Part shown: positions 1 through 64,000 of the stretch, one piece after another | Position numbering within the stretch: position 1 is the first letter of the stretch | Layout of the letters: each line of letters opens with the position of its first letter | Assembly (NCBI RefSeq): GCF_027214025.1 | Contig: NZ_JAPWHB010000005.1 | Span: forward strand, 134,575 to 198,574 | Direction: 5' to 3' | Length of the DNA: 64,000 nucleotides | Source of the DNA: Parahoeflea alexandrii | GTDB lineage: Bacteria > Pseudomonadota > Alphaproteobacteria > Rhizobiales > Rhizobiaceae | Made by a program: the position numbers and the translations under genes | Notes under the pieces: generated by a model | The model's input: the letters and a program-made list of their open reading frames with translations, nothing else | The model's database searches: none | What the model was told of the DNA's origin: nothing

Positions 1-18
1 GAAGCCGGACTTGCCTGC

Positions 19-46
19 GCCCGGACGGATTGCTGTCCGCCCGGGC
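19..46. other. GC-rich stem-loop downstream of the carbonic anhydrase gene
   Basis: An 11-bp stem with one mismatch (19-29 pairs with 36-46) and a 6-base loop lies just past the stop of the minus-strand carbonic anhydrase gene. There is no U-tract on either strand, so it may only protect the 3' end of the message. A terminator call would be weak. Confidence 0.35.
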
Positions 47-62
47 CAGACAGGCCTGTTAG

Positions 63-773
63 TTAGAGAAGATCCACTTTTCCGGTGGCGATGTCATAGA
101 TGCCGGCGACGGACTTGATCTTGCCCGATGCATGGAAATCGGAAAGGATCGGATCCGCGGTGGCTGCCCTTTCGGCATTGAGCCTGGCGTTCTGCGCTGT
201 TGCGGCAGCCAGCAGGTCACTCGGGTTTTCGGACAGGACGTCGTAGACGGCGGGCCGGATCGCGTTGACCAGATGAGGAAGATGGCCGGGCGGCAGGGTC
301 CGGTCCTCGATCGCCTTGATTGTCGCGCCGACCGCGCCGCAGGAGGTGTGCCCGAGAACGACAATCGTCTTGATGCCGAGGACCGCAGCGCCATACTCCA
401 GGCTTGCCAAGCCGTCGTCATTGATGAAATTGCCGGCAACGCGGATGACGAAGAGGTCGCCCGGTCCCTGGTCGAAGATCAATTCCGGAACGACCCGGGA
501 GTCGGCACAGGCAACGATGGCCGCGAAAGGCTGTTGCCCCATTGAGCGCGCGGCCCGGCCGGCCGAGTGATCGGTGTTGATCGCCGTGTTCGACACATAG
601 CGTGCATTGCCGTCGATGAGGCGTTGAAGCGCCTCGTCTGGCGTGGTTGGCGCCGGTTCGCTGGATTGGGCGAAGGCTGGGGAACCGGAGGCCGCTGCCG
701 ACAAGGTAAGAGCCAGGCCGCCCGCGAACAGGCCGCGACGGCTGATGGATGTTGTTGAACACACTTCACACAT
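63..773 (-). CDS. Beta-class carbonic anhydrase with Tat-type signal
   Basis: Zinc enzyme that interconverts CO2 and bicarbonate. The 236-residue product has an N-terminal twin-arginine-like signal (SRRGLFAGG, about residues 11-19) followed by a hydrophobic stretch and a probable cleavage after AFA near residue 35, so it is probably exported folded to the periplasm. Beta-CA ligands are visible: C89 in CADSR with the D91/R93 dyad, and H142 and C145 in GHTSCGA. The start is supported by AAGGAG a few bases upstream of the ATG at 773. An MCEVC pair of cysteines precedes the twin arginines, which is odd for a signal peptide. It is transcribed alone; the neighbouring hydrolase is on the same strand but upstream with a short gap. 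Family assignment is firm, location is inferred. Confidence 0.93.
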   Translation of the reverse strand: MCEVCSTTSISRRGLFAGGLALTLSAAASGSPAFAQSSEPAPTTPDEALQRLIDGNARYVSNTAINTDHSAGRAARSMGQQPFAAIVACADSRVVPELIFDQGPGDLFVIRVAGNFINDDGLASLEYGAAVLGIKTIVVLGHTSCGAVGATIKAIEDRTLPPGHLPHLVNAIRPAVYDVLSENPSDLLAAATAQNARLNAERAATADPILSDFHASGKIKSVAGIYDIATGKVDLL

Positions 774-835
774 GATTATTCTCCTTGAGTGGTTTCGTTA
801 TCTGTCCGGAATGCGCAAACAATCCGGGCTGCAAT

Positions 836-2038
836 TCATTGAGTGTAGGCTGAGTAAAGATGTTGCATGACTTCGCCCGCGGCTGCGTCGGCTGTGGCTC
901 CGGGAAAATTCGTAGTGACGACAACGGCGAGATCCCGGGCCGGATCGAGGACGATCTTGGCGAGGTTCATTGAATTCGAGCCGTTGTGGGTCAGCAGGGG
1001 GCCGTCCGCCCATTCAAAGGTCACGACACCCCAGCCAAGCCCGTAGCCGCCCGTGCTGGGAGTCCCTGGCGGCGGGTTGTCCCTCACGGGCGTCTGTACC
1101 TTGACGGTGTGGATATAGGTGAACGTCTGTGGAGACACGAGCGCCGGCTCACGTGCGCCGCTGCTGGCATTCCATCCGGCCCATTTTGCGTAATCGATGA
1201 TGGACATGTGTGCGTTGCCAGCCGGTGCCATGACCTGCGGCACATCGGCTGCGGATCCCCAGAGCATTGGTGTCATGCTTCCGTCAGCCTCGATCCTGTG
1301 CCCGACCGGCGCATCAATCAATCCGTAGGTTGCCTGTGCCCCAAGTCCCGCCGTGTTCATCTCCAGGGGCATGAAGATGCGTTCATGTATCAGTTGCTCC
1401 CACGGTGTGTCCGCAACGGTTTCGATCATCATTCCGGCAATGATGTAGCCGAGATTTGAATACTGGAACGGAGAGCCTTCAGGGACTGCGATCTCGTTCT
1501 CTTTCCACTGATCCAGCAGGTGACGGCGCAGGTCGGTCAGGTTGTATTCAAAGGCGTCGGCGCTGAAGTAAAGCTCGATGATGGCGTCATCATCGCCGGG
1601 AATGCCGCTTGAGTGGGACAGAAGCTGTTCAAGCGTGGCGTCGGCCAGACTTTGACTCATGCCTTTGGCATTGTCGCCGAGGATTTCGCCGACCCGGGAG
1701 TCCCACCGCAATTTTCCCTCGTCGACCATCATCCCGGCCAGGGTCGCCGTCATGGATTTGGTGTTCGAGCCGATATGGAACCGGTCATCGATCGTGACGG
1801 GAAGATCCTTGCCCAGGATACGTGTGCCGACTGCGGCGGCAGCAACAATGATGCCGTCCTTGACCACCGCCGCCGCAAGTGCGGGCAAGCCGGCCTTGTC
1901 GCGCACGCTGGTCAGGTAGCTGCCAAGATCCATTTCCTGTGCCGGTGCGGGAGCAACCAGCAGCAGTGAACCCAGCAGACAGGTTGGAAAAAACCGCGAC
2001 CATCTCTGATCGCCGGCGCGCGCGGTGCTGTCGGGCAT
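836..2038 (-). CDS. Serine hydrolase of the beta-lactamase/class C family
   Basis: The 400-residue protein has the three motifs of penicillin-recognising serine hydrolases: SNTK at residues 91-94 (nucleophile S91 and K94), YSN at 193-195, and HNG at 351-353 in place of KTG. The HxG form is common in esterase/D-aminopeptidase-like members and argues against a resistance beta-lactamase. An N-terminal hydrophobic stretch (about residues 15-34, ending APAQ) looks like a signal peptide, so the enzyme probably acts in the periplasm. The natural substrate (ester, peptide or beta-lactam) cannot be read from the sequence. No strong ribosome-binding site is visible before the ATG at 2038, but the signal peptide fits this start. 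No operon partner is evident. Confidence 0.88.
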   Translation of the reverse strand: MPDSTARAGDQRWSRFFPTCLLGSLLLVAPAPAQEMDLGSYLTSVRDKAGLPALAAAVVKDGIIVAAAAVGTRILGKDLPVTIDDRFHIGSNTKSMTATLAGMMVDEGKLRWDSRVGEILGDNAKGMSQSLADATLEQLLSHSSGIPGDDDAIIELYFSADAFEYNLTDLRRHLLDQWKENEIAVPEGSPFQYSNLGYIIAGMMIETVADTPWEQLIHERIFMPLEMNTAGLGAQATYGLIDAPVGHRIEADGSMTPMLWGSAADVPQVMAPAGNAHMSIIDYAKWAGWNASSGAREPALVSPQTFTYIHTVKVQTPVRDNPPPGTPSTGGYGLGWGVVTFEWADGPLLTHNGSNSMNLAKIVLDPARDLAVVVTTNFPGATADAAAGEVMQHLYSAYTQ

Positions 2039-2560
2039 TGTCTCGTGTGTCCGAAGTTGCCTCGCCTGCAGATAGGCGATGTGTTTCTGTCAAGGTGCAG
2101 GCGGAAAACCGCTCAACTCCGATCGATACGCTTCGCAACCAGAGTACAGCCGGGGGTAGAGACGGGCAATTGCTTTTCCGAAAGTTGAGAGGCAAATAGC
2201 TGATTCGACACCGTTTCTCTGCCGACACGGTTAACCCTGTGCTAACACGAGTGGGCGATGAGGACGCCGGTGGCGTCTCGGTCAACACTTCCTTCACGGC
2301 CACTCCGAGGGAAGGCAGACAGACGCCAGGGCAGCCCTGCAGGGTGCTCCAGCATCCCGGATTCCCGGCTTGGCGGGCGCCGGAAGCTGGCCGTGAAGAG
2401 CTGGAAACGGGTGTGGACGGGTGCGCTCGAGTTTGCCATCGATGGGCCCTAGGACTCTTGGCCCTTGCGACCCGCGCGATGACAGCTGTTCGGACAGGCT
2501 TGATCGGCCCGTGGCCCTGGACCACTATGCCGGCGATCCACGGTGCGGAGGACGGTTGTC
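2039..2560. other. Non-coding stretch between serine hydrolase and DinB-like genes
   Basis: About 520 bases of GC-rich sequence hold no reading frame with a convincing start, composition or recognisable product. A 10-bp inverted repeat (CTTCACGGCC at 2292-2301 and GGCCGTGAAG at 2389-2398) is present, with arms too far apart to be a simple terminator. The divergent promoters of the two flanking genes must lie here; I could not pick them confidently. Confidence 0.5.
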
Positions 2561-3076
2561 ATGGCAAGTCGAGATTATGTGCTGCTGATGGCGCGCTACA
2601 ACATGTGGCAGAATGAAAACCTGATCAAGGCAGCGAGCGGGCTTGACCAGGCCGCACGCCAGGCCGAGCGCGGCGCCTTTTTCGGCTCGATCGAGAAGAC
2701 CTTCTCGCACCTGTTGTGGGGTGACGGGATCTGGCTCAGCCGCTTCGAGGGCCGCGATCCGCCGGCAAGTTACAAGCTGGACTCCACCGCACTGATCGAA
2801 AGCTGGGACAAGTTTCCGAACGACCGCGCGGCACTCGACCGCCAGATCCTGGACTGGGCGCGCGGGGTTGCGCCCGAGTGGTTCGAAGGCGATCTGACCT
2901 GGTATTCAGGAATGAGCGGCCGCACCGCCTCCCGGCCCAGGAGGATGCTGGCTGTCCAGCTGTTCAATCACCAGACCCACCACCGCGGCCAGATCCACGC
3001 CATGCTGACAGCCGCCGGCGCCAAGCCGGATGCGACAGATGTGCAGGCGATGCCGGAGAGGTTCTTGGAGATGTAG
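2561..3076 (+). CDS. DinB/YfiT-like metal-binding protein
   Basis: The 171-residue protein fits the DinB four-helix bundle. The three-histidine metal site is visible: H50 in FSHLLWGD, and H137 and H141 in FNHQTHHRGQ. DinB-fold proteins include damage-induced proteins and thiol-dependent transferases; this member's reaction is unknown. I chose the ATG at 2561 over a GTG at 2543 because GGAGG at 2546-2550 is well spaced for 2561, and the earlier codon lies inside that site. The gene appears monocistronic. Confidence 0.87.
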   Translation: MASRDYVLLMARYNMWQNENLIKAASGLDQAARQAERGAFFGSIEKTFSHLLWGDGIWLSRFEGRDPPASYKLDSTALIESWDKFPNDRAALDRQILDWARGVAPEWFEGDLTWYSGMSGRTASRPRRMLAVQLFNHQTHHRGQIHAMLTAAGAKPDATDVQAMPERFLEM

Positions 3077-3566
3077 GGGGAGGTGGGTGAAGCCAGTCAA
3101 TCGTCAGGCGTCAGACGCCTTTGATGGCCCTTCTGTCCTATTGCTCGAGAGTTTCCGGGGCGGTTGCTCCTTCGGCGCTGAATCGAACCGGGATTCCAGC
3201 GGAATGCGGGTATCTAGGTTGAATCGTGGGGGCAAGAGGGAGGGGTATGAGGCCATCCCTCCGTAAGACACCCAACTCGCAGAAAGGGTTTCGTTTCGTC
3301 ATTCGCGTAAGATATGCATCGAAATTGCAAAAATCGGGAACTCTTTTGCATCGTCCAGGTCATCGAAAAGGAAAGACGGCAAAAGTTGTGGAATTCTTCC
3401 TGCTTGCTCCTAATTCATTGTGAGCTGAGAATGGCGTAATAAGGTGCAATGGCTTAAACAATTATCCGCGAATGTTATCGATCTGAGGTTGGAAATTTGA
3501 TTTTTGGGAAGAAATTAGTCGCAAACAGATCGCTTTCGCTATGAATATATTTTTCCTCTGATACAT
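3077..3566. other. Intergenic transition into an AT-rich island
   Basis: About 490 bases carry no supportable gene. Composition changes from the GC-rich background to clearly AT-rich from about 3290 onwards, continuing into the next gene. No tRNA end, att-like repeat or transposase remnant could be recognised at the border. Confidence 0.5.
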
Positions 3567-4292
3567 ATGGATAATCGTAATAATGTATTCGCTGTAGTTT
3601 CCGGCCCGTTGTCGGCGTTTGGAATCATGTCGTCGGCGTTTTCCATAGATCAATTCGAGTCATATCTAAGTTATGAATTGAAATTCTTGCATGAAAATTT
3701 AGTAATAAGATTGTCCTCAGTGCTTGATGTAGGAGATAATTTTTATATTTTATTGTTTGTCATAATTTCTGCTTTATTTCAAATATTATCAATGTTTTTT
3801 GCGTACAAAAACGCTGACTATAAATTTGATGGCGTTGACGGACCTGGAAATAGAATTGCCGCTGCTTATATAGAGTATAGAATCGCACAACATATAGCGG
3901 TCGATAATATGAGAGAGGGTTATAAATCCGCAATAGAAGGATTAAAATTGGTTGTAGGGCAAATTAAAGGGATGTATTTATCTTATGGTGCTTTTGGAAA
4001 ATTTATTTTGTTTTTTATATCTTTGTTCGTTTTTATTATTATAATTATCATGTCGGCTCTTCTTGTTTTGTTTTATATTATCGCTGCTTTATATTTTTCT
4101 TTTCAAATATTGGTTCTCATTTTGGGAGTTTCGATAAAATACATTTCTAGCCCAATTATGCTGATATTCGGTAGTAAGTATGATCGGCAGGTGGCTATAA
4201 ATAACTTATTATTTACATTTTATTCGTTTTCTGCTGCAGTTTCGGGTAGTGCTGTTTTGAGGTATGCGGCGAATAAATTTGATGTCCTGTAG
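3567..4292 (+). CDS. Orphan AT-rich membrane protein of unknown function
   Basis: I do not recognise this 241-residue protein. It has one hydrophobic segment at about residues 58-80 and a very long hydrophobic region at about 145-185 that could form two helices, with a further weakly hydrophobic segment near residues 212-230. A soluble, charged stretch (about 85-135) separates them. Codon use is strikingly unlike the neighbours: TTA, ATA, AAA and TAT codons abound in a genome that otherwise prefers G/C at third positions, which indicates recent acquisition. No Shine-Dalgarno sequence is visible before the ATG at 3567. The uninterrupted frame of 241 codons suggests a functional gene. No partner gene sits next to it within the island. 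Confidence 0.7.
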   Translation: MDNRNNVFAVVSGPLSAFGIMSSAFSIDQFESYLSYELKFLHENLVIRLSSVLDVGDNFYILLFVIISALFQILSMFFAYKNADYKFDGVDGPGNRIAAAYIEYRIAQHIAVDNMREGYKSAIEGLKLVVGQIKGMYLSYGAFGKFILFFISLFVFIIIIIMSALLVLFYIIAALYFSFQILVLILGVSIKYISSPIMLIFGSKYDRQVAINNLLFTFYSFSAAVSGSAVLRYAANKFDVL

Positions 4293-4392
4293 TCATACAC
4301 GAAATTTACCTCCCTCACAGTGCTCTTAGGTTGTTGCTCGCGGGCTGGTTCAGCCCTCGGTGCGCCACGCAGGCGGCCGCGGCCGCAGGGCC

Positions 4393-4791
4393 TTACGATC
4401 GGTTTTCCACCCAGTCGCGGTCGATGGTGCCTTCCTGGGCCTTGTGGAAATACTGGCTGGCCACCAGCCAGCCCTTCACGGGGCGCAGGGGGGGCACGCA
4501 GGTCAGCAGCATCAGGGGGACGGTGGTAAGAAAATGCACCCACCAGGCCGGCTCGTAATTGATCTGCAGCCAGAGTGCGAAAATCGTACTCGGGACACAG
4601 GCGAACATCATGATGAAAAATGCGGGTCCATCGGCCGGGTCGGCAAACGAGTAGTCGAGGCCGCAGACTTCACATTTGGGGCGGAGCGTCAGGAAGCCTT
4701 GAAATATGTGGCCTTCCCCACAGCGCGGGCAGCGTCCCCTGATGCCGGTTCGGACAGGTTCAAGCGGTGGCCATTCGCGTTCGCTGTGCAT
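4393..4791 (-). CDS. DUF983 family membrane protein
   Basis: The 132-residue protein starts with a zinc-ribbon-like pair of CxxC motifs (CPRCGEG and CEVCGLDY, about residues 20-45), followed by two hydrophobic helices and a short tail with conserved-looking YFHKAQEG. This is the DUF983 pattern, a small inner-membrane family of unknown function in alphaproteobacteria. The start at 4791 is chosen because AAAGGA sits 6-7 bases upstream; the open frame extends to 4887 without ribosome-binding support. Its upstream region carries ATTGTATG direct repeats (4894-4912) that recur before the neighbouring MocR-type regulator gene, so it may be controlled by that regulator. Confidence 0.85.
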   Translation of the reverse strand: MHSEREWPPLEPVRTGIRGRCPRCGEGHIFQGFLTLRPKCEVCGLDYSFADPADGPAFFIMMFACVPSTIFALWLQINYEPAWWVHFLTTVPLMLLTCVPPLRPVKGWLVASQYFHKAQEGTIDRDWVENRS

Positions 4792-4893
4792 CGGGCTTCC
4801 TTTCGTGATCTGTGCGAGACCATTCCCGGCATGAGGAGCCGGTGATGTGGCTCGGACACCGGTTCGCTCATCGCTGTGTGCTATCAATTATTT

Positions 4894-4912
4894 ATTGTAT
4901 GTATATTGTATG
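4894..4912. promoter_or_regulatory. Direct-repeat putative MocR operator upstream of the DUF983 gene
   Basis: ATTGTATG occurs at 4894-4901 and again at 4905-4912, exactly 11 bases apart, and a 7/8 match (AGTGTATG) follows at 4925-4932. The same 11-base phasing of nearly the same octamer is found before the MocR gene at 6369-6387. Direct repeats one helical turn apart are a known binding pattern for MocR regulators. The match is seen directly; the regulatory role is inferred. Confidence 0.6.
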
Positions 4913-4951
4913 CTTTCAATGTCAAGTGTATGGATGGATGGCGCGCTGGTT

Positions 4952-6352
4952 TCAGACAACCATTGAAAACGCGGCGGGCGACTGGTCCAGAAGATCGGCA
5001 ACCACCTGCAGGCTTTTGGCGAGGTCTTCGCGGCTCTCGGGCGCTCCAAGGCCCAGCCTTACCGCTTCGGGAGCAGGACCCAGGGCAAAGGCATCGCTCG
5101 CAACAACGCTGATGCCTTCCGATCGCAGGCGCGACGAAAACTCTGCCCGGGTCCATGGTGGCGTGAGGGTCAGCCAGGCATGGAAGCCTTGTGGATCCGA
5201 TCTCACATTCCTTGCCGGCAGGATGCGGATCGCAATGGATTGGCGTGCAGCAGTCTCGCGCCGGATCGCCGCCACCACGGCTTCGGCGATTCCGTCTTCA
5301 ATCCAGTGCGATGCGATCGCGGCGGTCAAGGGAGACGCCATCGAGGCGGTTGCCCGGATTGCGTTGTTCACTCTCGACGTTGCGCTGCCTTCCGGAGCGA
5401 CCAGATAGGCGATGCGCAGCGCCGGCGCGACGCATTTGGCGAGGCCGGCAACATGATAGACCAGTTCGGGGGCAAGGCTTGCCAGCGGGGGCAACGGGGT
5501 CACCGGCAGCGCACCGTAGGCATCGTCCTCAATGATGGGAACGTGGTAGCGCCGCGCGATGTCGACAATCGCATGGCGTCTCGCCGTCGAAAGCGTTGCC
5601 GTCGTGGGATTGTGGAGGTTAGGCGTGCAGTAAAGCGCCTTTGGCTTTGTACGGAGGCAGGCGTCCTCGAATGACTGGGGAATGAGGCCTTCCTCATCCA
5701 TTGCCACTGCGGCAAGATTTACCCTCAGATGGGCGGCAACGGAGCGGATCCCGGGATAGGTCAGGGCCTCGGCCAATATGGTCTCCCCGGGCGCCGCCAG
5801 GAGGCCCACCAGCGCCAGCAGTGCGCCTTGGGCGCCGGGGCAGATCAGAACGCGGTCGGGTGTGACGCCGTCGAGGCGCGAAGACAGCCAGAGCGCTCCG
5901 GCTTCCCTGTCGCGTCGCGCTCCACCGGCCTCCTGGTAACGCATCAACAGATCAATGCCGCCCGAAGTTTCGAGGTTGCGTATTCCCTCCCACATGCGCG
6001 AAACCAGTTCAGCGTCATCAAAACGCGGCGGCAGGTTCATGCTCATGTCGACAAGTCCGCTCGGCACGGGCCGTCTTGCTGCGGAATGCTTCTTGCGGAC
6101 ATAAGTGCCCTGTCCGACCTTGCCCTCGACAAGCCCGCGCTTGCCTGCCTCGGCGTAGGCGCGGCTGACCGTCGTGAAATCGATCTCCAGGGCTTCAGCC
6201 AGAGCGCGTTGCGGGGGAAGCCGGTCACCTGCCGCGAGCTTGCCGGACAGGATATCGGCAGACAGCGCGTCCGTGATCGCCAGATAGAGCGGCCCGTCAG
6301 CCTTTCGGATGGTCGGGCACCAGACGATCTTGGATTCCGTTTTGGCCATCAC
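4952..6352 (-). CDS. MocR-type regulator (GntR helix-turn-helix fused to aminotransferase-like domain)
   Basis: The 466-residue protein has an N-terminal GntR winged helix (about residues 20-85; RLPPQRALAEAL and FTTVSRAYAEAGKRGLV) and a fold-type I PLP aminotransferase-like domain (about 110-460). PLP contacts are visible: N248-P in TPNLHNPTT, D277 and Y279 in EDDAYG, and the Schiff-base lysine near K306 in AGLAKCVAP, with an arginine at 313. In MocR proteins this domain senses an amine or PLP-like ligand rather than catalysing. Start codons GTG (6352) and ATG (6349) are adjacent. Direct repeats of ATTRTATG lie 17-35 bases upstream, suggesting autoregulation. The regulated pathway is not known; the nearest candidate target is the DUF983 gene. 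Confidence 0.9.
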   Translation of the reverse strand: MMAKTESKIVWCPTIRKADGPLYLAITDALSADILSGKLAAGDRLPPQRALAEALEIDFTTVSRAYAEAGKRGLVEGKVGQGTYVRKKHSAARRPVPSGLVDMSMNLPPRFDDAELVSRMWEGIRNLETSGGIDLLMRYQEAGGARRDREAGALWLSSRLDGVTPDRVLICPGAQGALLALVGLLAAPGETILAEALTYPGIRSVAAHLRVNLAAVAMDEEGLIPQSFEDACLRTKPKALYCTPNLHNPTTATLSTARRHAIVDIARRYHVPIIEDDAYGALPVTPLPPLASLAPELVYHVAGLAKCVAPALRIAYLVAPEGSATSRVNNAIRATASMASPLTAAIASHWIEDGIAEAVVAAIRRETAARQSIAIRILPARNVRSDPQGFHAWLTLTPPWTRAEFSSRLRSEGISVVASDAFALGPAPEAVRLGLGAPESREDLAKSLQVVADLLDQSPAAFSMVV

Positions 6353-6368
6353 GATACCCCGGTTTGAA

Positions 6369-6387
6369 ATTATATGGATATTGTATG
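6369..6387. promoter_or_regulatory. Direct-repeat putative MocR operator upstream of its own gene
   Basis: ATTATATG at 6369-6376 and ATTGTATG at 6380-6387 are spaced 11 bases apart, the same arrangement as at 4894-4912. The site lies just upstream of the minus-strand regulator start at 6352, where an autoregulatory operator would be expected. Confidence 0.6.
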
Positions 6388-6460
6388 GAGTTCATCGCAA
6401 AGGCAAGTCGTCCCTTTGCGTCAGGACAGGGCGCCTGGCGCATGGGCGGGGAGGCGCTGC

Positions 6461-7345
6461 CTATTTGTCAGCGACGGCCGCGATGCGTTCGGTCGCGGTT
6501 GATCCGGCCAGCCGCCGCATCCTCAAATCCCGCAGCTGGCTCACCACCAGCGCCACCACGAACAGGCCGGTCATCATCAGCACCATGGTCGGGGCCGGTT
6601 CGCTGTCGATGTGGTAGCTTGCGAAGATGCCGACGAGGGCCGAGAGCATCACCGAACCGACCGCCACGGTCAGCATGCCGGCAAAGGTGCGGGCCACCAG
6701 AAAGGCGATGGCGCCCGGCGCCACCAGGAGAGCGATCGACAGGATGATGCCCACAGCCTTGAGACTGGCGACGATCATCAGCGCGATGGCCGTCAGCAGC
6801 CCGTAATGCAGCCAGCCGGTCTTCAGGCCGATGGCCCGCGCATGCAGCCCGTCAAAGGCCTGGGCGACGAGATCGCGCCACTTGATCAGCAGGAAGCCGC
6901 CGCAGAGTGCCGCGAGGAGGGCGGTCGCGGAAATGTCGGACCAGCTGACGCCGAGCATGTCGCCGAACAGGATGTGATCGAGATGCAGGCTGGAGCGGAC
7001 GCTGACATGCAGCACGATGCCCAAGCCGAACATGCCGGAAAACACGATGCCCATCACCGTGTCTTCCTTCACCCGGCTGTTGGCGTTGAGCCAGCCGGTG
7101 GCCACCGCGCAGAACAGGCCTGCGGCGAAGGCGCCGATCACCAGCGGCAGGCCGGCGATATAGGCCATGACGATACCTGGCAGCACCGCGTGGCTCATCG
7201 CGTCGCCCAGGAGCGACCAGCCCTTGAGCACCATCAGCGAACTCATCGCCGCCATCGGCAGTGCGATCAGGAAGGTGATCAGGAACGCCTTCTGCATGTA
7301 GGCGAAGCGGAACGGGTCGATGAAGAAGTCGAGCGCCACGTCCAT
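6461..7345 (-). CDS. sitD: Manganese/iron ABC transporter permease SitD
   Basis: Inner-membrane permease of the ABC-3 (metal-type) family, 294 residues, with about eight or nine hydrophobic segments. The family signature region KGWSLLGDAMSHAVLPG is near residues 40-57. Together with SitC it would form the channel for Mn(II) (or Fe(II)). The ATG at 7345 overlaps the stop of sitC by one base (TGATG), showing translational coupling. An open frame continues upstream through sitC in a different frame but is an artefact. It is last in the sitABCD operon. Confidence 0.92.
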   Translation of the reverse strand: MDVALDFFIDPFRFAYMQKAFLITFLIALPMAAMSSLMVLKGWSLLGDAMSHAVLPGIVMAYIAGLPLVIGAFAAGLFCAVATGWLNANSRVKEDTVMGIVFSGMFGLGIVLHVSVRSSLHLDHILFGDMLGVSWSDISATALLAALCGGFLLIKWRDLVAQAFDGLHARAIGLKTGWLHYGLLTAIALMIVASLKAVGIILSIALLVAPGAIAFLVARTFAGMLTVAVGSVMLSALVGIFASYHIDSEPAPTMVLMMTGLFVVALVVSQLRDLRMRRLAGSTATERIAAVADK

Positions 7346-8211
7346 CACGCAGCTCCCGTTTCGGGTTTCATGCCGCCGCGCGCTTTCGCCCGCTGGGCCA
7401 GGATGCCGTGCCGCGGCGCAAACACGAAGGCCAGGAGGAACAGCCCGGTCTGCAGCATGATCACCACGCCGCCGGTGGCGCCGTCGAGGAAATAACTGAG
7501 GTACACTCCCACGAACGAGGTGATCGAGCCGATCGCCACGGCAATGACGATCAACCGCGGGAACCGGTCGGTGAGCAGGTAGGCGGTGGCGCCGGGCGTC
7601 ACCACCAGCGCGATCACCAGGAAGGCGCCGACGGTCTGCATCGCAGCCACCGTGGAGGCGGCGAGAAGCGTGAAGAAGATGCCCTTGAGCAGGTCGGCAC
7701 GGATGCCGATGGTGCGCGCATGGCTCTCGTCGAAGAACACCAGCATCAGGTCCTTCCAGATCAGGCTCAGCACGACGAGGGTGACGGCGCCGATGATGAT
7801 CAGCTGCAGCGAATCCGATGGCGTGATCGCCAGCACGTTGCCAAGCACGATGGTCTGCACGTTGATCGGCGTCGGCGAGATCGACACCATGAACAGCCCG
7901 AGCGCAAAGAATGAGACGAAGATCATGCCGATGATTGCGTCCTCCCTGAGCCGCGTGCGCGAGCGGATGGCGAGCATGGCGGCGGCGGCCAGTCCTCCGG
8001 CGAGGAACGCACCGGCGGCGAACGGCAGGCCGAGCATGTAGGCGCCGGCGACGCCCGGCACGATCGAGTGCGACAGCGCGTCGCCGATCAGCGACCAGCC
8101 CTTGAGCATCAGGTAGCAGGAGAGAAACGCGCAGATCGCCCCGGTCAGCGCCGAGACCCACATGGCATTGACCATGTAGCCGTAACTGAAGGGTTCGAGC
8201 AGCAGGCTCAT
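7345..8211 (-). CDS. sitC: Manganese/iron ABC transporter permease SitC
   Basis: A 288-residue ABC-3 family permease, paralogous to SitD, with [17 protein letters not shown] near residues 41-57 and multiple membrane helices. Systems with two different permeases downstream of one ATPase are the SitABCD/MntABCD type, as opposed to homodimeric ZnuB systems. Its ATG overlaps the sitB stop by four bases (ATGA). Specificity for Mn(II) over Fe(II) or Zn(II) is inferred from the operon and the Mur-like site upstream of sitA. Confidence 0.93.
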
Positions 8212-9149
8212 GCGCCGCCTTCCTTGCCCGGGCCCCCGGTTTCATCGGGCACCCCGACAGCACTCTTGCCCTTGCGGGCCTTGCGTTCGGCCTCGCCATA
8301 GATGACGAAGGGCCGTTCGTCGTCGGTCAGCACTGTGACCTGGCGCCGGTCGTCATCATCGTGCAGATCCTGCCCGCCAAGCACGAAATGCCTGAGCACG
8401 CCGCCAAAGGCTTTTTGCAAGTTCTTCTGGGTGAAGACCTCGCCGGTCGGCCCCTCGGCCAGGACGGACCGGTTGATCAGCACCGCCCGGTCGCAGAATT
8501 CAGGCACACTTCCCAGATTGTGGGTCGAGACCAGCATCACCCGGCCTTCCGCACGCAGATCCTTGAGCAGCTCGATGATCTGGTTTTCGGTGGTCACGTC
8601 GACGCCGGTGAACGGCTCGTCGAGCAGGATCACCTGGCCTTCCTGGGCCAGCGCCCGGGCGAGGAAGACGCGCTTCTTCTGCCCGCCCGAGAGCTCGCCG
8701 ATCTGGCGCTTGCGATAGGCCGTCATGCCGACCCGCTCGAGCGCCTCGTTTACAGCTGTGCGGTCGGCGGGCCGGGTCATGCGCAGAAAGTTCATGTGGC
8801 CGTAACGGCCCATCAGCACGACGTCTTCGACCAGCACCGGGAACGACCAGTCGATCTCCTCGCTCTGTGGCACGTAGGCTACGAGATTGCGGCTCAAGGC
8901 CTGCTTTACCGAGAGCCCCATGATGCTGATCTCGCCGCTGGCCAGCGGCACGAACCCCATCAGCGACTTGAACAGCGTCGACTTGCCGCTGCCGTTGATG
9001 CCCACCAGTGCTGTGATCGAGCCTTTCGGCACGGAGAACGAGGCGCCGTCGAGCGCCTTGTTGCCGTTGCGGTAGATCACCGAGACGTCGCGGACGTCGA
9101 GACCGGTGATCGCTGTAGCCTGCGTGCCAGTGGGGGCGGGAGCGTTCAT
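8208..9149 (-). CDS. sitB: Manganese/iron ABC transporter ATPase SitB
   Basis: ABC ATPase of 313 residues. Walker A is GINGSGKST (about residues 49-57), the signature is LSGGQKKR, and Walker B is VILLDEP. The protein has a C-terminal tail of roughly 50 charged residues beyond the usual ABC domain (rich in D, E, K and R), commonly seen in rhizobial SitB. It energises the SitCD permease. The start overlaps sitA by four bases. Confidence 0.93.
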
Positions 9150-10036
9150 GGTTTTGCCGTCAGTCCGTTAACGATCGTTTCCGACGTCACCTTGAGCAGG
9201 TCGAGATAGGTCGGCACCGGACCGTCGGGTGTCGACAGCGAATCCACATAGAGCACGCCACCATAGGCCGCGCCGGTTTCCCGCGCCACCTGCTCGGCCG
9301 GCTTCGGCGAGACCGTGCTTTCCGAAAAGATCACCGGGATCCGGTTTTCGCGCATCAGGTCGATGATGCGGCGCACCTGCTGCGGCGAGCCCTGGCTGTC
9401 GGCGTTGATCGCCCAGATAGAGGCCTCCTTCAGCCCGAAATCCCGGGCCAGGTAGGAGAATGCGGCTTCGCTGGTGACCAGCCAGCGCTTCTCTTCCGGC
9501 AGCGCCTCGATGGCCGCGCGGATCGGCGCGAAGGTCGCCGCGATCTCGGCCTTGTAGGCCTCGCCATTGGCGGCATAGGCGGCCGCGTTCTCCGGATCGG
9601 TCTCAGACAGGGCGCGGACGATGTTGTCGATATAGATGTTGGCGTTGCCCGGCGACATCCAGGCGTGCGGATTGGCGCGCCCCTGGTAGCTGCCTTCGGC
9701 AATAAGGATCGGCTCGACCCCGTCGGACAGGATATAGGCCTTCACGTCACCGAGATTTTCCAGATAACGCTCGAACCAGGTTTCGAGCCCGAGGCCGTTC
9801 CACAGCACCACGTCGGCGCCCAAGCCCCGCTTGATGTCGCCGGGCGTCGGCCGGAACATGTGGATCTCGGCGCCCTCGCGGGTGATGGAGACCACTTCCG
9901 CATGATCGCCGGCGATGTTGCGGGCCATGTCGGCGAAGACGGTAAAGGAGGTCAGGACCTTGATCTGCGCCAGTGCCGGCATTGCCGGTCCAAGGCTGAA
10001 CACCGTCAGAAATCCCAGAACTGCGAAGATGCGCAT
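9146..10036 (-). CDS. sitA: Manganese/iron ABC transporter substrate-binding protein SitA
   Basis: Periplasmic cluster A-I metal-binding protein of 296 residues. A signal peptide covers about residues 1-22 (ending AMPALAQ). The four ligands of this family can be placed: a His in [10 protein letters not shown], a His in NPHAWMSP, a Glu in [12 protein letters not shown], and an Asp in [13 protein letters not shown]. There is no His-rich loop of the kind found in ZnuA, which favours Mn or Fe over Zn. The ATG at 10036 is used because the signal peptide begins there; a longer frame to 10117 would run through the regulatory palindrome. Confidence 0.93.
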
Positions 10037-10099
10037 GATTGCTTCCTGCGAATGGTTTGCAACAAGCAATCTATGCGCATTCCGATCGTTGTCAATGCT

Positions 10100-10118
10100 C
10101 TTGCAAATCATTTGCAAG
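10100..10118. promoter_or_regulatory. Perfect palindrome, probable Mur box of sitABCD
   Basis: CTTGCAAATCATTTGCAAG is a perfect 9-1-9 inverted repeat 64 bases upstream of the sitA start. It resembles the TTGCAAAT-ATTTGCAA type sites of the alphaproteobacterial Fur-family manganese regulator Mur. A weaker relative (GTTTGCAACAAGCAA) lies nearer the gene at about 10056-10070. This would repress sitABCD when Mn is sufficient. Confidence 0.78.
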
Positions 10119-10227
10119 AAGCTGATTCCCGGTCTGGTCAGCCGGCTTGCCGCGTTGCGGCTGCCGGTTGGAATGCTCTGGAGTTGGGGTGGGGCCTGAA
10201 GTCGTCAGCCCGGTCCGGCCGGCGCGC

Positions 10228-11454
10228 TCAGGCGCTGCCCAGGCGGGTGTTGCGGTCGATCAGGAACTTGTCGAACAGCGGCAGGCTGGCAGCACCCAAT
10301 GCACGGGCGAGGTGGCCGACGGTTCCGGGCAGGATCTTCGGCACTTCCAGGCCGCGAACGTCGTAGGCGTTCACTTCCGCGCGTGTCGCAGCCACCAGCT
10401 TTTCCCGCACCTCCGCGGGAATGCCGCCGTCGATGATCACGTGTTCGAAGTCGATGATCGAGGCGCCCGAGACGATCGCCTGGGCCAGGCCGCGGGCGAC
10501 GATCCCGACCCATTCGTCGGCAAGCGCCTCGAATCCGGACCAGTGGTCAGGGTTGTTCCACAGCGGCGACGGGTCCTGGCCGGTGGCCCGGAGCATGCGT
10601 TCGAGCAGCATGATCGAGGCCCGGTCGATCAGCTGCACCAGCTTGCCGTCCGGTCCGACCACGGGCAGGGGGCCAAGCGCGCCGGCATTGCCGGTGCGAC
10701 CGGAATAGACGCTGCCATTGAGCGCCACGCCACCGCCGACGAAGGTGCCGATGTAAAAATACAGATAGTCGCTCAGGCCTTCGTGCTTGCCGAATACCAG
10801 TTCAGCGGCGCAGGCCGCGGTGGCGTCGTTCTGCAGGTAGACCGGCATGTTGCTGAAGCTGGCGATCTCGGCCCTGAGGTCGCAGTCGCGCCACAGATCC
10901 ATCTCCTCGCGCGGCGCGCCGGCCTGCTCGGTCCAGTCCCACAGATGAAACGGCGTGGCGATGCCCAGTCCTGCCACCCGGTCGCGCAGGTTTTCGGGAA
11001 GGCCCTGGATCATCGCCTCGATGCCCTCGCGCACGAAAGTGACGATCAGCGGCGGGGTGGGCCACGGGTAGCTCTTGCGCAGGATCGCCTTGGGCTCGCC
11101 GAGGAAGTTGATCAGGATGAGTTCGGCGCTGCGGCGCCCGACCTTCAGGCCGATGAAGAAGGCACCGTCGGGATTGATCGACAGTGGCACCGAGGGCTGG
11201 CCGACCTTGCCGCGGATAGGCTCGCCCTTGACGATGAGGTCCTCGGCTTCCAGTTCGCGCATGATCACCGAACCGGTCTGCGCCGACAGCCCGGTCATGC
11301 GGGCGATGTCGGTCTTGGCCAGATTGCCGTGGGTGTAGACGAGGCTCAGAACCAGGCGCTGGTTATAGGCGCGCAGCCCGCTCTGGTTCGACCCCCGCAT
11401 CGCCTGACTCACTGAGCCGGTACGGTCTTCGCTGGTCTTCGGATCTTGCGGCAC
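10228..11454 (-). CDS. frcR: ROK family transcriptional regulator, FrcR-like
   Basis: The 408-residue protein has an N-terminal winged helix-turn-helix (about residues 38-70; LAKTDIARMTGLSAQTGSV) and a C-terminal ROK sugar-sensing domain (VYLQNDATAACAAEL, then FVGGGVALNGSVYSGRTGNAG). The usual ROK zinc motif (CxCGxxGC) that should follow the last segment is absent. It is divergent from the sugar transporter genes frcBCAK, the arrangement of the fructose system described in Sinorhizobium meliloti. A near-perfect 33-bp AT-rich palindrome in the shared intergenic region is the likely operator. I infer that it represses frcBCAK and is relieved by sugar. Confidence 0.85.
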   Translation of the reverse strand: MPQDPKTSEDRTGSVSQAMRGSNQSGLRAYNQRLVLSLVYTHGNLAKTDIARMTGLSAQTGSVIMRELEAEDLIVKGEPIRGKVGQPSVPLSINPDGAFFIGLKVGRRSAELILINFLGEPKAILRKSYPWPTPPLIVTFVREGIEAMIQGLPENLRDRVAGLGIATPFHLWDWTEQAGAPREEMDLWRDCDLRAEIASFSNMPVYLQNDATAACAAELVFGKHEGLSDYLYFYIGTFVGGGVALNGSVYSGRTGNAGALGPLPVVGPDGKLVQLIDRASIMLLERMLRATGQDPSPLWNNPDHWSGFEALADEWVGIVARGLAQAIVSGASIIDFEHVIIDGGIPAEVREKLVAATRAEVNAYDVRGLEVPKILPGTVGHLARALGAASLPLFDKFLIDRNTRLGSA

Positions 11455-11575
11455 CTGTCAGAGTCCTCCGGGTTTCGCTGGCCCCGATTTCGTTGACCTG
11501 AATTTTGTTCACAAGGCAACGATTTTCAATCGCGGTTGTTCCTTAGCAAAACAATGCGGCAAAGACGATCCCCCG

Positions 11576-11608
11576 TCAATTACTAAATAAGAGTTATTTA
11601 TTAATTGA
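11576..11608. promoter_or_regulatory. 33-bp near-perfect palindrome, probable ROK operator
   Basis: The arms 11576-11590 and 11594-11608 are complementary at 14 of 15 positions around a GAG centre; the core is TAAATAA-GAG-TTATTTA. ROK regulators of the Mlc/NagC type bind TTATT/AATAA-type inverted sites. It sits between frcR and frcB, 113 bases before the frcB ATG. Confidence 0.72.
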
Positions 11609-11720
11609 CAAGTGCCGGCGTTTGGTGTTGTCTTGGTGATGACGCAATGAACGGAAGTGAGGATTTCCTGTTCGGCGCGCATGCAGACTGACCTGCAAAG
11701 CCAATCCCCGGGAGGATCAC

Positions 11721-12758
11721 ATGAAAACCACTACCGCACTGAAGACCGCTCTGTTCGCTGCTGCCGCATTTGGCGCTCTCGCCGCTGCTCCGGCACAGGC
11801 TGCCAGCCACAGCGTCGGCGCTTGCCTCATTACCAAGACTGACACAAATCCGTTCTTCGTCAAGATGAAAGAGGGCGCCGAAGCCAAGGCCGCCGAGCTC
11901 GGCGTGTCGCTGAAATCCTACGCCGGCAAGGTTGACGGCGACCATGAAACCCAGGTTGCGGCCATCGAGACCTGCATCGCAGATGGCGCCAAGGGCATCC
12001 TGCTGACCGCATCCGACACCTCGTCGATCGTCTCCGCGGTCAAGCAGGCCCGTGATGCCGGCCTGTTGGTGATCGCGCTCGACACGCCGCTCGATCCGAT
12101 CGATGCGGCCGACGCGACATTCGCCACCGACAACTTCCTCGCCGGCGAACTGATCGGCAAGTGGGCAGCCGCAACGCTTGGCGCCGAAGCCGCCAACGCC
12201 AAGATCGCCATGCTCGACCTGGGTGTGAGCCAGCCTACCGTCGGCGTGCTGCGCGACCAGGGCTTCCTCACCGGCTTCGGCATCGACGTCAAGGATCCCG
12301 GCAAGTGGGGCGACGAGGATGATGCCCGCATCGTCGGCAACGACGTCACCGCCGGCAACGAGGAAGGCGGGCGCAAGGCAATGGAAAACCTCCTTGCCAA
12401 GGACCCGATGATCAACGTCGTCTACACCATCAACGAGCCCGCTGCTGCCGGCGCCTATGAGGCGCTGAAAGCCATCGGCCGCGAGGGCGACGTGCTGATC
12501 GTCTCCGTCGACGGCGGCTGCCCCGGCGTTGCCAACGTCAAGGACGGCGTCATCGGCGCCACCTCGCAGCAGTATCCGCTGCTGATGGCTTCCAAGGGTA
12601 TCGAAGCCATCGCCGCCTGGGCCAAGGACGGCACCAAGCCGGCTCCGACCGAAGGCAAGAACTTCTTCGACACCGGCGTGGCCCTTGTCACCGACAAGCC
12701 GGCTGAAGGCGTCGAGTCGATCTCGGTCGCCGAAGGCATGGACCGCTGCTGGGGTTGA
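11721..12758 (+). CDS. frcB: Sugar ABC transporter substrate-binding protein, FrcB-like
   Basis: Periplasmic binding protein of the ribose/fructose type (peripla_BP_4), 345 residues, with a signal peptide of about 27 residues ending AQAAS. The mature part shows two Rossmann-like lobes ([18 protein letters not shown]-like segment, [21 protein letters not shown]). GGGAGG precedes the ATG. It leads the frcBCAK operon and is separated from frcC by a hairpin that likely favours higher expression of the binding protein. Fructose specificity is inferred from synteny with S. meliloti frc. Confidence 0.9.
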
Positions 12759-12785
12759 TTGCCTCACAGTATGGGTAAACACTGC

Positions 12786-12809
12786 CGGGGCGGCTTCACG
12801 GCCGCCCCG
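12786..12809 (+). other. Intergenic hairpin between frcB and frcC
   Basis: A perfect 9-bp GC stem (12786-12794 with 12801-12809) and 6-base loop follow the frcB stop by 28 bases, without a U-tract. Such hairpins after binding-protein genes usually stabilise the upstream message or partly attenuate the permease genes. Confidence 0.6.
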
Positions 12810-12879
12810 TTGCAAAGCACCGCCGTACTGTTGCTGTTACGGCCGCTCATCCATGCCGTGTGACCTTGGAGGAGGAACC

Positions 12880-13941
12880 ATGTCCAGTACGCAGGAATTC
12901 GAAAAGGCCGCGGCCTCGAGCCCGACTGCCGTCGCCGCATTTGCGACCAATGACAAGGGTGCCGTCAAGCGCATCCAGCATGCCCTGCACCAGACGCCGT
13001 GGATGGTCCCGGCAATTGTTCTGGTCGGTTCGATCCTCGTCTTCGGGCTGCTTCTGGGCCAGAAATTCTTCTCGCCCTTCGCGCTCACCCTGATCCTGCA
13101 GCAGGTCCAGATCGTCGGCATTCTCGGCGCCGCCCAGTCGCTGGTGATCCTGACCGCCGGCATCGACCTCTCCGTCGGCGCCATCATGGTGCTGTCGTCG
13201 GTGGTTATGGGGCTGTTCTCCTTCCGCTACGGCCTGCCGGTCGAGATCGCGGTGGCCGCCGGCATCGCCTGCGGCACCCTCTGTGGCTACATCAACGGGT
13301 TTCTCGTCGCCGTGATGAAACTGCCGCCCTTCATCGTCACGCTCGGCATGTGGCAGATCGTGCTTGCCACCAATTTCCTCTATTCCGCCAATGAGACCAT
13401 CCGCGCCCAGGACATAGCCAATGAGGCGCCTCTGCTGCAGTTCTTCGGCAACAAGATTGCGTTCGGCGGCGCCGTGTTCACTTACGGCGCGATCTTCATG
13501 GTTCTGCTGGTGTTGTTTCTGGCATATGTGCTCAAGCAGACCGCCTGGGGACGCCATGTCTACGCGGTCGGCGACGATCCCGAAGCCGCCGAACTCTCCG
13601 GCGTTCAGGTCAAGCGCACGCTGATCTCGGTCTATATGCTCTCGGGCCTGATCTGCGCCTTTGCCGGCTGGGCCCTGATCGGCCGTATCGGCTCGGTTTC
13701 GCCGACATCGGGACAGTTGGGCAACATCGAATCCATCACCGCCGTGGTGATCGGCGGCATCTCGCTGTTTGGCGGCCGCGGCTCGATCATGGGCATGCTC
13801 TTCGGCGCGCTGATCGTCGGCGTTTTCTCGCTGGGGCTCAGGCTGCTCGGCGCCGACGCGCAATGGACCTACCTGCTCATCGGCGTGCTCATCATTGCCG
13901 CCGTCACCGTCGACCAGTGGATCAGAAAGGTGTCAGTCTGA
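12880..13941 (+). CDS. frcC: Sugar ABC transporter permease, FrcC-like
   Basis: Inner-membrane permease of the RbsC/XylH family (BPD_transp_2), 353 residues, with about eight to ten hydrophobic segments after a 35-residue cytosolic N-terminus. Family motifs include ILTAGIDLSVGA and AVGDDPEAAELSGV. The ATG at 12880 follows GGAGGAGG closely; an open frame runs back into frcB but overlaps that gene and is rejected. Its TGA overlaps the frcA ATG by one base. Confidence 0.92.
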   Translation: MSSTQEFEKAAASSPTAVAAFATNDKGAVKRIQHALHQTPWMVPAIVLVGSILVFGLLLGQKFFSPFALTLILQQVQIVGILGAAQSLVILTAGIDLSVGAIMVLSSVVMGLFSFRYGLPVEIAVAAGIACGTLCGYINGFLVAVMKLPPFIVTLGMWQIVLATNFLYSANETIRAQDIANEAPLLQFFGNKIAFGGAVFTYGAIFMVLLVLFLAYVLKQTAWGRHVYAVGDDPEAAELSGVQVKRTLISVYMLSGLICAFAGWALIGRIGSVSPTSGQLGNIESITAVVIGGISLFGGRGSIMGMLFGALIVGVFSLGLRLLGADAQWTYLLIGVLIIAAVTVDQWIRKVSV

Positions 13942-14717
13942 TGGAACCCATTCTCAAGGGACGCAATCTCGTCAAACGCTATGGCCGTGTGGTCGCCCTC
14001 GACAATTGCGATTTCGATCTCCAGCACGGTGAAATCCTGGCCGTCATCGGCGACAACGGCGCCGGCAAGTCGACCCTGATCAAGGCCGTGTCCGGAGCCG
14101 TTACCCCGGACTCGGGCAAGATCTGGCTCGAGGGCAAGGAAGTCAAATTCCACTCGCCGCTGGATGGCCGCCACGCCGGCATCGAGACGGTCTACCAGAC
14201 GCTGGCCATGTCGCCGGCCCTGTCGATCACCGACAACATGTTCATGGGCCGCGAATTGCGCAAGCCCGGCTTCCGCGGCTCGCTGCTGCGCCAGCTCGAC
14301 CACAAGGCGATGGACGCCTTCGCCCGCGAAAAACTCAATGAACTCGGACTGATGACCATCCAGAACATCAACCAGGCGGTCGAGACCCTCTCGGGCGGCC
14401 AGCGCCAGGGCGTGGCGGTGGCCCGTGCCGCCGCCTTCGGCTCCAAGGTCATCATTCTCGACGAGCCGACCGCGGCGCTCGGCGTCAAGGAAAGCCGGCG
14501 CGTGCTGGAACTCATTCTCGACGTCCGCTCGCGCGGCATTCCGATCATCCTGATCTCGCACAACATGCCGCATGTCTTCGAGGTGGCGGATCGCATCCAT
14601 ATCCACCGGCTGGGCAAGCGGCTCTGCGTCATCAATCCCAAGGACTACACCATGTCGGATGCCGTCGCTTTCATGACCGGGGCCAAGGAGCCGCCGCAGG
14701 AAGCGGTCGCGGCCTGA
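13941..14717 (+). CDS. frcA: Sugar ABC transporter ATPase, FrcA-like
   Basis: ABC ATPase of 258 residues with one nucleotide-binding domain: Walker A GDNGAGKST, signature LSGGQRQG, Walker B VIILDEPTAALG. Most ribose-type importers use a tandem two-domain ATPase of about 500 residues; a single-domain ATPase is characteristic of the FrcA branch. It is translationally coupled to frcC. Confidence 0.92.
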   Translation: MEPILKGRNLVKRYGRVVALDNCDFDLQHGEILAVIGDNGAGKSTLIKAVSGAVTPDSGKIWLEGKEVKFHSPLDGRHAGIETVYQTLAMSPALSITDNMFMGRELRKPGFRGSLLRQLDHKAMDAFAREKLNELGLMTIQNINQAVETLSGGQRQGVAVARAAAFGSKVIILDEPTAALGVKESRRVLELILDVRSRGIPIILISHNMPHVFEVADRIHIHRLGKRLCVINPKDYTMSDAVAFMTGAKEPPQEAVAA

Positions 14718-14724
14718 AGAGATC

Positions 14725-15363
14725 ATGAAACGTCAGGCAAATGCCATACGCATAGCGGATCAGGCGATCGAAAGGGCAGGCGGAAGCCGGCGCTTTGTCA
14801 TTGCGCTGGCCGGCCCCCCCGGCGTTGGGAAGTCGGCTCTTTCGCAGGCATTGGTGGACGAAATGGAAAGGCGAGGGCAGGGCGCTGCCATCGTGCCGAT
14901 GGACGGGTTTCATTTTGACAATGCCGTGCTTGAAGCGCGCGGGACGCTGCCACGCAAGGGCGCTCCCTTTACCTTCGACATCGATGGATATGCGGCACTG
15001 CTCAAACGCCTTCGCACGGAAGCCGATCACGAGATTGCTGTCCCGGTGTTCGACCGCTCGCTTGACCTGTCGCGTGCGGGAGGCAGCGTCATAACCCGTG
15101 ATCATCGATTCCTGATTGCGGAAGGCAACTACCTTCTGCTGGATGATCAGGACTGGTCGCCGATGGCAGAGCTGTTCGACATGACTGTGATGCTTACCGC
15201 GGGACCGGACGAGTTGCGGCAGAGATTGACCGATCGCTGGCTCGAACACGGTCTCGATCCCGAACGGGCTCTCGCCCGCGCGCTGTCCAACGACATTCCC
15301 AATGCCGAACTGGTGGTCGGCAAATCCCGCGGCGCCGACCTCGAACTCTCGACGGCGACGTGA
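14725..15363 (+). CDS. frcK: P-loop kinase of the fructose transport operon, FrcK-like
   Basis: The 212-residue protein is a P-loop kinase of the uridine/pantothenate kinase-like fold. Walker A is GPPGVGKS at residues 30-37, followed by MDGFHFDNA (a base or substrate-binding segment) and a lid-like region with R residues (FDRSLDLSR, RWLEHG). It starts 7 bases after frcA and is the last gene in the operon. The same gene is called frcK in S. meliloti; the true substrate is not established from sequence, and a sugar kinase role is only suggested by its position. Confidence 0.82.
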   Translation: MKRQANAIRIADQAIERAGGSRRFVIALAGPPGVGKSALSQALVDEMERRGQGAAIVPMDGFHFDNAVLEARGTLPRKGAPFTFDIDGYAALLKRLRTEADHEIAVPVFDRSLDLSRAGGSVITRDHRFLIAEGNYLLLDDQDWSPMAELFDMTVMLTAGPDELRQRLTDRWLEHGLDPERALARALSNDIPNAELVVGKSRGADLELSTAT

Positions 15364-15445
15364 TGGTCGCGGAAGCGATGGAGACATTCGGAATGGGCTC
15401 TCTGCACCACCCTGAACGATTTCCACACTCGTGATGACAACAAAA

Positions 15446-15471
15446 AGCCCCGGTGCTTTCACACCGGGGCT
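15446..15471 (-). terminator. Intrinsic terminator of the livHMGF-livJ operon
   Basis: A perfect 10-bp stem (15446-15455 with 15462-15471), 6-base loop, and TTTTTG tract on the minus strand lie 25 bases beyond the minus-strand livJ stop. On the plus strand there is no U-tract, so it acts mainly for the liv operon and may be only a partial barrier for frcK. Confidence 0.85.
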
Positions 15472-15495
15472 CCAATCAGTCAGTTCAATCGAAGA

Positions 15496-16599
15496 CTATT
15501 CGATTTCGGCGTACTTGCCGTCCGACCACTTGTAGAAGACGTAGCCCGGGAGTGAGACGTCGCCCTTGGCGTCGAACTTCAGGTCGCCGAGAACGGTGCT
15601 GAAGTTGCCCGAGTTGAGTGCACCGCGAACGGCGTCATAGTCGGTCGAACCGGCGGTGGTGACAGCCTGTGCATAGGCCTGGATGGCCGCATAGGTGTAC
15701 ATCACGTAGCCTTCGGTGGTCTTGCCGGCGTCCTGCAGCGCCTTGACGACAGCGGCAGCGCTTTCGCGCTTGGTCGGGTCAGGCGAGAAGGTCATCAGCG
15801 TGCCTTCGCCGGCATCGCCGGTGATGGCCCAGTACTCGTCGGTGACCAGAGCGTCGCCCGACACCAGAACGGTGGACATGCCCTGTTCCTTCATCTGGCG
15901 AGCCATCAGGCCGGCTTCGGTGTGGTAGCCGCCGACGTAGAGCACGTCGATGCCTTCCTGCTTCATCTTCGAAACCAGTGCCGAGTAGTCCTTTTCACCA
16001 GCGGTGTAGGCTTCGTACATGGCTGGCTTGCCGCCGCCTGCTTCGAACGAACCCATGGTCGCGTCTGCAAGACCCTTGCCGTAGGCGGTCTTGTCGTGAA
16101 CGAAGGCGATCTTCTTGCCGGCAAAGTTCTTGAGCAGGTACGCAGCAGCGGTTTCGCCCTGCTGGTCGTCACGGCCGCAAACGCGGTAGCTGCCGCCATC
16201 GGCGCCGCCCGGACGCTCATCGGTGAAGGTCGGGTTTGTCGAGGCAGGCGAGATCTGGATGATGCCTTCATCCGCGTACACGGCCGATGCCGGAATCGAG
16301 GAACCCGAGCAGAAGTGACCTGCCACGAACACCACGCCGCTACCGGCAAACTGGTTGGCAACGGCAACGGCCTGCTTCGGATCGCAGGCATCGTCACCGA
16401 TTTCGAGCTTGAGCATTTCACCGTTGACGCCGCCGGCGGCGTTGATGTCGGCCACGGCCTGCTCGGCGCCGGTCTTCATCTGTTCCCCGAAGGATGCGTA
16501 TTGGCCTGTCATCGGACCTGCGGTTGCAATGACAATCTCAGCCGAGGCTGTGGACATAGCGAAGCCGAGCGCGGCTCCGGCCAAAAGAATCTTCTTCAT
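15496..16599 (-). CDS. livJ: Branched-chain amino acid ABC transporter substrate-binding protein
   Basis: Periplasmic Leu/Ile/Val-binding protein type (peripla_BP_6), 367 residues, with a signal peptide of about 20 residues (ending STASA). Typical segments are visible: GPMTGQYASFGEQ, FVAGHFCSGSSIPAS and ISPASTNPTFTDE. The ATG at 16599 has GGGAG upstream and starts the signal peptide, while the open frame extends without support to 16656. It lies last in the liv operon, 168 bases after the small membrane protein gene, and has its own gap that could hold a promoter. Confidence 0.92.
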   Translation of the reverse strand: MKKILLAGAALGFAMSTASAEIVIATAGPMTGQYASFGEQMKTGAEQAVADINAAGGVNGEMLKLEIGDDACDPKQAVAVANQFAGSGVVFVAGHFCSGSSIPASAVYADEGIIQISPASTNPTFTDERPGGADGGSYRVCGRDDQQGETAAAYLLKNFAGKKIAFVHDKTAYGKGLADATMGSFEAGGGKPAMYEAYTAGEKDYSALVSKMKQEGIDVLYVGGYHTEAGLMARQMKEQGMSTVLVSGDALVTDEYWAITGDAGEGTLMTFSPDPTKRESAAAVVKALQDAGKTTEGYVMYTYAAIQAYAQAVTTAGSTDYDAVRGALNSGNFSTVLGDLKFDAKGDVSLPGYVFYKWSDGKYAEIE

Positions 16600-16767
16600 G
16601 TTAACTCCCAGCAACACCTGTTTGTTTCCTGGCACCGGCTCCGCAGGCGCTGACATAGTTCGGCGCCGGTGTGGGGGGCTTTTGCCCCGTGTACAACCAT
16701 CTAATCCGATCTCTTCAAAGAAATACAGACCTTTTTGGATGGTGGTTCGAGCTGTTTTGCTGTGCGG

Positions 16768-17118
16768 TTAATTGCTTTTCTGACGCCAGCCGAACGGCCC
16801 TGAACGGGTGAATGCGAAACTGTACTGTCTTGCAATCTGCTCGGCGCGGGTAAACCGCATGCCGAGAAAGGCAAAGACAAGAATGAAAACGAAATCGATC
16901 AGGAAATAGTAGCCCGAAAGCAGCGTCCCGTGGAACAGCGCGAAATGGATGAAGCGCACCGCAAGGCTCAGGAGTATCATGTACCCGGCGAGTTGAAGCG
17001 GGGTGCGCCAGGTCTGGGCCACCGCACGGCCGGTCATCCAGGCCGTGCCGCCGCCCAGGATCATGGTCACAAAGATGAAATCCGCAATGGAGACTTCCCA
17101 CAAGAGGCTGTTTTCCAT
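16768..17118 (-). CDS. Small membrane protein in the liv operon (DUF6867-type)
   Basis: The 116-residue protein has about three hydrophobic helices (about residues 12-32, 41-62 and 66-86) and a basic C-terminus. It sits 13 bases after livF and before livJ. Rhizobial liv operons carry a similar small protein annotated as a domain of unknown function. Its role in transport (accessory subunit or assembly) is unknown. The domain name is from memory and should be treated as likely, not certain. Confidence 0.75.
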   Translation of the reverse strand: MENSLLWEVSIADFIFVTMILGGGTAWMTGRAVAQTWRTPLQLAGYMILLSLAVRFIHFALFHGTLLSGYYFLIDFVFILVFAFLGMRFTRAEQIARQYSFAFTRSGPFGWRQKSN

Positions 17119-17131
17119 GTCTTACCTCCGT

Positions 17132-17859
<728 letters not shown>

Positions 17860-17863
<4 letters not shown>

Positions 17864-18852
17864 GACTGGCCTCCTTCACCATTTTCCGCAGGCTTGGTCT
17901 TGCCGTGAATGACCGGCATATCGATGCTTTCCTCGACGGCTGCGACCTCGTCCTCGTCAACCCCGAGATAGGCCGAAATCACCTTCGGATCGTTTTTCAC
18001 CTGATCCGCGGTGCCATCCGAGATCTTCTGGCCATAATCGAGCACCACCACATGATCCGAGATTTCCATGACCACGCCCATGTCGTGCTCGATGAGCAGG
18101 ATCGAGGTGCCGTGGTCCTTGCGGATATACTGGAGCAGGTTGTTGAGCTCGGTGGATTCGCGCGGGTTCAATCCCGCCGCCGGCTCATCAAGGCACAACA
18201 GATGCGGCTTTGTGCACATGGCCCGGGCGATCTCGAGCCGCCGCTGGTCGCCGTAGGGCAGGTCGGCGGCCGGATCGTCGGCCCGGTCGATCAGGCCTGT
18301 CTTCTCCAGCCAGTAGGCAGCGAAGTCGATCGCTTCGGCCCGCGCCTTGCGGTAACCCGGCAGGTTGAAGATGCCGCCGATGGTCATCGACGAGGCGAGC
18401 ATCAGCGGATTGTGCTGGGCCACCAGCAGGTTTTCCAGCGCCGTCATCCCGCCGAACAGGCGAATGTTCTGGAAGGTACGGGCAACCTTGGCGCGCTTGG
18501 AGATCTCGAAATCCGGCATCCGCTCAAGCAGGAAGACCCGGTCGTCGCCATCATCGTTGAACTGCCGTCCGGTGCGGGTCAGCGCCTCGATCTTGTCGGC
18601 CTGCAGGCCCGCGCCGTGCCGCATGACGATGCGGCCTTCGGTGGGCTTGTAGAAGCCGGTGACACAGTTGAATACGGTGGTCTTGCCGGCGCCGTTCGGG
18701 CCAATCAGTGCCGTGATGTCGCCACGGCCGACATTGAAGCTCAGGTCGTTGACGGCGATCAGGCCGCCAAAGCGCATGGTCAGATGCTCGACCGAGAGCA
18801 CGACATTGTCGTCCCAGGTCTGCGCGGGGGGCGTTTTCATTGCGTTTTCCAT
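17860..18852 (-). CDS. livG: Branched-chain amino acid ABC transporter ATPase LivG
   Basis: ABC ATPase of 330 residues: Walker A GPNGAGKT, Walker B LLCLDEPAAGLNP, and the LivG-type helix before it (ARTFQNIRLFGGMTALEN). The signature region reads PYGDQRRLE, the usual LivG variant of LSGGQ. A C-terminal extension of about 40 residues, rich in acidic residues, is present. The ATG at 18852 overlaps the livM stop by one base; a second ATG four codons later is also possible. Confidence 0.94.
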
Positions 18853-20207
18853 CAGTGGCCCTCACCTTGAGCGACCATGTCCGAGCTGATCTTCTTGCGT
18901 TCCTTGTAGACCGCGGAAGGGTTCCGGCTGGAAATGATGCCACGCGGCTTCCACACCATGATCAGAACCATGGCGAGGCCGAAAATCAGCATGCGGTACT
19001 GGGTGGGTTCGAAATCGGGACCGAAGATCTCCTTCAGGAAGCCGAGGTTGCGCAGGATCTCGATGCCGCCGATCATCACCACCGAGGCGATGACCACGCC
19101 GATCTGCGAGCCGAGACCGCCAAGCACCACGATTGCCAGGATGATGGCCGATTCGAGGAAGGTGAAGCTCTCGGGCGAGATGAACCCCTGCCTTGTGGCG
19201 AAGAACGAACCTGCGAGGCCGCCAAACATCGCGCCGATGGAGAACGCCGTCAGCTTGGTGTTGGTGGTGTTGATCCCCAGCGAACGGCAGGCGATCTCGT
19301 CTTCGCGCAGCGCTTCCCATGCCCGCCCGATCGGCAGCTTGCGCAGCCTCAGCGTGACGAAGTTGGTGATCAGCGCCAGGATCAGGATGATGTAGTAGAG
19401 ATAGATGAAGCGATGGATCGAATCGTAATCGAGGCCGAAGAATTCCGCGAAGCCGCCGGTCCGCGAAAAGTCGAGGCCAAAGAAGCTCGGCTTCGGAATG
19501 CCCGAAATTCCGTCCGGGCCGCCTGTGAACTCATACCAGTTGAGCAGCACCACCCGGATGATTTCCCCGAAGGCCAGTGTCACGATGGCGAGATAGTCGC
19601 CGCGCAGCCGGAGCACCGGATAGCCAAGGATGATCCCCCACACCGCCGCAAGCAGACCGGCCAGCGGCAGCGCCGTCCAGAATCCGATTTGAAAATATTG
19701 CGCCAGCAGCGCGAAGGAATAGGCGCCGACGGCGTAAAACGCCACATAGCCAAGGTCCAGCAAGCCGGCGAGACCGACCACGATGTTCAGGCCCCAGCCG
19801 AGCATGACATAGGTCATGATCAGGATAGCAAGGTCGATGAACTGACGGTCGCGGTCCGGATAGACGGCCATGACGATGAACGGCAGCGTGAGCGCGATCA
19901 GCAGCAGCACCGGTCCGAGCACGCGGCCGATACCCGATTTGACGCCCTCGGGGATCGAGATGCTCATTCCGCCGGTGATCGGCTTGGCAGTCTTGAACAC
20001 GAAGAGGTTCAAGAGCAACCGTCCCCCAAAGGCGATCGCAATCGCGATGAACCACAGTCCCCACCGGTAGGTAAGATCCAGGCCACCGGTGCCGATGTCG
20101 GTGCGAAGGGCGAAGAAGAAAAAGCCCAGAACGGCGACGAGGAGTGCGGCTATCGCTGCATCCTTGACGGAGTCGGCCACAAGGCCGGGTTTGACGGCGG
20201 CGCTCAT
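18852..20207 (-). CDS. livM: Branched-chain amino acid ABC transporter permease LivM
   Basis: Permease of 451 residues with about ten to twelve hydrophobic segments. It is longer than the typical LivM of about 320-420 because of an N-terminal extension with two or three extra helices (about residues 1-110). The core has GLAGLLDLGYVAFYAVGAY and the EAA-like loop AWEALREDEIACRSLGI. It is coupled to livH upstream and livG downstream by one-base TGATG overlaps. Confidence 0.93.
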   Translation of the reverse strand: MSAAVKPGLVADSVKDAAIAALLVAVLGFFFFALRTDIGTGGLDLTYRWGLWFIAIAIAFGGRLLLNLFVFKTAKPITGGMSISIPEGVKSGIGRVLGPVLLLIALTLPFIVMAVYPDRDRQFIDLAILIMTYVMLGWGLNIVVGLAGLLDLGYVAFYAVGAYSFALLAQYFQIGFWTALPLAGLLAAVWGIILGYPVLRLRGDYLAIVTLAFGEIIRVVLLNWYEFTGGPDGISGIPKPSFFGLDFSRTGGFAEFFGLDYDSIHRFIYLYYIILILALITNFVTLRLRKLPIGRAWEALREDEIACRSLGINTTNTKLTAFSIGAMFGGLAGSFFATRQGFISPESFTFLESAIILAIVVLGGLGSQIGVVIASVVMIGGIEILRNLGFLKEIFGPDFEPTQYRMLIFGLAMVLIMVWKPRGIISSRNPSAVYKERKKISSDMVAQGEGH

Positions 20208-21133
20208 CAGACTTTCTCGACTTCGGGTTTGCCAAGCAATCCGGACGGCATGAAGATCAGCACGATCACCAGGATCGAGAACGCGGCGACGTCCTTGTAC
20301 TCGACCGAGAAATACCCCGACCAGAACACTTCGATCAGGCCGATCAGAAGGCCGCCGAGCATGGCGCCCGGAAGCGAACCGATCCCGCCGAGCACGGCTG
20401 CGGTAAACGCCTTCACCCCGGCAAGGAAGCCGATGTAGAAATCGATCACGCCGTAGAGCAGCAGGAACATGAAGCCGGCCACCGCAGCAAGTGCTGCGCC
20501 CATGACGAAGGTCAGCGAAATGGTGCGGTCGACATTGACGCCGAGCAGCGCGGCCATCTTCTGATCCTGCTCGCAGGCGCGCTGCGACCGGCCCAGCGAT
20601 GTCTTGGAGATCAGCAGCGAGAAGCCGATCATCAAGGCCAGCGTCGTGGCGATGATGATCATCTGCATGTAGGACAACTGCACCGCGATAGTGCCGTTCT
20701 CGGTGACGCCTTCGATCAGCGTGACGCCGCCCTGGATCTGCGGCGGCAGCGGCTTGACGCGTGCGCCTTGCGTGATCTGGACGAAATTCTGCAGCACGAT
20801 CGACATGCCGATCGCCGTAATCAGTGGCGCCAGCCGGAAAGATCCGCGCAACGGCCTGTAGGCCAGCCGTTCCACCGTCCAGCCCCAGGCGGAGGTGAAG
20901 AGCATGGCCACCAGAAGCGTGATGAACAGGATCAGCGGCAGGGCGGAGATGCCGATGGCGACCAGCGCCAGGAACGTCGCGAGCGCGATGAACGAACCGA
21001 CCATGAAGATGTCACCATGGGCAAAGTTGATCATGCCGATGATGCCATAGACCATGGTGTAGCCGATGGCGATAAGCCCATAAATGGAGCCCAGAGTGAG
21101 CCCATTGATAAGCTGTTGAAGAAAATACTCCAT
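20207..21133 (-). CDS. livH: Branched-chain amino acid ABC transporter permease LivH
   Basis: Permease of 308 residues with about eight hydrophobic segments; INGLTLGSIYGLIAIGYTMV near the N-terminus and GMINFAHGDIFMVG are LivH signatures. The EAA-type loop includes RACEQDQKMAALLGVN. I use the ATG at 21133, where the conserved MEYFLQQLINGL begins; the frame upstream to 21175 has no family match. It is the first gene of the livHMGF operon. Confidence 0.93.
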   Translation of the reverse strand: MEYFLQQLINGLTLGSIYGLIAIGYTMVYGIIGMINFAHGDIFMVGSFIALATFLALVAIGISALPLILFITLLVAMLFTSAWGWTVERLAYRPLRGSFRLAPLITAIGMSIVLQNFVQITQGARVKPLPPQIQGGVTLIEGVTENGTIAVQLSYMQMIIIATTLALMIGFSLLISKTSLGRSQRACEQDQKMAALLGVNVDRTISLTFVMGAALAAVAGFMFLLLYGVIDFYIGFLAGVKAFTAAVLGGIGSLPGAMLGGLLIGLIEVFWSGYFSVEYKDVAAFSILVIVLIFMPSGLLGKPEVEKV

Positions 21134-21488
21134 GAGGCAGCTGTCCTCTCGTCTTTTTATGGGGAGCGCTTTCATGCGCCCTCTTTCCCCTTCCAGCCTC
21201 TATAGCGTGTTTTTGAACGGCGAGAACAGGAAAAGTTGGAGCGCTCGAGGTTTTTAGGTATTCAATCGATTTAAATGGAAACACCTAGTGAAATCCGCGG
21301 CTTTCAACATCTGTGGGCCGGAAAACAGGGGGTGTCGCACATTCATTTTGCCGTTTTGGCGCAAACTGGGCGATGCGCTCTTTATCCGTTCCGGCTTTAC
21401 TGTGCGTGGTTGCCTGTCGATTCGGCAACGCCTGCCGCGCCGGTCCCGATCGAACCGCCAGCTTTGCGTCCGGCGGACTTGCAACGGG
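21134..21488. other. Intergenic region between livH and the methyltransferase gene
   Basis: About 355 bases hold no convincing gene. The liv promoter and leader should lie in the left part, which includes an AT-rich patch around 21250-21285. I see no clear terminator for the minus-strand methyltransferase gene family upstream and no recognisable attenuator peptide. Confidence 0.45.
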
Positions 21489-22256
21489 TCAGGGTTTGAT
21501 CACGTAGCCGCCGGGAGCATTTGCCCAGGGGAAGCGCTTGACGGGCAGGGATTGCCCTCTCCTGGCGGCAAACTCGTCCCAGGCCCTGGTTTCTCCCGGC
21601 CATTTGCTGGTGGCATATTCATCGAGGATCAGGACGCCGCCGGGAACGAGCCGGTCCCAGCAATTCTCGAGAATTGCATAGGTGGGTTCATAGATATCGA
21701 CGTCGATGTTGATCAGGCAGAAGCGGGCTTCGGAATTGGCCTTGAGCCACGCGGGCAGGCTTTCGACGATGTTTCCGATGATGATGCTGCCACGGTTGGC
21801 CGGTATGACCGAATCCTGGTTGTGAAGCTCAAGGAGCAGCTTGAATTCCTCGAGAAACGAACTTGAGCTCAACCCGCCGGTCCTTTTTTCCACCGACGTG
21901 TCTTCGTCCCCGTCCTGTGGCGCCAGTTCCGGAAAGCCCCCGAACGTATCGAAGCCGATCACCTTCTTGTGGGTTGCGGTTGGCGTCAGGGTCTCGATGA
22001 ACTTGTGCCATGTGAAGTAGGATCGACCGAAGTAGACACCGAAATCGATATAATGTCCGGGCAGGTCCATGGTCAGCTTGAACAGTTCGTAGTGCGCCAA
22101 TTGTCGGATGAAGCTCCTGCGGCTCGCATAGACCGGCACAAGGTCCAGGTAGTGGCGCAAGTCGTGCGGGTACTTGTCCGTTATCGCCTTCAGTTTCTCG
22201 AAAAATGAATCTTCTCCGCTGGAGGGGTAAAAAAACATGTCTTCGGAAGAGCTCAT
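21489..22256 (-). CDS. TylF/MycF-type O-methyltransferase
   Basis: The 255-residue protein belongs to the macrocin-O-methyltransferase-like (TylF) SAM-dependent family. Motif I is the YIDFGVYFGRSYFTW segment, then VIGFDTFGGFPEL, and the metal/acid motif appears in FCLINIDVDIYEPTYAILE with GGVLILDEYA. TylF methylates sugar hydroxyls with Mg(II); members are common in surface polysaccharide clusters. It lies on the same strand as two glycosyltransferases with a 154-base gap, so a sugar of a glycan is a plausible target. Confidence 0.85.
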   Translation of the reverse strand: MSSSEDMFFYPSSGEDSFFEKLKAITDKYPHDLRHYLDLVPVYASRRSFIRQLAHYELFKLTMDLPGHYIDFGVYFGRSYFTWHKFIETLTPTATHKKVIGFDTFGGFPELAPQDGDEDTSVEKRTGGLSSSSFLEEFKLLLELHNQDSVIPANRGSIIIGNIVESLPAWLKANSEARFCLINIDVDIYEPTYAILENCWDRLVPGGVLILDEYATSKWPGETRAWDEFAARRGQSLPVKRFPWANAPGGYVIKP

Positions 22257-22410
22257 CTTGGATTGTTCCTTGCGTTCGAGTGCGGTCTCGAGTCGGGGAG
22301 GTCATGGGAGGCTACGGCGATTCCGGAAGCCGGGTTCAGTGCGCATCACAGATCATAGCCAGGGCAGTGATATCCGCACCCCGGGCTTATCGGGGATCTG
22401 GTTCCGTTCA

Positions 22411-23580
22411 TTACAGCAAACGGCTCTCGAGCAGATGAATGGGAAACATCATGGTGTCGAGGATACCATAATACTCCGCTGTGGATTCGGCGGCGCCGAT
22501 ACCCATGTCAAATCGGAGTTCGTTGTTGTGGAACCCGACAAAGTACGGAATGTCGGTGCGGAACTTGTATTTCGGTTCGAATGAGGAGAGGGCGTCTTTG
22601 CCGCGCCACTCAAGAATTGCCTTCCGGTAGGCATCCTTGCGGGCTTCGAAGATCTTGCGATCAGGCTGGCTCTCGCAATCAAGCGCGCAGGCCTTGATGA
22701 AATTGTCTTCCCACGCAGTGATTTCGATGCCCTGCTCCTGCTTGAAGGCTTCGATCACATGGCCAATCTGCGCGGTGATCCCGAGTTCGATGGGGAAGGG
22801 AAAATTCGCTGCTTCGATCTTTCCATCCATTTCCCGGAGGAAGGTTTCAATCACGGTGCGCGCCAATTTCTCGTCCCGCAATCCCATCGTGTTTGACGCC
22901 TTGCAAGCTCCGAACACCGACATTGGACGCTCAAAATATACAAAACTGTTACCCACCATCAACGTCCGGCAGATATTGTCGTAATCGACGATCGGATGTC
23001 CAAAATACTGACCCGAAAAGGTGTTGCGGATGTCTTCGAGCAGGGTGCGCCTGACTGCACCATGATAGACTCCGAAAGGACATTTCGGCCGGTCGGAGGC
23101 ATCTTCCCAGAAGAACAGCTTGCGGATCATGTCTTCTTTCTTGATCCTGATCAGATGGTTCCCACACGATACCTTGGTGATCTCGGGGCCACTGCGTGCT
23201 TCAGGCCAGATGAAATGGAGCCGTCCCCACGTCAGCGCATCCGCAGTGGGCACGACCATCTTGGTAACGCGGATCACCTCGCAAAGCTCAGGATCAAGAT
23301 AGTCGTCATCCCCGATATAGCTGATCCATTCGCCCGATGTTTCCCTGACGATCCGCTCCCAGTTCGCCCGCATCGACAGCACCTGGTCTTGGGGCGGCAG
23401 CAGCTTGAGCCTTGGGTCGGCGCAGTTGGCGACAAACTCTGCCAGCGGTGCGGCATCATCGGAATTGTCCGCCAGAACCACTTCGAAGTCGTCCCGTTCG
23501 GAAGTCAGCATTTCGCGCACCGCCGACATGGCATAGATTTGCCGATTGCGGGTAGGGATGCAGATTGAAAGCAACGTCAT
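22411..23580 (-). CDS. Family 2-like glycosyltransferase
   Basis: The 389-residue protein begins with the GT-A nucleotide-sugar fold: LLSICIPTRNRQ near the N-terminus, VVLADNSDD, and ISYIGDDDYLDP as the DXD-type metal motif. The C-terminal half (about 130-389) is not a standard conserved domain. It overlaps the upstream glycosyltransferase by four bases and shares its layout, including the segments AVRRTLLEDI, GQYFGHPIVDYDNIC and SVFGACKASNT, so the two are paralogues. Donor and acceptor are unknown; no membrane segment is apparent. Confidence 0.85.
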   Translation of the reverse strand: MTLLSICIPTRNRQIYAMSAVREMLTSERDDFEVVLADNSDDAAPLAEFVANCADPRLKLLPPQDQVLSMRANWERIVRETSGEWISYIGDDDYLDPELCEVIRVTKMVVPTADALTWGRLHFIWPEARSGPEITKVSCGNHLIRIKKEDMIRKLFFWEDASDRPKCPFGVYHGAVRRTLLEDIRNTFSGQYFGHPIVDYDNICRTLMVGNSFVYFERPMSVFGACKASNTMGLRDEKLARTVIETFLREMDGKIEAANFPFPIELGITAQIGHVIEAFKQEQGIEITAWEDNFIKACALDCESQPDRKIFEARKDAYRKAILEWRGKDALSSFEPKYKFRTDIPYFVGFHNNELRFDMGIGAAESTAEYYGILDTMMFPIHLLESRLL

Positions 23581-24785
23581 GCCGCAAACGCCTGTCTTGC
23601 CGAAACCAGATATTTGACCGGCATCAGGAAGGATTCAGCAAAGTGATAGAACTCGGCAGGCGTCTTGATCTTCGGGAGCCCGCTCTCGCGGATATACAGA
23701 TATCCGCGGTGCACTCCGGTGAGCTCGTTTTGTGACTTTGCCGGAGTGAAGTGTTCAGGCGGATTGAAATGGGCAGCCCAGGCACCGTCCTCAAATGCTG
23801 CAAAACCCCTTTTCAACCCTTCAACCTTGATCCGGTATTCCTCAATCGTTCGCGACATCAGGCATTCCTGCATCGCCGAATGGGCGAAATTCTCCTGGAA
23901 CCCTTCATTCTCGACGCCGTACTTGCGGCAGAACCACCAGGTTGCTGCTGCAATCGACGAAATGATGGCAAGCCCGGGCAGCCTGGGCGAGAATGGGAAG
24001 TCTTCGTTCTCGATCCGCTCGTGACTGCCAAGTTCGCTATAGTATTCATCGACAAGCTTCTGCATGACTTCAAAGGACTGAGTGCTGGACGAGTTGGACG
24101 CAGCACAGGCTCCGAGGACTGAAAACGGCCGCTGGCAGTAAATCATCGACTTGGCTTCGAGTATAACCTTGCAGATATTGTCAAAATCTACGGTCGGATT
24201 CTCGAAATAGCGATTGCTGAATTTTCGCTTGATTCGCTCCATCAGCGAACGGCGGACCGCGCCATGGTAGATACCGAACCCGCCTGCAGGGCGTCTTTCC
24301 CGTTGGCTCCAGCGATACAATTGATCACGCATGATCTTCCTGTCGGGAACATGAGTGCCATGGCCAACCGGCACTGCAGCGAGTGTTGCAATTATGCGGT
24401 TGTCCGGCCAGTTGAAGTTCAGGCGAGCCCAGCCCACCACTTCAAGATCTGGCTGATCGCGCTCATAGCGCCTGAGAAGCTGAAGAACGCCTGGATCGAT
24501 ATGGTCGTCGTCGCCGATCATCGTGATCCAGCGGCCACGCACTTCGGGAATGGTGCGTTCCCAGTTGTCGACCATCGGCAGAACCGTGCCGGTTGGCGGC
24601 AGCAACCTGAAGCGGCTGTCGTTCAACTGGGTCCGGAAATAGTCGTCGAGAATGGTGGCATCGTCGGAATTGTCGGCGACGATGACTTCGAAATCCGTTT
24701 CGTCCGATTCCGCAATGGCCTTGATGGCTTCGATGCAGTAGCGCTGCCTGTTCCGCGTGGGGATACAGATCGTGTAATACACCAA
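23577..24785 (-). CDS. Family 2-like glycosyltransferase, paralogue of the next gene
   Basis: A 402-residue GT-A protein: YTICIPTRNRQ, VIVADNSDD and ITMIGDDDHIDP match the paralogue at 22411-23580, as do AVRRSLMERIKRKFSN, NPTVDFDNIC and SVLGACAASNS in the C-terminal half. The shared C-terminal half suggests a duplicated dedicated enzyme pair adding similar sugars. It is translationally coupled (ATGA) to its paralogue. Upstream there is 148 bases to the next gene on the same strand. Confidence 0.85.
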   Translation of the reverse strand: MVYYTICIPTRNRQRYCIEAIKAIAESDETDFEVIVADNSDDATILDDYFRTQLNDSRFRLLPPTGTVLPMVDNWERTIPEVRGRWITMIGDDDHIDPGVLQLLRRYERDQPDLEVVGWARLNFNWPDNRIIATLAAVPVGHGTHVPDRKIMRDQLYRWSQRERRPAGGFGIYHGAVRRSLMERIKRKFSNRYFENPTVDFDNICKVILEAKSMIYCQRPFSVLGACAASNSSSTQSFEVMQKLVDEYYSELGSHERIENEDFPFSPRLPGLAIISSIAAATWWFCRKYGVENEGFQENFAHSAMQECLMSRTIEEYRIKVEGLKRGFAAFEDGAWAAHFNPPEHFTPAKSQNELTGVHRGYLYIRESGLPKIKTPAEFYHFAESFLMPVKYLVSARQAFAA

Positions 24786-24933
24786 AGTTGAAGCTCCTGT
24801 CTGGCAACAAACGCCAAGTATACGCTCGCAAAATTAGCTTGCGTGACGCTGACCCGAAGTGGCGACGCCCGCCCGGGCGATCCGGCGGAGGCGGAACCGG
24901 TGGCGCGGCGCATGGGTAACCCTCGATCTGTCG

Positions 24934-26172
24934 TCAGGCGTTGGAGGTTTCGGGCGTCCCCGGTGCGAGGTCAAGATCGGGATAGCAGGCCAGGAAATGG
25001 GCGAGGCTGCCCTTGGAGGCCGCCTGGCCCGTCTGCGGTGAGGGATTCTCACCCTGCGGCCCGCCCTGCAGCGCCTCGTACCAGTCGCGTGGCGTGGGAC
25101 CGAGCGCTCCGGCAAAATCGGGTCTCCGCTTAGGCTGATGCATGGCTTCCTGCCACAGGCCACGAAAAGCGGCGATGGAGCGATCCGGTGTTTTCTGCTC
25201 GAGCACCTCCGCCCGCGCCGTCTCGCCCATCCGGCGCACCTCGTCCGGGTGCTCAAGCATCCAGTTCAGCAGTTGGATGGCGTGGTCGACCGACGTTGCG
25301 ACCAGGCCGGTCTCGCCATCGCGCACGATCTCCAGCTCGCAGGGGTTGGCGAAGACCAGCGGCGCGCATCCCAGCGACATCGCCTCGACAAGTGCGTTCT
25401 CCGCGGTGCCGAAGTGAAACGGCTGCAGCAGGTAGAGAAAAACCGATGTCCGCGACAGTGCCGCCCGCGGATCCCCGGTGTGGCCCCGCAGCCGAAGCCG
25501 CTCCGGATGCTTCATCGCCGCGACCGCGTCGCGGACCGGGCTCTGGGCGCCAACGTCTCCCCAGACATCGACCCTCGCGCCCTCGCGCTCCAGCCGGTCG
25601 GCGACCTGCATCATCGCCGGGCTCATCTTGGTGAACTCGACGGTGCCGAGGTAGCTGATGCCGCATTTCTCACGGTCGGGACCCTCGCCGGCGCCGGAGC
25701 CTGCATGGACAAAGCCGCTGTTGATGACGGCTGTCCGCTCAAGGCCGTAAGATGCTGGCCCGGACAGGTTGGGGGCAAGCCTGGAGCAGGCCGAGGTGAA
25801 GACGAACCGGTCGGCCGCCGCGACCAGTCCTGCCGGAATGAACGGTGCGGCGATGCCGGAGACATGGCTCCAGAACACCGACCGCATCGCGGGCAGGGGC
25901 GGGCCGGCGAGCAGCCCGCACATCAGCGGATGGTTCCACCATTCGAACTGGACGATGTCGGCGCTATCCATCAGCTCGCCGATCGTCTGACGGTCCGGGG
26001 CAATCGTGACATCGGCGCCGGTCTCGCGGATGTCATCCAGGTGCCGGTGGTCGCGCGGCTCTTCGAGAAGCACGTAGTGGCGGCCGGCGGCTTCGCTGTC
26101 CGCAGCGCACAGGGCCGCATGTGCCTTGCCCACACCCCCGCCCAGATGCGGGGTGATGTGGACGATTTTCAT
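24934..26172 (-). CDS. GT-B type glycosyltransferase (family 4-like)
   Basis: The 412-residue protein starts IVHITPHLGGGVGKAHAAL, a glycine-rich loop of GT-B (family 4-like) transferases. The C-terminal lobe has a donor-binding helix pattern (FGTAENALVEAMSLGCAPLV, then GLVATSVDHAIQLLNWML). The usual E-x7-E motif is seen as E in TAENALVEAM. The start at 26172 is chosen because the family loop begins right there and the ATG overlaps the radical SAM gene stop by four bases; a much longer frame upstream is a GC-rich artefact. Confidence 0.85.
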   Translation of the reverse strand: MKIVHITPHLGGGVGKAHAALCAADSEAAGRHYVLLEEPRDHRHLDDIRETGADVTIAPDRQTIGELMDSADIVQFEWWNHPLMCGLLAGPPLPAMRSVFWSHVSGIAAPFIPAGLVAAADRFVFTSACSRLAPNLSGPASYGLERTAVINSGFVHAGSGAGEGPDREKCGISYLGTVEFTKMSPAMMQVADRLEREGARVDVWGDVGAQSPVRDAVAAMKHPERLRLRGHTGDPRAALSRTSVFLYLLQPFHFGTAENALVEAMSLGCAPLVFANPCELEIVRDGETGLVATSVDHAIQLLNWMLEHPDEVRRMGETARAEVLEQKTPDRSIAAFRGLWQEAMHQPKRRPDFAGALGPTPRDWYEALQGGPQGENPSPQTGQAASKGSLAHFLACYPDLDLAPGTPETSNA

Positions 26173-27245
26173 TCGGCGGCGATGACCGGGGCGGCGCGCT
26201 TGGCGCCGGGCGCCGAGACGTCGGGGTCGAGCTTGACCATCTCGCGGAACCGTTCGAGCAGCATCGGCCGGTACGGGTCGATATTGTCGGGCAGGCAATG
26301 GCTCAACTGGCCGCAACTGCCGCAGGTGCCGTTCTCGCAACGGCGGCCCTCAAGGTGCTGCAGCCTGAGCGCGTTCATCTTGTCGGAATTCCAGACCTCT
26401 CGGATCGACTGGCTCTTGACGTCGCCGATGATGAGATCGCGCGACCAGTCGAGGAAGCAGGAACTGACCAGCCCGTCCGGGTTCACCGACATGGAATAGA
26501 AGATGTAGGGGCAGGTTTCCGTGTTGGAGACTTCCTGCTGGTAGATGCCTTTCTCGATCTTCACGCCGGTGTGCTTCTCGATGTCGAATTCGGGCCAGCA
26601 GGGGGCAAAGTTCTCGACGAAGATCCGGTCGCAATGGTCGCCGAAGGTGTCGAAGAATTTCTCCCGCTCGCCCGGTTCCAGCAATTCGCCGGGGATCTTG
26701 ATCGAGATCTCCATGTCGCCCTTGTTGGCGTAGACCCATTTGACGTTCTCGACAAAGCTATCGAAATCGAAGTTGAACTTGGTGAAGCGCTGATAGGTGT
26801 TCTTGTTCATGCCGTCGACGGAGATGTTGATCTTGTCGAGGCCGGCCTCGATGACGGGGCCCATTCGCTCGGGCGTCAGGAAGGTGCCGTTGGTGGTTGT
26901 GTCGATGTAGTCGACATGGCCGCTCTGCTTGGCATAGGCGATCATGTCGGCCAGCCGCTTGTTGAGGAACGGCTCGCCGTCCTTGTACATCCGCAAGACC
27001 TTGATCGGTTTGCCGAACTCGGCGAGGTCGTCGATGATCTTGGTGAAGAGGTCATACTTCATCGCACCCTGGAACCTGCCGGTATCGGCGATCATGTCCC
27101 GGTGTCCGGTCGGGCAGAACGTGCATTTGAAATTGCAGGCGCTCGAGGGATCCACGAACACCACGAAGGGCGTCTCGAGCGGAATGACAGTTTCCAGCGC
27201 GGTCCTGTCCTCGAGGTTGATCCGCGGTTTCAGCTGAGCTTTCAT
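26169..27245 (-). CDS. Radical SAM/SPASM domain enzyme
   Basis: The 358-residue protein has the radical SAM [4Fe-4S] motif CxxxCxxC at C37, C41 and C44 (SACNFKCTFCPTG), a GDGEP-like segment (YKDGEPFLN), and a C-terminal SPASM-type cysteine-rich region (CPYIFYSMSV, SSCFLDWSRD, then CENGTCGSCGQLSHC) for auxiliary clusters. SPASM enzymes modify peptides, sugars or alcohols. It is coupled by ATGA overlaps to both neighbours, an epimerase and a glycosyltransferase, which favours a carbohydrate or glycan-precursor reaction over a peptide one. No small precursor peptide gene is apparent nearby. Confidence 0.87.
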   Translation of the reverse strand: MKAQLKPRINLEDRTALETVIPLETPFVVFVDPSSACNFKCTFCPTGHRDMIADTGRFQGAMKYDLFTKIIDDLAEFGKPIKVLRMYKDGEPFLNKRLADMIAYAKQSGHVDYIDTTTNGTFLTPERMGPVIEAGLDKINISVDGMNKNTYQRFTKFNFDFDSFVENVKWVYANKGDMEISIKIPGELLEPGEREKFFDTFGDHCDRIFVENFAPCWPEFDIEKHTGVKIEKGIYQQEVSNTETCPYIFYSMSVNPDGLVSSCFLDWSRDLIIGDVKSQSIREVWNSDKMNALRLQHLEGRRCENGTCGSCGQLSHCLPDNIDPYRPMLLERFREMVKLDPDVSAPGAKRAAPVIAAE

Positions 27246-28105
27246 GACCGTGCGTCCCTTTTTGATCCTTCAAAGACATGATTTGGCACACCAACCACCG
27301 CGGAAGGATCGCGCGGATGGGGTTGGTGGGTTCCGAACTCGAGCAAGTCGCGCCGCCCGTACCGGTCGGCGATGCTCTCGGCGAACTGGCGAACACTCAC
27401 CGCTTGACCTGAACAAATGTTGATTGCGCCAGCCTGACCAGTGTCCACGACGCCGGCGATGCGGGCGCCTGCAACCGCGACATCGAGATAATCGCGCAAC
27501 TGGGTGCCTGCCCCGAGTTTGGCTGTCTCGCCCGCTTCAAGGCATCGCCTGAGATAGGGGTAGAGACGTTTCTCATTCTCTCCCTCGCCATACAGGTAGA
27601 ACAGCCGGCACCAGGAAAACAGCACACCGGTGTCTTTGAAGAGGGCGTCCAGGATTTCGAACAGCGCCAGCTTGCAGGCGCCGTAGACCGTGGTCGGTGC
27701 GGTCGGCGAACCGACCTCAAGCCTTTCTGAAGGCAGCGCGTATTCCATACAGGTTCCCACCCCGACGAAATGCCGGACGCCGGCCCGCGCCGCACCTTGC
27801 GCCATCCGGAAGCTGCCCGAGACACAGGCAGCGTTTTTCTCGGAATCGAGGTAATCGGCGGGGTTCACGTACCAGGCCGCATGCACGACGGCATCCACCC
27901 CCTCGCAGGCCTCGGTCCACCAGTCGACCGATTGGGCAAACAGGTCCTGGCATTGCACGACCGTGGCGTCCGGGAACCTCGATGCAAGCCGCACCGCGGC
28001 TTCGGGCCGGGCCACGAGCCGCAAGGCGTGCCCCTTTCCCGAAAGCTGGTTGACGATCTGCGCACCGACAAAGCCGCTTGCGCCGCTGACAAGAACGACG
28101 CTCAA
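27242..28105 (-). CDS. NAD-dependent epimerase/dehydratase (extended SDR), TTG start
   Basis: The 287-residue protein has the Rossmann loop GASGFVGAQIV (GxxGxxG at residues 8-14) and a YGACKLA active-site motif (YxxxK, near residue 137), the extended SDR pattern of nucleotide-sugar epimerases and dehydratases. A TTG start at 28105 is the only usable codon, because the dinucleotide loop begins within eight residues and an in-frame TAA lies a few codons upstream. Product (4-reductase, epimerase or dehydratase) cannot be told. It is first in the minus-strand arm of the cluster. Confidence 0.87.
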   Translation of the reverse strand: MSVVLVSGASGFVGAQIVNQLSGKGHALRLVARPEAAVRLASRFPDATVVQCQDLFAQSVDWWTEACEGVDAVVHAAWYVNPADYLDSEKNAACVSGSFRMAQGAARAGVRHFVGVGTCMEYALPSERLEVGSPTAPTTVYGACKLALFEILDALFKDTGVLFSWCRLFYLYGEGENEKRLYPYLRRCLEAGETAKLGAGTQLRDYLDVAVAGARIAGVVDTGQAGAINICSGQAVSVRQFAESIADRYGRRDLLEFGTHQPHPRDPSAVVGVPNHVFEGSKRDARS

Positions 28106-28212
28106 GGCAAGGCCCGGAAAAGCTTAAGGGTGTTATTTGCCGCCACGAGACGTGTCCTGTCCGGGGAATCTGATTCTCTCATGCAGTGTCGCACAAGGGA
28201 AGCGGTCCAAAC

Positions 28213-29460
28213 ATGACGAAAATCTCCCCCTCAGCTATTGGGCATGACGCGGGGTATTTTGACGTGGAGAGCCTCTATCCGTCACGCTCATTTGATGGAG
28301 TTCCCGAGTGTTCGGAAGCGCGAAGGCTGCTGGACGATCTGGCCCACCAGCCCTGCCTAGCTGCGCCCGTCGCCCCGGCCGGGCCACTGGTGATCTATGG
28401 CGCGGGCACCTTCGGCAGGATGGCGCTGGATTTCCTGCGGGACGTCGGCGTGGAGCCGGCACTGGTCGTCGACGCCCGGGCAGACCGGATCCGTGGCAGC
28501 GACGCCTGGCAGGGTGTCGAGCTACTGGCGCCGCACGAGGTGCCGGACCGGCTCAAATCCAAGGCGCTGCTGGCCGTCAGTATTGTCACCGCCCCCGTCA
28601 CGCCGATCATGGAGGAGCTTCAAGCCCAGGGCTGGCGGCACGTCGTTCCCTTCTACGATGTGGCCGAGAGTTTCCGCCCGGCCCATCCGCTGTCCAATGG
28701 CTGGTTCGCCGACCAGCCACAGCCGACTGACCTGGTCGAAATCGCCGGATGCCTCGAAGCGTGGGACGACGATCTTTCCCGCGCGCACCATCTCACCTTT
28801 CTCGCCTGGCGGCTGGCCCGGCAGGAATGGCGGTTCTCCGGCGTACCGGTCGACAATTCAAACCGTTTCTTCATTCCCGAGGTTCTTGCCGCGCTCGCGG
28901 ATGACGACTTGTTGCTGGATGGAGGCGCCCATCATGGCAGCGTCTCCGCGGCATTTCTGGCCGCAACCGGGGCCGGCAGCCGCATCGTCGCCTTCGAGCC
29001 GGATGATGAAAACGCCGATCGATATGCCGGCTGGGTCGCGAGCCTGCCGGACGAGGCCGTCGCGCGCATCGAACTGCGCCGGGCTGCCCTTGACGCCGCT
29101 TCGCGTTCCCGCCGGTTTCACGGCGGGCTCGGATTCATGTCGCAGTTTGCGGACACCGGCCAGACCGGTATCCAGACCGACACCATCGATGCAGCCGGTC
29201 TCGCACCCGGGTTCATCAAGCTGCATCTCGAAGGCGGCGAACTCGATGCGCTCAGGGGCGGACTTGCGACCATATCGAAAAGCCGGCCGGTGATCGCCCT
29301 CACGGTCTATCACGATGCCGACGGCCTGTGGCGCACCGCCCGCTGGATGCGCGAGAACCTGAAGGATTATGTTCTGCTGATGCGAACCCACAGCTGGTGC
29401 GGGACCGGTGCCGTCATTTACGCGATTCCCGGGGAACGGATGCCTGAAACGGTCAGCTGA
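28213..29460 (+). CDS. FkbM-type methyltransferase with N-terminal nucleotide-binding-like domain
   Basis: The 415-residue protein has two parts. An N-terminal region (about 45-175) shows VIYGAGTFGRMALDFL and a V/D-rich strand, like a Rossmann nucleotide-binding fold. A C-terminal FkbM methyltransferase domain (about 215-405) has DLLLDGGAHHGS (motif I), RIVAFEPDDEN, and FIKLHLEGGELDAL. FkbM enzymes methylate sugar or polyketide hydroxyls. The ATG at 28213 is preceded by AAGGGAAG; a GTG at 28186 is less likely. It opens the plus-strand arm of the cluster, divergent from the epimerase gene. Confidence 0.84.
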   Translation: MTKISPSAIGHDAGYFDVESLYPSRSFDGVPECSEARRLLDDLAHQPCLAAPVAPAGPLVIYGAGTFGRMALDFLRDVGVEPALVVDARADRIRGSDAWQGVELLAPHEVPDRLKSKALLAVSIVTAPVTPIMEELQAQGWRHVVPFYDVAESFRPAHPLSNGWFADQPQPTDLVEIAGCLEAWDDDLSRAHHLTFLAWRLARQEWRFSGVPVDNSNRFFIPEVLAALADDDLLLDGGAHHGSVSAAFLAATGAGSRIVAFEPDDENADRYAGWVASLPDEAVARIELRRAALDAASRSRRFHGGLGFMSQFADTGQTGIQTDTIDAAGLAPGFIKLHLEGGELDALRGGLATISKSRPVIALTVYHDADGLWRTARWMRENLKDYVLLMRTHSWCGTGAVIYAIPGERMPETVS

Positions 29461-29487
29461 CCTTCAGGATCGCAAGCGAGGATGGAT

Positions 29488-30246
29488 ATGGAAAGCAACA
29501 CTGCCGCGCCTGGGGACAACCGCGTGAAAGCACTCAATCAGAACCTCGCGCAAACCAGACGAGCCGCCCTCATGTCGGCGCTGGCAAGGAAGGCGTTCAG
29601 GGACAGGGTCAAGGCGCTCGAAATAGGCGTCTGGTACGGCGCGGGTTCCACAAGCATCTGGCTTGAGAATTTCATGCCCGGCTCCGATGTGGTCCTGCTG
29701 GACGCCTGGCGGCCCTATGCGTCGGCGGCGGATGTTTCGGGCGATCAGTTCGGATCGGCAAACTGGGACTATGCCAAGATGGACAGCCTGACGTCGGAGG
29801 CGTTCCTGTCGGCATTTCTCAATGTCCGAAAGTTCGAGAACGAGCAGGACGACAAGAATGTCTCGTTGATACGCGGAAAATCCTCGGCATTGCTGCCGAT
29901 GTTCAAGGATGGCAGCTTCGATTTCATCTATATCGATGCCGACCACAAATATGACTCGGTGAAGTCCGATATCGTCAATGCGAAAAGGCTGATCAACAAG
30001 GATTTCGGAATCATCTGCGGCGACGATCTGGAGAGGCTTCCAACCGCGGAACTCGTGAACCTGGCAAGGGAATACAAGGACAGGGACTACATCAAGGGTG
30101 ATTTTGGCTATCACCCCGGTGTATGTCTGGCAGTCTCCGAGGAGTTTGTATCGGTCAACATGAGCGACGGATTCTGGTGGGTGGTCTGCAGGAACGGCGA
30201 GTTCCTGGTTGACGATATTACGCTCGAATACCTGCAGGCGGACTGA
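29488..30246 (+). CDS. SAM-dependent methyltransferase (class I, Methyltransf_24-like)
   Basis: The 252-residue protein has motif I ALEIGVWYGAGSTSIWLE, acidic motif VVLLDAW, and FDFIYIDADHKYDSVKSDI, where the two aspartates suit a metal-dependent O-methyltransferase-like fold. Two ATGs (29482 and 29488) are in frame; 29488 is better spaced from GAGG at 29477-29480. It follows the FkbM gene by about 25 bases and is probably co-transcribed. The substrate is not known. Confidence 0.8.
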   Translation: MESNTAAPGDNRVKALNQNLAQTRRAALMSALARKAFRDRVKALEIGVWYGAGSTSIWLENFMPGSDVVLLDAWRPYASAADVSGDQFGSANWDYAKMDSLTSEAFLSAFLNVRKFENEQDDKNVSLIRGKSSALLPMFKDGSFDFIYIDADHKYDSVKSDIVNAKRLINKDFGIICGDDLERLPTAELVNLAREYKDRDYIKGDFGYHPGVCLAVSEEFVSVNMSDGFWWVVCRNGEFLVDDITLEYLQAD

Positions 30247-30424
30247 AAGTGGGTTTGTCTGTTCACTCATCCCCGCGCACCGGGCCGGATCCTGCAATAT
30301 CCACCGGGTTGAACCTATCCGAGCTGCCTGGCCGGATCCCGTCAGGCGTGCCATCCAATTTGCTTTCCGAAAACCGCGCTAGCAGGTTCGCGCATCAGAA
30401 CCTGTCGAACACAAGGATTTACCC

Positions 30425-31237
30425 GTGAGCCAGGAAACTGAATTCGCCGCCTATGTGCAGAACAACATAAACGCCGCGGCCAATGATCCCGGTTTTGTCG
30501 GTCTTTCCCAGGTCTGGGTGCGCGAAAGCATCCGCTACAAGTACGCCTACAATTTCAGCTGGCTCGGCCGCCCGATCATCCAGGTTCCCCAGGACACCTA
30601 CGCCTACCAGGAACTGATCTGGAACTGCCGGCCCGACCTGATCATCGAGACCGGCATCGCCCATGGCGGCTCTCTGGTGATGAGCGCCTCGATGCTGGCC
30701 ATGCTGGATTACTGCGATGCGGTCACGGCCGGCACCGTGCTCGATCCGATGGCGAGCCGCCGCAAGGTGGTCGGCATCGACATCGATATCCGCCCCCACA
30801 ACCGCGCCGGTATCCTGGCGCATCCGATGCAGCACAAGATCCAGATGATCGAGGGCTCGGCGATCGACAAGGCGGTTGTCGATGAGGTCCACGCGATCGC
30901 CAGCGGCTATGACCGGGTGATGGTGTTCCTCGATTCCAACCACACCCATGAGCACGTACTGGCCGAACTCCACGCCTACGCGCCGCTGGTCTCGCAAGGC
31001 TCCTATTGCGTGGTCTGGGACAGCGGTGTCGAGGACCTGCCCGCCGACATGTGCGCCGACCGGCCATGGGGCAAGGGCGACAATCCGAAGACGGCCGTCC
31101 ACGCCTATCTCGCCGATCAGGACAGTGCCAATCGGTCTGGCGCTGACGGCCAACCGCTGAATTTCGAGATCGATCACGTAATCGAGTCCAAGCTGATGAT
31201 CACCGCCTCATCCGACGGTTTTCTGAAGCGGATCTGA
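30425..31237 (+). CDS. Cephalosporin hydroxylase (CmcI)-family methyltransferase
   Basis: The 270-residue protein matches the CmcI/rhamnosyl O-methyltransferase fold: LIIETGIAHGGSLVMSASML (SAM motif I), VVGIDIDIRPHNR, and VMVFLDSNHTHEHVLAEL with YCVVWDSG. Despite the family name, many members methylate sugars or lipids. A 178-base gap separates it from the previous gene. It is the third methyltransferase-type gene in a row, which suggests successive decoration of one glycan. Confidence 0.86.
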   Translation: MSQETEFAAYVQNNINAAANDPGFVGLSQVWVRESIRYKYAYNFSWLGRPIIQVPQDTYAYQELIWNCRPDLIIETGIAHGGSLVMSASMLAMLDYCDAVTAGTVLDPMASRRKVVGIDIDIRPHNRAGILAHPMQHKIQMIEGSAIDKAVVDEVHAIASGYDRVMVFLDSNHTHEHVLAELHAYAPLVSQGSYCVVWDSGVEDLPADMCADRPWGKGDNPKTAVHAYLADQDSANRSGADGQPLNFEIDHVIESKLMITASSDGFLKRI

Positions 31238-31364
31238 TCTGCAACAAGGGTGTGGCGAAAAATCCGCTGGTGACACATGCCTCGCGATGTCGCAAGCGGG
31301 GCTGGATTTCCGCGCCGATACCTGATCGATTGCGCCCGATTGAGATGAGATTCCGGAGCACGTC

Positions 31365-32579
31365 ATGAAGATCAAGGATGTCCAGACTTTCGTGGTTGCC
31401 AACCCGCCGCCGCAGACCGGCGGCCGCTACTTCCTCTTCGTCAAGCTGGTCACCGATGGCGGTGTCGTCGGATATGGCGAGGCCTATGATGCGGCCTTCG
31501 ATCCGCATCTGACTGCGAAGCTGATGGAGGATGTCGCCGCGCGCTACCTTGTCGGTCGCGATCCGCACGACATCGAGAATTTCTTCCGGCTCTGCTATTC
31601 CTCGGGCTTCTCGCAGCGCCCGGACATGACCATGATGGCCTGCTGCTCGGCGCTGGAAATGGCCTGCTGGGACATCATCGGCAAGGAGGCGGGCCAGCCG
31701 GTGCACAAGCTGCTCGGTGGCCGGGTGCACGAGGGCCTGCGCTCCTACACCTATCTCTATCCGGAGACCGGTAGCGTCTATCCGACCGAGACCGACAGCC
31801 CGAAAAACGTCTACAACGACCCCGACATGGCCGCCTCGGCAGCGCTTGCAGCGGTCCGGCAGGGCTTCACCGCAGTCAAGTTCGATCCCGCCGGCCCCTA
31901 CCGGGTGCAGGGCGGTCATCAGCCGCTTCTCGCCGACATCGATCTCTCCGCCCGCATGGTCCGCGCGGTGCGCGAGGCGGTCGGCACAAGCGCGGACATC
32001 CTCTTCGGCACCCACGGCCAGTTCACCGCAGCCGGCGCCATCCGCATGGCCCGCGCCATCGAGGCCGCCGATCCCTTGTGGTTCGAGGAGCCGGTGCCGC
32101 CCGATCAGCTGGGCGCGCTTGCCGAAGTGGCGCGCGCCACGTCGATCCCGGTTGCCACCGGCGAGCGGCTGGTCACCAAGCATGAATTCGCCCGCGTCAT
32201 CGAAACCCGCGCAGCAGCCATCCTGCAGCCCAACCTGGGCCGCTCGGGCGGGCTTCTCGAAACCAAGAAAATCGCCGGCATGGCCGAGGCCTTCGGCATC
32301 CAGATCGCGCCGCACTGCTATTGCGGCCCGCTGGTCGCCGCCGCCAACATCCAGCTCGCCGCGACGCTGCCCAATTTCCTGGTGCTCGAATCGATCAAGA
32401 CCTGGGACGGGTTCCACGCCGAGGTGCTCAGGAAGAAGATCGAATGGCAGGATGGCTATGTCATCCCGTCGAACGAGCCGGGGCTGGGCGTCGAACTGGA
32501 TGAGGCGGTCTGCGAGGCCAATCCCTGGACCGGCAGCGTGCTGCACCTGGAGATGACCCGCGATCCGATCCGGTACTGA
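31365..32579 (+). CDS. Enolase-superfamily sugar acid dehydratase or cycloisomerase
   Basis: The 404-residue protein is a mandelate racemase/muconate lactonising-type enolase-superfamily enzyme. Metal-binding carboxylates are placed in FGTHGQF, LWFEEPVPP and ATGERL; the general acid/base region includes AVKFDPAG and IAPHCYCGPL. The HGQ motif in place of a DxN ligand is reminiscent of the gluconate/mannonate dehydratase and galactarate cycloisomerase branch. GGAG precedes the ATG. The exact sugar acid is unknown. Confidence 0.85.
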   Translation: MKIKDVQTFVVANPPPQTGGRYFLFVKLVTDGGVVGYGEAYDAAFDPHLTAKLMEDVAARYLVGRDPHDIENFFRLCYSSGFSQRPDMTMMACCSALEMACWDIIGKEAGQPVHKLLGGRVHEGLRSYTYLYPETGSVYPTETDSPKNVYNDPDMAASAALAAVRQGFTAVKFDPAGPYRVQGGHQPLLADIDLSARMVRAVREAVGTSADILFGTHGQFTAAGAIRMARAIEAADPLWFEEPVPPDQLGALAEVARATSIPVATGERLVTKHEFARVIETRAAAILQPNLGRSGGLLETKKIAGMAEAFGIQIAPHCYCGPLVAAANIQLAATLPNFLVLESIKTWDGFHAEVLRKKIEWQDGYVIPSNEPGLGVELDEAVCEANPWTGSVLHLEMTRDPIRY

Positions 32580-32975
32580 TCAGATCGGGACGATCCGCTT
32601 GTCCCAGTCGGGATCGTCGAAACTCTGGATCTCGATGCGGTAGCCGTCCGGCGAATGGAACAGCGACGAGTAGACGCCGAACTCAGCGCTGTGCTCGGGT
32701 CCGCTGACATAGGTCACGCCCTTGGCCTCGAGGAAATCGCGCCAGCCGTCCACATCCGGCGACACGATGGTCAGCGTCACGCCGGCCGTCCCCTGCGGGC
32801 GGTCGGGCAGGTTGCACACGCCGATATAGCTCATCGGCGTCAGCCGGTAGATGTGGCAGGCACCCTGGTCGACCACGAAATCCAGTTCCATCACCTCGCG
32901 CAGGAACCGCGAGCCGCGTTCCAGATCGTTCGTGTAGGTGAAGACGATGGAATGGCTGATCGGTGGTCTGGGCAT
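32580..32975 (-). CDS. VOC (glyoxalase/bleomycin-resistance fold) protein
   Basis: The 131-residue protein has the beta-alpha-beta-beta-beta VOC fold with probable metal ligands His in SHSIVFTYT and Glu near YRIEIQSF. It starts at 32975 with AAAGGAG upstream; a longer frame to 33860 is antisense to rpe. Its stop directly abuts the stop of the converging enolase-superfamily gene at 32579. Enzymatic role is unknown; candidates are lyase or dioxygenase. Confidence 0.83.
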   Translation of the reverse strand: MPRPPISHSIVFTYTNDLERGSRFLREVMELDFVVDQGACHIYRLTPMSYIGVCNLPDRPQGTAGVTLTIVSPDVDGWRDFLEAKGVTYVSGPEHSAEFGVYSSLFHSPDGYRIEIQSFDDPDWDKRIVPI

Positions 32976-33158
32976 CGAGGGCTCCTTTGGCGTTCGGAGC
33001 GAGCCTGCCCGCTGCGGCATGATTCGGGCAAGAGGTCGCAGGGCTTTGCACAGGCTTGATCCAAAGCCGTCTTGACCTTGGCGCGCCTGATCGGGCAAAC
33101 CGCTGTCCAACGGGCCGGAGCCACGAGGCACGGCCGCTCCCACGCCGAGGTTAGCGCC

Positions 33159-33848
33159 ATGTCCAAGCCCACAGTGTCCAAGCCCATCCTGATCGCCCCG
33201 TCCATTCTGTCGGCGGACTTTTCCCGCCTGGGCGATGATATCGAAGGTGTCATGCGCGCCGGGGCCGACTGGATCCATCTCGATGTGATGGACGGCCACT
33301 TCGTCCCCAACATCACCTTCGGCCCCGGCATCATCAAGGCGGTGCGCCCGCGCACGACGGCAGTCTTCGACTGCCATTTGATGATCGAGCCCTGCGATCC
33401 CTATCTCGAGGCCTTTGCCGATGCCGGTTGCGACATCATCACGGTGCATGCCGAAGCCACCAAGCATCTTGATCGATCGCTGCAGGCGATCCGCGCGCTC
33501 GGCAAGAAGGCCGGGGTTTCGCTCAATCCGTCGACGCCCGAGAATGTCATCGAATATGTGCTCGACCGGCTCGACCTGATCCTGCTGATGACCGTCAACC
33601 CCGGCTTTGGCGGCCAGGCCTTCATCCCGTCGGTGGTTGACAAGGTGGCGCGGGTGAAAAAGATGATCGGCGACCGTCCGATCCACATCGAGATCGACGG
33701 CGGCGTCACTCCGGCGACAGCCCCACTGGTCACCGCCGCCGGTGCCGATGTCCTGGTCGCCGGCTCGGCGGTGTTTAACGGCGCCGGCGAAGATGATTGG
33801 GCGCAGAATATTTCGGCCATTCGCCTGGCGGCGCAGATCGCCACCTGA
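33159..33848 (+). CDS. rpe: Ribulose-phosphate 3-epimerase
   Basis: The 229-residue TIM-barrel enzyme interconverts ribulose 5-phosphate and xylulose 5-phosphate. Conserved segments are [26 protein letters not shown] (metal His and Asp), FDCHLMIEP and HIEIDGGV, with phosphate-binding VAGSAVF. I choose 33159 over 33072 because GAGG precedes it and the family begins there. It is transcribed alone here and followed by a strong bidirectional terminator. Confidence 0.95.
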
Positions 33849-33900
33849 GAACACCGGCAAGCTGCGAAAACGTTCAGCCCTGCGATTGGGTCACAAAGAA

Positions 33901-33927
33901 AAGCCCCCGGCGATGAACCGGGGGCTT
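33901..33927. terminator. Bidirectional intrinsic terminator between rpe and the NCS2 permease gene
   Basis: A 10-bp perfect stem (33901-33910 with 33918-33927) and 7-base loop lie between two convergent genes. Downstream on the plus strand is a T-rich CTTGTCTTT and on the minus strand TTTTCTTTG, so both directions are served. Confidence 0.88.
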
Positions 33928-33952
33928 CTTGTCTTTAAAGCTTCGGTTGACC

Positions 33953-35311
33953 TCAGTCGTCAAGATCCTCAGGCAGCGCAAGGTTCAGCACGATGGCGAT
34001 CAGGGCCGCCGGCAGCAGGCCGCTGGTCAACAGGATCTGGGCGGTCTTGCCAAGATGCTGCAGGGCTTCCGGCACCAGTTGCAGCCCGAGGCTGATCGAC
34101 AGGGCGGTGGCGAAGATCACCATGTTGCGGCGGTTCCAGTTGACATCCGACAGCATGTTGACACCCGCCGCGCAGACCATGCCGAACATCACGATGACGC
34201 CGCCGCCGAGCACGTTGATCGGCACGGTGTTGATGATCGCGCCGACCTTCGGGATGAAGCCTGCGGCGATCAGGAAAATCGCCCCGATGGTAACCACGTG
34301 ACGGCTCATCACGCCGGTCATGGCGACCAGGCCTACATTCTGCGAGAACGAGGTGTTGGGCAGGCCGCCGAAGACACCGGCGACCGCGGTGCCCAGACCG
34401 TCGGCGAAGGTCGCGCCCTCGATTTCCTTGTCGGTGGCTTCACGCCCGGCCCCGCCCTTGGTGATGCCGCTGGTGTCGCCCACGGTTTCGATGGCTGAGA
34501 CGATGGCCATGAAGCACATGCCCAGAACGATGGCGAAGTTGAACTCGAAGCCCCACTTGAACGGGATCGGCGGTGCGAAATAGCTGGCGCGCGCCAGGCT
34601 TGCGAAGTTCACCTGGCCCATCAACAGCGCCACGATGTAGCCGGCAATGATGCCGATCAGCACGGCCGCCACGGCCGCGAAACCGCGGGTGAAGAACTTG
34701 ATTGCCAGGGTGACGACGATCACCACCAGAGCCGGGATCCACATGGCCAGGCTGCCGAATTCCGGCTTGCCCATCAGCGGCACGCCGCCGGCGGCATATT
34801 GCACGCCGACCTTGACCAGCGCCAGGCCGATCATCAGCACGATAAGCCCGGTCACCAGCGGCGGCAAAGCATAACGAATGCGTCCGACGAAGAAGCCGAG
34901 ACAGAAGTGAAACACGCCGCCGATCATCACGCCGGTCATCAGCCCGGCGAGCCCGGCGGTGCCGAGGCCCGCGACGGCCGGGATCATCACCGGCACGAAG
35001 GCGAAGCTGGTGCCCTGGACGATCGGTAGCCGGGCGCCGACGGGACCCATGCCGATGGTCTGGAACAGCGTCGCTATGCCGGCGAACAGCATCGACATCT
35101 GGATCATGTAGGTCATGTCGGGGAAGCCGACCGCGCCCTGGTCCGAGCCGAAGCCGATGCCGGCGGCGCCGGCAACGATGATCGCTGGCGTGACGTTGGA
35201 GACAAACATTGCCAGCACGTGCTGGATCCCCAGCGGAACGGCTTTGGCAAGCGGTGGTGTGTAATTGGGATCCCGCAGTTGCTCCGCGGTTCCAAGCGAT
35301 GAGTCGGCCAT
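33953..35311 (-). CDS. NCS2 family purine/uracil permease
   Basis: The 452-residue protein has about 12-14 membrane segments and NCS2 motifs: NTSFSQNVGLVAMTGV and TLFQTIGMGPVG. NCS2 carriers import purines (xanthine, uric acid) or uracil with H+ or Na+. The neighbouring allantoicase points to purine or uric acid. I place the start at 35311, preceded by GGACAG, rather than 35344. Whether xanthine, urate or allantoin is the substrate cannot be read. Confidence 0.9.
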   Translation of the reverse strand: MADSSLGTAEQLRDPNYTPPLAKAVPLGIQHVLAMFVSNVTPAIIVAGAAGIGFGSDQGAVGFPDMTYMIQMSMLFAGIATLFQTIGMGPVGARLPIVQGTSFAFVPVMIPAVAGLGTAGLAGLMTGVMIGGVFHFCLGFFVGRIRYALPPLVTGLIVLMIGLALVKVGVQYAAGGVPLMGKPEFGSLAMWIPALVVIVVTLAIKFFTRGFAAVAAVLIGIIAGYIVALLMGQVNFASLARASYFAPPIPFKWGFEFNFAIVLGMCFMAIVSAIETVGDTSGITKGGAGREATDKEIEGATFADGLGTAVAGVFGGLPNTSFSQNVGLVAMTGVMSRHVVTIGAIFLIAAGFIPKVGAIINTVPINVLGGGVIVMFGMVCAAGVNMLSDVNWNRRNMVIFATALSISLGLQLVPEALQHLGKTAQILLTSGLLPAALIAIVLNLALPEDLDD

Positions 35312-35497
35312 AGGCTGTCCTTTTCCCTCAGGGGCGTTAGTCATACCGGTTCGCCGCCCCCACTTGCTGCGAACCGGCTGAAAAGCCAGTCACTGTCGAC
35401 CTCGAAATGATCCGGCTGCGCCCCCGCGCCAGATCATTGCCCCGGTCAGTGCCTCAGAAAACCCGGACCCTTGCCATGATGTCCGTTCATGTCCTGA

Positions 35498-36511
35498 TCA
35501 GGCGAGACTACCTGTCAGTTTCAGTCTGCTGACCCCGCCATCCGGGAAAATGTTGAGCCTCACATGCGTCACCGGGCCGATGTCGCGGATATGCGCCGAC
35601 AGGTCGTGCACATGGTCCGCCGAGAGCTTCTGTTGCCCGATCAGTTCCGGCCAGAACATCGACGCGGTGATGATTGCATCGCCCGCATCGGTGCCGAATT
35701 CGCTCATGTCGGCGGCCTGGATCGAGCACATGTCGGGAAAATTGCCCTTGAAATAAGCGGTGTCGACGATTGCGCCGGACAGCACGCCGCGAGCGCCGAG
35801 CGCGATCACGATCCACTCGTTGCCGGGAACCCGCCGGCGGCTGGTTTCCCATCCGTCGCCCATGTTCTCGCCGCGTCCGGGCGCCAGCAGACGGTGATAG
35901 GAGCCGTAATGCGCATCCGAGAAGCCGACGATCCGTCCGCCATTGAGTGCTGACGACAGTTCGACCGGGCCGGTGCCCAGCCGCGACCGGTCGAGGAACG
36001 GCTGGCCGAAGACCCTGAGCCGCGCCACGCCGCCATCGGGATAGATGTGCAGCCTGACATGGGTGAAGATCTCGGAAGAGGTCGACGCGAAATAGTGATG
36101 CGCGCCCGGTCCCAGCGGGGAGGTGCCGAGCACTTCCGTCCACTCCGTGCTTTCATCCGGGTCGCCCGTCACATTGCAGGCCTCGATGCGGGCGGCCGGC
36201 GGATAGTTGCCGGTGAAATGCGAGGTGTCGACATCGAAGCCGTCGATGCGCCCGGCCACCGCCAGCCGGATCACTGCATGGTCATGGCCGAGAACCCGCT
36301 TGCGGCGGCTTTCCCAGCCGTCCATCCACTTGCCGTTGTCATCGTACTTGTCTTCGATAAAGACGGCCGGCTGATCGCTCAGCATGCGCTCGAGTGGCGC
36401 AAAAAATTCGTCGGTAACAGAAATGCCCTTCGCACCAAGTCCCGCCGATGCGAGGTTGACCGAATTGCGCGCGAAACCCGGAAGCTGCGCCGGCATGTTC
36501 TCACTCATCAT
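35498..36511 (-). CDS. alc: Allantoicase
   Basis: The 337-residue enzyme hydrolyses allantoate to ureidoglycolate and urea in purine ring degradation. It consists of two repeats of the allantoicase beta fold; MDGWESRRKR and GDGWETSRRR, and VRLHIYPDGGVARLRVFG and VRLNIFPDGGVSRLKL, mark the duplicated halves. AGGAGA precedes the double ATG (36511/36508). The LysR gene upstream and the NCS2 permease downstream are on the same strand with gaps of 80 and 186 bases. Confidence 0.93.
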   Translation of the reverse strand: MMSENMPAQLPGFARNSVNLASAGLGAKGISVTDEFFAPLERMLSDQPAVFIEDKYDDNGKWMDGWESRRKRVLGHDHAVIRLAVAGRIDGFDVDTSHFTGNYPPAARIEACNVTGDPDESTEWTEVLGTSPLGPGAHHYFASTSSEIFTHVRLHIYPDGGVARLRVFGQPFLDRSRLGTGPVELSSALNGGRIVGFSDAHYGSYHRLLAPGRGENMGDGWETSRRRVPGNEWIVIALGARGVLSGAIVDTAYFKGNFPDMCSIQAADMSEFGTDAGDAIITASMFWPELIGQQKLSADHVHDLSAHIRDIGPVTHVRLNIFPDGGVSRLKLTGSLA

Positions 36512-36591
36512 GTGTCTCCTGGACGAATGCGTCCGGTTCGCCGGAACCGGATTTCAATGCCTATAGTATGCAAAGAAAATGCAGTTCGGTT

Positions 36592-37527
36592 TCAAATTTT
36601 TCCTGAAGATGTTGATGCCGCGGCCCGGTCTATCTCGGCGCGGATCCCCTTGATGACATGGTCGATGAACAGCTTGACCTTCGGATCCTGCAACCGCTTG
36701 TGAGGATAGAGACAGGAGAAGGGTTGAGGCGTCTGCGGAGTCGATTGTGCCACTTGCACCAGGCGGCCGGCGTCCAGCTCCGCTGCGACATCGTAGCGGG
36801 TCTTGCTGGCGATGCCGCAATCGGCCAGCGCCCAGGCCGTCAGCACATCGCCGTCATCGCTTTCGAGTGACCCTTCGGGATGGAAGGCGCGGACTTCACC
36901 GTCGACCATCAGGTTCCAGTAGAACTCCGTTGCGCCGGGATAGCGCAACAGCAGGCACTTGTGCTTTTCGGCAATGATCTCGTCACCGCTTTCCGGCATG
37001 CCGTGCTTCTTGACATAGGCGGGTGAGGCGACCAGCACGCGCTCGAACTCGTGGATCGCCCGTACCCTCAGATCCGAATCGGGAAGCGGCCCGAGCACGA
37101 AGGCGGCATCGAGCCCTTCCTGGGCAATGTCCACCTTTCGGTCGGACAGTCTGAGCCGGACATTGATGTCGGGATATTCCGCCTTGAACGCGGGTATCAG
37201 CGGCGCCACCAGCTTCTTGCCAAGCGCCAGCGGGGCGGAGATGAACAGCGTTCCCTTCGGCTGCGCGGTGATTTCGGCGATGCCGCCTTCGACTTCCCTT
37301 ATCGTATCGAGGATCTTGATCGCGCCCTTGTAGAACAGCTCGCCATGCGCCGTGGCGCGCAGGCTGCGGGTGGTGCGGTTGAACAGCCGCACGCCGAGGC
37401 TCTTTTCGAGATCCGAGATGCGGCTCGAGGAGACCGCCGCCGACACCCGCAGATCGCGCGCGGCGGCCGACATGCTGCCCAGCTCGTAAACGCGCACAAA
37501 TGTCTTGAGCATGTCCACATAGGCCAT
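36592..37527 (-). CDS. LysR family transcriptional regulator
   Basis: The 311-residue protein has a LysR winged helix (about residues 3-60; SMSAAARDLRVSAAVSSSRI, SLGVRLFNRTTRSL) and a two-lobed effector domain (about 90-300). It lies upstream of the allantoicase gene on the same strand and may control ureide/purine use; it may equally act elsewhere. The start at 37527 matches the family better than 37560. Confidence 0.88.
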   Translation of the reverse strand: MAYVDMLKTFVRVYELGSMSAAARDLRVSAAVSSSRISDLEKSLGVRLFNRTTRSLRATAHGELFYKGAIKILDTIREVEGGIAEITAQPKGTLFISAPLALGKKLVAPLIPAFKAEYPDINVRLRLSDRKVDIAQEGLDAAFVLGPLPDSDLRVRAIHEFERVLVASPAYVKKHGMPESGDEIIAEKHKCLLLRYPGATEFYWNLMVDGEVRAFHPEGSLESDDGDVLTAWALADCGIASKTRYDVAAELDAGRLVQVAQSTPQTPQPFSCLYPHKRLQDPKVKLFIDHVIKGIRAEIDRAAASTSSGKI

Positions 37528-37652
37528 GAGAGATATCCCCCGGTAAGCTGATCGGCTCAATTGAGCGCGGGGCGCGCCGATTGTCCAGAAGAAATGGAAA
37601 ACAAGGACGATTGCCTTGTATGAGGCGAAAATGACAGGCCTGAATCGGGCGT

Positions 37653-38135
37653 TCAGCCGTGCCGCTTCAACCGTACCAGGGCCAGATCGAGCGCCGAGAG
37701 AAAGCGTGACCGGTCCTGGCGGGAAAACGGCGCCGGGCCGCCGACCTGCGCGCCGCCGGCTCTCAGGTCCGCCATGATCGAACGTGTCGCCACCGCCATG
37801 CCGATCGAATCATGGGTGAAGGGTTTTCCGGTATGGCTCATCACCGCTGCAGCGTCCGCCTTCAGGCAGCGCTCTGCCAGCAGGATGTCGGCGGTCACCA
37901 CAACGGCGCGCCTGGTCACATGCTCGACAATGCGGTCGTCGGCGGCATCGAAATTTCCCGGTACGATCTCGCGCTCGACCAGCGGATCGGTCTCGATCCG
38001 GAAGTAGCTGTTGGACACGAACGTCACCTTGACGTCGTGGCGCAGCGCCACCTTGACGCATTCCTCGCGCACCGGGCAGGCATCGGCATCGACAAGCAGG
38101 CGGATCGGCGGGGTTTCTAGGTCAGCACTGGTCAT
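37653..38135 (-). CDS. YaiI/YqxD (UPF0178/DUF188) family protein
   Basis: The 160-residue protein has the family's N-terminal LLVDADACPVREECVKVA and central FDAADDRIVEHV with acidic residues, a PIN-like fold; nuclease activity is proposed for related proteins but not shown here. It is a single gene between the LysR gene and the ornithine cyclodeaminase gene, all on the minus strand. Confidence 0.88.
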   Translation of the reverse strand: MTSADLETPPIRLLVDADACPVREECVKVALRHDVKVTFVSNSYFRIETDPLVEREIVPGNFDAADDRIVEHVTRRAVVVTADILLAERCLKADAAAVMSHTGKPFTHDSIGMAVATRSIMADLRAGGAQVGGPAPFSRQDRSRFLSALDLALVRLKRHG

Positions 38136-38204
38136 GCCCGTCCATACCCCGTGTCACCGCCTTCGCCAAGCCGGTTGCAGCACGGTTTCCGGGCCGCGCG
38201 GCGG

Positions 38205-39257
38205 TCAGGCTGGCTCGGCGGCGCGTGTCAGCATGCCGAACAGGTCGCGCGGATCGTCCGGATCGGCGATCATGTCGAGCTGCTGGAAGTGGCCGGTCTT
38301 CAGGGCCCGCTGGTAGACATATTTGAGCGCCGAGAAATCCTCGATGGCAAAGCCGACGCCGTCAAACAGCGTGATCTGTGACGCCGACTTCCGGCCCTGA
38401 ACCTCACCGGTGATCACCTGCCACAGTTCGGTGACCGGGTAATCCTCCGGCATCTGCTGGATCTCGCCCTCGATCCGCGTCTGCGGCGGATATTCGACGA
38501 AGATCTCCGAGCGCAGCAGGATGTCCTTGTGCAGCTCGGTCTTGCCCGGGCAGTCGCCGCCAATCGCGTTGATGTGGATTCCGTCACCGATCATATTGTC
38601 GGTCAGGATGGTGGCGTACTGCCTGTCGGCGGTGCAGGTGGTGACGATCTGTGCGCCTTCCATCGCCTCCTGCGAGGAGCTGCAACTTGTCACCTTCAGC
38701 CCGGAGCCGGCGAGGTTGCGCGCGCATTTGGCCGTTGCCGCGGGGTCGATGTCATAGAGCCGCACTTCTTCGATACCGACCACCGCCTTGAACGCCATCG
38801 CCTGGAACTCGGACTGGGCGCCGTTGCCGATCACCGCCATCACCTTGGCACCCTTCGGTGCCAGGTGCCGCGCCGCCATCGCCGAGGTCGCTGCCGTCCT
38901 CAGCGCCGTCAGCACCGTCATCTCCGAGAGCAGCACCGGGTAGCCCGAGGAGACCTGCGCCAAGAGCCCGAAGGCGGTCACCGTCTGCAGGCCCTGCTTG
39001 GTGTTGGACGGGTGGCCGTTGACATATTTGAAGCCGTAGAGATCGCCGTCCGAAGTCGGCATCAGCTCGATCACCCCGACATCGGAATGGCTGCCGACCC
39101 GCGGCGTCTTGTCAAACAGCGGCCAGCGGGTGAAATCGTGCTCGATGACGTCGGCCAGTTCCTTCAGCATCGTCTCCATGCCGATCGAATGAATGAGCCG
39201 CATCATGTTCTCGACGCTGATGAAGGGCACATAGGCCAGGTGCGAAGGAGGGGTCAT
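38205..39257 (-). CDS. Ornithine cyclodeaminase
   Basis: The 350-residue enzyme of the OCD/mu-crystallin family converts L-ornithine to L-proline and ammonia using NAD. Visible segments include the NAD loop VMAVIGNGAQSEFQ, the substrate region ELMPTSDGDLYGFKYVNGHP, and GDCPGKTELHKDIL. It lies just 41 bases after arginase on the same strand, forming an arginine to proline pathway: arginine, ornithine, proline. Confidence 0.92.
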   Translation of the reverse strand: MTPPSHLAYVPFISVENMMRLIHSIGMETMLKELADVIEHDFTRWPLFDKTPRVGSHSDVGVIELMPTSDGDLYGFKYVNGHPSNTKQGLQTVTAFGLLAQVSSGYPVLLSEMTVLTALRTAATSAMAARHLAPKGAKVMAVIGNGAQSEFQAMAFKAVVGIEEVRLYDIDPAATAKCARNLAGSGLKVTSCSSSQEAMEGAQIVTTCTADRQYATILTDNMIGDGIHINAIGGDCPGKTELHKDILLRSEIFVEYPPQTRIEGEIQQMPEDYPVTELWQVITGEVQGRKSASQITLFDGVGFAIEDFSALKYVYQRALKTGHFQQLDMIADPDDPRDLFGMLTRAAEPA

Positions 39258-39298
39258 TTGTCTGTCTCCGGTGGTGAGAAGGGGGATGGTCGCTGACC

Positions 39299-40222
39299 TC
39301 AGAGGCTTCGGTTGATGCGGTCGAACACCTTGCGGCCCATCAGGCTGGCGGTGAGATCGACCATCAGCCGGGCGGTGCGTCCGCGCTCGTCGAGAAACGG
39401 GTTGAGTTCGACCAGGTCGAGCGAACTGACAAGGCCGGACTCGTGCAGCATCTCCATGACCAGGTGCGCCTCGCGGAAGGTCGCCCCGCCGGGCACCGTG
39501 GTGCCGACCGCCGGAGCGATCGACGGATCGAGAAAGTCGACATCGAGCGAGACGTGCAGAAGCCCGCCCGCCGCCCGCACCTGGTCGAGGAAGGCGCTCA
39601 GGGGCGCGACGAAGCCGCGTTCATCGAGTTCGCGCATGTCGACCGGGGTGATGCCATGGCCGCGCAGCGCCGTGCGCTCGTCAGGATCGACCGAGCGGAT
39701 CCCGAACAGGCAGATGCGATCGGCAGGCACCGGGTCCGGAAACGGCGGAAAGGCCTCGAAGTCTCCAAGCCCGGCCAGATAGGCGACCGGCGTGCCGTGC
39801 AGATTGCCCGAGCGGGTGGTCATCGGCGTGTGAAAATCGCTGTGGGCGTCGAGCCACAGCACGAACAGCGGCTGCCCCTGCCTTTGGGCGTAGGCGGCAA
39901 CACCGGCCACTGTGCCGAGCGAAAGACTGTGATCGCCACCGAGGAAGACCGGAAATCCGGCCGCCATGGCCGCCTCGGCGGACGACGCCAGCGCTTGCGT
40001 CCAGGCAATCGTTTCGGCCAGGTGGTGCACCGCCGCATTGGCGCAGGTCCCGGCGGCAAGCGGCCTTGGCGCGACGTCGCCGCGGTCCTCGACGCTGCAG
40101 CCGAGTTCGGCGAGCGTTTCGGAAAGGCCCGCGACCCGGTAGGAGGCCGGTCCCATCAGACAGCCGGGGTTGGATTGACCGCTGTCGACGGGCGCGCCGA
40201 CCAAAATGCAAGGCTGGTTCAT
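39299..40222 (-). CDS. Arginase
   Basis: The 307-residue ureohydrolase hydrolyses arginine to ornithine and urea with two Mn(II). The ligand motifs are [22 protein letters not shown] and [11 protein letters not shown]. It is co-transcribed with ornithine cyclodeaminase and divergent from an Lrp-type regulator, which is likely to activate both genes in response to arginine or ornithine, as known for arginine catabolism genes in rhizobia and Agrobacterium. Confidence 0.94.
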
Positions 40223-40461
40223 CGGATTTCCTCTGTTCGGATAACCCGTCGCAGAGGCCGCTGGCGGTTGAAATGGGAAGTTTGTCCGTTCCGGGCGGCA
40301 ATACCGCGCTTGTGTCAGTCAGCTTTGCCAATTTGGCAAAGCCGGGTGGCAAGAAGCAGGCGTGCTCGCCTTGAAATGAAGAAATACTTGGCTCTTTGCT
40401 AAGCTTGATTGGTCGATTATGATCAAATCGAAAAATCACGTGACCAGATCGGTAGCAAAGC

Positions 40462-40905
40462 ATGTCAACATTGGACGATATCGACATTCGCCTGATTGCG
40501 GCACTCAGGCGCGACGGGCGGGCGTCGATCTCCGATCTGGCGGGAAAGCTGAAGCTGGCCCGCGCCACCGTGCGCAGCCGCATCGAGCGGTTGATGGCCA
40601 GCGGCGAGATCGCCGGGTTCACCGCTCTCACCCGCGCCGACGTGACGGCGGCGCCGGTGAGGGGGCTGACCATGATCGGCATTGAGGGCAGGGGGACCGA
40701 GCGGATCATCGCCCATCTGCAGGGCATGCCGGCGGTTCAGGCGGTGCATTCGACCAATGGCCGCTGGGACCTGATCATCGAACTGGCGACCGACACGCTG
40801 CAGGAACTTGATGACACGCTGGTTCGCATCCGCCGCTTCGAGGGCATCACCTCCAGCGAGACCAACCTGTTGCTGTCCTCCCGCCGGGCGTCGACCCGGC
40901 GATGA
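40462..40905 (+). CDS. Lrp/AsnC family transcriptional regulator
   Basis: The 147-residue protein has an N-terminal helix-turn-helix (about residues 10-55; ASISDLAGKLKLARATVRSRIERL) and a C-terminal RAM domain for amino-acid sensing. It is divergent from the arginase operon with 239 bases between the starts, so control of arginase and ornithine cyclodeaminase is likely. The ATG has only a weak ribosome-binding site. Confidence 0.88.
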   Translation: MSTLDDIDIRLIAALRRDGRASISDLAGKLKLARATVRSRIERLMASGEIAGFTALTRADVTAAPVRGLTMIGIEGRGTERIIAHLQGMPAVQAVHSTNGRWDLIIELATDTLQELDDTLVRIRRFEGITSSETNLLLSSRRASTRR

Positions 40906-41055
40906 TCTGCCCTTCCGGACAAAGTGCGCATCGGGCGGCGCGGGCTCATTGCCGAGGTGCGACGATCGGAACCAATGCCGGACTTTGGCGTTGATCCGGG
41001 AGGACGGCTTTGGCCGTCATTTACCTCGCCAGAAGCTTCGAAAGGGACCCGCACC

Positions 41056-41304
41056 ATGCCCCATCAGGATGTGAAATCAGACGTCAGGACGATTGTCGAA
41101 GACTCCGGTCTGTCCGATGCCGACAAGATCGATCTGCTTCAGCGGATGCACGAAAGCGTCAGGGCCGAAATGCGCGCCGCGACCGAAAGCGCCATGGTCA
41201 ATGACAACGATGTCGGCGACGAACTCAAGCATATCGAGCAGGCGCTCAATGAATTGTCAGCCGATGTTGTCTCCCCCGAGGATGGCGGCGGCGCCACCTT
41301 GTAG
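41056..41304 (+). CDS. Small acidic hypothetical protein
   Basis: An 82-residue acidic protein with mostly helical character (DSGLSDADKIDLLQRMHESV and later KHIEQALNELSADVV). I do not recognise a family. The ATG at 41056 has AAAGGGA upstream; the frame to 40924 is not supported. It follows the Lrp gene in the same direction with 150 bases between. Confidence 0.6.
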   Translation: MPHQDVKSDVRTIVEDSGLSDADKIDLLQRMHESVRAEMRAATESAMVNDNDVGDELKHIEQALNELSADVVSPEDGGGATL

Positions 41305-41330
41305 ATGAAGCGCGCCGCGCAGGCGGGATC

Positions 41331-42104
41331 TCAGAAGCCGATGTCGAAGCGGCGAACCACGCCGAACGAGGCGCTGTACTGGTTTTTCGAACCCTGCGCC
41401 GTGATCGGCGATCTGGCGGCATCGCCGGTCAGCCGCGACCAGCCGGCATCCGCCTCGACTGCCCAGTTGTCGTCAACCTGGAACCGCACGCCTGCTTCCA
41501 GACCGGCGCTGTACAATCCGCCCGATGCGGTCGTCGCCGGATAGAGCGCGGAAGCTTCCGCCGCGGTGACGCCGAAATAGGTGTTCGTGAATTTGGAGCT
41601 GCCGAAATTCAGCCGCGGGCCGGCATGGAAGGTCCACTGATCGCCGGACCTGAAGATGGCGTCGGCGCCGAATTCGGCGCGCACGCCCTTGTGGCCGCCG
41701 AAGCCCTGCCTTACAGCGCCCGTCACCCTGAAATTGCCCGTCTGGTACTTCGCCTTGACGCCGAGTTCGACCGCGGCGTCGATGGTGTTGAGCCCCGTCA
41801 GTTCAGGAGAATTTGCGGTCGAGCGCCGCCCGATCACGTCGATCGACGGGCTGAGCGAAAAACCCTCTTCAGACCCGCCGCCGATGGTAAATCCGTTCGG
41901 CAATTCCAGGCGCTTGAGCCGGAACAGCGGAACCGGCGAGAGCACCAGCTTGCTGGCACCGAAATAGCGTGGCGCCACCTTGCCTGCCGCACCGAGTTCA
42001 AACGAGATGCCCGGACTGCGGGCGTCCTGCGCCTGAGCCTGCGGAATGAACGCGGCGGCTGCAGCGACAAGCGGAAGTGCGGTGAAGCGGCGGGGTCTCA
42101 TCAT
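41331..42104 (-). CDS. MipA/OmpV family outer-membrane protein
   Basis: The 257-residue protein has a signal peptide (ending AQAQ, about residue 26) and a beta-barrel pattern of alternating hydrophobic residues ending in an F (RRFDIGF). MipA/OmpV proteins are scaffold or porin-like outer membrane proteins. It converges with the small acidic gene. Confidence 0.86.
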   Translation of the reverse strand: MMRPRRFTALPLVAAAAAFIPQAQAQDARSPGISFELGAAGKVAPRYFGASKLVLSPVPLFRLKRLELPNGFTIGGGSEEGFSLSPSIDVIGRRSTANSPELTGLNTIDAAVELGVKAKYQTGNFRVTGAVRQGFGGHKGVRAEFGADAIFRSGDQWTFHAGPRLNFGSSKFTNTYFGVTAAEASALYPATTASGGLYSAGLEAGVRFQVDDNWAVEADAGWSRLTGDAARSPITAQGSKNQYSASFGVVRRFDIGF

Positions 42105-42313
42105 TGGTCGGTCCTGGGTACGAACTACTGTTTCAGTTGTCAGTCACCATAAGTGGTGAGGGTTAACAACCCTGTGTTTGGTCACAAATACGGGAGCGTC
42201 TTTCTGCACACTCGCCACCGATCTGTCGTTTCCCGGCCTCCTACGCAGGACTGTCCCTGCCGGATCAGCAGCGCCGAGCGGACGATCCGCCTCTTGCCAC
42301 ATAATCCATATGT

Positions 42314-42337
42314 GAATATGTTATTCAAATAGGAATT
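42314..42337. promoter_or_regulatory. Putative IclR operator upstream of the MaoC-CoA-transferase pair
   Basis: TATTCAAATAGGAATT at 42322-42337 overlaps a palindrome GAATATGTTATTC (42314-42326). The same 16-mer with one change (TATTCAAATAAGAATT) occurs at 44986-45001 before the lactonase gene. It ends 11 bases before the ATG at 42349, so bound protein could block translation initiation or transcription. Confidence 0.6.
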
Positions 42338-42348
42338 TTGGAGGGGTC

Positions 42349-42909
42349 ATGAGATCTTCGTTCGAGCCCACGGTGGGCGTTGCCAGCACGCATCCGCGCA
42401 ACATGCCCCGGGAGCATGCGGAGCTGCCGGTCTGGAACGCCGAGAACTGGTTTTACGAGGACTGGCAGCCCGGTCACCAGATCCGGTCGCTGCGCCGGAC
42501 CATTGCCGAGGGCGAAAGCCACATGTTCAATACCCTCGTGGTCGACATCCATCCTTACGTACAGGACCAGATGTTTGCCGAAAGCGAAGGCATCTTCGGC
42601 CGCCGCCTGGTCGCCGGCGCTTTCGTGTTTTCCGCCGGCCTCGGACTGGTGGCGACCAACTGCGTAAACGCGTTTTCCTATGGCTACGACAAGCTGCGCT
42701 TCATCAAGCCCGTCTTCATCGGCGAGGCCATCTACACGGTGCGCACCAATCTCGACAAGAAACCGCGCTACCCGGACATGGGGCTGATCCGCGCCAGCTA
42801 TGAAGTGTTCAAGGGCGAAGGCGAGCTGGTGCTCTACTGCGAGCACCTCCAGACGGTGAAATACAGAAACCCGGCCGAGTTTGCCGGCAGGACCGAAAAG
42901 ACATCATGA
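42349..42909 (+). CDS. MaoC-fold hydratase-like protein, possible catalytic-residue loss
   Basis: The 186-residue hot-dog fold protein is a paralogue of the MaoC protein at 53018-53470: [22 protein letters not shown] matches there as [22 protein letters not shown] with nearly identical spacing. (R)-hydratases use D and H in a D-x4-H segment, visible as DFFPHH in the paralogue; here the aligned segment reads DIHPYV, so the usual histidine seems to be missing. The alignment is by eye. GGAGG is close before the ATG. It overlaps the CoA-transferase gene by four bases. Confidence 0.8.
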
Positions 42910-44066
42910 CAACAGATACCGACCTGCCACTGGATGGCCTCGTCATCCTCGATATGAGCCAGTTCCTGTCGGGGCCCTATGCCACCTTGCGGCTGCAGGA
43001 TCTCGGCGCACGCGTCATCAAGATCGAGCGTCCCGGCGCGGGGGATCTCTCGCGCTCGCTTTATCTCAGCGATACCGAGATCGGCGGCGATTCGACGATC
43101 TTCCACGCCATCAACCGCGGCAAGGAGAGCCTGGCCATCGACCTCAAGAACGAGGCCGATCTCGACGTGCTGCGCGCGCTGATCGGCAAGGTCGATGTCC
43201 TTGTCCAGAATTTCCGCCCCGGTGTCATCGAGCGTCTCGGCCTCGACTACGAGACTGTTCGCGCCCTCAATCCGAAACTCGTCTACGCTTCCATCAGCGG
43301 CTATGGCGAGGAGGGCCCCTGGGTCAAGCGCCCGGGCCAGGACCTGCTTGCGCAGGCGCGCTCGGGGGTGATGTGGCTGAGCGGCGACGATGGCGACGGC
43401 CCGGTGCCGATGGGGCTCGCGATCGGCGACATGCTCGCCGGCGCCGCCACCGCGCAGGGGATCCTCGCGGCGCTGGTCAAGCGCGGCATTTCCGGCCGCG
43501 GCAGCCATGTCGAGACCAGCCTTCTCGAGGTGCTGGTCGATTTCCAGTTCGAGGTGCTCACCACCTATCTCAACGACGGGCGGCGCATGCCCAGGCGCTC
43601 GGGCTTCCGCAGCGCCCATGCTTATCTCTCCGCACCCTACGGCGTCTACGAGGCCAGCGACGGGTTCCTTGCAATTGCCATGACGCCGATCCCGCGGCTT
43701 CAGGATCTGCTGCAGCTGGATGCGCTGGCGCCCTATGCCGCCGATCCGAAATCCTGGTTCACTGCCCGCGACGAGATCAAGCGCCTGATTGCCGACCGAA
43801 TCAAGACGAAAACGGTAGATGAATGGCTGGCGATCCTGGAGCCGGCCGATATCTGGTGCTCGCGCGTGCTCGACTGGGACGACCTGATGCAAAGTGAGGG
43901 TTTCGAGGTGCTCGACATGCTGCAGCGGGTCGAGCGCGACGACAATGTTTCGATCCTGACCACCCGCTCGCCGATCCGTGTCAACGGCCAGCGGCCGAAA
44001 ACCACCCGCGCTGCCCCCCGCGTCGGCGAACACAGTGCGGCGATCAGGGCTGAATTCGGGCTTTAG
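42906..44066 (+). CDS. CaiB/BaiF family (class III) CoA-transferase
   Basis: The 386-residue enzyme has N-terminal [20 protein letters not shown], the catalytic Asp probably D146 in [10 protein letters not shown], and [15 protein letters not shown] in the C-terminal half. Class III CoA-transferases move CoA between carboxylates and acyl-CoAs. It is coupled (ATGA) to a MaoC-fold gene in an IclR-linked island devoted to sugar-acid catabolism, where CoA thioesters are not part of the known pathway. The substrate is unknown; it could act on a pathway end product such as lactate or pyruvate, but this is speculation. Confidence 0.9.
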
Positions 44067-44076
44067 AGGCTAGCCC

Positions 44077-44913
44077 TCAAAGGTTCCAGATGCGCCGGGC
44101 GTTTCCGGCGAGCAGCTTCTGCTTTTCATCCCCGCTGGCGCCGTTCGTCAGCGCATGCGTCGCCGCGACCCATGCCATCAGCCCGCCGCCGAGCGTGCAG
44201 ACCGGCCAGTCGCTGCCCCAGACCACCCGGTCCCAGCCGAAGCTCGAGATCGTGTGCTCGACCCAGGGCCTGAGCGTGTCCGCAATCCAGGTTTCCGGAT
44301 CGGCATAGGCGATGACGCCTGAAATCTTGGCGACCACGTTGGGGCGCCTGGCGAGCTCGGTTATGTGGTCCTGCCAGGGCTGCCTGGCGTCGCCCTTGAT
44401 GTCGGGAACGCCGCAATGGTCGAGGATGAAGGTGACGTCGGGCGCGAGATCCGCCAGCGCCATGGCATTGGGCAGCTGGCGCGGCAGCACGCACAGATCG
44501 AAGGTCAGGCCGGAGCCGGCCATCCGCTTGATGTTGTCCCGGAACAGCGGCTGCTCGGACACTTCGTCCGGCATCACGTGCAGAACCCGGCGAAAGCCCT
44601 TGACCAGCGGATTGTGGCGCTGTCGCTCGAGATAGGCCGCGAACTCCGGTTCTTCCGGCCGGCAGGAGGCGATGGCGCCGGCAATCAGACTGTCGGGACG
44701 CTGCGCCAGCGTAGCAATGTAATTGGTTTCGTCCTCGATCCGCTCCGGCGCCACGTCGACTTCCATGTGCAGCGTCCGCGCGATGCCGGCGCGGCGCGCC
44801 TCCAGCTCATAGGCTGAATAGGGCCAGCCCTGGTTCAGCGCAGGGACGGTCGCCAGCCAGGGGTAATCCAGCGTCCACGGGTCCACGACATGCAGATGGG
44901 TGTCGATGATCAT
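44077..44913 (-). CDS. Amidohydrolase-2 family lactonase, likely L-fuconolactonase-like
   Basis: The 278-residue TIM-barrel amidohydrolase starts with IIDTHLHVVDPWTLDYPW (HxH metal motif). Conserved segments PFDLCVLPRQLP-like, FILDHCGVPDI and WGSDWPVCTLGG are typical of the uronolactonase and L-rhamnono/L-fuconolactonase group. In the context of L-fuconate dehydratase it likely opens a sugar lactone. The start at 44913 has GAGGAGG upstream. A 16-bp motif shared with the MaoC gene lies 73-88 bases upstream, at the 3' end of the IclR gene. Confidence 0.85.
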   Translation of the reverse strand: MIIDTHLHVVDPWTLDYPWLATVPALNQGWPYSAYELEARRAGIARTLHMEVDVAPERIEDETNYIATLAQRPDSLIAGAIASCRPEEPEFAAYLERQRHNPLVKGFRRVLHVMPDEVSEQPLFRDNIKRMAGSGLTFDLCVLPRQLPNAMALADLAPDVTFILDHCGVPDIKGDARQPWQDHITELARRPNVVAKISGVIAYADPETWIADTLRPWVEHTISSFGWDRVVWGSDWPVCTLGGGLMAWVAATHALTNGASGDEKQKLLAGNARRIWNL

Positions 44914-44985
44914 GCGGGTTCCTCCTCGAATGCGCCGGCTTGCCGTGCCCGGGCACGGACCACATACTCCCACAGGGAAATAGAC

Positions 44986-45001
44986 TATTCAAATAAGAAT
45001 T
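44986..45001. promoter_or_regulatory. Putative IclR operator upstream of the lactonase gene
   Basis: TATTCAAATAAGAATT, shared at 15 of 16 positions with 42322-42337, lies at the 3' end of the IclR regulator gene, 73 bases upstream of the lactonase start. The ends ATTC and GAAT are inverted around AAATAA. Confidence 0.6.
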
Positions 45002-45783
45002 CAGCCTGGCAATTCGAAATCGGCGCCGGCCAGTTTCGACAGCTGCCGCGAGGTTTTGGTCAGCATTTCCTGGGTCTCGGCCATCTCGGGCGCCTGGGAT
45101 ACGTTGACCAGGCTGATATAGGGGATGGTCAGCGCCGCGATGGCGCGGCCGTCCGGGCCGAGAACCGGGGCGGAAAGATTGAAGACGCCGGCGGTCTGGG
45201 CGCTCGGCATGACCTCGTAGCCGCGCTCGCGGATCAGGTCGAGACGCTCGAAGAACGCGCTTTCGAGCTTTGGCTGTTCGCCGCTGGCCGAATACTCGTT
45301 GATCATCATCTGTCGTTCTTCGGGCGAGCGGAAGGCCAGAAGCACGTGGCCCGATCCGGTGTCGTAAAGGCTGATATGCGAGCCGACGCGGATGGATATG
45401 CCCCAGTAGCCGGGTGCTTCCTGCTGCGCCACGACGACCACGGAACCGCGGTCGAAGACGGCGAGCTGGTTGGCCTGCCGGGTTTCCTCGGCAAGCTCGC
45501 GCATGAACGGCGTCGCGTAGGACACCAGCCGGCGAACCGGGACATGCAATTGCGCCAGGCCGAAGAGCTTGAGCGTCAGCGAGTAGCGGTCGCCGTCGAG
45601 CCGGGTGACATATCCGCGCCGCACCAGCCGGTCGAGCATCCGGTAGAACTCGTTCGGGCTGCGGCCCAGCCGCTTGGCGATCTCCGCCTGGGTGAGCCCG
45701 CCATCGATTTGTGCAAGCAGCTCGAGAATGTCGAGACCTTTGTCGAGCGCTGGCGCCCGGTAGCGGTCGTCTTCGGTTTCCAT
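45001..45783 (-). CDS. IclR family transcriptional regulator
   Basis: The 260-residue protein has an N-terminal winged helix (about residues 10-60; LTQAEIAKRLGRSPNEFYRM) and a GAF-like effector domain (about 75-250). IclR regulators respond to small aromatic or sugar-acid compounds. It is divergent from the sugar ABC transporter operon with an inverted 10-bp sequence pair in the intergenic region, and the shared 16-bp motifs suggest it also controls the MaoC/CoA-transferase and lactonase genes. Confidence 0.9.
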   Translation of the reverse strand: METEDDRYRAPALDKGLDILELLAQIDGGLTQAEIAKRLGRSPNEFYRMLDRLVRRGYVTRLDGDRYSLTLKLFGLAQLHVPVRRLVSYATPFMRELAEETRQANQLAVFDRGSVVVVAQQEAPGYWGISIRVGSHISLYDTGSGHVLLAFRSPEERQMMINEYSASGEQPKLESAFFERLDLIRERGYEVMPSAQTAGVFNLSAPVLGPDGRAIAALTIPYISLVNVSQAPEMAETQEMLTKTSRQLSKLAGADFELPG

Positions 45784-45805
45784 GTGTTTCTCCGTAAATC
45801 TCGAA

Positions 45806-45884
45806 ATTCATATACGCATAATGGGTTCAAATAACAACGAAACATTCCCTTGACCGCTGGTGAAGATGATGTTTGTATATGAAT
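45806..45884. promoter_or_regulatory. Divergent control region between the IclR regulator and sugar transporter genes
   Basis: ATTCATATAC at 45806-45815 and its exact reverse complement GTATATGAAT at 45875-45884 flank a central TTCAAATAAC (about 45825-45835), which resembles the core TTCAAATA of the two 16-bp sites. The symmetry fits binding on both sides of two divergent promoters and autoregulation. Confidence 0.55.
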
Positions 45885-45949
45885 GAACCTCTCATCTGTG
45901 AGGGTTCGAGGGGGTGACCCCAGGAGTTAAACGTCTCGGGAGGAGGCTC

Positions 45950-47266
45950 ATGAACAAGCTATTGACCGGCGTATCGGCCGGTGTCGTTCTATTGATGGCC
46001 GGCGGAATTGCGGCTGCCCAGGAATTGCCGGGCAAGTTCGAAGGCGTGACCATCGATGCCAAGCTCATCGGCGGTCAGCAGTATGAGAACCTCTATTCGC
46101 GCATCAGCGAATGGGAAAAGGCGACCGGCGCGACCGTCAACGTCATTTCGAAGAAGAACCACTTCGAACTCGACAAGGAAATCAAGTCGGACATCGCTGT
46201 TGGCGCGATCAGCTGGTGCGTTGGCTCGAACCACTCGTCCTTCGCGCCGCAGTATCCGGGCATCTACACCGATCTGGCAGTACTTCTGCCCGCTTCGGAA
46301 ATCGACGCCTTCGTCGACGCCAACATTGCCGCGTCCACGCTTGACGGCAAGCTCGTCATGCTGCCGCGCGCGCAGTTCGACGTCTCCGCTATGTATTACC
46401 AGAAGAGCCTTTACGCCGACGAGACCAACAAGGCGAAATTCAAGGAGAAATACGGCTATGACCTTACGCCGCCGGACACCTGGGAGCAGGTGACCGACCA
46501 GGCCGAATTCTTCGCCAATCCGCCGGACTTCTATGGCACCCAATATGCCGGCAAGGAAGAGGCCATCAACGGCCGCTTTTACGAAATGCTGCGCGCCGAG
46601 GGTGGAGAATATCTCAACGCCGATGGCGAACCGGCCTTCAATTCGGAGGCCGGCGTGCGGGCGCTGAACTGGTTCGTCGATCTCTACAAGGCCAAGGCGG
46701 TCCCTGCCGGAACGACCAACTATCTCTGGGACGACCTCGGCCAGGGCTTTGCATCGGGAACCGTCGCGCTCAATCTCGACTGGCCGGGCTGGGCCGGGTT
46801 CTTCAACGACCCGGGCGCATCCAAGGTGGCCGGCAATGTCGGTGTCGTTGCTCCGCCCAAGGGATCTTCCGGTGCGCGCACCGGCTGGTCCGGGCATCAT
46901 GGCTTCTCCGTCACCGAAAACTGCGCCAACAAGGAAGCTGCAGCGTCGCTGGTCTGGTTTCTCACCAATGAGGACAGCCAGAAGCTGGAAGCCGGCGCCG
47001 GTCCGCTGCCCACACGCGATGCGGTCTGGGACTGGGTGATCGAACAGGCCAAGGATGATCCATACCGCAAGGAAGTCCTCGAAGCCTTCCAGGAAGCCGC
47101 GAAGGGCGCCTATCCGGTTCCCCAGTCTCCGTCATGGATCGAGATTTCCAACGCGGTCTATCCGGAACTGCAGGCCGCCATTCTTGGTGACAAGACCTCG
47201 CAACAGGCCCTCGACGATGCCGCTGACAAGGCCACGGCCATCCTCGAGGATGCAGGAGAACTGTAA
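45950..47266 (+). CDS. Sugar ABC transporter substrate-binding protein (family 1, UgpB/MalE-like)
   Basis: The 438-residue lipidless periplasmic binding protein has a signal peptide of about 24 residues (ending GIAAAQ) and typical segments WSGHHGFSV-like and FEVDKEIKSDIAVG. GGGAGGAGG precedes the ATG at 45950; the upstream frame is not used. As first gene of the importer operon next to the L-fucose genes it probably binds L-fucose, a related sugar or a sugar-acid oligomer. Confidence 0.9.
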   Translation: MNKLLTGVSAGVVLLMAGGIAAAQELPGKFEGVTIDAKLIGGQQYENLYSRISEWEKATGATVNVISKKNHFELDKEIKSDIAVGAISWCVGSNHSSFAPQYPGIYTDLAVLLPASEIDAFVDANIAASTLDGKLVMLPRAQFDVSAMYYQKSLYADETNKAKFKEKYGYDLTPPDTWEQVTDQAEFFANPPDFYGTQYAGKEEAINGRFYEMLRAEGGEYLNADGEPAFNSEAGVRALNWFVDLYKAKAVPAGTTNYLWDDLGQGFASGTVALNLDWPGWAGFFNDPGASKVAGNVGVVAPPKGSSGARTGWSGHHGFSVTENCANKEAAASLVWFLTNEDSQKLEAGAGPLPTRDAVWDWVIEQAKDDPYRKEVLEAFQEAAKGAYPVPQSPSWIEISNAVYPELQAAILGDKTSQQALDDAADKATAILEDAGEL

Positions 47267-47282
47267 AGCCTCCTCCCGGAAG

Positions 47283-47312
47283 AGGGCGCGGGACCTGCCT
47301 GCGCCCTTTTTC
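47283..47312 (+). other. Hairpin with T-tract between binding-protein and permease genes
   Basis: AGGGCGC at 47283-47289 pairs with GCGCCCT at 47301-47307 and is followed by TTTTTC. It lies 16 bases after the binding-protein stop. It may act as a partial terminator that keeps the binding protein at a higher level than the permeases. Confidence 0.65.
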
Positions 47313-47385
47313 CCCCAAGCCGGTAGGCGCACGCCCCAGGCCGATGCGCTATGACTGTTCCCGATAATTTTGATACGAGGATCCG

Positions 47386-48282
47386 ATGAGAGGCTGGAAG
47401 CCTGCGCCGCATATCCTGCTGCTGCTGCCGGCCTTTGTCGTGCTGGCGGCGGTCGTGGTGGTGCCGCTGTTGCTGTCGCTCTACTCGAGCTTCACGCCGT
47501 TCCGGCTGACCCGGCCGGATTCGATCTACACCTTCATCGGTTTCCGCAACTACCTCCGGCTTTTCGCCGACCAGGAATTCTGGGTCGCCTTCGGCCGCAC
47601 CGTCTTGTTGCTGACCATCGCGCTCAATCTCGAGATGGTGCTTGGGCTGTTTCTGGCGCTGCTTGTCGAAAAGGCCACGCGCGGCCAGCGCCTGCTGCGC
47701 ACCATCATGATGTTTCCGATGATGTTCTCGCCGATCCTCGTCGGCTTCCAGTTCAAGTTCATGTTCAACGACAACATCGGGCTTGTGAACAACGCCCTGC
47801 AATCGCTCGGCCTGACCGATCGCGCCATCCCCTGGCTGATCGACAGCCAGCTGGCGTTCACCTCGATCCTGATTGCCGAGATCTGGTCCTCGACCTCGGT
47901 GTTCGCCATCTTCATCCTCGCGGGGCTGATGGCGATGCCCAAGGAGCCGCTCGAGGCGGCCAAGGTCGACGGCTGCACGCCGCTGCAGAGCTTCCGTTAT
48001 GTCACTTGGCCCTTCATCATGCCGTTTGCCTACATCGCCATGACCATCCGGTCGCTCGACATCGCCCGCGCCTATGACATCGTCAAGATCATGACCGACG
48101 GCGGGCCGGCCAAGCGCACCGAGATCCTCTGGACGCTGATCTCGCGCACCGCCTATTCGGACGCCCGCATGGGGCTAGCCAATGCAATGGCCTATGTCGC
48201 GATCTTCCTGTCGATTCTGTTCACCATCCTGTTCTTCCGGCAGCTTGCGAAAGCCCGCCAGCAGATCGGCGCGGAGTGGTGA
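47386..48282 (+). CDS. Sugar ABC transporter permease, MalF-type
   Basis: The 298-residue inner-membrane protein has six hydrophobic segments and the EAA loop EPLEAAKVDGCTPLQSFRYV, typical of family 1 carbohydrate importers. GAGG is upstream of the ATG. It pairs with the next permease, three bases after its stop. Confidence 0.93.
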   Translation: MRGWKPAPHILLLLPAFVVLAAVVVVPLLLSLYSSFTPFRLTRPDSIYTFIGFRNYLRLFADQEFWVAFGRTVLLLTIALNLEMVLGLFLALLVEKATRGQRLLRTIMMFPMMFSPILVGFQFKFMFNDNIGLVNNALQSLGLTDRAIPWLIDSQLAFTSILIAEIWSSTSVFAIFILAGLMAMPKEPLEAAKVDGCTPLQSFRYVTWPFIMPFAYIAMTIRSLDIARAYDIVKIMTDGGPAKRTEILWTLISRTAYSDARMGLANAMAYVAIFLSILFTILFFRQLAKARQQIGAEW

Positions 48283-48284
48283 TC

Positions 48285-49151
48285 ATGGACGAGAACCAGA
48301 CCAACCGCATCAAGCAGATCCTGCTGAAGATCGGCCATCTCGTCGGCCTGTTCATCGCCATGGCGATCATCTGCCTGCCGGGCCTGTGGATCGTGCTGTC
48401 CTCGCTCCGCCCCACCGTCGAGATCATGGCCAAGCCGCCGGTCTGGATCCCTGAGAGCCTGTCGTTCGACGCCTATATCGCCATGTTCTCCGGCGTCGGC
48501 CAGGGCGGCATCCCGGTGCTCGACTATTTTCGCAACTCGATCATCATCTCGGTCACCTCGACGGTCATCGCGCTGGCGATCGGGCTGGCCGGCGGCTATG
48601 CCTTTGCCCGCTACCGCTTCCGCGGCAAGACTGCGATCTTCCTGGGCTTCATGCTGACCCGGACAGTCCCGGGCATCGCGCTGTCGCTGCCGCTGTTCTT
48701 CGTCTATGCGAAGCTCGGCATGATCGACACCCATTTCGGGCTGATCCTTGCCTATGTCGCGCTCAACGTGCCGTTCACGGTCTGGCTGATCGACGGCTTC
48801 TTCCGCCAGGTGCCGCGCGATCTCGCCGAGGCGGCCCAGATCGACGGCTGCACCCGCTGGCAGGCCTTCTGGCAGGTCGAGTTTCCTTTGGCCCGATCGG
48901 GCATTGCCTCGGCCGGCATCTTCGCCTTCCTGATCTCCTGGAACGAGTTCGCGCTCGCCTCGCAGCTGACGCGCTCGACCAATTCCAAGACGCTGCCGGT
49001 CGGCCTGCTTGATTACACCGCCGAATTCACCATCGACTGGCGCGGCATGTGCGCGCTCGCCGTAGTGATGATCATCCCGGCGCTGACCCTCACCTTCATT
49101 GTCCAGAAACACCTCGTGTCCGGCCTGACCTCCGGCGCCGTCAAGGGATAG
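48285..49151 (+). CDS. Sugar ABC transporter permease, MalG-type
   Basis: The 288-residue permease has six hydrophobic segments and EAA loop PRDLAEAAQIDGCTRWQAFW. I prefer the ATG at 48285 to the GTG at 48276, as GGAG at 48273-48276 is spaced 8 bases from the former. It is followed by the ATPase gene after two bases. Confidence 0.92.
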   Translation: MDENQTNRIKQILLKIGHLVGLFIAMAIICLPGLWIVLSSLRPTVEIMAKPPVWIPESLSFDAYIAMFSGVGQGGIPVLDYFRNSIIISVTSTVIALAIGLAGGYAFARYRFRGKTAIFLGFMLTRTVPGIALSLPLFFVYAKLGMIDTHFGLILAYVALNVPFTVWLIDGFFRQVPRDLAEAAQIDGCTRWQAFWQVEFPLARSGIASAGIFAFLISWNEFALASQLTRSTNSKTLPVGLLDYTAEFTIDWRGMCALAVVMIIPALTLTFIVQKHLVSGLTSGAVKG

Positions 49152-49153
49152 TC

Positions 49154-50251
49154 ATGGCCACCGTTTCGCTCAAGAACCTCGTCAAGAAATATGGTCACCT
49201 CGAAGTGGTGCACGCCATCAATCTCGATGTCGCCGACCGCGAGTTCGTCGCCCTCGTCGGCCCGTCCGGCTGCGGCAAGTCAACCACGCTCAGGATGATC
49301 GCCGGTCTCGAAGCCATCAGCGGCGGCCACATCCATATCGGCGACCGGGAGGTCAACAACCTGCCGCCGCGCCAGCGCAATATTTCCATGGTGTTCCAAT
49401 CCTACGCGCTCTACCCGCACATGACGGTGGCCGAGAACATGGGCTTCTCATTGAAGATCGCCGGCAAGTCCCAGGACGAGATCGCCAGCGCCGTGGCCGA
49501 TGCCGCCAAGACGCTGGGCCTCGAGGAATTGCTCGACCGCCGCCCGTCGCAGCTTTCGGGCGGTCAGCGCCAGCGCGTCGCCATGGGCCGCGCCATCGTC
49601 CGCCATCCCGACGTGTTCCTGTTCGACGAGCCGCTCTCCAATCTCGACGCCAAGCTCAGGATGCAGATGCGCACCGAGATCAAGAAGCTGCACGCCAAGG
49701 TGCAGTCGACGGTGATCTACGTGACCCACGACCAGGTCGAGGCGATGACGCTCGCCGACCGCATCGTCATCATGCGTGACGGTCATATCGAGCAGGTCGG
49801 CCCGCCCGAGGAGGTGTTCCGCCGTCCTGCGACACGCTTCGTCGCCGGTTTCATCGGCTCGCCGACCATGAACCTGCACAATGCGGTGGTCAGCGATGGC
49901 AGGCTCGTCTTCGCCAACGGCGACACCCTGCCGCTGCCCGCCCAGTTCAAGGACCGTGTCAGCGCCGGCCAGAAGGTGATCTTCGGCCTCAGGCCCGACG
50001 ATCTCTACCCGACCGGCCACGGCATCCATTCCGGCGAAGCGGCGGAAGTCCACGCCGTCGAGGTTCCGGTGTCGCTGACCGAGCCGCTCGGCAACGAGAC
50101 GCTGGTCTTCGCCGAATTCGCCGGCCAGGACTGGATCTCGCGCATGCTCAATCCGAAGCCGCTGCGGGTGGGCGACCGGATCAACCTGAGCTTCGACCTG
50201 AGCCAGTCGCATTTGTTTGACGCGGCATCCGAGAAAAGCCTGAGGGGGTAG
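49154..50251 (+). CDS. Sugar ABC transporter ATPase, UgpC/MsmX-type
   Basis: The 365-residue ATPase has Walker A GPSGCGKST, signature LSGGQRQR, Walker B VFLFDEPLSNLD, and a C-terminal OB-fold TOBE domain (about 240-365; GLRPDDLYPTG). It powers the importer formed by the two permeases before it. Confidence 0.94.
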   Translation: MATVSLKNLVKKYGHLEVVHAINLDVADREFVALVGPSGCGKSTTLRMIAGLEAISGGHIHIGDREVNNLPPRQRNISMVFQSYALYPHMTVAENMGFSLKIAGKSQDEIASAVADAAKTLGLEELLDRRPSQLSGGQRQRVAMGRAIVRHPDVFLFDEPLSNLDAKLRMQMRTEIKKLHAKVQSTVIYVTHDQVEAMTLADRIVIMRDGHIEQVGPPEEVFRRPATRFVAGFIGSPTMNLHNAVVSDGRLVFANGDTLPLPAQFKDRVSAGQKVIFGLRPDDLYPTGHGIHSGEAAEVHAVEVPVSLTEPLGNETLVFAEFAGQDWISRMLNPKPLRVGDRINLSFDLSQSHLFDAASEKSLRG

Positions 50252-50255
50252 GGCC

Positions 50256-51377
50256 ATGGCGCGTATCGAAAAAGTCGAACTGCGCATGGTCGACCTCAAG
50301 CCGAAGGTCAGGCGCACCGATGCGATCCAGAGCTTCGTCAGCCAAGAGACCCCGATCGTCACGATCACCGATTCCGATGGCGCCACCGGCACCGGCTACA
50401 GCTACACCATCGGCACCGGCGGCTCCTCGGTCATGCGGCTGATCGCCGACCATCTCGCCCCGCGGCTGATCGGACGCGATGCCGACATGATCGAGGCGAT
50501 CTGGCACGAGCTGGAATTCGCCACCCACGCCACCACCATCGGCGCCATCACCGCGATCGCGCTTGCCGCCATCGACACGGCGCTGTGGGATCTGCGCGCC
50601 CGCAAGCAGGGACTGCCGCTGTGGAAACTGGCCGGCGGCGCCAAGGAGAAATGCCCGCTCTACACCACCGAGGGCGGCTGGCTGCACATCGAGACCGAGG
50701 CGCTGGTCGATGACGCGGTCCAGGCCAAAGCAAAAGGCTTCCTCGGCTCCAAGGTCAAGATCGGCCGCCCGCATGGATCGGAAGACCATGCCCGGCTGTC
50801 TGCCGTGCGCGCCGCCGTCGGCGATGGCTACGAGATCATGACCGACTGCAACCAGGGTTTCACCGTCGACGAGGCGATCAGGCGCGCCGACCGGCTGCGC
50901 GAACTGGATCTTGCCTGGTTCGAGGAACCGCTTCCCGCCGACGACATCGACGGCCATGTCCGCCTCTCGCGCTCGACCTCGACTCCGATTGCCGTGGGGG
51001 AATCGCTCTACTCGATCCGCCATTTCCGCGAATACATGCAGAAGGGCGGCTGCTCGATCGTCCAAGTCGATGTCGGCCGCATCGGCGGCATCACGCCCTG
51101 GCTGAAGGTGGCCCACGCGGCAGAGGCCTTCGACATTCCCGTCTGCCCGCATTTCCTGATGGAGCTGCATGTCAGCCTCACCTGCGCGGTGCCGAACGGC
51201 AAGTATGTCGAATACATACCGCAGCTCGACGAACTGACCTCAAGCCGCATGCGCATCGAGAACGGCCATGCCTATGCACCATCCGAACCGGGCATCGGCA
51301 TCGACTGGGACTGGGATGCGGTGCGCGGAAGGAGCATCGCCGAATTCACCACCGTGATTACGGAAAGGGAGGGCTGA
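50256..51377 (+). CDS. Mandelate racemase-type enolase-superfamily enzyme
   Basis: The 373-residue protein has the KxK acid/base motif (SKVKIGRP), metal ligands D in MTDCNQGF, E in AWFEEPLPA and E in AVGESLYS, and a later His in VCPHFLME. It belongs to the mandelate racemase-like branch. Five bases follow the transporter ATPase gene, so it is in the same operon and probably processes the imported sugar acid. Whether it is a dehydratase, epimerase or cycloisomerase is not decided. Confidence 0.85.
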   Translation: MARIEKVELRMVDLKPKVRRTDAIQSFVSQETPIVTITDSDGATGTGYSYTIGTGGSSVMRLIADHLAPRLIGRDADMIEAIWHELEFATHATTIGAITAIALAAIDTALWDLRARKQGLPLWKLAGGAKEKCPLYTTEGGWLHIETEALVDDAVQAKAKGFLGSKVKIGRPHGSEDHARLSAVRAAVGDGYEIMTDCNQGFTVDEAIRRADRLRELDLAWFEEPLPADDIDGHVRLSRSTSTPIAVGESLYSIRHFREYMQKGGCSIVQVDVGRIGGITPWLKVAHAAEAFDIPVCPHFLMELHVSLTCAVPNGKYVEYIPQLDELTSSRMRIENGHAYAPSEPGIGIDWDWDAVRGRSIAEFTTVITEREG

Positions 51378-51380
51378 ACC

Positions 51381-51710
51381 ATGCAGCGAATGGGAATGGT
51401 CATCGGCCTGAAGCCGGAGGAGATCGCCGAGTACAAGCGCCTGCACGTCGCCGTCTGGCCGGACATCCTCGACATGATCTCGAAGTGCAACATCCGCAAC
51501 TACACGATTTTTCTCAGGGAGCCGGAAAACCTGCTGTTCGGCTACTGGGAATATCACGGCGCCGATTTCGAAGCCGACGCGGCGAAGATGGCGGCCGATC
51601 CGAGAACGCAGGAATGGTGGGACGTCTGTATGCCTTGCCAAGAGCCGTTGGACACCCGCAAGGACGGGGAATGGTGGGCGATGATGGAGGAGGTGTTCCA
51701 TCATGACTGA
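51381..51710 (+). CDS. L-rhamnose/L-fucose mutarotase (RhaM/FucM family)
   Basis: The 109-residue ferredoxin-like protein interconverts sugar anomers. The catalytic His is in YKRLHVAVWP; CNIRNYTIFL and LLFGYWEYHG are family features. The genomic neighbours favour L-fucose over L-rhamnose. It begins three bases after the enolase-superfamily gene. Confidence 0.86.
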   Translation: MQRMGMVIGLKPEEIAEYKRLHVAVWPDILDMISKCNIRNYTIFLREPENLLFGYWEYHGADFEADAAKMAADPRTQEWWDVCMPCQEPLDTRKDGEWWAMMEEVFHHD

Positions 51711-51733
51711 GATTTTGTCGGGGGATGGGATTT

Positions 51734-51912
51734 CCCCCTCACCAACTTCGGCCAAGAGCTCGCTTCGCTCGCCCGGCCTTCGTATCCTCTCCCACGAGGG
51801 GAGAGGCAGAGCCCCCGTGAGATCGCCATTGCGGCATCCTCTCCCCTCGTGGGAGAGGATAGCAAGCCCGTATGAGACGCAGTCGAATACTTGGGCGCGC
51901 TTGGTGAGGGGG
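51734..51912. repeat. Rhizobial-type nested palindromic intergenic element (RIME-like)
   Basis: An outer 12-bp perfect inverted repeat (51734-51745 with 51901-51912) encloses an inner 24-bp perfect inverted repeat (51783-51806 with 51838-51861) with a 31-base centre. The block lies inside an operon, between the mutarotase and Gfo/Idh genes, and is followed by a weak ribosome-binding site. The cruciform-like nested structure and its CTCTCCC-type arms resemble dispersed intergenic mosaic elements known from rhizobia. It could attenuate or process the transcript. Confidence 0.75.
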
Positions 51913-51947
51913 CTTTTGAGGCTCAAACTATTTGTGGGATCCCATCC

Positions 51948-53015
51948 ATGAGCTTCGATCCCACCACCCTGCAGCAAGCCTGGCCGGCGCCTTCCAGCCC
52001 CCGCCCCATCGTCACCTTCGGCGCGGGCTCCATCGTCGGCGATGCGCATTTTCCGGCCTACCGCAAGGCGGGCTTTCCGGTTGCGGGCCTCTATGATCCA
52101 GACATTGCGAAGGCACGGAAGCTTGCCGACGAGTGGGGCCTGACGGCCTATACCTCGGCGGAAGAAGCGGCTGCGGTTCCCGGCGCTGTCTTCGATCTCG
52201 CCACCCCGCCCAACGTCCACGCCAGCGTGCTGCGCCTGCTGCCCGGAGGTGCCGCAGTGCTGATCCAGAAGCCGATGGGCAGCGACCTGGCGGCGGCGAC
52301 CGAAATCCTGACCATCTGCCGCGAGAAGAACCTCAAGGCTGCTGTCAATTTTCAGCTGCGCTTCGCGCCGATGATACTTGCTTTGAAAGATGCGATCGCA
52401 AAGGGCTGGCTCGGCGAGGTTGTCGATTTCGACGCCTGGCTGGCGCTGGCGACGCCCTGGCAATTGTGGCCCTTCCTCAAGGGCCTGCCGCGCATCGAGA
52501 TCGCCATGCATTCGATCCATTATCTCGATCTGATCCGGCAATTGCTCGGCGATCCGCACGGCGTTCACGCCAAGTCCATCGGCCACCCGAACCACGACGT
52601 CGCCCAGACCCGCACCAGCGCCATTCTCGATTACGGCGACCGGGTCCGCTGCGCCTTGTCGATCAACCACGATCACGATTTCGGCCGCAGGCACCAGGCC
52701 TGCGAGTTCCGCATCTCAGGTACCGAGGGCGCGGCCTATTTGCAATTGGGCGTCAATCTCGACTATCCGCGCGGCGAGCCCGACATACTCGAAGTCCGGC
52801 CCAAGGGCAGCGATGAGTGGATTGCGGTGCCGCTGAAAGGCTCCTGGTTTCCCGATGCCTTCGTCGGCCGCATAGCCAATCTGCAGCGCTTCGCCGCTGG
52901 AGAAGACACGGAGCTTGTAAGCTCGGTCGAGGATGCCTGGAACACCATGGCGCTGGTCGAGGCGGCCTACCGGTCCTCTGCCGCCCCGGCGACCCCGCTT
53001 GAGAAGAGACCCTGA
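51948..53015 (+). CDS. Gfo/Idh/MocA family oxidoreductase
   Basis: The 355-residue protein has an N-terminal NAD(P) fold ([18 protein letters not shown]) and the EKP-like sugar-binding motif as QKP in LIQKPMG, with the C-terminal GFO-like domain of about 200 residues. In the L-fucose context it is a candidate sugar dehydrogenase. The start at 51948 follows the element at 51734-51912; no other start fits the family. Confidence 0.86.
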
Positions 53016-53017
53016 GT

Positions 53018-53470
53018 ATGGAACAGACAACCTATTTCGAAGACTATGAAATCGGCAGCCAGCGGACCACTTACGGACGCACCATCACCGAGACCGATTT
53101 CGTCGTCCATGCCGGCCACACCGGCGATTTCTTCCCGCACCACATGGATGCCGAGTTCATGAAGACGCAAGCCTTCGGCCAGCGCATCGCCCACGGCACG
53201 ATGGTGTTTTCCATCGGTGTCGGCCTGACCGCGAGTGTCATCAACCCGGTGGCGTTTTCCTATGGCTATGACCGCATGCGCTTTGTCAAACCGGTCTTCA
53301 TCGGCGATACAATCCACACCCGCACGACGATCGCCTCCAAGGAGGACGATCCGAAGCGCAAGGATATGGGGCGCGTGTTCGAGCGCACCGAGGTCGTCAA
53401 CCAGCACGGCGATGTGGTGCTGGTCGCCGATCACATCTATATCGTGGAACGAAAGCACAAGCCCGCCTGA
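53018..53470 (+). CDS. MaoC-fold hydratase-like protein
   Basis: The 150-residue hot-dog protein retains the (R)-hydratase-type motif DFFPHH, followed by [11 protein letters not shown] and [18 protein letters not shown]. It is a close paralogue of the protein at 42349-42909. It lies three bases after the Gfo/Idh gene and 21 before the SDR gene. Why a hydratase of acyl-CoA type sits in a sugar pathway is not clear; it could act on an unsaturated sugar-acid intermediate. Confidence 0.84.
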
Positions 53471-53491
53471 GCGGCAACATATGGAGACATC

Positions 53492-54226
53492 ATGGCAGAC
53501 TGGGTCAAGGACAAGACGGTACTGGTGACGGCCGCAGGCCAGGGCATCGGCCGCGCAACCGCAATCGCGTTCGCCGCCGCCGGCGCGCGCGTCATCGCCA
53601 CCGACATCAACGAAACCACGCTGGCCGAACTTTCCGGCACATCCGGAATTGAGACCCGACGGCTCGACGTGCTCGACAATCAGGACATTGTCTCGACGGT
53701 CGCCGCCGTCGGTCCGGTCGACGTCCTGTTCAACGGCGCGGGTTTCGTTCACGCAGGCTCGATCCTGGAGATGCCGGACGAGGATTTCGACTTCGCGATC
53801 GATCTCAATGTGCGCTCGATGATCCGCACCATCCGCGCGGTATTGCCGGCGATGATCGAGCGCGGCGGCGGCGCGATCGTCAACATGTCGTCGGTGGCAA
53901 GCTCGATCAAGGGCGTGCCCAACCGCTTCGCCTATTCCACCACCAAGGCTGCCGTCGTCGGGCTGACCAAGTCGGTCGCCGCCGATTATGTCGGCCAGGG
54001 CATCCGCTGCAACGCCATCTGCCCCGGTACGGTCGAAAGCCCGTCGCTACAGGAGCGCATGCGGGCGCAGGGCGACTACGAGACAGCCCGCGCGGCCTTC
54101 ATCGCCCGCCAGCCGATGGGCCGGCTCGGAACGCCGGAGGAAATCGCCGATCTCGCTGTCTATCTGGCAAATGCCACCTACACTTCTGGACAGGCCTACG
54201 CGATCGATGGCGGCTGGACCATCTGA
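53492..54226 (+). CDS. SDR, probable L-fucose or 2-keto-3-deoxy-L-fuconate dehydrogenase
   Basis: The 244-residue SDR has the NAD loop [13 protein letters not shown]-like FNGAG and the YxxxK active site YSTTK (about 149-153), with [14 protein letters not shown]. Similar proteins are 2-keto-3-deoxy-L-fuconate dehydrogenase in L-fucose pathways. It could equally oxidise L-fucose; the neighbouring Gfo/Idh protein is then the other dehydrogenase. GGAGA is upstream. Confidence 0.84.
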
Positions 54227-54249
54227 CGACCAGGACAGGATCAACGACC

Positions 54250-55545
54250 GTGACGAAAATCACTGGCCTCGAGACCCATGATCTCAGGTTCCCGACATCG
54301 CTGAGCCTTGATGGCTCGGATGCGATGAACCCGGACCCGGACTATTCGGCGGCCTATGTCGTGCTCAGGACCGATACTCCGGGAATGGAAGGCCACGGTC
54401 TGACCTTCACCATCGGCCGCGGCAACGACATTTGCTGCGCCGCGATCGAGGCCATGCGCCATCTCGTCGTCGGCCTCGACCTGGCCTGGATCAGTGAAAA
54501 CCCCGGCCGGTTCTGGCGGCATGTGACCTCCGACAGCCAGCTGCGCTGGATCGGCCCCGACAAGGGCGCCATCCACCTGGCGACCGGCGCGGTGGTCAAC
54601 GCGGTCTGGGATCTGCTGGCCAAGCAGGCGGGCAAGCCGGTCTGGCGGCTGGTTGCCGACATGAGCCCCGAGCAGATCGTCGACATCGTCGATTTCCGTT
54701 ATCTCACCGACGCGATCACCCGCGACGAGGCGCTGGAGATCCTCCGGCGCGCCGAACCCGGCAAGGCGGAGCGGATCGCGAGCCTCGAAGAGACCGGCTA
54801 CCCCTGCTACACCACGTCGGCCGGTTGGCTTGGCTATCCCGACGACAAGCTCCGCCGCCTGTGCCGCGAGGCGGTCGCCGCCGGCTACGACCACGTCAAG
54901 CTCAAGGTAGGCCGTGATCTCGACGATGACATAAGGCGGCTCAGGATCGCGCGCGAGGAATTGGGTCCCGACCGGTTTCTGATGATCGACGCCAACCAGG
55001 TCTGGGAGGTCGGCGAGGCGATCGAGTGGATGAAGCAGCTCGCCTTTGCGAAACCGTTCTTCATCGAGGAGCCAACCAGCCCGGACGACATAGCCGGCCA
55101 CAAGGCCATTCGCGAGGCGATTGCGCCGGTGAAGGTGGCGACCGGCGAGATGTGCCAGAACCGCATCATCTTCAAGCAGATGATCGTCGGCGGCGCCATC
55201 GACGTGGTCCAGATCGACGCCTGCCGCATGGGCGGGCTCAACGAGGTGCTGGCGGTTCTGCTGATGGCCGCGAAGTACAATCTTCCGGTCTGGCCGCATG
55301 CCGGCGGCGTCGGCCTGTGCGAATATGTCCAGCATCTCTCGATGATTGATTTTGTCGCCATATCCGGCACAATGGAGGGGCGGGTGATCGAGTACGTCGA
55401 CCATCTGCACGAGCATTTCCTTCACCCGTGCGTCATCCGCGATGCAGCCTACATGCCGCCCTCATCGCCCGGCTTCTCCATCGAGATGAAAGCCAGATCC
55501 ATAACCGAGTACACCTTCACGCCGTCACAGACTGCGGTCGCCTGA
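54250..55545 (+). CDS. L-fuconate dehydratase (FucD), GTG start
   Basis: The 431-residue enolase-superfamily enzyme dehydrates L-fuconate to 2-keto-3-deoxy-L-fuconate. It has acid/base lysines in HVKLKVGRD, Mg(II) carboxylates in [15 protein letters not shown] and ATGEMCQN, and a late His/Gly segment [16 protein letters not shown]. The length and these segments match the FucD type; it may also act on D-arabinonate. A GTG at 54250 is the start. Confidence 0.93.
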
Positions 55546-55574
55546 CCGCCCACCAGACACAAGGAAAGAACATC

Positions 55575-56414
55575 ATGAAACTGCTTCGCGTTGGCGCCCC
55601 CGGCCAGGAAAAGCCCGCCATTCTCGACGCCGATGGCAAGGCCCGCGATCTCTCTTCCGTCATCAGCGATATTGCCGGTGACGCGCTGCTGCCGGAAAGC
55701 CTGGCGAAGATCGCGGCAATCGATCCGGCCACGCTGCCGGAACTGGCGGATGGCCGCATCGGCCCTTGTGTCGGCCAGGTCGGCAAATTCATCTGCATCG
55801 GCCTGAATTACTCCGACCACGCGGCCGAAAGCGGCCTGGATGTGCCCAAGGAGCCGGTTATCTTCATGAAGGCCACCAGCGCCATCTGCGGCCCCGACGA
55901 CACGGTCCTGATCCCGCGCAAATCGGTCAAGACCGACTGGGAAGTCGAACTCGGCGTCATCATCGGCAAGGGCGGCGTCTATATCGACGAAGCCGACGCG
56001 CTTGACCACGTCGCCGGCTACTGCGTCGTCAACGACGTCTCCGAGCGCGAATTCCAGATCGAGCGCTCGGGCACCTGGGACAAGGGCAAGGGCTGCGACA
56101 CCTTCGGGCCGATCGGCCCCTGGCTGGTCACCCGCGACGAGGTTGCCGATCCGCAGAACCTCAAGATGTGGCTGGAAGTAGACGGCCACCGCTACCAGGA
56201 CGGCTCCACCAGCACCATGGTCTTCGGCGTCAAGCATCTGGTGAGCTATGTCAGCCAGTTCATGAGCCTGCAGCCTGGCGATGTGATCTCCACCGGAACG
56301 CCTCCCGGCGTCGGCATGGGCCAGAAGCCGCCGACCTATCTCAAAGGCGGCGAGACCATGGAACTCGGCATCGAAGGACTGGGCCAGCAGCGCCAGAAGG
56401 TCGGCAAGGCCTGA
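55575..56414 (+). CDS. FAH-fold hydrolase, probable 2,4-diketo-3-deoxy-L-fuconate hydrolase
   Basis: The 279-residue FAH-fold enzyme has metal ligands E, E and D in the segments VIFMKATSA-to-WEVELGVIIG; GLNYSDHAAESG precedes them. Its position after FucD and the SDR suggests hydrolysis of 2,4-diketo-3-deoxy-L-fuconate to pyruvate and L-lactate. The ATG at 55575 follows AAGGAAAG; the longer upstream frame overlaps FucD. It is the last gene before a strong terminator. Confidence 0.88.
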   Translation: MKLLRVGAPGQEKPAILDADGKARDLSSVISDIAGDALLPESLAKIAAIDPATLPELADGRIGPCVGQVGKFICIGLNYSDHAAESGLDVPKEPVIFMKATSAICGPDDTVLIPRKSVKTDWEVELGVIIGKGGVYIDEADALDHVAGYCVVNDVSEREFQIERSGTWDKGKGCDTFGPIGPWLVTRDEVADPQNLKMWLEVDGHRYQDGSTSTMVFGVKHLVSYVSQFMSLQPGDVISTGTPPGVGMGQKPPTYLKGGETMELGIEGLGQQRQKVGKA

Positions 56415-56467
56415 GGCTGATCAGGGGGCGTTCCGCTATCTGACGTCTCAAGAGCCAAACATGACGG

Positions 56468-56494
56468 GCGCCGGGGTTTTCCCGGCGCTTTTTT
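56468..56494 (+). terminator. Intrinsic terminator of the L-fucose operon
   Basis: GCGCCGGG at 56468-56475 pairs with CCCGGCGC at 56481-56488 and is followed by TTTTTT. It lies 53 bases after the FAH-fold hydrolase stop and shows that the next gene needs its own promoter. Confidence 0.9.
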
Positions 56495-56571
56495 GCCAAT
56501 TCGGGGTTGCGGGCTGCGTCAATCTGCCCGAAACAAGGCCGCTGCTTTTTGCATCTGGGGGGATATCCGAA

Positions 56572-57714
56572 ATGACCGACTTCAACCTGCCCGACGAGGG
56601 CATTTTCATCGGCCGCATCTGGTCGCCCGAGGTTCAGGGACCATCCGTGGTGACGCTTCGCGACGGCAAGATCGTCGACATCACGTCAAAGGCTGCGCCG
56701 ACAGTGCGCGACATCTGCGAGATGGACGATCCCGCAGCTTATGTGCGTGGCGCTGACGGCGTGACGGTTGGCGATCTCGCTTCACTGGCGGCCAATTCCG
56801 GTGACATGGCGAAGCCGCATTTCCTTGCCCCGTGCGATCTCCAGGCGGTCAAGGCCTGCGGTGTCACCTTCGCGTCCTCCATGGTCGAGCGGGTGATCGA
56901 GGAGAAGGCCGCCGGCGACCCGAAGAAGGCGCAGGATATCCGCGCCCGTGTCGGCGACATCATCGGCGGCTCGCTTCGCAACATCAAGGCGGGTTCGGAA
57001 GAGGCCGCCAGGGTGAAGTCGGCGCTGATCGCGGAAGGCATGTGGAGCCAGTATCTCGAGGTCGGCATCGGGCCGGACGCGGAGGTGTTTACCAAGGGGC
57101 AGGTGCTGTCCTCGGTCGGTCCGGGGGCGGAGGTCGGACTGCATCCGGTGTCCAAATGGAACAATCCGGAGCCCGAGATCGTTCTGGCCGTGTCGTCGAA
57201 AGGCCGCATCGTCGGTGCATCGCTCGGCAATGACGTCAACCTGCGCGATGTCGAGGGCCGCTCGGCACTGCTTCTCGGCAAGGCAAAGGACAACAACGCC
57301 AGCTGCGCCATCGGGCCGATGATCCGTCTGTTCCATGACGCTTTCACGCTCGACAACGTCCGCCGGGCCGAACTCGACCTGACGGTGAAGGGGGAGGACG
57401 GTTACGTGCTCAAGGGCCATTCCTCAATGAAGGAGATCAGCCGCGACCCCGCCGATCTGGTCGGACAGACCCTCGGCCGCCATCACCAGTACCCCGACGG
57501 GCTGATGCTTTTTCTCGGCACCCTGTTCGCACCGACCCAGGACCGTGATACGCCGGGCGAGGGATTTACCCACAAGATCGGCGACGTCGTCACCATTTCG
57601 TCGCCCGGGCTTGGCAGTCTTACCAACACGGTGCGGCTGTCGACCCAGTGTCCGGAATGGACATTCGGCGTCGCCTCTTTTATGCGGAACCTCGCCGCAA
57701 GAAATCTTATCTGA
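56572..57714 (+). CDS. FAH-family 2-keto-3-deoxy sugar-acid dehydratase (XylX/KdaD-like)
   Basis: The 380-residue protein belongs to the long FAH-superfamily branch that dehydrates 2-keto-3-deoxypentonates to alpha-ketoglutaric semialdehyde. Segments include ASSMVERVIEEKAAGDP, GSLRNIKAGSEEA, and SKWNNPEPEIVLAVSSKG, with GNDVNLRDVEGRS. The next gene, an alpha-ketoglutaric semialdehyde dehydrogenase, is the expected partner. I use 56572 with GGGGGGATA upstream; the frame to 56461 overlaps the terminator. Confidence 0.87.
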   Translation: MTDFNLPDEGIFIGRIWSPEVQGPSVVTLRDGKIVDITSKAAPTVRDICEMDDPAAYVRGADGVTVGDLASLAANSGDMAKPHFLAPCDLQAVKACGVTFASSMVERVIEEKAAGDPKKAQDIRARVGDIIGGSLRNIKAGSEEAARVKSALIAEGMWSQYLEVGIGPDAEVFTKGQVLSSVGPGAEVGLHPVSKWNNPEPEIVLAVSSKGRIVGASLGNDVNLRDVEGRSALLLGKAKDNNASCAIGPMIRLFHDAFTLDNVRRAELDLTVKGEDGYVLKGHSSMKEISRDPADLVGQTLGRHHQYPDGLMLFLGTLFAPTQDRDTPGEGFTHKIGDVVTISSPGLGSLTNTVRLSTQCPEWTFGVASFMRNLAARNLI

Positions 57715-57726
57715 ACGGAGACCGAT

Positions 57727-59232
57727 ATGCTGACGGGAAAACATCTGATTGCCGGAAACTGGGTTGCAGGTGACGCGACCTTCAAGAGTGAACCGGCGCA
57801 TGGGGATGTCCATGAATTTGCGGTCGGCACGCCGGCCCACGTCGACACGGCGGTAAAGGCGGCCGAGGAGGCTTTCTGGAGCTTCGGCTATTCCTCCCGC
57901 GCCGAACGTGCGGCGCTGCTCAATGCCATCGCCGACGAGATCGAGGCGCGCGGCGCCGAAATCACCGCGATCGGCACCTCGGAAACCGGTCTGCCGGAAG
58001 CCCGCCTCGAAGGCGAGCGCGGCCGCACCACCGGCCAGTTGCGGCTGTTCGCCAGCCACATCGAGAAGGGCGACTATCTCGACCGCCGTCATGACGAGGC
58101 GCTGCCCGATCGCGCGCCGCTGCCGCGCCCCGACCTGCGCATGATGCAGCGCCCGATCGGCCCGGTGGCCGTGTTCGGTGCGTCGAACTTCCCGCTCGCC
58201 TTCTCCACCGCCGGCGGCGACACGGCGGCTGCTCTGGCGGCAGGCTGCCCGGTCGTGGTCAAGGGCCATTCCGCCCATCCCGGCACCGGCGAAATCGTCG
58301 CTCAGGCTGTCGACGCGGCACTCAATAAGCTCGGCATGCATCCCGGCATCTTCTCGCTGATCCAGGGCGGCAAGCGCGACGTCGGCCAGAGCCTTGTCCA
58401 GCACCCGCTGATCAAGGCCGTCGGCTTCACCGGTTCGCTTGCCGGTGGCCGCGCGCTGTTCGACCTCTGCGCCCAGCGCCCCGAGCCGATCCCGTTCTTC
58501 GGCGAACTCGGATCGGTCAACCCGATGTTCCTGCTGCCCGAAGCGGTCAAGGCGCGTGGCGAGGCGATTGCCAAGGGCTGGGCCGGTTCGCTCACCATGG
58601 GCGCCGGGCAGTTCTGCACGAACCCGGGCATCTCGGTGATCATTGACAGCCCGGAGGCCGATGCCTTCGTCGAAGCGGCGACGGCGGCACTCAGCCCCGT
58701 CGGTGCGCAGACCATGCTGACCGACGGCATCGCCCAGGCCTATCGCGCCGGACGCGACCGGGTCGCCGGCGTCACCGGGATCCAGGAACTGCTGACCTCG
58801 ACCTGCGATCTGCGCAACGCCACGCCCTACCTCTTTGCCACCACCGGCAAGGAATGGCTCGACAACGAGATTCTCGGCGAGGAAGTGTTCGGCCCGCTTG
58901 GCCTGATCGTCCGGGTCTCCGATTTCGACGAGATGATGAAGGTCGCGCGCAGCCTGCATGGCCAGCTGACCTGCACCCTGCATCTGGATGCAGGCGACAC
59001 GGCGCATGGCCGGGCGCTGATGCCGGTGCTGGAGCGCAAGGCGGGCAGGGTGCTCGCCAACGGCTTCCCGACCGGCGTCGAGGTGGCCGATTCCATGGTT
59101 CACGGCGGCCCCTATCCGGCGTCGACCAATTTCGGTGCGACCTCGGTCGGCACCCTGTCGATCCGGCGTTTCCTGCGCCCAGTCTGCTACCAGAACATGC
59201 CGGCAGACCTGCTGCCCGACGATTTCAACTGA
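57727..59232 (+). CDS. Alpha-ketoglutaric semialdehyde (2,5-dioxovalerate) dehydrogenase
   Basis: The 501-residue aldehyde dehydrogenase has the catalytic Cys in GAGQFCTNPG, a glutamate in IPFFGELGSVNP, and a nucleotide-binding VKAVGFTGS-like segment. It oxidises alpha-ketoglutaric semialdehyde to 2-oxoglutarate in pentose oxidative routes. It is 12 bases after its partner. With FucD acting on D-arabinonate, this pair would complete D-arabinose catabolism. Confidence 0.92.
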   Translation: MLTGKHLIAGNWVAGDATFKSEPAHGDVHEFAVGTPAHVDTAVKAAEEAFWSFGYSSRAERAALLNAIADEIEARGAEITAIGTSETGLPEARLEGERGRTTGQLRLFASHIEKGDYLDRRHDEALPDRAPLPRPDLRMMQRPIGPVAVFGASNFPLAFSTAGGDTAAALAAGCPVVVKGHSAHPGTGEIVAQAVDAALNKLGMHPGIFSLIQGGKRDVGQSLVQHPLIKAVGFTGSLAGGRALFDLCAQRPEPIPFFGELGSVNPMFLLPEAVKARGEAIAKGWAGSLTMGAGQFCTNPGISVIIDSPEADAFVEAATAALSPVGAQTMLTDGIAQAYRAGRDRVAGVTGIQELLTSTCDLRNATPYLFATTGKEWLDNEILGEEVFGPLGLIVRVSDFDEMMKVARSLHGQLTCTLHLDAGDTAHGRALMPVLERKAGRVLANGFPTGVEVADSMVHGGPYPASTNFGATSVGTLSIRRFLRPVCYQNMPADLLPDDFN

Positions 59233-59261
59233 TCGTCTCGGCACGGAGCCTTTGAAGACAG

Positions 59262-59297
59262 ACCGGCCTCATCCTCATGGATGGGGCCGGTTTTCTT
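59262..59297 (+). terminator. Intrinsic terminator after the semialdehyde dehydrogenase gene
   Basis: A 13-bp stem (59262-59274 with 59279-59291, one G-T wobble) and 4-base loop are followed by TTTCTTT. It closes the plus-strand dehydratase/dehydrogenase unit and lies between convergent genes. Confidence 0.9.
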
Positions 59298-59312
59298 TCG
59301 GCTCCCGGCGGC

Positions 59313-60011
59313 TCAGATCTTCAGCCGCCTGGACAGTTCCGCGCGAAGGTTGACCGTGCCGGAATGGGTGTAGATGCATTCGCCGTGATCCATCAGGGCG
59401 GCGTGATCCGCCACGGCCTCGACCAGGCTCAGATTCTGTTCGACGATCAGAAAGCCGCGGCCCACCGCCTTGGCGCTGTTGATCGCCTCGGCCATCAGCG
59501 CGATGTTTTCCGGCTGCACGCCTTCGGTCGGCTCGTCAAGAATCACCAGCCGCGTGTCTTCGGCCAGCGCCCGGCAAAAGGACAGGATCTTCTTTTCCCC
59601 ACCCGACAGGGTGCCGGCCCTTTGCCCGAGCCGGTCCGGCAGGCGTGGAAACATGGCGAAAAGCTCCCGGTAGCGCTCCAGCGAACGGTCGCTGTGATGC
59701 AGCGTCAGGTTCTCGGCGACGCTCAGCGTATCGAACACCACGCCTTCCTGCGGGGCATAGCCCATGCCCTGCCTGGCACGGCCATGGGCCGGAGCGAAGG
59801 TGAGATCCTCCCCCTCGAAAATGACCTTGCCGGACGCGGGTTTGAGCGCTCCGGTGACAAGCCGCACAAGCGTCGATTTGCCGACGCCGTTGCGGCCGGT
59901 CACGCACAGCGCTTCACCCGCTGCCACCGCAAGCGACATATCGGTGACGATGACGATCTCGCCATAGCCGCCGGTGAGATTTTCGATGGAGAGAAGAGGC
60001 GCGGCACTCAT
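59313..60011 (-). CDS. LivF-type ABC transporter ATPase
   Basis: The 232-residue ATPase has Walker A GRNGVGKST, signature LSGGEKKIL, and Walker B LVILDEPTEGVQP, the LivF pattern. It overlaps the fused LivM-LivG gene by four bases and is the second ATPase half of the transporter. Confidence 0.92.
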   Translation of the reverse strand: MSAAPLLSIENLTGGYGEIVIVTDMSLAVAAGEALCVTGRNGVGKSTLVRLVTGALKPASGKVIFEGEDLTFAPAHGRARQGMGYAPQEGVVFDTLSVAENLTLHHSDRSLERYRELFAMFPRLPDRLGQRAGTLSGGEKKILSFCRALAEDTRLVILDEPTEGVQPENIALMAEAINSAKAVGRGFLIVEQNLSLVEAVADHAALMDHGECIYTHSGTVNLRAELSRRLKI

Positions 60012-61750
60012 TTGCTGCCTCCCGAATAGACGCGGGCGACATCGGCATTGGCGCGGATCTCGGTCATGGTTCCGTTGGCAAGCAGCGCCCCCTGATGCAT
60101 GACGAGAACGTGGTCGGACAGCCGCTCAACCACCTGCATGTCATGTTCGATGATGATGAAGGTGGCCTTTGTCTGCCCGGCAATCGCGGCGATGGCTTCG
60201 ATCATCTGCCGGGTTTCGTCGGTGGACAATCCGGCGCAGGGCTCGTCGAGCAGCACCAGGTCCGGCTCGGCGAGCACGGTCATCGAGAAATCGAGCATCT
60301 GCCGCTGGCCGACAGAGAGCGAGCCCGCAGCCTTGTGGCTCTGCTGAAGAAAGGGAAAGCGAGTTTCCAGCTCGCCAAGCATTTGTGTCGTCAAGCCATA
60401 GGGCCGCATCGAGAACATCTCCACTGTTCCGATGCGGTTTGCCCACAGGGCAATTTCGATGTTCTGGCGCACGCTGAGCTCGGGAAAGATCGAGGGCACC
60501 TGGAACTTGCGGCCGATGCCGTTGCGCGCCGCGATGAAGGGCCGGGTGTTGCCGAGCGAGATGCCGCGCCAGCTGATCTCGCCGCCGCCGAGCGGAAGCC
60601 GTCCGGTGAGCACGTTGAGCGCCGAGGTCTTGCCGGCTCCGTTCGGTCCGATGATGCAGTGAATGCCGCTTCGGGAGATGGAAAAGCTCAGACCATTGAG
60701 GATCCGGACGGGTCCCATGCTGACACCGACAGTGTCGAACCGCAGGTCAGGGGCCACGCGATGCTCTTTGCCCTCCAGCATCGCAGGCGCAATGCGCTTG
60801 TCATGATCATGTCTGCCGCCGCCGAACCGGGATAGTGCGGCTGAAAACAGCCCGCTGATGCCGCCCGGCATCTTCAGCACGACGAGGATGAACACCAGCG
60901 CGACGGCCACTTCCCAGTAGCGGAAGCTGTCGCGCAGGCCTGCCGCCATGAAGCCGATCAGCACCGCGCCGGCGACCGGGCCGATGAGGCCGAAGCGTCC
61001 GCCGACCGCGGTCCAGATCAGGAGTTCCGCCGACAGCACGAAGCCCACCGCCTGCGGCGTGACAATGCCCTGGTGCGGCGCGTAGAGCGCACCCGCCAGC
61101 CCGGCAATGCCGCCGCTGATGGCAAAGGCCGCGGCTTTCAGCATCGATGTGCGGAAACCGAAGAACTGCAGCCGCTCCTCGTTCTCGCGGATGGCGATAA
61201 GCAACTGGCCGAACGGCGCCCGCATCACATGCGCGAGTGCCAGGGTGGAAACGATCAGCACGCCGACGATGACGAAATAGAGCGTCTCGTAGGTATCGAT
61301 GCCGGGCAGACCGGGAATTCCGGTCATGCCGTTGAACCCGCCGGTAATCCCGCTCAGCGAATTGGCAAGCTGAAAGCCGAGCATCGACAGCGCCAGCGTG
61401 ATCAGCGAGAAATAGGGACCGGAACCGGTCTGCCGGTTGAACACCAGCGCGCCGATGAAACCGGCCAGCAGCGCCGGCACCAGGCAGGCGACGGCAAAGG
61501 CTGGAACGAGCATTGCCCAGCCGAGATCCGCCTTCAGCGCGGCGCCCGCGAGATAGGCGCCGATGCCAAAGAACAGCGCCTGCCCGAGCGGCAGGAAGCC
61601 GGCGCGACCCCAACAGAGCGCAATGCCCTGCGCCACCATGCCGTAAAGCAGATAGAGCCCCAGCTGGTAGGCTGTGAAGCTGTCCGAGATCCAGGGGAAC
61701 GCGATCAGCAGCCCGGCGAGCGTGAATTTAGCGGCGCGAGAAAATGCCAT
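60008..61750 (-). CDS. Fused LivM permease-LivG ATPase
   Basis: The 580-residue protein joins a LivM-like permease (about residues 1-300, with GRAGFLPLGQALFFGIGAY and roughly ten hydrophobic segments) to a LivG-like ATPase (about 335-580; Walker A GPNGAGKT, signature LSVGQRQML, Walker B LVLLDEPCAGLS). In the other liv operon of this window these are two genes. Its ATG overlaps the livH gene by 23 bases. Fusion keeps subunits at equal amounts and leaves the LivF ATPase separate. Confidence 0.92.
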   Translation of the reverse strand: MAFSRAAKFTLAGLLIAFPWISDSFTAYQLGLYLLYGMVAQGIALCWGRAGFLPLGQALFFGIGAYLAGAALKADLGWAMLVPAFAVACLVPALLAGFIGALVFNRQTGSGPYFSLITLALSMLGFQLANSLSGITGGFNGMTGIPGLPGIDTYETLYFVIVGVLIVSTLALAHVMRAPFGQLLIAIRENEERLQFFGFRTSMLKAAAFAISGGIAGLAGALYAPHQGIVTPQAVGFVLSAELLIWTAVGGRFGLIGPVAGAVLIGFMAAGLRDSFRYWEVAVALVFILVVLKMPGGISGLFSAALSRFGGGRHDHDKRIAPAMLEGKEHRVAPDLRFDTVGVSMGPVRILNGLSFSISRSGIHCIIGPNGAGKTSALNVLTGRLPLGGGEISWRGISLGNTRPFIAARNGIGRKFQVPSIFPELSVRQNIEIALWANRIGTVEMFSMRPYGLTTQMLGELETRFPFLQQSHKAAGSLSVGQRQMLDFSMTVLAEPDLVLLDEPCAGLSTDETRQMIEAIAAIAGQTKATFIIIEHDMQVVERLSDHVLVMHQGALLANGTMTEIRANADVARVYSGGSK

Positions 61751-62579
61751 CGGGCCTCAACCACAAAAACAGGATGGAGATCGCAAGCACGCCGAGATAT
61801 CCGGCTGTCTTGTCGAAAATCGCGGAGATGATGACGTCTGCGCCGCCGATAATGCTCGATCCGGTGATCAGGCCCTCGATCGTACCGAGCCCGCCCACCA
61901 CCAGGATGAAGAAGGACGACAGCAGGTAATCCAGCCCCATATAGGGTTCGACCCGCACCAGTGGCGCCAGCAGCACGCCCGCCAGGCCAGCGATGGCGAC
62001 GCCGGTGACGAAAGTGGCGCGCGACAGCCGGGCCGTGTTGATGCCGACGGCCGCGGCAAGGTCGGGGTTCTGCACCATCGCCTTGATCCGCGCGCCGGTG
62101 TTGGAGCGCTGGTACCAGACAAACAGGGCGGCAAACATCACGACGATCACCGCCATCAGCACCAGCCGGTAGGCCGGGTAGTCGATGCCCAGCAGGCTGA
62201 CCGTGCCCGGCAGTGATTGGTCGACGCTCTGGTATTCCCGCCCGAAAGTGACCTCGACGCCCTTCCGCATCAGGATCGCGATCCCCCATGTGGCCAGGAA
62301 CGTGTCGAACGGCCGCCGGTAGAGGTGGCGGATCACCGACCACTCCATCAGCCAGCCGAGCGCGCCGCAGACAATCAACGCAAGCGGGATCGCCAGCAGG
62401 AACGGCAGACCGGCCTGCTGCACCGTGAGCGCGCTGTAGGCGCCGAGCATGACGAACTCGCCATGCGCCATGTTCATGACGCCGAGCAGGCCGAACACCA
62501 CCGCAAGCCCCAGGACGATCAGTCCCAGGGTTGCGGTGGAATAGGCGAAATTCAGCCCGTAGGTGACAACGAGATCCAT
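61728..62579 (-). CDS. LivH-type ABC transporter permease
   Basis: The 283-residue permease has about eight hydrophobic segments and GVMNMAHGEFVMLGAYSAL, a LivH signature. It lies 15 bases downstream of the substrate-binding protein gene. Confidence 0.92.
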   Translation of the reverse strand: MDLVVTYGLNFAYSTATLGLIVLGLAVVFGLLGVMNMAHGEFVMLGAYSALTVQQAGLPFLLAIPLALIVCGALGWLMEWSVIRHLYRRPFDTFLATWGIAILMRKGVEVTFGREYQSVDQSLPGTVSLLGIDYPAYRLVLMAVIVVMFAALFVWYQRSNTGARIKAMVQNPDLAAAVGINTARLSRATFVTGVAIAGLAGVLLAPLVRVEPYMGLDYLLSSFFILVVGGLGTIEGLITGSSIIGGADVIISAIFDKTAGYLGVLAISILFLWLRPDGIFSRR

Positions 62580-62594
62580 CGCCTCTGCCGATCC

Positions 62595-63758
62595 TCAGCC
62601 GCAATTGTTGCCGGGATCGACATTGGCGAAGGTCTGCACCACCTTGAAGGCGGTGCCGTCCGCTTCAGCCAGGTAGATGTCCTTGGCGACATGGCGGTTC
62701 GACATCGTCGCCTGACCGCGCGGACCTTCGTAGGTCGTGCCCTCGGCGATGGCATCGATGTCGCTGGCTGACAGCGACTGCGCCTTGCCGGCGAGCGCGC
62801 TCAGGAGCAACACGCCCTCGTAGCAGGATTCACCCAGCGAATTGAGCGCTGCGGCGTCGGCGCCGAACTTCGCGGCATAGGCTTCGGCGAAGGCCGTGGC
62901 GGCCGGCGTGTCGATGGAGGCGAAGTAGCCTGCCGAGGAGTAGAGCCCCTTGGAGTTTTCCGCGCCGATGCCGGCCAGGGTGTTTTCCTCGATCAGCGTG
63001 CCGAGCCGGATGGCGCTGTCGGCAAGCCCGAAGCTGGCAAAGGCCCGGTTGAAGCCGACCGATGCGCCGCCGACCAGCGTGATCAGAACCGCATTGGCGC
63101 CGGTATCCTTGATCTTGGCGAGATTGGAATCGAAATTGTCGGCCGTGAACGGCAGGTATTCCTCGCCTACCACTTCACCACCCGACGCCTCGATGTAGCC
63201 TTTTGCGGCAGCGTTGGTGTCGCGCGGCCAGTTGTAGTCATTGCCGATCAGGTACCACTTGGTGGCGCCCTTTTCCTTGGCCAGCCACGGAATGACCGGT
63301 GCCAGCTGCTGTTCCGGCGTTTCGCCGATGACATAGGTGCCGGCCGCGCATTCTCCGCCTTCATAGACGGGGGTGTAGATGTAAGGCACCTGGCCCTTGA
63401 ACAGATTGGTCAGCGCGCCGCGCACGGCGCTGTCATGCATGCCGATGAAGGCTTCGGCCTTCTCGCCCTTCCACAGTTTCAGCGCGGCCTGCGTGGCGTC
63501 GGCGGGCGGTCCGCCGACATCAACGTACACCGGTTCGATCTGGCGGCCGAGAATGCCGCCGGAGGCGTTGATCTCGTCCACGGCCATCTGCGCGCAGTTC
63601 TGCGAGGACGGGCCGAACAGTCCGGCCGGGCCCGACAGCGGGATCAGGATGCCGACCTTGATCGGACCCGCGGCAAAGGCCGAGGTGATGGCATTGCCTG
63701 AAAGTGCGCCGACGAGGGCGGCACCCAGAGATGATTTGATGAAGTCACGTCTTTTCAT
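62595..63758 (-). CDS. Liv-type ABC transporter substrate-binding protein, possible amide or amino-acid binder
   Basis: The 387-residue binding protein starts with MKRRDFIKSSLGAAL, a Tat-like or Sec signal, ending near SAFA. Segments ILIPLSGPAGLFGPSS and VGGPPADATQAALKLW are typical of peripla_BP_6. An amidase gene precedes it, so it may bind an amide, short peptide or urea-like compound. The start at 63758 fits the signal peptide. Confidence 0.9.
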   Translation of the reverse strand: MKRRDFIKSSLGAALVGALSGNAITSAFAAGPIKVGILIPLSGPAGLFGPSSQNCAQMAVDEINASGGILGRQIEPVYVDVGGPPADATQAALKLWKGEKAEAFIGMHDSAVRGALTNLFKGQVPYIYTPVYEGGECAAGTYVIGETPEQQLAPVIPWLAKEKGATKWYLIGNDYNWPRDTNAAAKGYIEASGGEVVGEEYLPFTADNFDSNLAKIKDTGANAVLITLVGGASVGFNRAFASFGLADSAIRLGTLIEENTLAGIGAENSKGLYSSAGYFASIDTPAATAFAEAYAAKFGADAAALNSLGESCYEGVLLLSALAGKAQSLSASDIDAIAEGTTYEGPRGQATMSNRHVAKDIYLAEADGTAFKVVQTFANVDPGNNCG

Positions 63759-63781
63759 GTTTGTTCCCCGGTTGTTAGGTT

Positions 63782-64000
63782 TCAACGGACTGGCGGTTTC
63801 GCATCGAAGGCGAAGACGGTTTCTATGGCGGCGGCAATGGCGAGCAGCCGGTCGTCGGACAACGCGGGGCCGTCGAGCTCCATGCCCAGCGGCAATCCGT
63901 CCGGACTGAGGCCGGAGGGCAGGCTGATGCCGGGAATCGCGGCATTGCTGCCCGGATCGGTGTTGCGGATGAAGGTCGGGAAGGTCGGAACCCGTTCGCC
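63782..64000 (-). CDS. Amidase, 3' end only (runs off the window)
   Basis: The last 72 residues of a minus-strand gene include [33 protein letters not shown] and [14 protein letters not shown], the C-terminal hallmark of amidase-signature enzymes. The catalytic Ser-Ser-Lys part lies beyond position 64000. Its stop is 23 bases before the transporter binding-protein gene start, and the two are likely co-transcribed. Confidence 0.85.

Follow-up and report, generated by a model that had tools for sequence, protein, structure and literature searches.

The locus studied here raises the question of what a family III CoA-transferase (CaiB) and two MaoC-like proteins do in a gene cluster that otherwise resembles an oxidative L-fucose pathway. 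Route 3 of the non-phosphorylating L-fucose pathway comprises FucM, FucA, FucB, FucC, FucF and FucG in the available part of PMC11199699, and its main text contains no occurrence of 'CoA', in keeping with the view of the initial annotation that the known route needs no CoA thioesters. Relative to that partial account, the window (the whole 64 kb stretch of DNA analysed) likewise has candidates for the mutarotase, lactonase, FucD, SDR and FAH hydrolase, together with an importer, but adds CaiB, two MaoC proteins, eno2, Gfo, FAH2 and an aldehyde dehydrogenase (ALDH).

Gene content of the locus

The sugar and CoA genes form a unit at positions 42349-59232 of the window, in which every step of an oxidative L-fucose-type pathway has a candidate by profile or sequence match. 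The initial annotation had placed the unit at 42349..56414; the start stands, but the unit is longer and runs on through FAH2 and ALDH to 59232. The pathway genes that it named (FucD, FAH, SDR, mutarotase, candidate lactonase and importer) were found where it had put them.

On the forward strand, as for all genes not stated otherwise, the unit opens with maoC1 (42349..42909; PF01575, 41 bits), whose MaoC-like product has a D-x-H-P-Y-V motif without the canonical catalytic His, and caiB (42906..44066; PF02515, 342 bits), which overlaps maoC1 by 4 bases. Two reverse-strand genes encode an amidohydrolase-2 protein that is a candidate aldonolactonase (44077..44913; 110.9 bits against the L-fucono-1,5-lactonase profile NF052480, cut-off 400) and, by profile match, an IclR-family regulator (45001..45783). 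The ABC importer consists of a CUT1 sugar-binding protein (45950..47266, from an ATG after a ribosome-binding-like stretch), two permeases identified by profile match (47386..48282 and 48285..49151) and a UgpC-type ATPase (49154..50251; NF008653, 485.9 bits, over the cut-off of 432). Naming its sugar was rejected, since the closest solved binding proteins are too distant.

The importer genes are followed by eno2 (50256..51377; nearest PDB entries 5xd7, 257 bits, and 2pp0, 217 bits), a mandelate-racemase-family protein and putative aldonate dehydratase or epimerase, which profile and structure-sequence comparisons place near galactarate/talarate dehydratase-type enzymes. Next are a RhaM-family mutarotase (51381..51710; PF05336, 118 bits), a Gfo/Idh/MocA oxidoreductase kept across related loci (51936..53015; profile match), which is the candidate aldose 1-dehydrogenase, and MaoC2 (53018..53470; PF01575, 84 bits; 253.8 bits to structure 4ffu), an enoyl-CoA hydratase of the hydratase-2 type, whose catalytic Asp and His are present. 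Downstream lie an SDR (53492..54226; profile match), judged by its neighbours a candidate 2-keto-3-deoxy-L-fuconate 4-dehydrogenase; FucD (54250..55545), an L-fuconate dehydratase type enolase whose orthologues are annotated as such; and FAH1 (55575..56414; NF053535, 421.8 bits, under the cut-off of 500), of the 2,4-diketo-3-deoxy-L-fuconate hydrolase type. The mutarotase, FucD, SDR and FAH hydrolase families of route 3 are thus together in the cluster, at family level. Route 3 implies a unit free of CoA enzymes, whereas CaiB and two MaoC proteins are embedded in this one, as had been claimed for it.

The last two genes encode FAH2 (56572..57714), a 2-keto-3-deoxypentonate dehydratase-like FAH protein of presumed COG3970 kinship, and ALDH (57727..59232; 816 bits to 3v4c), whose probable substrate makes it a candidate alpha-ketoglutaric semialdehyde dehydrogenase. 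FAH2 is closest by sequence to 9kkt, an uncharacterised FAH-family structure (419 bits), and matches the 2-keto-3-deoxy-D-arabinonate dehydratase 2q18 weakly (61 bits); kinship would make FAH2 and ALDH a KDP dehydratase and a KGSA dehydrogenase. The Herbaspirillum route II pentose pathway, in the available portion of PMC6336799, has a COG3970 KDP dehydratase. The FAH2 and aldehyde dehydrogenase outlet looks alike, as does a COG2721-type dehydratase in some relatives, but the candidate 1-dehydrogenase in the window is Gfo, as against an SDR or aldo-keto type in that portion.

Operator-like sites

A common regulon, as initially claimed, is supported by operator-like sites. The motif TTCAAATANGAA with at most one mismatch occurs three times in the 64 kb, each time on the forward strand: as TTCAAATAGGAA at 42324..42335, 13 bp upstream of the maoC1 start; as TTCAAATAAGAA at 44988..44999, between iclR and the lactonase gene; and, with 1 mismatch, as TTCAAATAACAA at 45826..45837, in the iclR/importer divergent promoter. 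A 14-base form with at most 2 mismatches has three matches (42324, 44988 and 57702) against 0.14 expected, and 0/100 shuffles gave three, although these statistics are post hoc because the motif was first read off the sequence. At least one such site is present in 8/9 related loci scanned, L043 being the sole negative. The sequence therefore supports an operator-like site common to the CoA genes and the importer.

Linkage of the CoA genes to sugar genes in relatives

If the CoA genes were passengers, then their recurrence beside the same sugar genes would not be expected. CaiB, MaoC2 and the Gfo/Idh oxidoreductase are found as a set in many Rhizobiaceae, elsewhere in the Alphaproteobacteria and on a Bacteroidota plasmid, which argues that the CoA genes are not passengers; a chance neighbourhood was rejected, since the same gene set is found in other genomes. 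Related loci were drawn from 80 of at least 532 confirmed relatives, and 10/80 (<19 kb) were dropped to leave 70 long loci. The gene-neighbourhood check suggested in the initial annotation found, among the matches listed, Gfo, mutarotase and IclR near MaoC2 in 70/70. With 10 kb flanks, the counts for other genes are lower bounds: CaiB in at least 13/70, FAH1 in at least 12/70, MaoC1 in at least 5/70, and a signal-less solute-binding protein (cSBP) in at least 48/70. The cSBP gene usually adjoins caiB in relatives; none lies beside caiB in the window, and one copy is on another contig (C2). In Roseibium algicola (L129), by contrast, a single cluster contains caiB, cSBP and maoC2. In phylum samples of 398 genomes each, whose listed genomes coincide, a MaoC2 orthologue of at least 248 bits was found in 13 non-self genomes, every one of which belongs to the 17 non-self genomes that have cSBP.

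It could be argued that the locus encodes an ordinary oxidative L-fucose pathway, all known steps of which have candidates without the CoA genes, and that the co-regulated CoA genes serve an unrelated hydroxy acid of the same niche. For instance, a MaoC2 orthologue occurs once in a non-sugar context (L136). However, the module is tightly linked to sugar genes in several families, it adjoins alpha-L-fucosidases on Persicobacter and Croceibacterium plasmids, and a separate, parallel sugar operon type exists (type B, below); this explanation is thus considered unlikely.

The enzymes downstream vary while the module persists, and include FucD with SDR and FAH1, UxaA with SDR and FAH1, and UxaA or an enolase with RraA. 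Five importer types occur beside the module: CUT1, CUT2, MFS and RhaT-like (all four as annotated) and TRAP (by eye). These observations bear on the initial suggestions that the CoA genes handle lactate or another by-product, or an acyl group on the imported sugar. FAH1-type exits are expected to yield lactate, and a larA/larC-like pair was seen by eye beside one cluster (L039). The module is nevertheless kept where the outlet looks like FAH2 plus ALDH (L172, L155), and a lactate role is therefore not favoured. MaoC proteins and crotonases act on beta-hydroxyacyl- or enoyl-CoA, and lactate, which is not such a substrate, is disfavoured on this count as well. An acylated substrate is not favoured because the module accompanies several unrelated importer types and no esterase following it was noticed in passing. 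Taken as one explanation, these roles appear distinctly improbable.

The suggestion that the arrangement may be undescribed is consistent with a literature search, which found no description of CoA genes in an L-fucose cluster and no paper on SMb211xx locus tags. Fitness Browser data presumably link SM_b21103-21106 to L-fucose; in S. meliloti 1021 the corresponding pSymB genes are at about 731300-755300 of NC_003078.1, and caiB of that strain is split in two, with the parts in different frames. According to the available part of PMC3454389, the L-fucose binding protein characterised in S. meliloti is SMc02774, which does not belong to this cluster.

The CaiB and MaoC proteins and known CoA-dependent systems

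The CaiB Asp that aligns to the Asp of solved structures is conserved in 45/45 and 6/6 sequences, and CaiB falls within a 34-row type A group with support of 100/100. MaoC2 keeps the Asp and His of its GD[FY][FY]PxH motif in 108/108 sequences; we take these residues and the CaiB Asp to be catalytic. MaoC1 retains D-x-H-P-Y-V in 15/15 distinct orthologues and has 4ffu as its nearest PDB entry at 77 bits. Its orthologue is absent from one genome in which CaiB is present (G002).

CaiB and CaiD of carnitine metabolism recycle CoA. That system is alike in joining a family III CoA-transferase to an enoyl-CoA hydratase in one unit, and here too a CoA-transferase with a conserved Asp accompanies a hydratase with catalytic residues. 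It is unlike the present one in the sugar context, the cSBP of most relatives and the MaoC fold in type A; additionally, unlike in a CaiB/CaiD-type module, no acyl-CoA ligase was found among the genes of 42349-59232. The succinyl-CoA:mesaconate CoA-transferase and mesaconyl-CoA hydratase described in the available part of PMC5592240 similarly pair a CaiB-type transferase with a MaoC-type hydratase. A mesaconate/itaconate CoA pathway was rejected, as CaiB scores 219 bits against a family cut-off of 700 and MaoC2 scores 56 bits against RipB/Ich (cut-off 340); unlike in the mesaconate system, no citramalyl- or malyl-CoA lyase was found in the cluster.

A proposed CoA-recycling aldonate dehydratase

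The CoA genes may together constitute a CoA-recycling aldonate dehydratase within an oxidative sugar pathway, a reading that is put forward tentatively and rated somewhat short of probable. In its favour are the linkage to sugar genes, the persistence of the module across varying downstream enzymes, the operons without a local dehydratase described below, the conserved catalytic residues and the operator-like sites. The importer, mutarotase, Gfo and amidohydrolase would take up a sugar of the L-fucose, D-arabinose or L-galactose type and convert it to the aldonate. CaiB would then move CoA from an acyl-CoA onto the aldonate, a sugar acid that is probably bound by the cSBP beside CaiB in most relatives. 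MaoC2, assisted where MaoC1 is present by this putative non-catalytic partner, would remove the C3 (beta) hydroxyl from the aldonate CoA ester to give the CoA ester of a 2-keto-3-deoxy acid, from which CaiB would transfer the CoA to a further aldonate, with no net consumption of CoA, in the manner of CaiB and CaiD in carnitine metabolism. The 2-keto-3-deoxy acid could leave through SDR and FAH1 to pyruvate and lactate or glycolate, or through FAH2 and ALDH to 2-oxoglutarate. We know of no reaction in which a 2,3-dihydroxyacyl-CoA is dehydrated. The proposal is weakened by FucD, which shares the cluster in the window and, among the matches listed, occurs in 42/70 long loci, and by eno2, which occurs in 68/70; for L-fuconate the module appears redundant in such clusters. 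The lack of a cSBP beside caiB in the window, G002 with its missing MaoC1 orthologue, the non-sugar context of L136 and the split caiB of S. meliloti 1021 also count against it. The substrate may be a sugar acid other than L-fuconate.

Type B operons and local dehydratases

In type B, a parallel operon type with CaiB, cSBP and a crotonase, a KDP-dehydratase-like gene is adjacent in 6/9 loci. Among type B and minimal operons, the gene order in Azospirillum L172 is CaiB-cSBP-crotonase-FAH2-ALDH, and L171, L164, L155, L140 and L162 are built along similar lines. Relative to the partial account of route II in PMC6336799, the aldonate dehydratase step appears replaced by CaiB-cSBP-hydratase in some operons.

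A screen of 19 module loci, chosen for holding the module and not a random sample, gave no IlvD/EDD, enolase or UxaA-type match in 13, including L046, which has SDR and FAH1. An enolase-type gene is present in the other six (L100, L161, L163, L173, L174 and L175) and in the control L170, where the match is weak (76 bits); the loci with such a gene include 5/9 type B loci. A rescreen with corrected references at E 1e-3, which covered the 13 match-free loci (18-28 kb) and left aside the 6 with a match, again gave no dehydratase match; of its controls (n=8), L179, L180, L182 and L041 themselves supplied references. At the genome level, a FucD orthologue (>=60% identity, whole query) is absent from 11/17 genomes and present in 5 plus G028, in which it is two contig-edge pieces. 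Three genomes with dehydratase-free module loci (G756, G769 and G678) have FucD elsewhere. Of the seven genomes then tested, six lack FucD and one, G769, has it; UxaA-type genes are present in 6/7 and enolase- and IlvD-type genes in 7/7. G070, for example, carries elsewhere 4 IlvD/EDD genes, 3 of the enolase family, of which 2 exceed the cut-off, and 1 of UxaA type. FucD absence as proof of replacement was therefore rejected, and only the local argument stands, namely that in some operons, whether type B or minimal, the module probably stands in for an aldonate dehydratase.

The same loci bear on a rather unlikely alternative, in which the module places CoA on a hydroxy acid and epimerises a neighbouring sugar acid to the L-fuco form, by dehydration and rehydration or by alpha-proton exchange, before FucD or UxaA dehydrates that form. 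Epimerisation would account for the fact that most rhizobial loci contain FucD and eno2 alongside the module. Additionally, comparison with structures shows that the CaiB family takes in alpha-methylacyl-CoA racemases, and the kinship of eno2 described above fits as well. However, L172, L171, L164, L155, L140 and L162, which have FAH2 but no local dehydratase, would then have no local path to the 2-keto-3-deoxy acid.

The CoA-recycling dehydratase also has a stereochemical consequence. MaoC hydratases are R-specific and crotonases S-specific, and L-fuconate and D-arabinonate are 3R acids; with a crotonase in place of MaoC, type B is therefore predicted by the model to act on 3S aldonates. It is doubtful, though conceivable, that this extends to a general metal-independent dehydration of sugar acids via CoA thioesters, with CaiB and cSBP loading and MaoC (3R) or crotonase (3S) eliminating.

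To our knowledge, the aldonate dehydratases of oxidative pathways are metal- or iron-sulphur-dependent and do not use CoA. If the proposal is true, sugar catabolism would gain a new type of step in the form of a CoA-recycling dehydratase. This would offer an alternative to aldonate dehydratases of the IlvD, enolase and UxaA types, spread across Alphaproteobacteria and at least one further lineage of their phylum as well as Streptomyces and Bacteroidota. A transport-type binding protein would have been recruited as an enzyme partner, and a role would be found for the many genes annotated as 'CaiB', 'MaoC' or 'extracellular solute-binding protein' that neighbour sugar genes in records from rhizobia, marine bacteria and Streptomyces. 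Besides its simple stereochemical prediction, the proposal would offer a candidate role for structure 4ffu. This MaoC2 orthologue was deposited under the name 'oxidase'.

Gene content and putative regulation

All of the genes named in the initial annotation were found, each as an unbroken reading frame. At the head of the unit are maoC1 and caiB (42349-44066, with a 4-base overlap), followed on the opposite strand by genes for a lactonase-like amidohydrolase and IclR, and then by the importer, eno2 (a second enolase-superfamily enzyme), mutarotase, gfo, maoC2, sdr, fucD, fah1, fah2, and aldh, in this order, ending at 59232. A urea-type ABC system lies downstream, on the opposite strand. Upstream, 33953-40222 holds xanthine/uracil-type permease, allantoicase, and LysR genes and, by eye, ornithine cyclodeaminase-like and arginase-like genes. 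Between the mutarotase gene and gfo (overlapping genes in L129) lies a palindromic repeat (51784-51860) that resembles rhizobial RIME elements; seven half-sites with up to two mismatches occur genome-wide (5.54 Mb assembly), and a control gave 0.

With up to one mismatch allowed, TTCAAATANGAA has three occurrences in the 64-kb window: one ahead of maoC1, one lying between the iclR and lactonase genes, and one within the iclR/importer promoter. This placing is as expected for an IclR regulon with TTCAAATANGAA as its putative operator, and the motif is also present in 8/9 related loci scanned. Statistics on it are post hoc, because the same sequence served to define the motif.

Conservation of the CoA module

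Neighborhoods were compared for 80 named loci (from at least 532 confirmed relatives) and for 16 loci from 14 other genomes; the closest named loci, among the matches listed, belong to one alphaproteobacterial MAG and to Hoeflea MAGs. In both sets, the usual order is maoC1(?)-caiB-cSBP, lactonase-iclR, and importer-eno2-mutarotase-gfo-maoC2, after which sdr, fucD, and fah1 follow in varying order or are absent. Of the 80 named loci, 70 are at least 19 kb long; in these, gfo, mutarotase, and IclR are each present in 70/70, eno2 in 68/70, the importer SBP in 64/70, lactonase in 60/70, cSBP in 48/70, FucD and SDR in 42/70 each, and FAH1 in 12/70 (all counts flank-limited).

The CoA module (CaiB, MaoC2, and a Gfo/Idh oxidoreductase, usually with cSBP) persists while the downstream enzymes vary. 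For instance, FucD, SDR, and FAH1 lie downstream in S. meliloti and Roseibium; UxaA-type COG2721, SDR, and FAH1 in Ponticoccus L153, L134, L135, and L041; and UxaA or enolase with an RraA-like aldolase in L137 and L038. According to PMC6336799, a Herbaspirillum COG2721 protein dehydrates D-arabinonate, and L-fuconate at 5.6% of that rate.

Counting the window's own genome, 10/101 genomes have a MaoC1 orthologue with 64% identity or more, 15/101 have a MaoC2-type match (36-42% identity to MaoC1), and 4/385 sampled genomes of the class have a MaoC2 orthologue above 248 bits. Two phylum samples of 398 genomes each, with identical listed handles, gave MaoC2 in 13 non-self genomes, all within the 17 that have cSBP. 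The CoA-module system is uncommon beyond the family. Plasmid records number 106 for MaoC2 (E 1e-30; 75 from Sinorhizobium or Ensifer) and 87 for MaoC1 (E 1e-40). In L136 (G127), the MaoC2 orthologue lies, by eye, amid acyl-CoA dehydrogenase-like and ligase-like genes, not sugar genes.

The cSBP partner and catalytic residues

The cSBP gene encodes an SBP-like protein (Pfam SBP_bac_8) without a signal peptide and lies near CaiB's place in at least 48/70 loci of at least 19 kb; its end overlaps caiB in the annotated records L129 and L153. It is absent beside caiB in the window, and in the Hoeflea record L048 caiB likewise directly adjoins the lactonase gene. One copy in the window's genome is on another contig (C2; L157, 615-1766) and is 83% identical to the L041 cSBP; no CaiB match was found on that contig. 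The window CaiB falls within a group of 34 CaiB rows (support 100/100) that leaves out 11 own-genome paralogues, a separation partly by design because rows were picked by similarity. In S. meliloti 1021 pSymB (L130, 9301-10457), the caiB matches form two pieces in different reading frames, so this strain may be ill suited to tests of caiB.

In 108/108 distinct sequences, MaoC2 has both the Asp and the His of hydratase-2, and the CaiB Asp is kept in 45/45 sequences of the window's type (type A) and 6/6 of type B. MaoC1 reads D-x-H-P-Y-V in 15/15 sequences and so lacks the catalytic His; a role as a partner subunit, as in heteromeric MaoC enzymes, is therefore likelier than one as a second hydratase.

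Parallel operons and the local dehydratase

Nine loci are of type B, namely L100, L140, L164, L170 (Sinorhizobium M103), L171 (Streptomyces), L172 (Azospirillum), L173, L174, and L175. Each carries a parallel set that pairs a different CaiB with an enoyl-CoA hydratase of the crotonase type. cSBP lies beside these genes in all sets except Martelella, CUT2 importers are frequent, and aldose 1-epimerase and SDR-type genes are present in order in 5/9 loci (L164, L170, L171, L174, and L175). Both catalytic Glu motifs were located in seven cSBP-linked crotonases and the Martelella sequence; in the L160 crotonase, the second Glu pattern had no match. FAH2 is within the stretch in 6/9 loci (L100, L140, L164, L171, L172, and L175) and absent from those of L170, L173, and L174. 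The Azospirillum locus reads CaiB-cSBP-crotonase-FAH2-ALDH, with an ABC importer after it. A MaoC version is found in Streptomyces L155 (cSBP-FAH2 and CaiB-MFS-MaoC-ALDH), where an apparent transposase remnant (by eye) breaks the gene run. Two Herbaspirillum FAH-superfamily proteins (COG3970/COG0179 kind) are KDP dehydratases yielding alpha-ketoglutaric semialdehyde (PMC6336799).

No IlvD/EDD, enolase-family, or UxaA-type match was found in 13/19 module loci screened. The other six had an enolase-type match: in L100, eno2 and fucD of an adjacent type A cluster, and in L161, L163, L173, L174, and L175, a match outside the module's gene run. Rescreening the 13 match-free loci (18-28 kb) at E 1e-3 again gave no aldonate dehydratase match, with controls positive in 8/8 cases (four were reference sources, and L170 was weak). 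Thus, a known local aldonate dehydratase is missing in six FAH2 loci (L140, L155, L162, L164, L171, and L172). Their genomes may carry one elsewhere: G756 and G769 have FucD, and G070 several dehydratase candidates, at other places.

Proposed chemistry and substrates

In operons ending in FAH2, the missing step would be aldonate to 2-keto-3-deoxy acid. The unit has no thiolase or ligase alongside its CoA-transferase and hydratase, which suggests that CoA is only borrowed. A thioester on the aldonate would acidify the C2-H, so that the C3 hydroxyl could leave. The acids L-fuconate, D-arabinonate, and L-galactonate have the 3R configuration, which would match R-specific MaoC hydratases; the model predicts that crotonase-type operons act on 3S acids. 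Among the matches listed from the open full-text literature, none assigns CaiB or MaoC a part in the catabolism of sugar acids; a related precedent for CoA chemistry in sugar-acid breakdown (PMC9007349) is the oxidation of deoxyribonate, which includes a glyceryl-CoA step.

Since FucD and eno2 are also in the window, the module there may serve D-arabinonate or L-galactonate, and FucD L-fuconate. The Persicobacter plasmid module (two CaiB, two cSBP, Gfo, MaoC2, and IclR) adjoins alpha-L-fucosidase, sulfatase, and GH16 genes, and Croceibacterium has a similar gene set, also with alpha-L-fucosidase. The Persicobacter plasmid (Persicobacter psychrovividus pPP8) carries, in another region (L177 23325-30110), a second group of oxidative L-fucose-type genes, made up of fucP and genes for a mutarotase, an amidohydrolase, and a member of the altronate dehydratase family. 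What the module itself acts on may therefore be a relative of L-fucose and not L-fucose.
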